NCBI GenBank assembly: GCA_937902985.1
Contig: CALFNG010000053.1
Location: forward strand, 1 to 37,874
Length of the DNA: 37,874 nucleotides
Direction: 5' to 3'
Origin: an uncultured Myxococcales bacterium
GTDB lineage: Bacteria > Myxococcota_A > Polyangia > Polyangiales > Polyangiaceae
Shown here: positions 1-37,874 of the stretch, piece after piece
Layout: every line of letters begins with the position of its first letter
Numbering within the stretch: position 1 is the first letter of the stretch
Notes under the pieces: model-generated
Database searches by the model: none
What the model saw: only the letters and a program-made list of their open reading frames with translations
Told to the model about the DNA's origin: nothing
Position numbers and translations under genes: made by a program

Positions 1-1246
1 GCCCCCGCCCCCCGCCGCGCCTGTACCGACCGTGACCGCTCCGGCGGTCGTCGTCGCACCGGTGGCTCCGGCTCCTGCGCCGGCTCCTCCCCCGGAGCCG
101 CCTCCTGCTGCCGCTGCGCCTCCGGCCGCGCCGGCGGCTCCCGCCGCCGCCCCTGCCGGCAACTGGTGGGACAAGTTCTCGGCCGATGCCTTCGTGGATG
201 CCTACGGAAACGTCAACTGGAACACGCCGAAGCCCCAGTTCCTCGTCGGCCTGCCCGTTCGCGCCTACGACCAGGTGCAGGGCTTCGCGCTCAACCAGAT
301 CGGCGTCAACGCGGCGTACTCGTCTGACAGCGTCGGCGGCACGGTCAGCCTTCGTTTCGGGCCGGAGGCTCTCCTCTACAACGTTCCGGCCGTCACCAAT
401 GGCACAGCCGACAACTCGTTCGGCATGCAGAACGTTCGTCAGGCCTACGCCACGCTCAAGGCGACCGACCAGATCACGTTCGACCTCGGCAAGTGGGATC
501 AGCCGTTCGGCTCGGAGGTCCCCGACTCGCAGCTCAACTTCTTCTACACGCGAAGCCTGCTCTTCCAGCTCAACCAGCCGGTGTTCTTCACCGGGCTCCG
601 CTTCGACTACGCGGCCTCGTCGATGGTCGATCTCAAGCTGTTCGCGGCGAACGGCTGGAACAACACCATCGACAACAACACCAGCAAGACGTTCGGCGGC
701 CAGCTGATGCTGAAGCCGATGGACAGCTTGATCTTCTACGTCGGCGGCGCGGCGGGTCCGGAGCAGACTGACTTCGCTCCCGCGGCGGGCACGGCCGGCG
801 CCGCCACGATCCCGGGCGCGGACAGCAACTGGCGCGAGATCATCGACCTCGTCGTCGACTACAACCCGACGTCGACGCTGAGCTTCGCGCTCAACGGTGA
901 CTTCGACAACGAGTCCAACTTCGGCGGCAGCACGCAATCAGAGTCGTGGTACGGCGTGAACCTCGGCATCAAGTACGTCGTGGCCGACCCCTTCGCGATC
1001 GCCCTTCGCGGCGAATACTTCGGGGACAATCACGGCGGTATCGTGCCGAGCGATGGCAAGGGCGGATCGGCCGGCGTCGAGTCGGGAACGCTCACGCTCT
1101 CGTACGTCGTGGCGAGCCACCTGACGCTCATGCTCGACAATCGCATCGACATCTCGAATAACCCGATGTTCCCCTCGTTGACGCCAGGCAACCTGGAGAA
1201 GACGCTCTTCACGACCACCCTCGGCGCGATCATCGCGACGAAGTAG
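1..1246 (+). CDS. OmpL-like beta-barrel porin, 5' end outside window
   Basis: The reading frame is open from the first base, so the true start and signal peptide lie upstream; the GTG at 32 is only the first internal start codon. The visible part opens with about 40 residues rich in Ala and Pro (a flexible periplasmic or surface linker), then from NWWDKFSADAF runs about 360 residues of alternating polar/aromatic strands with repeated short Gly/Asn turns. Segments such as LDLGKWDQPFGSE-type strands, the LFQLNQPVFFTGLRF strand and the stretch to the C-terminus match putative beta-barrel porin-2 (OmpL-like) proteins. It should sit in the outer membrane as a diffusion channel; the substrate cannot be read from sequence. 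A hairpin terminator directly downstream separates it from the guanidine locus. Family call is fairly sure, substrate unknown. Confidence 0.8.
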   Translation, partial: PPPPAAPVPTVTAPAVVVAPVAPAPAPAPPPEPPPAAAAPPAAPAAPAAAPAGNWWDKFSADAFVDAYGNVNWNTPKPQFLVGLPVRAYDQVQGFALNQIGVNAAYSSDSVGGTVSLRFGPEALLYNVPAVTNGTADNSFGMQNVRQAYATLKATDQITFDLGKWDQPFGSEVPDSQLNFFYTRSLLFQLNQPVFFTGLRFDYAASSMVDLKLFAANGWNNTIDNNTSKTFGGQLMLKPMDSLIFYVGGAAGPEQTDFAPAAGTAGAATIPGADSNWREIIDLVVDYNPTSTLSFALNGDFDNESNFGGSTQSESWYGVNLGIKYVVADPFAIALRGEYFGDNHGGIVPSDGKGGSAGVESGTLTLSYVVASHLTLMLDNRIDISNNPMFPSLTPGNLEKTLFTTTLGAIIATK

Positions 1247-1269
1247 TCTCGAAACAATCGCAAGTCCCG

Positions 1270-1304
1270 ATCGGGGCGCCGCATTCGCGGCGCCCCGATT
1301 GTCT
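1270..1304 (+). terminator. Rho-independent terminator of the porin gene
   Basis: A perfect 12-bp inverted repeat (1270-1281 with 1288-1299), extended to 13 bp by a C-G pair, closes a 4-base loop and is followed by TGTCTTTT. It lies 24 bases after the porin stop and ahead of the allophanate hydrolase start, so the two genes are separate transcription units. Confidence 0.85.
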
Positions 1305-1345
1305 TTTGTGGCGAAGCCGCCGAGTCCCTTGCTAGTGACGAGGGC

Positions 1346-3187
1346 ATGTCGCTCGCTGAGCTCTCTCTCGCGTTCGAGCCGCTCCGCGCGGCCTACCGCG
1401 CCGGCACGTGCACGCCGCACGACGTCGTCGACGAGGTCGTGGCCCGCATCGATCGCGATCGCGAGCGTATCCAGCACGTGTGGCTCCACCGCGTCGGCGC
1501 CAGCGATCTTCACGCAGGCGTCGATCGCATGCTCGCGCGAGCCGCGTCGGGTCAACCGGCCGCGCTCCTCGGAATCCCCTTCGCCGTCAAGGACAACATC
1601 GACGTCGCCGGAGTGCCGACGACGGTCGCCTGTCCGGCGCTCGCGTACACGCCGCCTGCGTCGGCTCCTGTCGTGCAGCGCCTGATCGACGCCGGCGCGA
1701 TCTTCATCGGCAAGCTGAACCTCGACCAGCTCGCAACAGGCCTCGTGGGCGCTCGCTCGCCCTATGGGACTCCAACGAACCCCTTCAACGCGGCCATGAT
1801 CCCCGGAGGCTCGAGCTCCGGCTCCGGCGTCGCGGTGGCCGCCGGCCAGGTGAGCTTCGCCCTCGGCACCGACACCGCCGGCTCGGGGCGCGTGCCCGCG
1901 GGCTTCAACAACGTGGTCGGCCTCAAGCCCACGCGCGGCGCGCTGAGCACGCGCGGCGTCGTGCCCGCGTGCCGCTCGTTCGACTGCGTGACCGTGTTCT
2001 CGCTCACCGTCGAAGACGCGTGCGCCGTGGCCAACGTCGCCAAGCAATGGGACGCGCTCGATCCGTTCTCGCGCAGCGACGCGCAGGCCATCGAGTTCGA
2101 TCCCACGGCGTCGAAGGGGCCGTGGCGCATAGGCGTGCCCTCGCGCGAGCAGCTCGTCTTCCACGGCGACGAGCAGGCGCGTGCGATGTTCGATGCAGCG
2201 ATCGAGCGATTCCGGGCCCTGGGCTGCACCCTCGTCGACGTCGATCTCGGACCGTTTCGAGGTGCCGGCGAGATGCTCTACGGCGGGGCGTGGGTGGCCG
2301 AGCGGCTCTTCGCCGGCGGCGAGCTCCTCGAGCGCGACCCCGACGCGCTCGTTCCGGTCGTTCGTGACATCATCGCCGACGCCAGGAGGGTGTCAGCGCG
2401 CGACGTCTTCGAGGCCAGCTACCGCCTCCACGCGCTCCGGCAATCTGCCGAGGCCACGTGGCGCACCATCGACGCCATGCTCGTCCCAACGACGCCGACG
2501 ATCTATCGCGTCGACGAGGTCCTCGCCAACCCGCGCGCTCTCAACTCGAATCTCGGCGTGTACACGACGTTCGGCAACCTCATGGACCTCGCGGCGATCG
2601 CCGTGCCGAACGGGTTCCGAGCCGACGGCATGCCCTCGGGCGTGCAGCTCATCGGGCCGAGGGGCAGCGACGCGACGCTCGCCGCCGCCGCGCGCGCGCA
2701 TCACCGCAAGCTCGGCGGCACGATGGGCGCCACCGGACACGCGCTCGTGCAATCCGACACGACCTCGGCCGGCATCGCCGCCTCCGCACGGCACGCCGTG
2801 GTGGTCGTCGGCGCTCACCTGAGCGGCCAGCCGTTGAATCACCAGCTCGTGGGGCTCGGCGGAACGCTCGTTCGCGCCACGGTGACCGCGCCGCGCTACC
2901 GCCTCTACGCGCTCCGCGGGACCGTACCTCCCAAACCGGGGCTCGTTCGCGTGCGCGAAGGCGGCGTGCCCATCGAGGTCGAGATCTGGTCGCTCGACAC
3001 CCGATCGTTCGGCGCCTTCGTCAGCGCGATCGCGCGCCCGCTGTGCATCGGGACGATCGAGCTCGAAGGTGGCACCTTCGCGCAAGGGTTCCTCTGCGAG
3101 AGCGACGCCGTGGCCGACGCGACCGACATTTCGCAGCACGGCGGGTGGCGCGGTTTCCTCAGCCGACAAAACGCTATTTCGGGGTAG
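1346..3187 (+). CDS. atzF: Allophanate hydrolase
   Basis: Hydrolyses allophanate to ammonia and CO2 in the cytoplasm, the last step of guanidine, urea (carboxylase route) and cyanurate breakdown. At 613 residues it has the two-domain length of AtzF/DUR1,2-type enzymes: an amidase-signature domain (about 1-440) and a C-terminal allophanate-hydrolase domain (about 465-600). The catalytic triad is intact: Lys82 in AVKDN, cis-Ser156 at the start of the GGSSSGSG motif, and nucleophile Ser180 in DTAGSGRVPA, with the 74- and 24-residue spacings expected of the family. The ATG at 1346 has a GAGG just upstream. It is encoded ahead of the transporter and carboxylase genes rather than after them, 114 bases from the next gene, so it may have its own promoter or be the first gene of one long operon. 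Confidence is high. Confidence 0.95.
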   Translation: MSLAELSLAFEPLRAAYRAGTCTPHDVVDEVVARIDRDRERIQHVWLHRVGASDLHAGVDRMLARAASGQPAALLGIPFAVKDNIDVAGVPTTVACPALAYTPPASAPVVQRLIDAGAIFIGKLNLDQLATGLVGARSPYGTPTNPFNAAMIPGGSSSGSGVAVAAGQVSFALGTDTAGSGRVPAGFNNVVGLKPTRGALSTRGVVPACRSFDCVTVFSLTVEDACAVANVAKQWDALDPFSRSDAQAIEFDPTASKGPWRIGVPSREQLVFHGDEQARAMFDAAIERFRALGCTLVDVDLGPFRGAGEMLYGGAWVAERLFAGGELLERDPDALVPVVRDIIADARRVSARDVFEASYRLHALRQSAEATWRTIDAMLVPTTPTIYRVDEVLANPRALNSNLGVYTTFGNLMDLAAIAVPNGFRADGMPSGVQLIGPRGSDATLAAAARAHHRKLGGTMGATGHALVQSDTTSAGIAASARHAVVVVGAHLSGQPLNHQLVGLGGTLVRATVTAPRYRLYALRGTVPPKPGLVRVREGGVPIEVEIWSLDTRSFGAFVSAIARPLCIGTIELEGGTFAQGFLCESDAVADATDISQHGGWRGFLSRQNAISG

Positions 3188-3301
3188 CTGCTGGTCGCGC
3201 TCAGCGTCGGGCAGCGGCGGCAAGGCTGCAATCGCGCGCTATTGCCGAAGCGCAAACCAGACGAAACGCGACCGAAACTTGCGCCGGGCCATACATCGGC
3301 G

Positions 3302-4351
3302 ATGGCAAGATTCCTGGTTCCGTTCGCGTTCGTCTTCGCGTTATTCGGCTGTAGCAAAGACAGCCCCGATTCGACTTCAGCGGCGCCGGCAGCACCGGCC
3401 ATGAGCGCCAGCGCCGCAATGTCGGCTCCGACGCCGGCGCCCGCAAAGACCCCGCTGAGGGTGGCGTACAGCGACTGGCCCGGTTGGACCGCGTTCGAAG
3501 TGGGCATTCAGAAGGGTTGGTTCAAGGAGGCCGGCATCGACGTCGAGTTCTCTTGGGCCGACTACGGCGCGACGCTCGACAACTTCTCCGCAGGCAAGGC
3601 CGACGCGGTCATGGTCACCAACGGCGACGCGCTCGTCACCGGCGCGAGCGGCGCCAAGAGCAAGATGATCCTGCTCACCGACTACAGCAATGGCAACGAC
3701 AAGGTCGTCGGCCGGCCGGGCATCAAGTCGTTCAAGGATCTCAAGGGAAAGAAGATCGGCCTCGAGGCCACACTCGTCGAGCACCTTCTCTTCTTGAAGG
3801 GCTGCGAGAAAAATGGTGTCGACCCGAAGACGGTGACGATCGTCGGAACGAAGACCAACGACACGCCGCAAGTGCTGACCACGAAGCAGGTCGACGCGAT
3901 CGCCGCCTGGTACCCGGTGGCGAGCCAGGCGCTCACCGCCGTCCCCGGCTCGACGCCGCTCTTCACCAGCGCCGACGTTCCGGGCCTCATCTACGACGCC
4001 GTGGCCGTCAGCCCGACGAGCCTCGCGACGCGGCACGAAGACTGGGTCAAGTTCGTCAAGGTCTGGTACAAAATCTCGGACTACGTTCGCGACCCGAAGA
4101 CGCAAGGCGACGCGGTGGCGATCATGGCCGCCAAGGCCGGCGCCAAGGTCGAGGAGTACCAGGCCGCGATGCCAGGCACGTATTTCCTCTCGCTTGCCGA
4201 AGCCAAGGCTCACTACAAGAAGGGCGACGGCCTCGACTCGCTCTACGGGTCCAGCAAGGTCGCCAACGACTTCAACGTCACCAACAAGGTCTACAAGGAC
4301 GCTCAGCCCATCGACGAATACATCGATTCGAGCATCGTCGACTCGCTGTAA
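3302..4351 (+). CDS. ABC importer substrate-binding lipoprotein (NitT/TauT type, probably guanidine)
   Basis: Periplasmic binding protein of the importer encoded by the next two genes. The ATG at 3302 is preferred over an upstream in-frame start at 3242 because it gives a clean lipoprotein signal: a short positive start, a Phe/Val/Ala-rich core and the lipobox LFGC, with Cys18 as the lipidated residue. An Ala/Pro/Ser-rich tether follows, then a NMT1/TauA-like domain starting near TPLRVAYSDWPG and including FSAGKADAVMVTNGDAL. This branch is regularly found next to urea-carboxylase-like genes. No convincing ribosome site is seen at the start. The ligand is inferred from context to be guanidine or a related C-N compound; binding residues cannot be assigned without a structure. 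Length (349 aa) is normal. Confidence 0.88.
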   Translation: MARFLVPFAFVFALFGCSKDSPDSTSAAPAAPAMSASAAMSAPTPAPAKTPLRVAYSDWPGWTAFEVGIQKGWFKEAGIDVEFSWADYGATLDNFSAGKADAVMVTNGDALVTGASGAKSKMILLTDYSNGNDKVVGRPGIKSFKDLKGKKIGLEATLVEHLLFLKGCEKNGVDPKTVTIVGTKTNDTPQVLTTKQVDAIAAWYPVASQALTAVPGSTPLFTSADVPGLIYDAVAVSPTSLATRHEDWVKFVKVWYKISDYVRDPKTQGDAVAIMAAKAGAKVEEYQAAMPGTYFLSLAEAKAHYKKGDGLDSLYGSSKVANDFNVTNKVYKDAQPIDEYIDSSIVDSL

Positions 4352-4366
4352 GCGGCGGAGGTCCCC

Positions 4367-5452
4367 ATGGCATCGCTCGCTCCTCGGCCTACGGGAACGC
4401 ATCGCCGGAGTGGCCAGCTCGACCACCTGATCGGCATTCGCAAAGATGTCCCGCCGCGGCTGAGGAGCGTCCTCTTCGTACTCTCGTTCGTCTTGCCGCT
4501 TCTCACGTGGAGCGTCATCTCGTACGTGCCGTTCGTCTGGCACCCGTTCGTCAAGGTCGAGAACCCGGGTTCGGTCTCGTATTTCGAGCCCGGGATGCTC
4601 GTCGAGTGCGACGTCTTCGCCGACGAGAACAGGACCGCGCGCGCCGAAGGCCGAGCCTCTGCCACGGGGTCGCGGGCGAACCCGCTCTATCTGCCGGCTC
4701 CGCACGAGGTCGCGCGTGCGCTCTACGTCGCCTTCAAGACGCCCCCTCGCCTCCCCAGCGAGCCGTGGCTCCACGAGAGCCTCTGGCACAGCATCCAGGT
4801 CATCTTCTGGGGGTTCGCGCTCTCGTCGCTCCTCGGCGTGCCCATCGGCATCCTATGCGGTACGTTCCCGTTCTTCTCCAAGCTCTCGGAGCCGTTCCTC
4901 GAGTTCTTTCGTTACCTGCCGGCCCCCGCGTTCGGCGCCCTGGCCGTAGCCGTGCTCGGCATTTACGACGGGCCCAAGATCGCGATCATCTTCATCGGAA
5001 CGTTCTTCCAGCAGGTGCTGGTGGTGGCGAACACCACGCGCAAGCTCGACCCGTCGCTGCTCGAAGCGGCGCAGACGCTGGGCGCGAACCGCTCGCAGCT
5101 GCTCTTCAAGGTGGTCGTGCCGGGCATCATCGTCGATCTCTATCTCGACATGCGCATCTTGCTCGGTTGGGCGTGGACCTACCTCATCGTGGCGGAGCTC
5201 ATTGGCACGATGTCGGGCATCTCGTATTTCATCAACCAGCAGGCGCGCTACCGCAACTACCAGAACGTCTTCGCCGCGATCTTCATCATCGGGTTCATCG
5301 GCCTCGGGTGCGACGTGATCCTCGGGCAGATCGGCGCGAAGCTCTTCCCGTGGCGCGCGGCGCAGAGCAAGACGCCGGCGACCGCGCTCTTCCGCCGGCT
5401 GGCCGGCGGCAAGAAGGCGGAGCCCGAAGGTCCGACGACGCAACCGGCGTGA
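4367..5452 (+). CDS. ABC importer permease
   Basis: Inner-membrane subunit of the importer, a BPD_transp_1 protein of the nitrate/sulfonate/taurine group. An N-terminal membrane helix (about 34-56) is followed by a roughly 70-residue periplasmic insert containing polar and charged residues (about 57-125), then the five-helix core. The EAA loop that docks with the ATPase is visible at about 233-253 (EAAQTLGANRSQLL, then VPG). The periplasmic insert after helix 1 is longer than in minimal TauC-type permeases and is typical of the urea-carboxylase-linked branch. The start lies 15 bases after the binding-protein stop and the stop 13 bases before the ATPase start, so the three are one operon. Confidence 0.92.
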   Translation: MASLAPRPTGTHRRSGQLDHLIGIRKDVPPRLRSVLFVLSFVLPLLTWSVISYVPFVWHPFVKVENPGSVSYFEPGMLVECDVFADENRTARAEGRASATGSRANPLYLPAPHEVARALYVAFKTPPRLPSEPWLHESLWHSIQVIFWGFALSSLLGVPIGILCGTFPFFSKLSEPFLEFFRYLPAPAFGALAVAVLGIYDGPKIAIIFIGTFFQQVLVVANTTRKLDPSLLEAAQTLGANRSQLLFKVVVPGIIVDLYLDMRILLGWAWTYLIVAELIGTMSGISYFINQQARYRNYQNVFAAIFIIGFIGLGCDVILGQIGAKLFPWRAAQSKTPATALFRRLAGGKKAEPEGPTTQPA

Positions 5453-5465
5453 GGGGGAGACGGTC

Positions 5466-6425
5466 ATGACTTCAGCCGCACACCCCTTGACCCCCGGCTT
5501 GACCCCCACCGGCGCACCGGACGCCCACGCCGACGAGCTGACACTCCCGAGTCACCTCGATCGAGCGCCCGAAGTGCACGCCCGGTTCGAGCGTCTCTAT
5601 CAGAGGCCGGTCTCGCTCGAAGTGGCCGAGCTCGGGCGGACGTTCCACGCGGAGCAAGGGCGCGTCGTCGCGCTCGACCGCATCTCGTTCAAGGCGCACA
5701 AGCGCGAGTTCGTGTGCCTCATCGGCGCCTCGGGATGCGGCAAGTCGACCTTGATTCGCATCCTCGCGGGTCTCGATAGCCCGACTTCGGGCGCCGTGCT
5801 CCTCGACGGTCATGAGGTCCGCGGACCGGGCAGCGACCGAGGCATGGTCTTTCAGGGGTACACCCTCTTCCCCTGGCGGACCGTGCTCGACAATGTCACC
5901 TTCGGGCTCGAGGTCGGCGGAATGTCGGGGCTCAAGGCCAAGCAACAGGCCCGCGAGTGGATCGATCTCGTAGGGCTGTCACGCTTCGCGGGCGCCTACC
6001 CGCACCAGCTCTCGGGGGGCATGAAGCAGCGCGTCGCGATCGCGCGCGCGCTGGCCAATCATCCGCGCATCTTGCTCATGGATGAGCCCTTCGGCGCGCT
6101 CGACGCCCAGACCCGCGCGCAGATGCAGTCGTACCTGATGCAGATCTGGCGGCAGGTCGACATCACGATCGTCTTCGTGACCCATGACCTCGACGAGGCC
6201 ATTTACCTGGCCGATCGAATCGTCGTACTGGGTCCGAACCCGGGGCGCGTGCTCGAGGTCATCGAGGTGCCCGTCCCGCGACCGCGTGAAGTCGGGCAGT
6301 ACCTCTGCGAGTCGTTCCTGGCCACCAAGCGTCACCTCGAGAGCCTGATCCACGGGCAGCGAACCGCGCCCGTGGAGACGCTCCCGAAGTTCAGGCACGA
6401 GTACCCCGATCACGACGTTCAGTGA
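5466..6425 (+). CDS. ABC importer ATP-binding protein
   Basis: Cytoplasmic ATPase that powers the importer. All motifs are intact: Walker A GASGCGKST at 87-95, Q-loop in VFQGYTLFPW, signature LSGGMKQR at 182-189, Walker B ILLMDEP with Asp206 and catalytic Glu207, D-loop FGALDAQ, and the switch His in FVTHDLDEA. It resembles the TauB/SsuB group. The N-terminus has about 50 extra residues before the ABC domain, rich in Pro and His, which could be an extension or could mean that the real start is later. Spacing of 13 bases from the permease gene supports co-transcription. Confidence 0.95.
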   Translation: MTSAAHPLTPGLTPTGAPDAHADELTLPSHLDRAPEVHARFERLYQRPVSLEVAELGRTFHAEQGRVVALDRISFKAHKREFVCLIGASGCGKSTLIRILAGLDSPTSGAVLLDGHEVRGPGSDRGMVFQGYTLFPWRTVLDNVTFGLEVGGMSGLKAKQQAREWIDLVGLSRFAGAYPHQLSGGMKQRVAIARALANHPRILLMDEPFGALDAQTRAQMQSYLMQIWRQVDITIVFVTHDLDEAIYLADRIVVLGPNPGRVLEVIEVPVPRPREVGQYLCESFLATKRHLESLIHGQRTAPVETLPKFRHEYPDHDVQ

Positions 6426-6484
6426 CGCCACTCTGAATCACGAGCGGCATCGCACGCGCCGCGCAATCAACCACGGACAGGGTC

Positions 6485-7207
6485 ATGGCAGCGTCTTCGG
6501 AGCGATTCATCTATCGAGAAGACCTCGCGGCCGGCGGGGGCTGGTCCGGCGTCCTCAAACGGCATCAGATCTTGCGGATCACCGATTCGCTCGGAGGCGG
6601 GAACGTCGCCGCGCTCTTCTACAACCGCGAAGACCCGCTCGAGCGCTACAACATGCCCGACACGCTCAAGGCGCAGTACACCGCCTTCGTCACGCAGGGG
6701 CGCGTCTTGCTGTCGGACATGGGGCGCGTGCTCTGCTCGGTGGTGGCGGACACGTGCGGCTGGCACGACACGCTCACCGGGCACTCCGACTCCTCGCTCG
6801 TGGCCGCGAAGTACGGGCGCAAGCGCTACCAGGAAGCCCGGAACGACTTTCACCGCAACGCGCGCGACAACTTCCTCGTCGAGCTCGGCAAGTACGGCCT
6901 CGGCAAGGCAGACATCGTGCCCAGCGTGAACTTCTTCAGCAAGGTGACCGCCGACGCGGAGGGGCGCTTTGCGTTCGCGCCCGGCCACTCGCGCCCCGGA
7001 TCGTACGTCGAGCTCCGCGCCGAGATGAACGTGCTTGTCGTGCTCGCCGCCGTGCCCCACGCGCTGGATCCGGCGCCGACGTACCTCCCCCGCCCGGTCG
7101 AACTCGTCGTGGTCGCAGGCGATCCGCCGCCGGCCGACGACCCGTGCCGCGTCTCACGCGAAGAGACGAAGCGCGCGTTCGAGAACACCGAGCGCTATTT
7201 CGCGTGA
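6485..7207 (+). CDS. DUF1989 protein, probable carboxyguanidine deiminase subunit (urea carboxylase-associated protein 2 type)
   Basis: A 240-residue DUF1989 protein with family segments [35 protein letters not shown] and a NFFSKV strand before the [13 protein letters not shown] block. Genes of this family travel in pairs between the ABC importer and a urea-carboxylase-like enzyme. Published work on such pairs (CgdA/CgdB) identified them as a two-subunit carboxyguanidine deiminase that converts carboxyguanidine to allophanate and ammonia. Compared with its partner it lacks the Cys-containing C-terminal motif ([12 protein letters not shown]), suggesting that it is the non-catalytic or structural half; that is an inference. 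AGGG lies before the ATG. It follows the ATPase gene by 59 bases. Confidence 0.88.
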
Positions 7208-7268
7208 GACGTCCCGTCGACCCGGACACCCAGGTAGCAACGCAGCCGCAGGTAAAAGCGTGACGGAT

Positions 7269-7913
7269 ATGAGTCTCGTCGAAAGCTCTCTCGACCCGGT
7301 CCGCGCCCTTCGAAGCGAGGTCGTGCTCGCAGGCGAGGCCTGGCTCGGTCGCATCGAGCGTGGCCGCATCTTTCGCATCGTCGACCTCGACGGCAACCAG
7401 GCCGTCGACACCCTCTTCTTCGACGCCGCCGATCCGCGTAACCGCTACAGCGCGGTCGACACGATCCGCGCCCAGGGCAGCCTGTACCTGTCGACGGGCT
7501 CGCGGCTCCTGTCGGGCGACGGGGACCCGTTGCTCACGATCGTGGCCGACACCTGCGGCCGCCACGACACCATCGGCGGCGCCTGCTCGTCGGAGAGCAA
7601 CACGGTGCGCTACGGACACCACACGAAGTCGATGCACAGCTGCCGCGACAGCTTTCTCCTCGCTGCCGCGCGCGCAGGCATCCCGCTGACGAAGCGCGAC
7701 ATGGCGCCGAACATCAACTTCTTCATGAACGTGCCCGTGACACCCGAGGGGGGCCTCACGTTCGCCGACGGCATCTCCGGCGGCGGCAAGTACGTCGAGA
7801 TGCGCGCCGAGACCGACGTGCTGTGCCTCATCTCGAACTGCCCGCAGCTCAATAACCCGTGCAACGCTTACAACCCCACGCCCATTCGCGTCATCGTCTG
7901 GGAAGGCTCCTGA
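7269..7913 (+). CDS. DUF1989 protein, probable carboxyguanidine deiminase subunit (urea carboxylase-associated protein 1 type)
   Basis: Second member of the DUF1989 pair, 214 residues. It shares with its neighbour the VADTCGRHD motif, the NFFMNV strand and the [11 protein letters not shown] block, and also has the C-terminal [17 protein letters not shown] motif rich in Cys that is a hallmark of this subfamily and likely helps form the metal or active site. Expected role with its partner: deimination of carboxyguanidine to allophanate, feeding allophanate hydrolase. The ATG at 7269 is chosen; a GTG at 7260 would add three residues, and anything further upstream overlaps the previous gene without family similarity. 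Only 6 bases separate it from the carboxylase gene. Confidence 0.9.
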
Positions 7914-7919
7914 CGGCCG

Positions 7920-10900
7920 ATGCTCCGCAAAGTACTCGTCGCCAACCGCGGTGAGATCGCCTGTCGAATCCTCAAGACGCTCCGCAAGATGGGGATCGCG
8001 AGCGTCGCCGTGCACTCGGACGCCGACGCCTTCGCGAGGCACGTGCGCGAGGCCGACGAGGCGTTCGGCGTCGGCGGCCCCCGCCCCGCCGACAGCTACC
8101 TTCGGGCCGACGCCATCCTCGAGGTCGCGCGCAAGACGGGCGCGCAGGCCATTCACCCGGGCTACGGATTCCTGAGCGAGCGGGCCGAGTTCGCCGACGC
8201 CTGCGACCGCGCGGGGGTCCGCTTCGTCGGCCCGACGGCAGAGCAGATGCGCGAGTTCGGCCTCAAGCACCGCGCGCGCGAGATCGCCGAGGCGCACGGC
8301 GTACCCCTCTTGCCTGGAACGCCGCTGCTCGCGAACGCCGCGGCGGCGGTCGAGCGCGCGAAGTCCATCGGATACCCCGTCATCTTGAAGAGCACCGCCG
8401 GCGGCGGCGGCATCGGCCTGCGCGTGTGCCGCAGCCCCGCCGAGCTCACCGACGCCTTCGAGTCGGTCGAGCGCCTCGGAAGAGCCAACTTCGGCGAGTC
8501 GGGTGCGTTCCTCGAGAAGTTCGTGGAGCGCGCGCGCCACGTCGAGGTGCAGATCTTCGGCGACGGCAAGGGTGACGTCGTCGTTCTCGGCGAGCGAGAC
8601 TGCTCGGTCCAGCGGCGCAACCAGAAGGTCATCGAAGAGACGCCCGCGCCAGGTCTCTCGCAGGCGACCCGCGAGCGCCTCTTCGACGCGGCGCTCCGCC
8701 TCGGTAAGGCAGTGAACTACCGCTCGGCGGGCACCGTCGAGTTCGTGCTCGATGCGGCGACGCAAGACTTCTACTTCCTCGAAGTGAACACGCGGCTGCA
8801 GGTCGAGCACGGCGTCACCGAGTCGGTCACCGGCATCGACCTCGTCGAGTGGATGATCCTCGAGGCCGGCGGCGCGCTGACGCCCACGCCGGTCGTCCCG
8901 AGCGGCGCCGCCATCGAGGTGCGCCTCTATGCCGAAGACCCGGCGAAGAACTACCAGCCGAGCACCGGGACGCTCATGGAAGTGAGCTTCGATCCCGAAG
9001 CGCGGGTCGACGGGTGGGTCGAGCCGGGCACCGAGGTCACGCCCTTCTACGACCCGCTGCTCGCGAAGGTCATCACCCGGGGCGCGACCCGCGACGAGGC
9101 GCTCGACGCCATGGACCGCGCGCTCTCGCGCACGCGCATCGCAGGCGTCGAGACCAACCTCGCGTACCTGAGGCAGATCCTGATGAACCCGGCGTTCCGG
9201 AGCGGCGACCTGTCCACCAACCTCCTCGCCGGGGTGCCCTATGAGTCGAGCGCGATCGACGTCGTCGACGGCGGCACGCAGACCACGGTGCAAGACCTGC
9301 CCGGGCGCGTCGGGTGGTGGTCGGTAGGCGTGCCGCCGTCAGGCCCGATGGACGACCTCGCCTTCGCCACGGCGAACGGCGTCGTCGGCAACGCCGACGG
9401 AGCCGCCGGTCTCGAGATGACGCTCATGGGACCCACGCTCCGCTTCCGCGCGCCCACGGTGGTCGCGCTTGCTGGCGCGCGAATGACGGCCACCCTCGAC
9501 GGCGCGCCCGTCCCGTACCTCGAGCCGGTGCGCGTGTCGGCGAGTCAAGAGCTGAAGCTCGGGGGCATCGATGGGCCCGGGTGCCGCACGTACCTCGCGG
9601 TTCGCGGCGGCCTCGACGTGCCCTCGTACCTAGGCTCCAAGGCCACGTTCATGCTCGGCCGCTTCGGCGGTCACGGGGGCCGCACGGTCCGCGCGGGCGA
9701 CGTGCTGCGCGTCGAGACGCACGGCGCGAACACCGCGGATCGCGCGGTCTCCGTTGGGCTCGGCTTCAGCCTGCGTCAGGCCACGCTGCCGGCGTATCCG
9801 GCCATCTGGGAGATCGGCGTCCTCGACGGCCCGCACGGCGCTCCAGACTTCTTCACGGAGGGCGACATCGACGCGCTCTACGGGGCGACCTGGCAGGTCC
9901 ACTACAACTCCGACCGCACCGGCGTGCGCCTCATCGGTCCGAGGCCCCAGTGGGCGCGCCGCGACGGCGGCGAGGCGGGCTTGCACCCCTCGAACATCCA
10001 CGACAACGCCTACGCCGTCGGCGCCATCGACTACACGGGCGATATGCCGGTCATCCTCGGTCCCGACGGGCCGAGCCTCGGCGGCTTCGTCTGTCCGGTG
10101 ACCATCGCGCGCGCCGAGCTGTGGAAGGTGGGGCAGCTCAGGGCGGGCGATCGCCTGCGCTTCGTCCCGCTCACGGACGAAGATGCCGTTCGCCGGAACA
10201 CGTCCAGGTACGACGCTTTGCCCGCGGTCTCCGTGCAGCCGGCGCCGAGCTCCGCCGCGACGGCCTCGTCGCGGCAGCCTCCTATCCTCGGCGATACGAA
10301 CCCCGAGGGGGGCGACGATCGCATCGTGTACCGCCGCGACGGCGACGACAACCTGCTCGTCGAATACGGGCCGCCCGTACTCGACCTCGGCCTCCGGCTG
10401 CGCGCGCACGCGCTTATGCAGGCGCTCGAGCGCCTGGCGATCGACGGGATCCTCGATCTCACGCCCGGCATCCGGTCGCTGCAGATCCACTACGACCCCA
10501 GGACCCTCTCCACCCGCGAGCTCCTGGCGCTCCTTCACGGCATCCAGCGCGATCTCCCGCGCCTCGAAGAGATCGTGATCCCGACGCGCGTCGTGCACCT
10601 TCCGCTGTCGTGGGAAGACCCGGCCACGCTGCTCGCGATCGAGAAGTACACGCGGTCGGTGCGCCCCGACGCGCCCTGGTGTCCGAGCAACATCGAGTTC
10701 ATTCGCCGGATCAACGGCCTGCCGAGCGTCGACGATGTTCGCCGTATCGTGTTCGACGCGAGCTACATCGTCCTCGGCCTCGGCGACGTGTACCTCGGCG
10801 CGCCCGTGGCGACGCCGCTCGACCCGCGCCACCGCCTCGTGACCACGAAGTACAACCCAGCGCGCACATGGACGCCCGAGAACGCCGTCGGGATCGGAGG

Positions 10901-11540
10901 CGCGTACCTCTGCGTCTATGGAATGGAGGGCCCCGGCGGGTACCAGTTCGTGGGCCGCACGATCCAGATGTGGAACACGCATCGCTCGACGGAAGACTTC
11001 CGCGACGGCAAGCCGTACCTCTTGCGCTTCTTCGACGAGATCCGCTTCGAGCCCGTCTCGGCCGCCGAGCTCCTGCGTCTTCGCGAGTCGTTCCCCTACG
11101 GCAAGACGCATGTGCGCATCGACGAGAGCTCGTTCCGCTACAGCACCTACAAGAGGTGGCTCGACGCGAACGCGCCGTCGATCGCGGCCTTCAAGACTGG
11201 CCGGCAAGCGGCCTTCGAAGCCGAGCGCGAGCGCTGGCGCGCCGCGGGCCAAGACGTGGTCTCGACGACCGTCCCGCCAGCGGCCGACACCGCCGAGCGA
11301 ATGACGGTCCCCGACGGGTGCTCCGCGGTCACGAGCCCCATCGCAGGGAGCGTGTGGAAGCTCTCGGCCGACGTGGGCGTCGCGGTCAGGGCGGGCGATC
11401 CCGTGGTCATCATCGAGGCGATGAAGACCGAGATCGTCGTCGCCGCGAGCAGCGCGGGGACGGTGCGGAGCTTTCTCGTCGAGCCGGGGGCCACCGTCAC
11501 GCCGGGGCAGATGATGGCGTTCATCGAGGATGCTGTCTGA
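7920..11540 (+). CDS. Biotin-dependent guanidine/urea carboxylase
   Basis: A 1206-residue single-chain carboxylase in three parts. Residues 1-450 are a biotin carboxylase (VANRGEIACRI start, ATP-grasp STAGGGGIGLR, LEVNTRLQVEHGVTE). Residues 450-1110 are the carboxyltransferase made of fused KipA-like (from TTVQDLPGRVGWW) and KipI-like parts. The C-terminal 75 residues are a biotin carrier with the biotinylated Lys1169 in EAMKTE. It carboxylates an amide-type nitrogen using ATP and bicarbonate. The adjacent DUF1989 pair argues for guanidine as substrate rather than urea. Asp704 in the segment AIDYTGDMP may be the carboxyltransferase residue that differs between guanidine (Asp) and urea (Asn) enzymes, but this needs an alignment. 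It ends the operon and acts in the cytoplasm. Confidence 0.93.
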   Translation: MLRKVLVANRGEIACRILKTLRKMGIASVAVHSDADAFARHVREADEAFGVGGPRPADSYLRADAILEVARKTGAQAIHPGYGFLSERAEFADACDRAGVRFVGPTAEQMREFGLKHRAREIAEAHGVPLLPGTPLLANAAAAVERAKSIGYPVILKSTAGGGGIGLRVCRSPAELTDAFESVERLGRANFGESGAFLEKFVERARHVEVQIFGDGKGDVVVLGERDCSVQRRNQKVIEETPAPGLSQATRERLFDAALRLGKAVNYRSAGTVEFVLDAATQDFYFLEVNTRLQVEHGVTESVTGIDLVEWMILEAGGALTPTPVVPSGAAIEVRLYAEDPAKNYQPSTGTLMEVSFDPEARVDGWVEPGTEVTPFYDPLLAKVITRGATRDEALDAMDRALSRTRIAGVETNLAYLRQILMNPAFRSGDLSTNLLAGVPYESSAIDVVDGGTQTTVQDLPGRVGWWSVGVPPSGPMDDLAFATANGVVGNADGAAGLEMTLMGPTLRFRAPTVVALAGARMTATLDGAPVPYLEPVRVSASQELKLGGIDGPGCRTYLAVRGGLDVPSYLGSKATFMLGRFGGHGGRTVRAGDVLRVETHGANTADRAVSVGLGFSLRQATLPAYPAIWEIGVLDGPHGAPDFFTEGDIDALYGATWQVHYNSDRTGVRLIGPRPQWARRDGGEAGLHPSNIHDNAYAVGAIDYTGDMPVILGPDGPSLGGFVCPVTIARAELWKVGQLRAGDRLRFVPLTDEDAVRRNTSRYDALPAVSVQPAPSSAATASSRQPPILGDTNPEGGDDRIVYRRDGDDNLLVEYGPPVLDLGLRLRAHALMQALERLAIDGILDLTPGIRSLQIHYDPRTLSTRELLALLHGIQRDLPRLEEIVIPTRVVHLPLSWEDPATLLAIEKYTRSVRPDAPWCPSNIEFIRRINGLPSVDDVRRIVFDASYIVLGLGDVYLGAPVATPLDPRHRLVTTKYNPARTWTPENAVGIGGAYLCVYGMEGPGGYQFVGRTIQMWNTHRSTEDFRDGKPYLLRFFDEIRFEPVSAAELLRLRESFPYGKTHVRIDESSFRYSTYKRWLDANAPSIAAFKTGRQAAFEAERERWRAAGQDVVSTTVPPAADTAERMTVPDGCSAVTSPIAGSVWKLSADVGVAVRAGDPVVIIEAMKTEIVVAASSAGTVRSFLVEPGATVTPGQMMAFIEDAV

Positions 11541-11547
11541 GAGCCAT

Positions 11548-11567
11548 CCCGGGTGTCCCCCGGGTTT
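11548..11567 (+). terminator. Possible weak terminator after the carboxylase gene
   Basis: CCCGGG at 11548-11553 can pair with CCCGGG at 11559-11564 over a 5-base loop, followed by only TTT. It starts 7 bases after the stop codon. The position is right but the short U tract makes it weak. Confidence 0.3.
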
Positions 11568-11586
11568 GGTGGGGGGTTGCCGGAGT

Positions 11587-11649
11587 CGTAGGTTCAGATC
11601 CCGGGCCCGCAACTCGACTTTCCGACCCAAGAAATTCAAGGGGTTGCGG
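11587..11649 (+). other. tRNA-3'-end-like sequence with inverted repeat (possible old attachment site)
   Basis: GTAGGTTCAGATCC at 11588-11601 resembles the T-arm and T-loop of a tRNA, although the usual A at loop position 58 is G here. It is followed by an acceptor-like stretch and then CCGCAAC (11607-11613), which is repeated inverted as GTTGCGG (11643-11649). No full cloverleaf can be built upstream, so this is not a working tRNA gene. It looks like the 3' fragment left at an integration site, but no integrase is present. Nothing else is recognised in the 217 bases between 11541 and 11757. Confidence 0.3.
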
Positions 11650-11757
11650 AGGCATGGGTCCCGTTCACGTCCGCGATCACCGTCGGCTGGAGGTAACGGC
11701 CGAGCTGGCACTCGCCGTTTTCGTGACAAGCCGGCGTGAGCATGGGAGGGTCAGGTC

Positions 11758-11949
11758 ATGGCGCAAACCGGTCAGCCGGCCAGAGTGCTCACGAGGAACC
11801 GCGTCGCCGTGCCGCCCGATCTCGCCGAGGAGCTTCGGCAAGCCGACGAGGACTTCGAGCGTGGCGACTACATCGAGCTGACCGTCGAGCAGCTTGATCG
11901 CTGCATTGCGACGGGAGAGTCGCCGTGGCCCGACGAGTCCCCCGGCTGA
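11758..11949 (+). CDS. Small antitoxin-like protein
   Basis: A 63-residue acidic protein preceded by a good GGAGGG ribosome site at 11745-11750. It has no clear DNA-binding motif, but the alternating charged middle (ELRQADEDFERGDYIELTVEQLD) is typical of small antitoxin or toxin-neutralising partners. Its 3' end overlaps the next gene by 25 bases, and that gene looks like a RelE/ParE-fold protein, so a toxin-antitoxin pair is the best reading. No family can be named from sequence alone. It sits just after a tRNA-like scar, a common place for such cassettes. Confidence 0.6.
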   Translation: MAQTGQPARVLTRNRVAVPPDLAEELRQADEDFERGDYIELTVEQLDRCIATGESPWPDESPG

Positions 11950-12209
11950 GCACCACGTTCCGCCGCCGCCTGGACACGCTCGGAGTTCGAGCAGGCACCA
12001 GGGAATACCGCGCGGTTTTCGCAACGATCAGCGCGCTGGAGACCGGCGCGTTGCCCGGCGCTGCCGATCACGAGACCGAGTTCTCGCCGGGGCGCGCCTA
12101 TGTGCGGCGCGTCGCCGGGCACAACCTCTGGATCCCTTACCGATTCGACGACGACCACATCTTCGTCATGACGGCGCGCGGCCAACCACCGGTTCCACTC
12201 GACGAGTAG
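11925..12209 (+). CDS. RelE/ParE-like small protein, possible toxin
   Basis: A 94-residue protein starting at a GTG with GGGAG 7 bases upstream, overlapping its partner gene by 25 bases. The pattern is an N-terminal basic helix (VPRLSTTFRRRLDTL), a second helix and a C-terminal beta segment (RAYVRRVAGHNLWIPYRF, then HIFVMTARGQPP). This agrees with the RelE/ParE toxin fold, in which the last strands end in a basic/aromatic motif. If real, it would act on mRNA at the ribosome or on gyrase; the sequence does not tell which. No catalytic residue is claimed. Confidence 0.6.
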   Translation: MARRVPRLSTTFRRRLDTLGVRAGTREYRAVFATISALETGALPGAADHETEFSPGRAYVRRVAGHNLWIPYRFDDDHIFVMTARGQPPVPLDE

Positions 12210-12328
12210 CGCGCGTCGCCGGTCAGCCGGTTTCGAGCGTCGTGTCCGACTCGGGGAGCATGTCGCGCGCCGATGATCGTCCAGTTGGAACCGCCATCGA
12301 CGACGCGAACTCCGCCCGCTCCAAGCTA

Positions 12329-13921
12329 TTAGAGCGATGAGAGCGACTTCGAGCCGTACTTCATCGCGGCCTGGGCCTGGTCGCGGCAGTCGTCGGGGGT
12401 GGCGTCTCGGAGGGAGAGCTTCACCCTGGCGTAGTGGGCGACGGAGACACAGATGGCGTCGACGCCCAGGCCGGTGAGGACGCGGGCGCCCCGGGGATCG
12501 GCGGCCAGCTCGCCGCAGCAACTGACCTTTCGGTCGTGCGCGTGAGATCTCGCCACGACGCGTTCGACCATCCGCAGCATGCGAACGTCGAACGAGAGGC
12601 TCGAGCGCGCGCGATCCTGTCCGGTCACGCTGGCGGAGAGGTCGTTCGTGCCGATGGAGATGAAGTCGGCCGCGGCGGCGATCGCGTCGATCTGATCCAC
12701 GGCTTCCGGCGTCTCGATCATGGCGCCGACGGGCACCTTGCCGCCGCTGAGCGCGCGGATCCGCTCGACGTCACCGGCGCAGGTGACCATCGGCAGGAGC
12801 ACACGCATCGACGCCTGCTCCGCCGCCCGCACGACCGCGCGGAGCTGAGCGGCCAGCACGTCGGGGTGCATGAACAAGAGCGATACGCCGCGCGCCGAGG
12901 GCGCATGCGCGGGGGCAGGCAGCCACGCGAGCGGTTTGTCGCCTCCCCCGTCGAAGAGGCGCACCACGACGACGGGGTTGCCCGCGTTGCCCGCGATTGA
13001 GCGTAGCGTGGCGAGCTGCTCGAACTCGCTCGGGGCCGACGTGTGATCCAAGAACAACACCTCGGTGCGAACCAGGCCGATGCCCTGGGCAGACGAGGGG
13101 ACGCGCTCGTAGACGGAGCCGAGGCTGACGCGTACCTCGAGACCGAGCTGCGAGACGGGAGACCTGGCGACCGCCGCCTCTTCTTCGGCGCGCCCGAGCA
13201 CCCAACGCGCCTGGCGTCGGCGAGCGTCGACCACGACCCCTTCGCTCGGAGCGACCCAGAGCCACGAGACATTGCCGGTCGTGTCGAGGACCACGGGGTC
13301 GTCGTCGGCGATCCCGTTGACGACGGTCGCGGGCAAGAAGGCGAGCGGGATGGCCCGACCGCGCGCGATGACCACGGCGTGCGAGGTGCCTTCGCTCCCG
13401 ATCGCCGCGGCGTCATCGGACGTGGCGACGATCCCCACGATCTGCGGCGGCAGCGACGCGACGACCGACGGCGTGAGCGCTTCGGTGACGAGCACGCGGT
13501 CGCCGTCGCGACCCTCGAGCAGCGACCGCACCGAGCGGTGATCGTGGGCGAGCGCGTCCAGCAGGCGCGCGCGCGCGTCGAGCAGCAGGTCCGTCGACAC
13601 CTGCGCCGTGGCATCGCAGACCGCATCCTCCGCGGAGGCTCCCGCGTCGACCTGCGCCAGCATGAGCGGACCGAGCTCCTCGAGGATCGCGATCTCCGGC
13701 AAGAAGAGCTCGGCCTCCGCGAGCGGCAAGATTCGCACGAGCTCCTCGACGCCACGCGTCGCCCACCTGTGGGCGCGCAGGAGGCGACACCGCTCTTCTT
13801 CGGCCGTGCCCGCCTCGCGGCGAGGCTCCGGATCGCTACCCCAGATCGCGGCACGCCCGATGGCGATGCCGTCGACCGCGGGCGAACCCTGGTACGGGGG
13901 GAGCGAGGGCCCGGAATTCAT
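12329..13921 (-). CDS. ptsI: PTS enzyme I homologue (phosphoenolpyruvate-protein phosphotransferase)
   Basis: A 530-residue protein with the enzyme I order: an N-terminal GSPAVDGIAIGRA segment, helical HPr-binding-like region, phosphohistidine domain with His181 in EGTSHAVVIAR, then the PEP-binding barrel with GIGLVRTEVLFLD (Arg285, Glu287), GAMIETPEAV, ISIGTNDLS and the catalytic Cys469 in CCGELAADP. It should take phosphate from PEP to His181 and pass it to HPr. It is about 45 residues shorter than Escherichia coli enzyme I and weakly conserved at its N-terminus. No HPr or enzyme II gene is present here, so it may serve a regulatory PTS with partners elsewhere. It is the last gene of a leftward group that begins with the isochorismatase-like gene. 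Confidence 0.85.
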   Translation of the reverse strand: MNSGPSLPPYQGSPAVDGIAIGRAAIWGSDPEPRREAGTAEEERCRLLRAHRWATRGVEELVRILPLAEAELFLPEIAILEELGPLMLAQVDAGASAEDAVCDATAQVSTDLLLDARARLLDALAHDHRSVRSLLEGRDGDRVLVTEALTPSVVASLPPQIVGIVATSDDAAAIGSEGTSHAVVIARGRAIPLAFLPATVVNGIADDDPVVLDTTGNVSWLWVAPSEGVVVDARRRQARWVLGRAEEEAAVARSPVSQLGLEVRVSLGSVYERVPSSAQGIGLVRTEVLFLDHTSAPSEFEQLATLRSIAGNAGNPVVVVRLFDGGGDKPLAWLPAPAHAPSARGVSLLFMHPDVLAAQLRAVVRAAEQASMRVLLPMVTCAGDVERIRALSGGKVPVGAMIETPEAVDQIDAIAAAADFISIGTNDLSASVTGQDRARSSLSFDVRMLRMVERVVARSHAHDRKVSCCGELAADPRGARVLTGLGVDAICVSVAHYARVKLSLRDATPDDCRDQAQAAMKYGSKSLSSL

Positions 13922-13945
13922 GGGGTTACCATGCGATCCCCGTTG

Positions 13946-14203
13946 TCACGGGTGCCGCATCCTCGCGTAGATGACCTGCGACTGCCGGACGACCCTCGGC
14001 CCCCAGCCGGCGCCGATCGAGGTGAACCCGAGCCAACCGACCGCCAGCAAGGCGATCACGAAGGGAGCCACGCGGCCCCCGACGCCACCGGCATCGTGCA
14101 AGGGGCGATTCAGCTCGTGAACGAGGGATATGGCCAGCACCGATGCAGCCAACCACAGGCCCACGGCGACGCCCAGCACGATCCGTTTGTTCGCATTGCT
14201 CAT
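13946..14203 (-). CDS. Small two-helix membrane protein
   Basis: 85 residues with two predicted membrane helices: about 8-28 (VLGVAVGLWLAASVLAISLV) and about 45-65 (APFVIALLAVGWLGFTSIGAG), joined by a Gly-rich loop and ending in a basic tail. There is no recognised family. It lies 24 bases upstream of the enzyme I gene on the same strand. The start ATG has no clear ribosome site. It is accepted because the hydrophobic pattern and third-codon G/C preference look like a real gene. Function unknown. Confidence 0.5.
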   Translation of the reverse strand: MSNANKRIVLGVAVGLWLAASVLAISLVHELNRPLHDAGGVGGRVAPFVIALLAVGWLGFTSIGAGWGPRVVRQSQVIYARMRHP

Positions 14204-14248
14204 CAGTCAGAACCATTTCATTTCGCCCTGCATGGGCGCCGACAGGTT

Positions 14249-14437
14249 TCACGACGTGCGCCGGGAGCGCCGGAATATGCGCTCGACCATGCCTCGCTCG
14301 CTCGCCAAGGTAAGCACGAAGTCGCGCACGGCAACCTCGGACGCGAATGAGCGGGCGCCGCGTGCGCCTCGATTGGCGCCTGACGCTGCGCGGGCCGACG
14401 CGACGGACCCCTCCCCGGCCCGCGTTCGATCCGGCAC
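14249..14437 (-). CDS. Hypothetical 62-residue basic protein, doubtful
   Basis: A short open frame starting at a GTG and fitting exactly between the isochorismatase-like gene (11-base gap) and the small membrane-protein gene (45-base gap). The N-terminal half is low-complexity Ala/Arg/Gly; the C-terminal half (VAVRDFVLTLASERGMVERIF) looks like an amphipathic helix. No family is recognised. Position and G/C-rich third codon positions are the only support; it may be chance. If it is not a gene, 14204-14448 is an empty spacer of 245 bases. Confidence 0.28.
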   Translation of the reverse strand: MPDRTRAGEGSVASARAASGANRGARGARSFASEVAVRDFVLTLASERGMVERIFRRSRRTS

Positions 14438-14448
14438 TCCGCCGGAGC

Positions 14449-15030
14449 TCAGCCCTTCTGAATCGCTTCGGTCACTTCGCTGGCGGGGAGCACGTTCGCT
14501 TGCCGCGGGAGGACCTTGTCGATCAACACGCGATGCACCTCTTGATCGCGGTCGGCGCAGCAGTCTTCGACGACGATGAGCCGGTAATCAGCGTCTGCGC
14601 CGTGGCGCACGGTCGAGAGAATCACTCCGCTCGTTGCGATGCCGAGGAGGATGAGCGTCTCGGCCCCATTGGTGCGCAGGATCATCTCAAGGTCCGTGCC
14701 GGCGAAGGCGCTCACCCGGTGCTTCACCACGACGACGTCCCCCTCTTCGGGACGGACCGCGGGCGCGATGTCCGAGCCGGGGGTCGCGACGACGAAGCGG
14801 CCGCTCTTGGAGACCGCCGCGAAGGTCGCGTTGCGCGGACTGAGCTCCGGGTAGCCGGGCCGAAAACCCACCACGACGTAAATGACGGGCAGGTGGGCCT
14901 TTCGGGCCGCGGCGACCACGCCCGCGGTGCGCTCGAGCACCAGGGCGGCCTTCTCGCCGAGCACCCCGACGATGTCGGATTGAAGATCCATGACGAGCAA
15001 GGCGCTGCGGTTCGGTTCAACGGCGATCAT
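14449..15030 (-). CDS. Isochorismatase-fold hydrolase-like protein lacking the catalytic Cys
   Basis: A 193-residue protein of the isochorismatase/cysteine-hydrolase superfamily. Asp15 (VMDLQSD) and Lys103 (VVKHRVSAF) of the usual Asp-Lys-Cys triad are present. The loop that should carry the nucleophile reads GIATSGVILST, so the Cys position is Val136 (Gly135 by a one-residue shift). True isochorismatases also replace Cys, so the protein may act by acid-base hydrolysis of a vinyl ether or have another role; it should not be called a nicotinamidase. The start ATG follows GGGAGC. It heads a leftward group with two small genes and the PTS enzyme I gene. Substrate unknown. Confidence 0.82.
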   Translation of the reverse strand: MIAVEPNRSALLVMDLQSDIVGVLGEKAALVLERTAGVVAAARKAHLPVIYVVVGFRPGYPELSPRNATFAAVSKSGRFVVATPGSDIAPAVRPEEGDVVVVKHRVSAFAGTDLEMILRTNGAETLILLGIATSGVILSTVRHGADADYRLIVVEDCCADRDQEVHRVLIDKVLPRQANVLPASEVTEAIQKG

Positions 15031-15129
15031 GGGTTGCTCCCGGTCTGGGGTTTTGAACGTACCAGGGTCGGCGACGCGAAGAGCGCGAGGGCACTCGACG
15101 CCGACGCAAGCGGCCTGGCAGTCACCGAT

Positions 15130-16314
15130 TCATTCGCCCGAGCTGCCGGCAGCGCACGCTCGGAGCGACTCGTGGATCTCGCTGTCGTTGCCGGACGCGG
15201 ACCAGGGCGCGAGCACGGCGCGGGCGCGCTCGCAGTCGCCGCGGCGGCTCGCAGCTCGCGCCACCAGGAGCGAAGCCTCCTTGCGCCGGAACGAACGCGG
15301 GAAGCTCTCGAGATGACGCTCCGCGGCGAAGCCCGCGGCGTCCGTTCGCCCCGCCCTCGCCAGCGCGACGGCTTCGAGGAAGGACGCGTCCTCGCCCACC
15401 GCGGCGCCAGGGTGCGCCGCCGCAAACGCGCGGAAGGTCGCTGCGGCCCCGTCGTACCGCCCATCTCGAAAGAGCTGCATGGCGTCGACGTACGCCGCGC
15501 TGTCGTCGAGGTGCGCGCCAACGGACGTCGACGCGCGGGCGGCCTCGACCGGCGCACGCGCGGCCTCCCGGGGCAGCGCAGGAGTCTCGGCGGGTTGATG
15601 CTCCGGGGCCTCCCGCGATGGTGCTCGCGTCCAGGCGGAGCCGGCGCCAAGGCGCTGCGGCGATGAGCCGCGCACCCGGAGCTCGACGGTCCCCTCGTCG
15701 ACGATCACCGACGACGTCGCTCCGTGGGCGACGGCGACCTCGAAGGTCGTGCCGCGCACCTCGAGCTCGCCGTCTGGCATCACGATCAAGAAGCGCTCCC
15801 CCGGCCCCTGCGGACGGACATGCACGCGGATCATGCCCTCGCGGAGCTCGACGTGCTCGAGATACTCCTCGCGCGTTTGACTCCACACGGCGCCTCGACC
15901 GGCGGCGACGGCCCCCGAGAAGGGACCCTGGGTCGAAGGCGCGGCAGACGCGACGACCGCGGCCGCGGGCATCGATCGCCCGAGCGACCAGCGAACCCCG
16001 GCGCCGACGCCCAGCACGCCGAGGACGGCCGCCGTTGCCGCGAGCCATCGCCACGAGCGAAAGCGCGCGGCCTCGACCCCCACCGTGGCGTCGCGCAAGA
16101 GTCGCGCGCGAACCCTGCGCACCGCCAGCGGCGCGGGCTGCACCTCCGGGAGCTGCCGGCCCAGCGCGCGGAGGCGCTCGTCGCGTACGAGACTCGCCGC
16201 GCACGCCGAACACGTGCGGCGATGGCGTTCGAACGAGTCCGCCTCCTTGCTGCCGAGGCGACCCTCGCGCAGGGCGTCGCCTTCCCAGGTGCGTTCGCAA
16301 TCGCGCGGCCTCAC
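15130..16314 (-). CDS. FecR-type anti-sigma factor with zinc finger and TPR-like C-terminus (module A)
   Basis: Membrane-anchored partner of the sigma factor encoded just upstream. The cytoplasmic part (1-85) has the zinc-binding anti-sigma pattern Cys6, His31, Cys35, Cys38 (HRRTCSAC). A membrane helix spans about 88-110. The periplasmic part has a FecR domain (about 140-235: VELREGMIRVHVRP, MPDGELEVRGTTFEV, VIVDEGTVELRV), an Ala/Pro-rich spacer and a TPR-like helical repeat region (about 285-385). It should hold the sigma factor inactive until a periplasmic signal arrives. It begins at a GTG overlapping the sigma stop (GTGA). Its zinc-finger spacing is identical to that of the module B protein at 26719-27723, showing that the two are paralogues. 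Confidence 0.9.
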   Translation of the reverse strand: MRPRDCERTWEGDALREGRLGSKEADSFERHRRTCSACAASLVRDERLRALGRQLPEVQPAPLAVRRVRARLLRDATVGVEAARFRSWRWLAATAAVLGVLGVGAGVRWSLGRSMPAAAVVASAAPSTQGPFSGAVAAGRGAVWSQTREEYLEHVELREGMIRVHVRPQGPGERFLIVMPDGELEVRGTTFEVAVAHGATSSVIVDEGTVELRVRGSSPQRLGAGSAWTRAPSREAPEHQPAETPALPREAARAPVEAARASTSVGAHLDDSAAYVDAMQLFRDGRYDGAAATFRAFAAAHPGAAVGEDASFLEAVALARAGRTDAAGFAAERHLESFPRSFRRKEASLLVARAASRRGDCERARAVLAPWSASGNDSEIHESLRACAAGSSGE

Positions 16315-16904
16315 GGCTTGTCCTCGCGGGTCGCGCGCTCGAGGGCCGCGTGGAGCTCACGTCGCGCATGGAGAAGGCGCGTCCGCACGGTGGCCGCCGG
16401 GATCTCGAGCGCCTTGGCTGCCTCCTCCGAGGAGAGCCCCTCGAGCTCGAGGAGCACGAAGATCGCGCGCTTCTTCTCGCTCAGGCCCGCCAGGGCGCGC
16501 TCGAAGATCGCGGCATCTTCGTGGTGGCTCGCCCTTCGCTCGGGGTCGCTCCCGGCCCGGGCCGTCACGACCTGCGCGAGCGTCTGCAGCATGCGCCGGA
16601 ATCGGCTCGCCCCTCGGCCATGGCGCAGGGCGTGACGGACGGCGATGCCATAGAGCCAGCCGGCGCACTCGGCGCGCCCGTCGTACGACGGGGCGATGCG
16701 GGGCAGGTTCATGAACGTCGTGTGAACGACGTCTTCGACGTCGGCGGAGTCGCCGAGCGTCCGGCGGACGGCGCGCCAGACGTCGTCGGCGTAGCGATCG
16801 TAGAGGTCTCCGAGGCAGACGAGATCGCCCTCGGCGATGCCGCGGATCAACTCGGGATCGGTGCGCGTCACGCGATCGCGGGGCCGTGTTCGCAAGGACG
16901 TCAC
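16311..16904 (-). CDS. ECF-type sigma-70 family sigma factor (module A)
   Basis: A 197-residue sigma factor with region 2 at about 25-95 (GDLYDRYADDVWRAV, DVEDVVHTTFMNL) and region 4 at about 135-190 (LSEKKRAIFVLLELEGLSSEEAA, PAATVRTRLLHARREL). It directs RNA polymerase to a small set of promoters. The start is taken as the GTG at 16904 because it overlaps the upstream stop as GTGA and gives a normal ECF length; the frame stays open further upstream but reads out of frame through the barrel gene. Its own stop overlaps the anti-sigma start, also as GTGA. No matching promoter motif was identified by eye. Confidence 0.92.
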   Translation of the reverse strand: MTSLRTRPRDRVTRTDPELIRGIAEGDLVCLGDLYDRYADDVWRAVRRTLGDSADVEDVVHTTFMNLPRIAPSYDGRAECAGWLYGIAVRHALRHGRGASRFRRMLQTLAQVVTARAGSDPERRASHHEDAAIFERALAGLSEKKRAIFVLLELEGLSSEEAAKALEIPAATVRTRLLHARRELHAALERATREDKP

Positions 16905-17893
16905 AGCACGGCCCCCGATGCGCCGACACGCAGCCCCGCCGTCCACGCGGGAAAGGCCGGGAGAGGGTCGACGCGGACGGCGCTTACAAGCGCATCGGGA
17001 ACGAGGTCGGTATCGGCCGTGAGGGTGAAGCGCCACGTTCGCGCGAGGCGCGCGCTCAACCGCGCCGAGACCCCGATCCTGAGCTCGACGTCGTTCGCGC
17101 GAACGTGCCCGGGGCCATCTCTTCCGATGCGCATGGTGACGATCGTCGGGGCGGCGGCGATGTCGAGCCAGCACGGACCGAGCGAGAACGTGTGGCCCAC
17201 GCCGAAGCTGATCGCGCTCTCCCGGTAGGCGTCCGCGTCGAAGCCTTCGCTCGCGACGAAGCCGACGGACACGTTCCGGAACGATGCGAACAGGAGCAAC
17301 TCGTCGACGCGGAGGTCTGCGCGCGCCTCGAGGTCGAGCATCGAGACGCTGCTCGGGACCCCGAACCGACCGCCGAGGGCGAGCCCGAGCCAGACTTCTG
17401 TGGAGTGAGCCGCGACGGTGGAAGGGGCCGGGGCGGGCGCGGCGGGCGCCGACGCAGGAAGGGTTCGCACGGCACTCGCCGGAGGCGGAGCGGCGTTGCC
17501 GCCCGGTGCGGGAGCGGGCGCGCCTGCGGGCGGCTCGCCGGGGATCGAAATGGCGAGCCCGAGCGCGATGGGGACCAGCAGGGACGGCCGGGCGACGCGG
17601 CGCTCCGCGCGCCGACCGTCGTCGGCCACGGCCACGAGGCGCATCTCGCCGTCGACCGGTTCGAGGGTGAGCGTGAGGGGGTGGCAGTGGGTCGACCCGA
17701 GCGCGGCGAGCTGCTCGGTGAGGTCGTGAAGGGCGCTGCTCCAGGCCGGCGGCAGATCGGGCGCGGCGGTGACGCGGGCGCACTCGTCGTCGGCCCGGGC
17801 GACGCACGGCGCGCCGGCCAGAAGCGCGAACGACGTCGTTCCTCCGCAGATGCAACGCGTCAAGGCGTCACCCACGCGACCGCGAAGCATCAT
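16901..17893 (-). CDS. Secreted protein with Pro/Ala linker and C-terminal beta-barrel-like domain (module A)
   Basis: First gene of the barrel/sigma/FecR set. The 330-residue product has a signal peptide ending near CVARADDEC, a periplasmic domain with Cys residues (about 35-120, including LTLTLEPVDGEMRLVAVADDGR), an Ala/Pro-rich linker (about 122-160) and about 165 residues of alternating strands (VWLGLALGGRFG through AWTAGLRVGASGAVL) that look like a small outer-membrane barrel. The same layout, length and C-terminal PAFPAWTAGL-type ending occur in the module B gene at 25131-26135 (PALPAWSAGL), so they are paralogues. It may be a surface sensor or a target of the sigma system; function is unproved. 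Two Met codons at the start leave a one-residue uncertainty. Confidence 0.75.
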   Translation of the reverse strand: MMLRGRVGDALTRCICGGTTSFALLAGAPCVARADDECARVTAAPDLPPAWSSALHDLTEQLAALGSTHCHPLTLTLEPVDGEMRLVAVADDGRRAERRVARPSLLVPIALGLAISIPGEPPAGAPAPAPGGNAAPPPASAVRTLPASAPAAPAPAPSTVAAHSTEVWLGLALGGRFGVPSSVSMLDLEARADLRVDELLLFASFRNVSVGFVASEGFDADAYRESAISFGVGHTFSLGPCWLDIAAAPTIVTMRIGRDGPGHVRANDVELRIGVSARLSARLARTWRFTLTADTDLVPDALVSAVRVDPLPAFPAWTAGLRVGASGAVL

Positions 17894-18077
17894 GGCTCAC
17901 ACCCCAGTTCCCCGGAGCGCCTCGACGCGTTCAAGCGATTACGTGACAAGAGGCGTGCATCCCGTGGCGTCGAGGGCGGCTCCAATGTCTCTCTTCCCGC
18001 GACGACCGGGGGCCCTGGAAACGGCGACGGCGGGGCGTGCCATCCTACACGGCCTCTCGCGCAGTCGCTCGGTTTGG

Positions 18078-18527
18078 CTAGAACATCAACCCGTCGGATA
18101 CGTAGATCCCCAGGGGAAAGCCCTGGTTCGCCGATTCCGCGTCCGGCGAGTACGCGACCTCGACGCGAAAGATCGCGGCCTCACCCCACTGCATGAAGAT
18201 GGCGCCCCCCCACGCCTCCGTAGACGCCTTCGTAGAGCGGCTGGCCGCCCGGCTCGCGTCGCGCGAGATCCTCGGAGAGCCTCGAGTCGGCGGCGCGGGT
18301 CGAGCGAGTGCGCTGGGGGGTGGCTGCCCGTCGTCGGCCTCAGCAGGAGGGGCCGCGGCTACGAAAACTGCCGCTGAGCCGATGCAGACCCGCCCCGCGC
18401 GCGACGTGATATGAACGATTCGCGTCAGCGCGGAGAAGAAGCGTTGCAAGTGTCGCCTCCCTGACAACTTTTCGACACTTCTAGCCGGCTTGATGCTCGT
18501 CGCGCGCCCGATCATGAACTCGAACAA
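18078..18527 (-). pseudogene. Decayed outer-membrane protein gene with paired frame changes
   Basis: The open frame codes for a signal-peptide-like stretch (SAAVFVAAAPPAEADD) and a convincing C-terminal end of a barrel protein (FRVEVAYSPDAESANQ, then GFPLGIYVSDGLMF with terminal Phe). The middle, however, makes sense only in another frame, which reads LSEDLARREPGGQPLYEGV then YGGVGG with strong G/C third positions. The frame appears to be left at a six-C run (about 18340-18350) and regained at a seven-G run (about 18207-18213, minus strand). This is either two old compensating indels in a remnant or two assembly errors in homopolymers. The ending resembles the last strands of surface-antigen/BamA-like barrels. 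The rest of the ancestral barrel is missing, so it is called a remnant. Confidence 0.5.
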
Positions 18528-18593
18528 TCGATCGGCTCCCTACTGCGGTCTCAACCAGTTCTCCACGACGGCCCACATCGTTTCGAGGTTCGG

Positions 18594-19145
18594 GTGACGC
18601 TGCAGTCCTTCTTGCTTCGTCTCTTGCCGTTGCCCCAGCCGGGGAGGGTGCTCGCCGATGGAGAGTGGCGCACGCTCGCTCGAATCGCGGAGGCGCTCTT
18701 GCCGACCGTCGCGTGCGGCGTCGCGTGCGGCGCCCCGTCCGGCGTCTCGGGTAGCGTCCCGCCCACGGTCTTGCCCGGTCCGTCGAGGGAGGGCGGCTTG
18801 TCGCCCGAAGACGTGGCCGACAACGTCGAGAGGTTTCTCATCCGCGGCCGCTCGAAGCGCGCGTGGCGCGTCCGCGGGTTGCTCCAGCTCGTCGAGTGGA
18901 CGCCGCTGCTCCGCGGGGAGAGGCCTCTCTCGCGCATGACCCTTGACCGGCGCAGGCGTCTCGTCGAAGCTCGGTACATCGACGGTCGTGGCGTCTGGGG
19001 CATCTGCGCGAAGGTCCGGTACCTCGTGCTCATGGGCGCCTACGGCGACGCGCGGCTGCACGCCACGATGAGCTACGTGCCGGTCTCGCAACGCGTGCGC
19101 TTCGCCCAGGCAAGACCTAACGGAGCCCAGGCGGTGGCGCCGTGA
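18594..19145 (+). CDS. Gluconate 2-dehydrogenase subunit 3-like small protein
   Basis: A 183-residue protein directly ahead of, and overlapping, the GMC oxidoreductase gene. The segment EWRTLARIAEALLP near residues 20-35 is typical of the gluconate 2-dehydrogenase subunit 3 group, small partners of GMC flavoenzymes. The C-terminal half is helical and basic (MTLDRRRRLVEARY, YLVLMGAYGD). No twin-Arg signal is seen at the start, unlike many subunit 3 proteins, so the complex is probably cytoplasmic. The GTG start at 18594 has GAGG about 6 bases upstream. Its stop overlaps the next start as GTGA. Expected role: chaperone or electron-transfer subunit for the oxidoreductase. Confidence 0.75.
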   Translation: MTLQSFLLRLLPLPQPGRVLADGEWRTLARIAEALLPTVACGVACGAPSGVSGSVPPTVLPGPSREGGLSPEDVADNVERFLIRGRSKRAWRVRGLLQLVEWTPLLRGERPLSRMTLDRRRRLVEARYIDGRGVWGICAKVRYLVLMGAYGDARLHATMSYVPVSQRVRFAQARPNGAQAVAP

Positions 19146-20578
19146 CGTCCGAGACCTGCGACGTCTGCGTCATCGGCTCCGGCGCGGGCGGCAGCGTGAT
19201 CGCCTGCCGGGCAGCGCAGGCGGGGCGCTCGGTCGTCGTCATCGAGCGCGGGCCGTACCTGCGCGCCGCGCAGATGAACGACAGCGAGATCGAGATGATC
19301 CCGCGGCTCTACAAGGACGGGGGCCTCCACATGAACTCGGGCCTCGACATGTTCATCTTGCAGGGAACGTGCGTCGGGGGCTCGACGACGCTGTCGAACA
19401 TGGTGATGATGCGCGCGCCGGAGGCCGTCTTGCCGGCCTGGCGCAGCTTCGGCGCCGAGCTCGACCCCGCGGCCATGGCGCGATCGTACGACACGATCGA
19501 GCGCGAGCTCGGGACCGCCGAGTCGGATCCCACGACTCACTCGGGCAGCACGCGACGCTTCGTCGCCGGGGCGCGCTCGCTCGGCCTCTCGCCCCGGCGG
19601 ATGCGAAAGGCGCTCGGCGCCTGCCGCGGGTGCGGCAACTGCAACATCGGGTGCGCCTTCGACACCAAGCGAAGCGCCCTCGCGACCTACGTCCCGTGGG
19701 CCGAGCGCCACGGCGCCCGGATCCTGGCCGACACCGAGGTCGACCGCATCGAGATACGCCGGGGCCGCGCCGCCGCGGTGCACGTCCGCACCGGACACGG
19801 GGGCGAGCGCTCGCGGATCGTGGCCAAGCAGTTCGTCGTCGCGGGCGGCGCGATCAACTCGAGCGCGCTCCTCCTGCGGAGCGGCATCCGCAAGAACGTC
19901 GGCTCGCGCGTCTCGTTCAACGCCGGGTCGATGATGGTCGCGGAGTTCGACGAGCCCCTCGATGGCTACGACGCAGACCAGATGACCTGGTTCCTCCCCG
20001 GCGACGGCTTCATCATCGAGCCGACCCACAACCCCCTGATGAGCGCGGCCCTGACGACGCCGGGGTGGCTCGACGAGCACGAGCGGCTCATGCGCCGGCA
20101 GCGGCACCTCGCGTACGCGGGCTCGCTCATCTCGACGGGGCCGACGGGCCGCGTGGTGCAGAGCCCCTTCTGGGGTCACGAGGAGACGCGGTTCCGGGCG
20201 TCGCCCGACGACGTGGCCGCCCTGCGGCGCGGGCTCAAGGTGATCTCCGAAGTCTTCTTCGCAGCCGGGGCCCGGCGCCTCATCTTGCCGACGCACCGCT
20301 TTCGTACCATCGAATCCGCGAGCGCGATCGATACGATCGACGAGCACGTGGTCTCGACCCGGCACTTCTCGTTCGGCTCGGCCCACCCCCAGGGAGGCAA
20401 CGCGATGTCGTCCGACGCGAGCGTCGGCGTCGTCGGGTCCGACTTCGCGGTGCACGGGCTCGAGAACCTCTTCGTGTGCGACGCCAGCATCTTTCCGAGC
20501 TCGGTCACGGTGAACCCCATTTCGACCGTGATGGCGATCGCCGACTACGCCGCGCCGAGGATCCTGGCCCGGGCATGA
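19142..20578 (+). CDS. GMC family FAD-dependent oxidoreductase
   Basis: A 478-residue flavoenzyme. The FAD-binding loop VIGSGAGGSVIA is near residues 10-21 and the second GMC block is at LQGTCVGGSTTLSN. A cluster Cys161-x2-Cys164-x2-Cys167-x3-Cys171 (CRGCGNCNIGC) could ligate an iron-sulfur cluster or form a structural knot, as in cholesterol-oxidase-like GMC enzymes. The active-site His415 (AHPQGGNAM) and Asn458 (VTVNPIST) are present. It should oxidise an alcohol to a carbonyl. With inositol-phosphate synthase and an aminotransferase in the same operon, a cyclitol hydroxyl is the suggested substrate (inference). It overlaps both neighbours by 4 bases (GTGA and ATGA). Confidence 0.92.
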   Translation: MTSETCDVCVIGSGAGGSVIACRAAQAGRSVVVIERGPYLRAAQMNDSEIEMIPRLYKDGGLHMNSGLDMFILQGTCVGGSTTLSNMVMMRAPEAVLPAWRSFGAELDPAAMARSYDTIERELGTAESDPTTHSGSTRRFVAGARSLGLSPRRMRKALGACRGCGNCNIGCAFDTKRSALATYVPWAERHGARILADTEVDRIEIRRGRAAAVHVRTGHGGERSRIVAKQFVVAGGAINSSALLLRSGIRKNVGSRVSFNAGSMMVAEFDEPLDGYDADQMTWFLPGDGFIIEPTHNPLMSAALTTPGWLDEHERLMRRQRHLAYAGSLISTGPTGRVVQSPFWGHEETRFRASPDDVAALRRGLKVISEVFFAAGARRLILPTHRFRTIESASAIDTIDEHVVSTRHFSFGSAHPQGGNAMSSDASVGVVGSDFAVHGLENLFVCDASIFPSSVTVNPISTVMAIADYAAPRILARA

Positions 20579-22185
20579 CTGACCGCACCCTCGTTCGTTC
20601 CCCGTACCCGCGCGCCTTCGGTCTCGCGGTGGGCGCCCTCGCGCACGTCCGCGTCGGCCACTGGGACGGCGCGCTCCGCCGCGTCAAGGAGGTGCAGGAG
20701 GCGACCCTCGGCGCGCTGCTGCGCCACGCGCGCGGCACCGAGTTCGGCCGGATGCATGACTTCGACGGCGTTCGCGACCACGACGGCTTCGTCCGCCGGG
20801 TCCCCATCGGCGACTACGATACCTTCTCGGCGGGCATCGACCGCATGCGGAAGGGCGAGCGCAACGTGCTCGTCCCCGAGGTCGTACGCTATTTCGGCAA
20901 CTCATCGGGCAGCTCGAACCACGGGAAGTCCAAGTTCTTGCCCATCACCGACCGGCAGATCCGCTTCCAGCAGCGGGCGGGCGCCGACACCGTGATGCGC
21001 TACCTGCAGCGCTCGGGCGATCGCGATCTCTTCTCGGGCTTCACCCTGGGCCTGTTCCCGCCCACGACGATGAAGCCCGAAGGGACTTCGTTCGTGACGT
21101 CGAACCCGGCGCTGATGGCCACGAAGATGCCTCGCGTCACGCGCCCGGTGTACCTGCCCGAAGACGACGTGCGCGCCGTCGCCGATTACGACGCGAAGCT
21201 CGGCATGATGGCCGAGCGCTACCTCGACCACGACGTCCGCGCGGCCACGGGCACCACCTGCTGGTTCACGCTCCTGTTCGAGAAGGTGCTCGCGACCGCC
21301 AAGCGACAGGGCCGCGCCGCCCGCACGATCGCGGAGATCTGGCCGAACCTCCGGGTGCTCTTCGGCGGGGGCGTGACCGCTGCGCCTTACCTCCCCGTCA
21401 TCCGCAGGCTGGTCGGGCGCGACGACGTGACGCTCGTCGACACCTACAACGCGACCGAGGGGGGCGTCTACGCGGCGTCCGACTTCTCGGGCGCGCCCGG
21501 CATGCTCGTGCTCCCGCACCGGGGGGTCTTCTTCGAGTTCGTCCCCCTCGAATCCCGCGAGGAGGCGAGCCCGGCGCGCGTGCCGCTCTGGAGCGTGGAG
21601 CGCGAACGCCCTTATTCCATCGTCGTGACCACGGCGTCCGGCCTGTATGCCTACGAGCTGGGCGACATCGTCCGCTTCTCTTCGGTGGCTCCGCCGCGCA
21701 TCGAGTTCGTCGGGCGGCTCGGCGGCTGCCTCTCGGTCACGCAGGAGCTGACGACGCATGTCGACATCGAGCGCGCCGTGGCCAGCGCGGCGCGCTCGTG
21801 CGCGTGCACGACCGTCGATTTTGGCGCCGCGGCAGACGTCGGCGTCGAGGGCTCGGCGAAGTCGCGTTACGCGCTCTTCGTCGAGTTTCAGAAGGGCGCC
21901 GAGCCCGTCGACCTCGGGGCCTTCGCCGACGCGTTCGACGCTGGGCTGTGCGAACAGAACCGCGTCTACCGCGAGCACCGGCGAGGGGTCGTCGCGCTGC
22001 TGCCAGCGCTCGTCGTCCCCCTCGCGAGCGGGGGCGCGCGCCGGTTCCTCGAGGTGGTCACGCGAGGCAACGTGCAGGGCAAGTTCCCTCGCATCGTCGA
22101 CGATACGCAGAAGCAGCTGCTCTGGGAGCACGCGGCAGCGCCGCGGGCCGGCCAGGGAGCTCCACTCAGTCAGGAGCCGTCATGA
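20575..22185 (+). CDS. GH3-family acyl-acid amido synthetase
   Basis: A 536-residue adenylate-forming enzyme of the GH3 family, best known from plants where it joins jasmonate or auxin to amino acids. ATP-binding motifs are visible: SSGSSNHGKSK (110-120, including Lys118 and Lys120), YNATEGG (291-297) and YELGDIVRF (360-368), followed by a hinge and C-terminal domain. It should activate a carboxylic acid with ATP and form an amide with an amine. In this operon the amine could be the amino group installed by the aminotransferase; the acid is unknown. The ATG at 20575 overlaps the oxidoreductase stop, and its own stop overlaps the next ATG. Open frame upstream of 20575 is not homologous and is ignored. 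Confidence 0.9.
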   Translation: MTDRTLVRSPYPRAFGLAVGALAHVRVGHWDGALRRVKEVQEATLGALLRHARGTEFGRMHDFDGVRDHDGFVRRVPIGDYDTFSAGIDRMRKGERNVLVPEVVRYFGNSSGSSNHGKSKFLPITDRQIRFQQRAGADTVMRYLQRSGDRDLFSGFTLGLFPPTTMKPEGTSFVTSNPALMATKMPRVTRPVYLPEDDVRAVADYDAKLGMMAERYLDHDVRAATGTTCWFTLLFEKVLATAKRQGRAARTIAEIWPNLRVLFGGGVTAAPYLPVIRRLVGRDDVTLVDTYNATEGGVYAASDFSGAPGMLVLPHRGVFFEFVPLESREEASPARVPLWSVERERPYSIVVTTASGLYAYELGDIVRFSSVAPPRIEFVGRLGGCLSVTQELTTHVDIERAVASAARSCACTTVDFGAAADVGVEGSAKSRYALFVEFQKGAEPVDLGAFADAFDAGLCEQNRVYREHRRGVVALLPALVVPLASGGARRFLEVVTRGNVQGKFPRIVDDTQKQLLWEHAAAPRAGQGAPLSQEPS

Positions 22186-23447
22186 ATCGGATCGGAGTCG
22201 CGATCGTAGGCATCAACGGGGCGGTCGCGTCGACGCTCGTCGCGGGGGTGGAGCTCATGAAGCGCGGCCTGGCGCCGCGGATCGGAATGGTCACGGAGCG
22301 AACGGACGCGTGCATCGCCGACGCGATCACCGACCTGCTCGACTTCGCGCCGCTCGAGGGTCTCGTCTTCGGGGGATGGGACCTGCAGTTCGCGGATTGC
22401 TACCAGGGCGCGCTGCATCACCGCGTCTTCCAGCCCCACGTGCTCGAGGGCGTCCGCGCGGAGCTCGAGCGCCTCCGCCCCTGGCCGGCGGTCTTCGCGA
22501 ACGCCTACGTCGCGAACATCACCGGCGACAATGTCGTGCGCGCGCGGACCCACCGCGAACAGATCGCGGCCATCAAGCACGATCTCGAGGCCTTCAAGCG
22601 CGACAACGGGCTCGACCGCCTCGTGATGGTCAACCTCGCATCGACCGAGGGCTTCCTCGATGTGCAGCCCGTGCACCAGGACCTGCGCGCGTTCGAGGCC
22701 GGGCTCGACGCGAGCGACCCGGCGATCACCCCCGCGATGCGGTACTTCTACGCGGCGAACGAGCTGCAGGTCCCCTACTGCAATTTCACGCCCAGCTTGA
22801 CCAACGTTCCCGCCCTCGACACGCACGCGAACGAGATGGCCAACCCGTTCGCGGGCATGGACGGCAAGACGGGTCAGACGCTGCTGAAGACGGCGCTGGC
22901 CGCGATGTTCCGCCTGCGTCGGTTGTTCATCGAAGGCTGGTACTCGACGAACTTCCTCGGCAACGGCGACGGCAAGGTGCTCGACGCGCCCTCGTCGAAC
23001 AAGACCAAGGTGCTGAGCAAGTCGGCCGTTCTCGACTCGATCGTGGGCTACCGCGTCGAGAACCACCAAGTGCACATTCACTACTACAAGCCACGCGGCG
23101 ATTCGAAGGAGGCCTGGGACAACATCGACATCGTCGGCTTCGCGGGCATTCCCATGCAGATCAAGGTGAACTTCCTCTGCCAGGATTCCGCGCTCGCCGC
23201 GCCGCTCGTCGTCGACCTGGTCCGGCTCCTCGACGTGGCTCGCCGCTGCGGAGAGCGCGGCATCCAGCGGCAGCTGTCTATGTTCTTCAAGGCCCCCTAC
23301 ACGCAGGCCGGCGAGAGCGCGGTTCACGATCTCTTCAAGCAGGAGAAGCTCTTGCTCGAGTGGGCGCGCGCGCACGCGACGACCTCGATCGGGAAGGCCG
23401 TGCCCCGGACGAACGGCGCGGCGACGCACGTCGAGCCTTCGCCGTGA
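22182..23447 (+). CDS. ino1: myo-Inositol-1-phosphate synthase
   Basis: A 421-residue enzyme expected to convert glucose 6-phosphate to inositol 1-phosphate with NAD. The NAD fold starts at VAIVGINGAVAST. Family landmarks follow: MVNLASTEGF, DGKTGQTLLK (about 227-236, with Lys229), FLGNGDGK, the SNKTKVLSKS lysine cluster (Lys274, Lys276, Lys280), GDSKEAWD (Lys309) and CQDSALAAPLVVDLV (333-347). These match the catalytic lysines and nucleotide contacts of known synthases. A good AGGAG lies before the ATG, which overlaps the GH3 stop. It supplies a cyclitol skeleton, placing the operon in cyclitol or phosphoinositide metabolism. No inositol monophosphatase gene is adjacent. Confidence 0.92.
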   Translation: MNRIGVAIVGINGAVASTLVAGVELMKRGLAPRIGMVTERTDACIADAITDLLDFAPLEGLVFGGWDLQFADCYQGALHHRVFQPHVLEGVRAELERLRPWPAVFANAYVANITGDNVVRARTHREQIAAIKHDLEAFKRDNGLDRLVMVNLASTEGFLDVQPVHQDLRAFEAGLDASDPAITPAMRYFYAANELQVPYCNFTPSLTNVPALDTHANEMANPFAGMDGKTGQTLLKTALAAMFRLRRLFIEGWYSTNFLGNGDGKVLDAPSSNKTKVLSKSAVLDSIVGYRVENHQVHIHYYKPRGDSKEAWDNIDIVGFAGIPMQIKVNFLCQDSALAAPLVVDLVRLLDVARRCGERGIQRQLSMFFKAPYTQAGESAVHDLFKQEKLLLEWARAHATTSIGKAVPRTNGAATHVEPSP

Positions 23448-24823
23448 ATGCGTCGAGGGCGGCGGCCCGCAGCGCCGACCTCGCGCTCTTCGGCGCGACG
23501 CCGGTGCTGCCACGGGGTCCGGCCGGGGACCCGCACGGCACCTGGCCCATCGTCACCGACGACGAGCGCCGCGCCGTCGCGCGCGTGCTCGACCGGGGCA
23601 TCCTCTCCGGCGCGCAGGCGCCGGAGGCGACGGCCCTCGAAGAGGAGTTCGCGCGCTACGTCGGCGCTCGCTATTGCCTCCTCACGCACTGCGGGACGAG
23701 CGCGCTCTCGATCGCGCTCGCCGCGACGGGCGTGCGCGCCGGCGACGAGGTCATCGTGCCGGCGTACAGCTTCGTGGCCACGCCGCTGGCGGTCTTGCAC
23801 GTCGGGGCCATACCGGTCTTCGTCGACATCGACGACGCGACGGGGTGCCTCGATCCGGCGGCCATCGACGGGGCCGTCACCGCCCACACGCGGGCGATCC
23901 TCCCGGTCCACATGCATGGATGTGCAGCCGACATGGCCGCGATCGTCGCCTGCGCGCGACGTCACTCCTTGCGGATCGTCGAGGACGCGGCGCAGGCTCA
24001 CGGCGCGACGTGCGAAGGTCGCCGTGTGGGCGCGCTCGGCGACGCGGGCGGCTTCTCGCTCCAGTCGAGCAAGAACCTCCCGGCAGGCGAAGGGGGACTC
24101 TTCGTCACGAACGACGGAGCCGTCGCCAGCGAGGCCAACTCGCTCCGCAACTTCGGGCAAGACGTCTGGCTCGCCGAGGCGGCAGGATGCGACGCCGCGC
24201 GCCCCCTCGACGGCGCCCGCGTCCTCGACTCGAAGCGCATCGGGTCGATGTACCGGGGGAACGAGCTGGCGGCCGCCTTCGCGCGCGCCCAGCTCGCGCG
24301 CCTCCCGGAGCTCACCGAGCGATGTCAGCGCAACGCCGAGCGGCTCGCTCGCGCCCTCGGCGAGTTGCCCGGGGTCGACCCTCCGCGAGCGGTGCCTGGA
24401 CGGACGTCAGTTCACCACAAGTTTCGAGTTCGCCTCGACCCCGAGCGCGCCGGTCTGGGGGTGACGCCCCGGCAGCTCCGCGACGCAACGATGCGCGCGC
24501 TGGTTGCCGAGGGGCTCGAGGTGGTGCTCTGGCAAGCCGCCCCTCTCCCGGCGCAGACGCTGTTCCGGCAGCGGGACGCGACGCTCGGGTTTCCACGGCC
24601 CCGCCCCGGGGGCACGGACCTCGCCGCCAACTACGAGCCTTCGCGTTATCCGAGGTCGCAGGCCCTCCTCGACGGCTCCTTCGTGCTCTTTTCGCAATCG
24701 TGCCCGCTCATCGCGCAGCCGGCCGCGGTCGTCGACCGCTATGCCGAGGCTTTCCAGCGGGTCTGGAACCATCGAGACGCGCTCGCCGCCTGGGCCGTGC
24801 GCCAGTCGGGCTCGATCGGGTGA
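23444..24823 (+). CDS. DegT/DnrJ/EryC1-type PLP aminotransferase
   Basis: A 459-residue sugar/cyclitol aminotransferase. Residues 48-70 (VLDRGILSGAQAPEATALE) form the usual entry motif, LTHCGTSALSIALAA the cofactor phosphate site, VEDAAQAHGA the PLP-ring Asp, and Lys210 in LQSSKNLPAGEGG is the Schiff-base lysine. FRNFGQ-like and MYRGNELAAAFA segments complete the family. It should transaminate a keto-sugar or keto-cyclitol, as in aminoglycoside and aminocyclitol routes (StsC-like). It starts with a GTG overlapping the inositol-phosphate-synthase stop (GTGA) and is the last gene of the operon. At 459 residues it is somewhat longer than the usual 370-420, with extra sequence in the C-terminal half (VLWQAAPLPAQTLFRQ region). 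Confidence 0.92.
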   Translation: MNASRAAARSADLALFGATPVLPRGPAGDPHGTWPIVTDDERRAVARVLDRGILSGAQAPEATALEEEFARYVGARYCLLTHCGTSALSIALAATGVRAGDEVIVPAYSFVATPLAVLHVGAIPVFVDIDDATGCLDPAAIDGAVTAHTRAILPVHMHGCAADMAAIVACARRHSLRIVEDAAQAHGATCEGRRVGALGDAGGFSLQSSKNLPAGEGGLFVTNDGAVASEANSLRNFGQDVWLAEAAGCDAARPLDGARVLDSKRIGSMYRGNELAAAFARAQLARLPELTERCQRNAERLARALGELPGVDPPRAVPGRTSVHHKFRVRLDPERAGLGVTPRQLRDATMRALVAEGLEVVLWQAAPLPAQTLFRQRDATLGFPRPRPGGTDLAANYEPSRYPRSQALLDGSFVLFSQSCPLIAQPAAVVDRYAEAFQRVWNHRDALAAWAVRQSGSIG

Positions 24824-25130
24824 GGCGCGTCCTCGAACAGGCTGCGGGCTGGCTCCCGGCGGTCTTCGGCCCACCGCGCGTTCACATGAGCGCGTTCACG
24901 TGAGCGCGGCGGTTCACTTCGGCTGCGGAGCGCCGTCGGCATTGGGTTGTAAATCCAGCGCTGGGCGGCTGCTCCCGCCCTGGCCGGTGCCCGGGCTTCC
25001 GAGCTCACCGAACCCTTCAAAGCTTTTCGTGAAGGCTTTCCCGGCGTTCGGCCAAAACAGGCAGGCGGGAGCGCGGGCGCCTGGATTTCGGAGGCGGAAT
25101 CGTCGATGACGGAGGAGAGACACCCGAGGG
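24824..25130 (+). promoter_or_regulatory. Intergenic region before module B
   Basis: 307 bases separating the aminotransferase stop from the module B barrel gene. They hold a tandem 14-base repeat (24876-24903) and a GGAGGAGAG stretch shortly before the ATG at 25131. No convincing -10/-35 pair or terminator is seen. It presumably contains the module B promoter, with the operon upstream possibly reading through. Confidence 0.35.
24876..24903 (+). repeat. Two tandem 14-base copies of GCGCGTTCACRTGA
   Basis: Copies at 24876-24889 and 24890-24903 differ only at one A/G. The second contains the perfect 8-base palindrome TCACGTGA, and a third partial copy (GCGCGG then GGTTCAC) follows. Spacing is slightly more than one helical turn. 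It could be a regulator binding site ahead of module B; there is no direct proof. Confidence 0.5.
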
Positions 25131-26135
25131 ATGAACGGCGATCGGGCGGGCGGCTGGGGTCGGAGGTACGCGGGCCCGGCTCGTGCGGGTGGCGCCGCCA
25201 TCGCGATCGCACTGGCGGGACGGCCCGTGCGCGCTGAACCGCGCGCATGCGAAGACGGTCGCGTCGACGTGCATGGCGCGCCCAGCCTGCGCTGGAGCGC
25301 TGCGATCGGCCGCGCGTGCGAGGAGCTGGCGAGTCTGACGGATAGCGATCGCTCGGCGCGCGTGATTGTCATGCCGGTGGACGACGATCTGATCCTCGAG
25401 GCGACGCTCGCCGACGGACGCTCCACACTGAGGCGGATCAAGAGCCCCGGCGCGCTGGCCTCCGCGCTCCGTGCTTTGTTCGAGCTGCCGATCGAAACGG
25501 CTGCGCCTGCGCCTGCGCCTGCGCCTGCGCCTGCGCCTGCGCCCGCGCCTGCGTCCGCGTCCGCGTCCGCGCCTGCATCCGCATCCGCGTCTGCGTCCAC
25601 GACTGAGACCGCGGCTGAGCCTTCGCCCAAGCTGGGGTTCGACCTCGGGGGTTCGGCCGCAACGCGGCTCGCGGGACCCGGTCCGTACTACTCGGTCGGT
25701 CTTTCGGGCTTCGCGCAGCTCGAGGTCGGGCCCTGGGGTCTCGGCGCGGATGCCCGATGGGAATCGTTTCAGTGGGCGGGGGGCACCGGACCGGATCTCG
25801 AGATGGCGACGCTGGCTCTCGGTCTCACGATCGCGCGTCGCTTTCGGTGCCGACTCGGCGACCTCGACGCGGGCGTATCCCCGCGCCTCGTGGCGGAGAC
25901 CCAGAGCGATTCGGTGGCGATCGGCGAGAATACGCTCGCGACCACCGACATCCGCGGGGCCCTGTTCCTGCGGGCTGCGCTCGGCCATGCCCGGCCGTTT
26001 CGCGCGCTGGTCGAGGTCGACGCGGAGCTGTCTCCCAATCGTGTTCGCCGGAGCTACCGGCTCGATCCGGGTCTGCCCGCCCTTCCCGCCTGGAGCGCGG
26101 GCCTCGCGGTCGGATTCGCTTGGGCCGAGCCGTGA
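25131..26135 (+). CDS. Secreted protein with Ala-Pro/Ala-Ser repeat linker and beta-barrel-like domain (module B)
   Basis: A 334-residue paralogue in layout of the protein at 16901-17893. It has a short N-terminus with a hydrophobic signal segment (GGAAIAIALAGRPVRAEP), a periplasmic domain (about 38-118, including ARVIVMPVDDDLILEATLADGR), a linker of alternating Ala-Pro then Ala-Ser (about 125-156), and about 165 residues of strand-like sequence ending in PALPAWSAGLAVGFAWAEP. A small outer-membrane barrel is suggested. It is the first gene of module B, and its stop overlaps the sigma-factor start as GTGA. Function unknown; a surface or envelope sensing role is inferred from its constant linkage to a sigma/anti-sigma pair. 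Confidence 0.75.
   Translation: MNGDRAGGWGRRYAGPARAGGAAIAIALAGRPVRAEPRACEDGRVDVHGAPSLRWSAAIGRACEELASLTDSDRSARVIVMPVDDDLILEATLADGRSTLRRIKSPGALASALRALFELPIETAAPAPAPAPAPAPAPAPASASASAPASASASASTTETAAEPSPKLGFDLGGSAATRLAGPGPYYSVGLSGFAQLEVGPWGLGADARWESFQWAGGTGPDLEMATLALGLTIARRFRCRLGDLDAGVSPRLVAETQSDSVAIGENTLATTDIRGALFLRAALGHARPFRALVEVDAELSPNRVRRSYRLDPGLPALPAWSAGLAVGFAWAEP
25503..25598 (+). repeat. Hexanucleotide tandem repeat inside the module B barrel gene
   Basis: Sixteen consecutive 6-base units: eight close to GCGCCT (one GCGCCC) followed by eight variants such as GCGTCC and GCATCC. They code for Ala-Pro then Ala-Ser dipeptides. Because the unit is two codons, slippage would change linker length without breaking the frame. 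Confidence 0.9.
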
Positions 26136-26722
26136 AGGCGTCCACGCTGCAACGCGACGCGAAGGACCGGCAGGGTCGCAACGTCATTGCGATCGCGTCC
26201 GCCTCGCCCGACGCCGACGCGCTACGGCGGGTGGCGGAGGGAGACGTCGAGGCCATGGGCGACGTCTACGATCGCCACGTGCAGGCCCTCCTTCGATTCG
26301 CGACGCGCGCCGTGGGCGCCGGCGACGCGGAAGACATCGTGCAATCGACGTTCGTTCGAGCGGTCAAGATGGCGCGGACGTACGACGACCGCGGCGCGAG
26401 CGGGCGCCCCTGGCTCTTCGGTATCGCGGTGCGCCTCATCCAGGAGCGCCGGCGAACCTTGGCGCGCTTCGGGCGCGCGCTCCTCCGTCTCCGCGGGGCC
26501 ACCTCCACCCCGTGGATGACTCCCCGAGTCCATCCCCTGGATATCGAGAAGGGGCTCGCCCGGCTCTCCGAGGCGAAGCGCGTGGTCATCGTCCTCGCCG
26601 AGGTCGAGGGCTTCAGCTGCGAAGAGATCGCGCGCGCGCTCGAGGTGCCCGTCGGGACCGTATGGACCCGTCTGCACCACGCGCGGCGAGACCTTCGCAA
26701 ATACTACGGAGGGAGCCCGTGA
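26132..26722 (+). CDS. ECF-type sigma-70 family sigma factor (module B)
   Basis: A 196-residue sigma factor, nearly the same length as its counterpart in module A. Region 2 lies at about 35-100 (GDVYDRHVQALLRFA, DAEDIVQSTFVRAV) and region 4 at about 135-188 (LSEAKRVVIVLAEVEGFSCEEIA, PVGTVWTRLHHARRDL). The GTG at 26132 is chosen because it overlaps the barrel stop as GTGA, exactly as in module A. The frame is open further upstream only by chance. Its stop overlaps the anti-sigma start, again as GTGA, with GGAGGG a few bases earlier. Target promoters unknown. Confidence 0.92.
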   Translation: MKASTLQRDAKDRQGRNVIAIASASPDADALRRVAEGDVEAMGDVYDRHVQALLRFATRAVGAGDAEDIVQSTFVRAVKMARTYDDRGASGRPWLFGIAVRLIQERRRTLARFGRALLRLRGATSTPWMTPRVHPLDIEKGLARLSEAKRVVIVLAEVEGFSCEEIARALEVPVGTVWTRLHHARRDLRKYYGGSP

Positions 26723-27723
26723 CGGTGGCCGGGTGTTCTCGAGCCTGGAAGGTCGAAGCGGCGCGAGACGGGCGCCTCGGTGCCGAGGCTCGCGCGCGCC
26801 TGCTCCGTCACCTCGAGCATTGCCCTTCGTGTGCTCGAGAGGCCCACGATCTCGAAGCGCTGGCAGAGCGGCTCCGCGCGCTGCCCGAGCCCACGATCGA
26901 CGAGGTCTCCGTGCGAAGGCTGAAGCGGCGCGTGCTTCACGCGCTCGACCGCCATCGGTCCGCGTCGACCAGGCAAGCGGGGCGGTGGCTAGGGCTTGCC
27001 CTTGCCGGCGCGACGTGTGCGGGCGTTCTCTGCGTGGTTGCTGCGCGATCGCGCGGGCCCCATGAACCGTCGGAGCCCCTGGTCGAGGTCGTGCCCGATC
27101 CCGGCGCCCGCTGGGCGACGCACACCGATCACGACGTGAAGCGGATCGATCTCGAGAGCGGAACGCTGCACATTCGAATCGAGCACCACGGGGGCGATCG
27201 CCTCGTCGTCGTGGGCCTTCCAGACGGCGAGATCAACGACATCGGGACGACGTTCTCGGTCACCGTGGCCTTCCAGCGCACGCGCCGGGTGGGCGTCGAC
27301 CAGGGGCGGATCTCGCTGCGGCTGCGAGATGGCGTCGCGGCGCAGCTCACCGCAGGCGAGACGTGGGAGCCGACGTGGGAACCAAACGCCGGTGAAGAAG
27401 CGTCGAGCGCCGCGCCGGCGATGAAGGAAGTGCGCCCGCGCGCGGAGGCCGAGACGCCCGTGACCCTTGCGCCGCCGCCCCGCACGAAGCCCCCTTCATT
27501 GCGATCAGGCACGCTGCAGACGAAGCCGACGGCGTCTGCGTCGCCGGAGGCCACGAACGAGGAAGATCAAGCCTACCTCGAGGTGTTGAGGCTGCTTCGC
27601 GCGGGCGACGTCGCGAGCGCGCGCACCGCGGCGAGGGACTACATGCTTGCTTTTCCGAACGGCTTCCGAGCGCCCGAGCTCCGCCGGCTCCTGGCGGCCC
27701 CACCGCCGCGTGGTGCGCTCTGA
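26719..27723 (+). CDS. FecR-type anti-sigma factor with zinc finger (module B)
   Basis: A 334-residue membrane protein. The zinc-finger residues Cys6, His31, Cys35 and Cys38 (HLEHCPSC), as well as Trp10 and DGRLG, have exactly the same positions as in the module A protein. A membrane helix lies at about 84-106. The FecR domain follows (about 140-225: IDLESGTLHIRIEHHGG, LPDGEINDIGTTFSVTV, VGVDQGRISLRL), then a Pro/Thr/Ala-rich spacer and a short TPR-like end (YLEVLRLLRAGDVASARTA). The helical repeat part is much shorter than in module A, so the two have diverged at the periplasmic end, where the signal is probably sensed. It starts at a GTG with a strong GGAGGG site. Confidence 0.9.
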   Translation: MTVAGCSRAWKVEAARDGRLGAEARARLLRHLEHCPSCAREAHDLEALAERLRALPEPTIDEVSVRRLKRRVLHALDRHRSASTRQAGRWLGLALAGATCAGVLCVVAARSRGPHEPSEPLVEVVPDPGARWATHTDHDVKRIDLESGTLHIRIEHHGGDRLVVVGLPDGEINDIGTTFSVTVAFQRTRRVGVDQGRISLRLRDGVAAQLTAGETWEPTWEPNAGEEASSAAPAMKEVRPRAEAETPVTLAPPPRTKPPSLRSGTLQTKPTASASPEATNEEDQAYLEVLRLLRAGDVASARTAARDYMLAFPNGFRAPELRRLLAAPPPRGAL

Positions 27724-27729
27724 TCGCGA

Positions 27730-28374
27730 TCAGGGCTCGTGGCCGCCCGGACAGAACTCCGCGTCGAACTTCCCACTCAGCTGACTTCCGTCGAAATCTA
27801 GGGCGAAGCGACCGGTCGCCGAGGCCGACGGCGAGAGCGTATCGAGGGCGACCCAGCCCCCACGCGCTTGCGCCCCCTCGGTGCGCTGGCCGACGAGGGT
27901 TCTCGTACACTCGACAGCGGCTACGCGTCGCGAGGTCGCAGGTTCCACGCCCACGGCGAAGCTCCCGGGAGTCTTGCCGAAGACCTTGAGCTCCAGCACC
28001 GTGGCTCCGCTGGTGATGGCGCGGTCCCAACCCGAGAACGAGAGGTCGAGGCACGTCACGGGCTTCGAGATCAGGTAGATCACCGTCGTCGCGTTCGAAT
28101 CGGGCGCCTCGATGACGAACGCGCTCGCCACGTGAGCGAGCGGCACGCCGCACGCCGATCCCCTCACGGCGTTCTCTGCCTTCTCGCCTTCGCCCTCGAA
28201 CCATGCGGGCGCCGCGGACATCGACCTCGCGTCGGGCGACCGAACGACCGGGGCGTCAGGCCCCGCGCTCGCGGCGACTCGGGCCCTGCGAGTCAGAAGG
28301 GCGAGGATCGCGCAGACCACGAGGCGCCGCCCGAGGCGCGTCAGTTTCACCGATCGCGAGAGTGTGGCGTGCAT
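27730..28374 (-). CDS. Secreted protein of unknown function
   Basis: A 214-residue product from the ATG at 28374. An earlier in-frame start at 28479 is disfavoured because the sequence from 28374 gives a normal signal peptide: a basic start (SVKLTRLGRR), a hydrophobic core (LVVCAILALL) and cleavage near AASAG. The mature part has four or five Cys and a beta-rich middle (FVIEAPDSNATTVIYLI, then CLDLSFSGWDRA, VLELKVFGKTPGSFAVGVE) ending in DFDGSQLSGKFDAEFC. It resembles small Cys-containing secreted or lipoprotein-like proteins of myxobacteria, but no family can be named. It converges on the module B anti-sigma gene with only 6 bases between the stops. Confidence 0.65.
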   Translation of the reverse strand: MHATLSRSVKLTRLGRRLVVCAILALLTRRARVAASAGPDAPVVRSPDARSMSAAPAWFEGEGEKAENAVRGSACGVPLAHVASAFVIEAPDSNATTVIYLISKPVTCLDLSFSGWDRAITSGATVLELKVFGKTPGSFAVGVEPATSRRVAAVECTRTLVGQRTEGAQARGGWVALDTLSPSASATGRFALDFDGSQLSGKFDAEFCPGGHEP

Positions 28375-28430
28375 CGTACACCGCAGGTTTATTCGCTCGA
28401 GAGCGCCGATTCCTTCAACGCGCGCCCGCG

Positions 28431-28457
28431 AAAAAAAGCTCGGCCGGCATCGACCGA
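28431..28457 (-). terminator. Terminator-like hairpin in the leader of the 27730-28374 gene
   Basis: On the minus strand TCGGTCG pairs with CGGCCGA over an ATGC loop (7 bp including one G-T pair), then GC and seven T. It is a textbook intrinsic terminator shape, but it lies 57 bases upstream of the ATG at 28374 with no obvious minus-strand gene before it. It may be an attenuator or may block antisense reading from the right. Confidence 0.5.
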
Positions 28458-28556
28458 CTGACGCCCTGAGCTCGGCCACTCGAACGACGCGGCGCCATCG
28501 CGCCCGCCGGCGCGAGGATTCGCACGCCGATCTCCCGTTCGCTATAGAACGCGGCC

Positions 28557-29348
28557 ATGAATCGCCCGATTCACCGGGGTACTCACGCTGATGACGGCGA
28601 CGCGCCGAGCAAGGTGCCCCCGGCGACCCTTGCCTTCTGGGTCGTCAAGATTCTCGCCACGACCCTCGGCGAGACCGGCGGTGACGCGCTGTCGATGACG
28701 CTGGAGCTCGGATACGCCGTCAGCACGCTCGTCGTCCTCGCGTTCTTCGGCATTGCCGTAGCCGTTCAAGTAAGAGCGAGACGCTACAACGCCGCTTTCT
28801 ACTGGGCCGTCGTCGTCGCCACGACGACCGTCGGGACGACGACCTCCGACTATTTCGATCGAACGCTCGGCCTCGGCTACGTCAAGTCGTCGCTCATCCT
28901 CTTGTGCGCGGTCGTCGCCGTGCTCGCCGTGTGGCACCGATCGACCGGCCAGATCGCGGTCGACCACATCACGACGAAGAAGCACGAGACCTTCTACTGG
29001 CTCACGATCCTGGTCTCGAACACGCTCGGAACGGCCCTGGGCGACTTCGTCGCCACCTCGACGGGACTCGGTTTCGAGCGAGGCGCCCTGGTGTTCGCGG
29101 GCCTGATCGCGCTCGTGGCCCTGGCGCATGCCTTCACCCGGTGGCCACCGAGCACGCTCTTCTGGGCCGCCTATGTCTTGACCCGGCCTCTCGGAGCGAC
29201 GCTGGGCGACACCCTCACCAAGCCGACCGACGACGGCGGCCTCGCCCTCGGCCGCATCAGTTCATCGCTCGTGATGGCAGGCGCCATGATCGGCGTGATC
29301 GCGCTCACGTCGCTGCGAAGTGGGCGGGGCTCCTCGAAGGGTCCGTAG
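28557..29348 (+). CDS. DUF347-repeat membrane protein (COG4705 type)
   Basis: A 263-residue integral membrane protein with about eight helices arranged as four repeats. Each repeat begins with a polar, Thr/Gly/Asp motif: KILATTLGETGGD, VATTTVGTTTSDYFDR, VSNTLGTALGDF and LTRPLGATLGDTLTKP. This is the DUF347 repeat of COG4705 uncharacterised membrane proteins. Conserved Asp and Thr inside membrane helices suggest ion or small-solute transport, but the substrate is unknown. The first 25 residues are a hydrophilic cytoplasmic tail. A TATAGA lies only about 15 bases before the ATG, so a very short leader is possible. Confidence 0.85.
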   Translation: MNRPIHRGTHADDGDAPSKVPPATLAFWVVKILATTLGETGGDALSMTLELGYAVSTLVVLAFFGIAVAVQVRARRYNAAFYWAVVVATTTVGTTTSDYFDRTLGLGYVKSSLILLCAVVAVLAVWHRSTGQIAVDHITTKKHETFYWLTILVSNTLGTALGDFVATSTGLGFERGALVFAGLIALVALAHAFTRWPPSTLFWAAYVLTRPLGATLGDTLTKPTDDGGLALGRISSSLVMAGAMIGVIALTSLRSGRGSSKGP

Positions 29349-29375
29349 GGGCGGTCGGGCGACGCCCGCTGGTCG

Positions 29376-29655
29376 TTGACGCCAGCGCTGTTCCACCGGA
29401 AAAAGGCCATGCAGATGGCACCGGCGAAGAACTTCGTCCTCGACGCCGATCGCGACGCCGCCGTCGTCGAACGCGACGTCGCCAGGGGGTCGAGCGTGAC
29501 CCAATCCACGGGAGCGCGCCCCTACGCCGTGGCCAACGTCGAAGACATCTCGGGCCGCAAGCACCTGGAGGAAGAGCTCCGCGATCGCGGTCGACCTGAT
29601 TCGCGAACTCGGCGATGCGTCGATCGAATCGCTGCTGCGCGACCGCGGGCGTTGA
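29376..29655 (+). pseudogene. Fragment of a PAS/sensor-kinase-like gene
   Basis: Within the 310 bases between the membrane protein and the dienelactone hydrolase, one frame reads ARPYAVANVEDISGRKHLEEE, followed by LRDRG. That is the characteristic end of a PAS/PAC domain and the coiled-coil linker that precedes a histidine kinase core. Directly after this a second frame reads AIAVDLIRELGDASIESLLRD and stops at 29655. No kinase domain follows and no good start precedes it. It is best read as debris of one or two signalling genes joined out of frame. Confidence 0.45.
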
Positions 29656-29659
29656 CCCC

Positions 29660-30445
29660 TCAGTGCCGCGCCTCGGCCACGGCGATCGACGGCTCGGCCG
29701 GCGCGTCGCCCTCGCCGAGCTTGCGCGCGAAGAGGTCGATCACCATGCGATAGCCCGTGAGGGCGAGCGCGGGGTCGTAGCGAGGGCCCTCGTCGCGCAA
29801 GAACGCGTGCTGCCCGTTCCACTCGTGCCAGGTGAACCGCACCCCGGCCTCGTTCATTCGCGCATAGATGCGCGCGCGCCCTTCGGCCGGGACGTGGGGG
29901 TCTTGGCGGCCCCAGACCATGAGCATCTCTCCGCGGAGCTCGCCCGTTCGGGCCAGGCTGTCGTCGCCGCCCAGCCCGAGGCTCCCCTTGTGGATGTCGG
30001 TCGCGTAGAAGCATGCCCCCGCGAGTACCTGCGGGTTCATCGCGGCGCGGTATGCGAGGTGACCGCCGATGCAGATGCCCATCACCCCGAGCTTGCCCGT
30101 GCAGTGGGGCGAGCCTTCGAGGTAGGCGAGCGCCGCGCGCGCGTCCGCGTCGTACGCGGATACCGGCTTCCCGACCTTGTCCTTGTTCCCCTGGTCGGCC
30201 CCGGCCTGGTCATAAGCGAGCTCGGCCCCGGCGAGCTCGAGCTCGTGGAAGATCTCGGGCACCGCCACCACGAAGCCATGCCCGGCGAGAAGGGCCGCCG
30301 TTCGCTTGATGGGGCCGGTGTGCTGGAAGATCTCGGAGAAGAGGACGACGCCCGGATAGCGGCCCTTCGCGACGGGGCGAGCCACGTACGTGCGCATCGG
30401 CCCCGCAGGCGTCGCGAGGTCGCTCTGCTCTTCTTGAAGGATCAT
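29660..30445 (-). CDS. Dienelactone hydrolase family protein
   Basis: A 261-residue alpha/beta hydrolase. The triad is visible: nucleophile Cys125 in GICIGGH, Asp182 in GRQDPHVP and His213 in GQHAFLR, together with Glu38 in SEIF, which in dienelactone hydrolase holds the Cys inactive until substrate binds. The ATG at 30445 is chosen over a start 96 bases earlier because GAGGAG lies just before it and the domain begins at once (LATPAGPMRTYVARP). Cytoplasmic; substrates of bacterial members range from dienelactones to other esters, so the reaction is not fixed by sequence. No aromatic-degradation genes are nearby. Confidence 0.9.
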   Translation of the reverse strand: MILQEEQSDLATPAGPMRTYVARPVAKGRYPGVVLFSEIFQHTGPIKRTAALLAGHGFVVAVPEIFHELELAGAELAYDQAGADQGNKDKVGKPVSAYDADARAALAYLEGSPHCTGKLGVMGICIGGHLAYRAAMNPQVLAGACFYATDIHKGSLGLGGDDSLARTGELRGEMLMVWGRQDPHVPAEGRARIYARMNEAGVRFTWHEWNGQHAFLRDEGPRYDPALALTGYRMVIDLFARKLGEGDAPAEPSIAVAEARH

Positions 30446-30565
30446 TGAATCTCCTCGATGAGGCCCGTTGGAGGCGCGGTCCGAGCCTACCATCGGGCCG
30501 TCGCCCGTGTGGCGAACGGCCGCGCGTGTAGTCGAGCCCATGCGGCCTTCAGTTCGGCCCGCGAG

Positions 30566-30994
30566 TCAAGGCATCGACACCGACGGCGACCGGCGCGCCG
30601 GCCCCTTGTCACGGCGGTCCGGCGAGGCGAGCCAACCGACGAGCTCGACCAGGGCAAGAGGCTCGTAAGGCTTCGTCATGTACGCGCTGAAGCCCGCCGA
30701 GAACGCGCGCTCCTTGTCCGACGAATACTTGAGCGCGCTGACGGCGATCGCCGGAACGCCTTGCAGCTCGGGCTGGCACCGGATCGCCGAAAGAAGATCG
30801 ACGCCGTCCATCTCGGGCATCGAGATGTCGAGAAGGAGCACGTCGGGCGTCCACCCCGAGAGAAGCTGAAGCGCGGCCTTCGCGCTCAGCGCCGTGCGCA
30901 CCGTGGCCCCGGCGTCGGCGATCAGGAACTCGAGGACGTCGACGTTGTCGGCGTCGTCGTCCACGACGAGCACCAGGGTCCCTGCGAGCGGCAC
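30566..30994 (-). CDS. Single-domain response regulator
   Basis: A 142-residue receiver domain with no output domain: acidic pocket Asp12-Asp14, phosphorylation site Asp56 (LLLDISMPEMDG), Ser86 in the Thr/Ser switch position and Lys108 (MTKPYEP). It starts at a GTG; the frame is open upstream for about 28 codons after an in-frame stop, but without another start codon. The last 20 residues are a basic tail. It may relay phosphate between kinases in the CheY/DivK manner. The histidine kinase is not encoded nearby, apart from a PAS fragment at 29376-29655. The 84 bases to the next upstream gene allow co-transcription. Confidence 0.9.
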   Translation of the reverse strand: MPLAGTLVLVVDDDADNVDVLEFLIADAGATVRTALSAKAALQLLSGWTPDVLLLDISMPEMDGVDLLSAIRCQPELQGVPAIAVSALKYSSDKERAFSAGFSAYMTKPYEPLALVELVGWLASPDRRDKGPARRSPSVSMP

Positions 30995-31078
30995 CGACGT
31001 GCTGTAGGTCCTCGAGACCAGCAGGTCAAACGCGGGCGGACCGGCCGTGATGGCGACGTGACCGACCGTCGTCCAACG

Positions 31079-31363
31079 TCAGTCGTCGTCGGACGCGAGC
31101 GCCACCAGCTCCGCCGCGACGTCGAAGGCGGCCACGTCTTCGAAAACCGGCCCGATCTCTCCGGTTCCGCGCTGTACGACCGCGAGCGAGCACGCCGTGC
31201 CGCGCCAGGTCCGACCGTGCCGGTCCGTGAGATCGATGATCTCGCCCCGAAGCAGCCGACGCGCCAGCGAGAAGACGCGCGAGTGCCGCGTCTCTTGCAG
31301 TCGCCAGCGAGCACGCGAAGTCGGCGACTCCAAGGAGAAGCCCGGCCTCTGTTCGATCGTCAA
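31079..31363 (-). CDS. Hypothetical 94-residue protein
   Basis: An open frame with strong G/C third-position preference, starting at a TTG preceded by GGGGGGA at good distance. The product has a basic N-terminal half (RARWRLQETRHSRVFSLARRL), a strand-like middle (GEIIDLTDRHGRTWRGTA) and an acidic end (VAAELVALASDDD). The middle resembles small ligand-binding or regulatory domains, but no family is recognised. It lies upstream of, and in the same frame as, the response-regulator gene, separated by a stop and 84 bases, so it may be a partner in signalling. Confidence 0.6.
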   Translation of the reverse strand: MTIEQRPGFSLESPTSRARWRLQETRHSRVFSLARRLLRGEIIDLTDRHGRTWRGTACSLAVVQRGTGEIGPVFEDVAAFDVAAELVALASDDD

Positions 31364-31568
31364 ACGTTCCCCCCCTAGCGGCGAACTCCGCTTACTGTTG
31401 CAGAATGCACCGGGTTCGCCGGTAACGCACGAGGGAATCTTACCTCGCGCGCGAGGCAGACGCTGCCGATCGGGTGAAGCGATTGTAAGCTCCGGCCTTC
31501 GATCTCCGACCCCGGAGCCGGGTGACCGCTCACCCGCCGTGCACCGCCCTGCGAACGGTCGCGCGGGG

Positions 31569-31955
31569 TCAGGGCCGGGAGACGGACACGTCGCACGCCA
31601 TCAAGTCATGGACGCTGGTCGTGCTTCGAAAGCACGTCGAGTCGATGTACTTGATGTGAGGCACGCAATCGGCGGTGATCCACGCGCCGCTCTCGACGCC
31701 CCGGAGAACGTCGCTGCACCAGCCTTCGACGCGCGCCGAGCGCTCGTTCGGGCGGTTCTCGCAAGCGTCCGCTAGCCACTGGCCGAGGGACTTGCATTCG
31801 GTCAGGTCGAGAGGGCGACCCGCGTTGTTCGCCGGCTGCGCGGCCGTCACTCCCGAGGGCGTGGCCGGGGGTTCTGCGGGGACCCCTCCACCCGCGCATG
31901 CGGGCATGCTGGCAAACGCGGACGCGAGCAGCAGCGCGGAGAGGTTGGCCTTCAT
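31569..31955 (-). CDS. Small Cys-rich lipoprotein
   Basis: 128 residues beginning with a lipoprotein signal: two-charge start MKAN, hydrophobic LSALLLASAFAS, and a lipobox-like MPAC with Cys20, followed by Gly-rich tether. The mature part has six further Cys (ECKSL, DACENRP, WCSDV, DCVPH, TCFRS, ACDVS), probably paired in disulfides in the periplasm. No family is recognised; many such lipoproteins occur in myxobacteria. It is followed by nothing identifiable to 31364 (205 bases with two small hairpins lacking U tracts). Confidence 0.7.
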   Translation of the reverse strand: MKANLSALLLASAFASMPACAGGGVPAEPPATPSGVTAAQPANNAGRPLDLTECKSLGQWLADACENRPNERSARVEGWCSDVLRGVESGAWITADCVPHIKYIDSTCFRSTTSVHDLMACDVSVSRP

Positions 31956-32039
31956 GCGCTTTTCGTAGCACTTCGCGGCGCGCTCGGTCGCGATTCCGTC
32001 GGCATCGCAATCTGCGAGGTGTCACATCCCGATGTCCCG

Positions 32040-32068
32040 AAAAAAAGATGCCCGTCCCGCCGGAGGGG
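32040..32068 (-). terminator. Likely terminator of the SNF2 helicase gene
   Basis: Reading the minus strand, CCCC-TCC pairs with GGA-C-GGG over a GGCG loop, with one mismatched pair, followed by CATC and seven T. It lies 16 bases after the helicase stop. The stem is imperfect but the U tract is strong. Confidence 0.45.
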
Positions 32069-32083
32069 GTCACGCGCGGCCTC

Positions 32084-34462
<2,379 letters not shown>

Positions 34463-34481
34463 TGCAAGCTTTGATGATCAT

Positions 34482-35405
34482 TCAGTTCGCCGTGATGCGC
34501 GCGTCGAGCCCCGTGCCGCCCTGCTGGGCGCCTGCATCGCCGGCCATCATGGCGAAGCTCACGTAGAAGTCGATCGTGTCGAGAGCGTTCATCGAAACGT
34601 CTGCGTTCGTATAGACGGCCGAGTTGGTCCCGCCGAACGCGTTGATCGTCTGGCCTGGGCCGACGGTCTGCCCGACGTTGACGTTTGTGGCCACCATCGT
34701 CAGCGGCATCGAGCCCAGCCCGGTGAAGGTCGCCGTGATCGCATAGTGTCCAGCCGCGGGGGCCGTCCAGCGCACCACCGAATCAATGTCCGATGTGACG
34801 CCAGGATAGATCCCGAGCGTGGCGGGCGGGATGTTCATGCCCTTGTACATCGCGGACGTCACGCTGTGGAACACGGAAGACGTGACCACGTCCTTGGCAT
34901 CGCTCACGAAGACGATCCCGATCCCGGGAGCCGTCCAGTTGGCGGTGTAAGGAGCGAACTTGGTCGAGCCGAAGCTCTTGAACGATCCATAGGACCAGTT
35001 GCCGGTCGCCGCCGTCGCGCCGAAATGCAGGGCCGCGCGGTCCTCGCACTTGCCGACGAGGCAGTCGAATCCGCTAGGGCACGTCTTGAGGCACAAGGGG
35101 CCGGCGTCGATCACGCCACCGCCGTCGGGCTTCGTAACGGGCCCGCTGTCGCCGCCGTCGCTCTCGCCGCCGTCGTCGGCGAGAGCGTCACGCGGCCCCG
35201 CGTCCCGCGGCCGCCGGGCGTCCTCGACGTTCGAGTCGGGCGCGCCCTCGTCGATCGAGGCGTCGGACGAACCGTCGAGTCGAGGGAGCGTTCCGGCGTC
35301 GTTGGCGGCGGTGAAGGCGTCTCCGCAGGCCGCGATCAAGAGCGCGAAGAGACAAAGGGACACCCTCCGGCGGCCCGCACCCGTTCCTTGCATCGCGCCT
35401 TGCAT
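34482..35405 (-). CDS. Asp/Ala-rich surface lipoprotein with beta-sandwich C-terminus
   Basis: About 307 residues from the ATG at 35405; a second ATG four codons later, with AAGG before it, is an alternative. The signal is basic (GRRRVS) then LCLFALLIAAC, so the Cys is lipidated. A long linker rich in Asp, Ala, Gly and Pro follows, then a Cys-rich knot (CLKTCPSGFDCLVGKCED) and a 190-residue beta-rich domain (WSYGSFKSFGSTKFAPY, WTAPAAGHYAITATFTG, ending GTGLDARITAN). That last domain resembles galactose-binding or NPCBM-like sandwiches used for carbohydrate contact; this is inference. It is typical of myxobacterial outer-surface lipoproteins and is encoded just ahead of the SNF2 gene. Confidence 0.72.
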   Translation of the reverse strand: MQGAMQGTGAGRRRVSLCLFALLIAACGDAFTAANDAGTLPRLDGSSDASIDEGAPDSNVEDARRPRDAGPRDALADDGGESDGGDSGPVTKPDGGGVIDAGPLCLKTCPSGFDCLVGKCEDRAALHFGATAATGNWSYGSFKSFGSTKFAPYTANWTAPGIGIVFVSDAKDVVTSSVFHSVTSAMYKGMNIPPATLGIYPGVTSDIDSVVRWTAPAAGHYAITATFTGLGSMPLTMVATNVNVGQTVGPGQTINAFGGTNSAVYTNADVSMNALDTIDFYVSFAMMAGDAGAQQGGTGLDARITAN

Positions 35406-35457
35406 CGCATCGAGGATAACAGACCCTGGCGAACGCCCTAAAGTAGCTGGCGCCGCC

Positions 35458-36579
35458 ATGGCCGACACGCCCCCCTCGCCTCCGCTGACTCTTCGCGATC
35501 TGAACCGCGCCACGCTCGCCCGGCAGATGCTCCTGGCGCGGGAGAAGATCAAGCCTCTCCGGGCCATCGAGCGCATGGGCGGGCTCCAGGCGCAGTGGCC
35601 AAGGCCCCCGCACATCGGCCTGTGGTCCCGGGTCGAAGGCTTCGAGCGGGATCACTTGCTCGCCCTGCTCCGCCGCCGCGAAGCGGTTCGCGCGTCGATG
35701 ATGCGAGGGACCCTTCACGTCGTCAGCGCGAAGGACTACGTGAGCCTCCGGCCCGCGCTGCAGCCCATGCTCACGCGAGGCGTGATGTCCGTCCTCCGCG
35801 ACCGCATGAAAGGCATCGTGGTCGACGACATCGCCGCGGAGGCCCGCGAGCTCCTCGCGAAGGGCCCGGCCACCTTCGAGCACGTGCGCGACGCGCTCGC
35901 CACGTTGCACCCGAGGGCGGACGCGCGGGCCATGGGCTACGTGGCGCGACTCAACCTCGCGCTCGTGCAGGTCCCGACGGACGACGACCCGTGGGGATTT
36001 CCGGTGTCGCCGGCCTTCGCGATGGCCGAGTCGTGGGTGGGCGAGAAGCTCGCGTCGGCGGACACGCTCGAAGCGCTGGTGCTCCGCTACCTGGGCGCGT
36101 TCGGTCCGGCCACCGCGAGCGATGTGCAAACGTGGTCGGGGGTGCAGGGCGTCAAGGAGGTCATGGAGACGTTGCGCCCGAAGCTCGTGGTCCTGCGCGA
36201 CGAACGCAAGCGCGAGCTCTTCGACCTGCCGAAGGCCCCCCGCCCGGGCGCCGACGCCGCCGCGCCGCTGCGCTTTCTGCCGGAGTTCGACAATCTCGTG
36301 CTCGCGCACACCGATCGCCGGCGCTTCGTGGCCGACGCCCACAAGAAGCGCGTCTACCTGCCCGGCCTCCGCGTCGCGCCGACGTTCCTGCTCGACGGCT
36401 TCGTCGCCGGGACCTGGAGCACGGAGCGAACGAAGAAGGACGCGACGCTCACGATCGACCCGTTCGAGCCCCTCGCGAAGAAGGCCAGGACCGACCTCGA
36501 AGCCGAGGCCAGTCGCCTCGTGCGCTTCGTCGAGCCGGCGGCGACCGCCTTCACCGTGCGCTTCGCGCCAGCGCGCTGA
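35458..36579 (+). CDS. AlkZ/YcaQ-like winged-helix protein, probable DNA glycosylase
   Basis: A 373-residue HTH_42 protein. The GLQAQWP segment near residue 43 supplies the Gln-x-Gln pair that acts in AlkZ-type glycosylases removing alkylated or crosslinked bases. Tandem winged-helix blocks follow (MMRGTLHVVSAKDY, LGAFGPATASDVQTWSG) and a C-terminal barrel-like part (FLPEFDNLVLAH, DGFVAGTW). Relatives in this family include housekeeping repair enzymes and self-resistance enzymes of genotoxin producers. The ATG at 35458 starts the conserved domain directly; the longer upstream open frame lies in the opposite-strand lipoprotein gene and is not coding. It is transcribed divergently from that lipoprotein gene. 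Confidence 0.88.
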   Translation: MADTPPSPPLTLRDLNRATLARQMLLAREKIKPLRAIERMGGLQAQWPRPPHIGLWSRVEGFERDHLLALLRRREAVRASMMRGTLHVVSAKDYVSLRPALQPMLTRGVMSVLRDRMKGIVVDDIAAEARELLAKGPATFEHVRDALATLHPRADARAMGYVARLNLALVQVPTDDDPWGFPVSPAFAMAESWVGEKLASADTLEALVLRYLGAFGPATASDVQTWSGVQGVKEVMETLRPKLVVLRDERKRELFDLPKAPRPGADAAAPLRFLPEFDNLVLAHTDRRRFVADAHKKRVYLPGLRVAPTFLLDGFVAGTWSTERTKKDATLTIDPFEPLAKKARTDLEAEASRLVRFVEPAATAFTVRFAPAR

Positions 36580-36621
36580 ATCAGCGAGCATTGGCGAACC
36601 AAGCCAGGAGGGACGCGCCCG

Positions 36622-37761
36622 TCAGGGCTTCGGGTGCGCGAGGAAGAACGCCAGGACCTCCTGTCCCCAGGTGAACGAGTCGGGTGGATCGCACCCGAAC
36701 GACATGAGCTGATTGGGCAGGGTCACCGACTGGTCCGGGCTGCCCGGAAAGCAGTGACCCTTGATGGCGACGCCGGCGAACATCGAGGCCGTGATGTAGT
36801 TGTGCTGGATGAACTCGAAGACGCGGCCGCTCGCGGTCTTGTAACGCGTGCGAGTGAACGTGCCGTCGCTCGTGACCAGCGTGCCCGCGTCCATCTTGTA
36901 GAAGGCGATGACGGCGTCGCGCAGCGTGATGGCGTTCGGAAAGTTCACGAGCCCGTCCTGGGTGCCGTGCATGTAGAGGATGTCGAGCTCGCCGGTGGGC
37001 GCGTCGGTTCCCGTGAACGTGCAGCCGGTCTCGATACTGATGTTCGCCGGGCCCGCCGCGGCCGCCGGCGCGACGGAGCCGAAGAGGTCCGTGTGCGCGC
37101 ACGCGAAGCGCCAGCTCATGTAGCCGCCCTGCGAGATGCCCGTCATGTGGATGTGGTGAGCGTCGACGTGGAACGCGTCGCGCACGTTCTCGATGAACGC
37201 GTAGACGAGCGGGTCGTCGGTCGTCGCGTCCCACAGCCCGTTGTTCGCGTTGGGCTGGACCACGATGAAGCCCTTCGCCGGCGCGATCTCGGCGAGCTGG
37301 GTGTTCTTGTCTTCCATGTCGGCGCTCATCGTCCCGCCGTGGACGTCGACGATCAGGCCGCACGTCTGGGTGAGGCACGACGCGGGCACCGTGAGGTTGT
37401 GCGTGATGCCCTGGCACGAGACGACCCGGTGCCCGGCCGTCAGGTCCGTCACGCACCCGGCCTCGACGGGCGGCGGCGCCGGCGACCACAGCGTGCCCTC
37501 TGCGGCATTGAGGTTCGCGGCGTCCGCGGGCGCTTCGACGTCTTCCGAGGCGGCGGCGCCGTCACCGGCGTCCGTACCCGACGGGTCATTGCCGGCCATC
37601 GAGGCGTCGCGCGAGCCGGCGGACGTCGATCCCGCGTCCGCACCCGGGTGCACGCCGACGGTCGCGGCCGGCGCGCTGGCCCCGCAGGCAAGCGGCGCGA
37701 GGCCGACGAGCGGCGCGAACATCACGAGTCGCGCCCCACGCGATGCGCCGCGAACGCCCAA
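36622..37761 (-). CDS. PHB-depolymerase-like esterase lipoprotein
   Basis: A secreted alpha/beta hydrolase of the poly(3-hydroxybutyrate) depolymerase/LpqC group. The start is taken as the TTG at 37761 because GGAGGG lies 8 bases before it and it leaves a basic n-region ahead of the hydrophobic stretch and lipobox (LAPLAC); a GTG at 37791 is the other choice. After an Ala/Asp/Gly-rich tether the catalytic domain shows VDVHGG, the nucleophile in GISQGGY, HGTQDGLV with the Asp, and His in IKGHCFPG. Several Cys probably form disulfides. It would cleave ester bonds in polymers or surface material outside the cell. The 83 bases to the window edge hold only a nine-C run and no recognisable site. 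Confidence 0.85.
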   Translation of the reverse strand: MGVRGASRGARLVMFAPLVGLAPLACGASAPAATVGVHPGADAGSTSAGSRDASMAGNDPSGTDAGDGAAASEDVEAPADAANLNAAEGTLWSPAPPPVEAGCVTDLTAGHRVVSCQGITHNLTVPASCLTQTCGLIVDVHGGTMSADMEDKNTQLAEIAPAKGFIVVQPNANNGLWDATTDDPLVYAFIENVRDAFHVDAHHIHMTGISQGGYMSWRFACAHTDLFGSVAPAAAAGPANISIETGCTFTGTDAPTGELDILYMHGTQDGLVNFPNAITLRDAVIAFYKMDAGTLVTSDGTFTRTRYKTASGRVFEFIQHNYITASMFAGVAIKGHCFPGSPDQSVTLPNQLMSFGCDPPDSFTWGQEVLAFFLAHPKP

Positions 37762-37874
37762 AAGCAGGTCCCTCCGGCCTTGGCGTAGCACACACCCAGG
37801 CCCCTCCGCCGCCCCCCCCCGCGCTCGCGGCCGTTCACCGACGCGCGGGGGACGCGCTCGCCGGAAGCGTGATC

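Follow-up and report, generated by a model that had tools for sequence, protein, structure and literature searches.

In Pseudomonas syringae, Raoultella, Klebsiella michiganensis and Vreelandella boliviensis, excerpts of three papers (PMC11410670, PMC12186494, PMC12508155) describe gca, cgdAB and atzF together with an ABC importer. The excerpted methods of PMC11410670 require Asp at position 1584 of the carboxylase and use Asp at position 1330 (K. lactis numbering) to tell guanidine carboxylases apart from urea carboxylases; the same rule, with Asp denoting guanidine and Asn denoting urea, is given in an excerpt of the review PMC12186494. Urea amidolyase (K. lactis; bacterial uca-atzF-urtABCDE) has a carboxylase and an allophanate hydrolase homologous to those described below, but it has Asn at 1330, a Urt importer and no DUF1989 pair, whereas the present locus has Asp and the pair. 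Among the literature matches listed, no paper joined guanidine carboxylase, carboxyguanidine or a guanidine riboswitch with Myxococcota, Sorangium or Polyangia.

We analyzed a 37,874-nucleotide stretch of DNA from an uncultured Myxococcales bacterium (contig CALFNG010000053.1), hereafter the window. As judged from its sequence, the segment 1346-11540 is very probably a guanidine assimilation operon. Its seven plus-strand genes lie head to tail and form one pathway's set, consisting of an allophanate hydrolase, a three-gene ABC importer, two DUF1989 proteins and a biotin carboxylase. The features are as follows.

1268-1301, + strand: strong intrinsic terminator (15 pairs), between the upstream porin gene and the operon
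1346-3187, + strand: atzF-like allophanate hydrolase, 613 aa, with amidase (PF01425) and AH_C (PF21986) domains
3302-4351, + strand: substrate-binding lipoprotein (SBP), NMT1/SsuA-like (PF09084, PF13379)
4367-5452, + strand: ABC importer permease (PF00528)
5466-6425, + strand: ABC importer ATPase (PF00005)
6485-7207, + strand: cgdA, predicted carboxyguanidine deiminase subunit, DUF1989 (UAAP1; TIGR03425, PF09347)
7269-7913, + strand: cgdB, predicted carboxyguanidine deiminase subunit, DUF1989 (UAAP2; TIGR03424)
7920-11540, + strand: gca, predicted guanidine carboxylase, 1206 aa (TIGR02712; Pfam domains in order)
10029-10031, + strand: Asp704 codon, K. lactis position 1330 (aligned to 3va7 and 5i8i)
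10785-10787, + strand: Asp956 codon, K. lactis Asp1584 (5i8i alignment)
11424-11426, + strand: Lys1169 codon, biotinylation site in EAMKTE (86 of 87 aligned rows have Lys here and one has a gap)

The intergenic gaps within the operon range from 6 to 114 bases, and the set is separated by the terminator from the porin gene, which ends at 1246; co-transcription of the seven genes is assumed from homologues. The original prediction placed the set at 3302-11540. The plus-strand genes sit as it stated, but its 5' end was short and missed the allophanate hydrolase. This protein scored 724 bits against TIGR02713 (cut-off 511), carries Lys82, GGSSSG at 154 and TDTAGS at 175, is part of the set and supplies the last step of the guanidine pathway. 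The ABC importer would take up guanidinium, the biotin enzyme would use ATP and bicarbonate to convert guanidine to carboxyguanidine, CgdA/CgdB, with the metal site on CgdB, would convert carboxyguanidine to allophanate and ammonia, and the allophanate hydrolase would split allophanate into two ammonia and CO2; all of these reactions and the importer substrate are assigned by analogy with homologues. Compared with the Gca pathway as excerpted above, the operon is alike in having all four enzymes or subunits, the ABC importer and Asp at the 1330 position, and differs in that atzF comes first, no guanidine-I or -II riboswitch was found, and the SBP falls below the TIGR03427 cut-off.

Automated annotation gives these proteins other names, as the original prediction had anticipated. 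Three NCBIfam models call the carboxylase and the DUF1989 pair urea carboxylase and urea-amidolyase-associated proteins, and all four annotated plasmid records that we opened with an Asp-type carboxylase carry the labels urea carboxylase, UAAP1, UAAP2 and putative urea ABC transporter. Taken at face value, the NCBIfam names would make the locus a true urea carboxylase or urea amidolyase operon, a reading that we consider highly improbable in view of the residues, gene content and genome context described below.

The carboxylase scored 1820 bits against TIGR02712 (cut-off 1304), has the domain order biotin carboxylase, carboxyltransferase AB, carboxyltransferase CD and BCCP, and matched the K. 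lactis enzyme (3va7, 5i8i) end to end in a phmmer search with ~1135 bits. It had been guessed in the original prediction that Asp704, within AIDYTGDMP, is the discriminating position, and an alignment had been proposed in which Asn at the true position would speak for urea. In our alignment, Asp704 lines up with K. lactis Asn1330 (5i8i numbering), so that the guess was right about the position and the residue there is Asp. The window enzyme thus combines Asp at 1330 with Asp at 1584, as guanidine carboxylases do, and lacks the Asn1330 of urea carboxylases; by these residues it is predicted to prefer guanidine.

We compared the window with 95 other loci, namely 80 best relatives in named genomes, 6 same-phylum loci (L107-L110, L112 and L113) and 9 plasmid records, the last being those opened among 60 listed from 373 matches in a search with an Asn-type protein; seven duplicate places (L083, L092-L096 and L111) were left out of the count. 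In this sample, which was chosen by similarity and is not an unbiased survey, position 704 was Asp in 91 loci and Asn in 4, and a cgdA-cgdB pair was nearby in 83 of the 91 Asp-type loci versus none of the 4 Asn-type loci. Three Asn-type loci carry urtABCDE and atzF in place of cgdAB. As for the eight Asp-type loci without the pair, L004, L057 and L075 start where their contigs do, and only short stretches were taken for L112 and L113; L030, L061 and L069 have the flank present and still no cgdAB, indicating that Asp and cgdAB do not always go together. When a discriminating column was defined as having one residue in all 4 Asn-type rows and another in at least 90% of Asp-type rows, with the window left out of the definition, the window had the Asp-type residue at all 22 such columns (704 included), although these are not independent, given that all four Asn-type rows come from a single clade.

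The cgdA and cgdB products scored 326 bits against TIGR03425/UAAP1 (cut-off 206) and 325 bits against TIGR03424/UAAP2 (cut-off 285), respectively, and cgdB has an alternative in-frame GTG start at 7260. We took CgdA to be UAAP1 and CgdB to be UAAP2, following gene order. The heteromeric pair adjoins the carboxylase, as in the guanidine pathway, and a urea carboxylase would have no such pair alongside; in a urea operon, cgdAB would be left without a substrate. In an excerpt of PMC12560246, the zinc site of the DUF1989 protein TMAO demethylase consists of three Cys residues, C263, C279 and C343. By spacing and alignment, these map to the CgdB residues Cys107, Cys126 and Cys192, counted from base 7266, whose codons lie at 7584, 7641 and 7839; each was invariant in 84 of 84 aligned rows. 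CgdA lacks the three zinc-binding Cys and has no invariant Cys across its 84 aligned rows. Since the zinc-type Cys are invariant in CgdB and none is invariant in CgdA, we infer that CgdB would be the metal-holding subunit and CgdA a partner without metal.

The importer is a usual, though not universal, member of the guanidine carboxylase pathway, and the Pfam domains of the operon genes include no Urt-type urea importer, which argues against a urea operon. The SBP has a lipoprotein signal ending in FALFGC and homologues of 50-58% identity in other carboxylase/cgdAB loci, and it gave only two weak matches in a PDB search. Its score against TIGR03427 (putative urea ABC SBP), 146 bits under a cut-off of 334, counts against the guanidine reading, as this model is common in such operons.

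The gene set recurs in the family of the window. CgdB was found in 13 of 108 same-family genomes, the window's own counted. Eleven of the others have a readable carboxylase next to cgdAB; together they supply 12 such enzymes, all of them Asp-type. The G354 carboxylase was not readable since its contig ends ahead of the gene. The family yielded a single Asn-type enzyme (L108 in genome G004), which stands with atzF and without cgdAB. Same-family operons (L140, L141, L145 and others) resemble the window, with the order SBP, permease, ATPase, cgdA, cgdB and gca where complete and with Asp at 704; those holding atzF nearby put it last, whereas the window operon has it first, and many have a guanidine-II riboswitch before cgdA, in contrast to the window. 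As a separate observation, the carboxylase match in L110 (G021:C1:1301866-1305678) splits in two inside a single open frame, as if the carboxyltransferase halves were held apart by ~58 additional residues.

Rfam placed the guanidine-II riboswitch directly ahead of cgdA in L107, L138, L141 and L144. In L109 (4599-4795), L140 (8740-8950) and L145 (10585-10800), two GC-rich ACGA-loop hairpins with linkers of 40-42 bases precede cgdA; these were missed by the Rfam model at gathering score, and zero of 5000 resamplings per stretch gave two such hairpins. An excerpt of PMC7544219 gives guanidine-II linkers of 7-40 bases. Scanning revealed neither a guanidine-II riboswitch nor paired ACGA hairpins in L110, L137, L143 and L146, and the Rfam scan alone revealed no guanidine riboswitch in L142; L139 was left out of these same-family scans. 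Of the independent lines of evidence for guanidine, the strongest is that relatives in this family have a guanidine sensor in front of these very genes.

The window itself had no Rfam riboswitch at gathering score and none on 900-12400 at E up to 10, and a hand scan of 1-12000 on both strands for ACGR-loop hairpins of at least 6 pairs found none. Across the assembly, 150 of 222 initial candidates for guanidine-I and 150 of 3824 for guanidine-II were scored, and neither riboswitch was found among them. The gap ahead of cgdA is just 59 bases. Although a guanidine riboswitch is common and not defining, the failure to find one in the window or, among the candidates scored, elsewhere in the assembly counts against the guanidine reading, and its lack in the window is in keeping with a urea operon. 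However, the missing element is not unusual, as 8 of the 13 named loci that were scanned (out of the 80) likewise gave no guanidine riboswitch hit at gathering score. It is conceivable, though rather doubtful, that the operon of this lineage dropped the riboswitch, that an unlinked guanidine-sensing protein serves as regulator, and that atzF moved forward, which would put the whole set under one promoter.

The own genome (96% completeness) contains two DUF1989 genes, one full-length carboxylase and urease alpha; no SMR exporter gene and no arginase-family protein, and hence no guanidinase of that family, were found in it. As urease is present, a urea carboxylase would be redundant. A full-length carboxylase was absent from the two other same-genus genomes, one of which is just 77% complete. 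In a quick 96-row LG tree, the window enzyme stood beside a set containing the Asn-type clade (support 85), a placement that favors the urea reading and counts against the guanidine one; in a mixture-model tree of 44 rows, the enzyme was not grouped near that clade. Horizontal transfer was considered in view of that absence and because the window row did not group with same-family rows in the free trees, but a constraint joining it with 8 same-family rows was not rejected (p-AU 0.745), and neither tree showed the source of the window's copy. In the 96-row tree, carboxylases of L031, L034 and L070 (titled Pedobacter, Nitrospira and Mycobacterium) fell among proteobacterial, Nitrosomonadaceae and Azospirillaceae rows, reflecting either transfer or mis-binned or misnamed records.

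As improbable as the urea reading is a pathway devoted mainly to methylguanidine or another guanidino compound larger than guanidine, with its first step encoded elsewhere: an extended operon with mgdH/mgdL is described for Vreelandella in an excerpt of PMC12508155 and an isochorismatase-family hydrolase lies 3 kb downstream (14449-15030, - strand), but the seven operon genes include no dioxygenase or lyase, and the isochorismatase gene is on the opposite strand with mixed best PDB matches. This protein was considered as a candidate guanylurea or biuret hydrolase, but of its 44 PDB matches the best were a biuret hydrolase and, with a similar E-value, a putative isochorismatase. Elsewhere in the window, 12329-13921 (- strand) encodes a diverged PTS enzyme I-like protein (PEP-utilizers_C, 171 bits; N-terminal and mobile domains weak), and 6 of 6 longer open reading frames tried in 20905-35615 had no Pfam match, some of which may not be genes.

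Taken together, Asp704 and Asp956, the agreement at 22 of 22 columns, the adjacent cgdAB, the same-family Asp-type carboxylases and riboswitches, and the urease in the genome argue for guanidine, supporting the original prediction that the substrate is guanidine and not urea. The operon represents a known, already published pathway that is correctly relabelled here, not a new system, and it opens no long-standing question. It shows that the one-residue rule agrees with gene context beyond the well-studied proteobacteria, too, and that names referring to urea are still misleading when attached to Asp-type carboxylases or to DUF1989 pairs. In the family of the window, the 13 genomes with CgdB add probable guanidine users that are few and patchily distributed.
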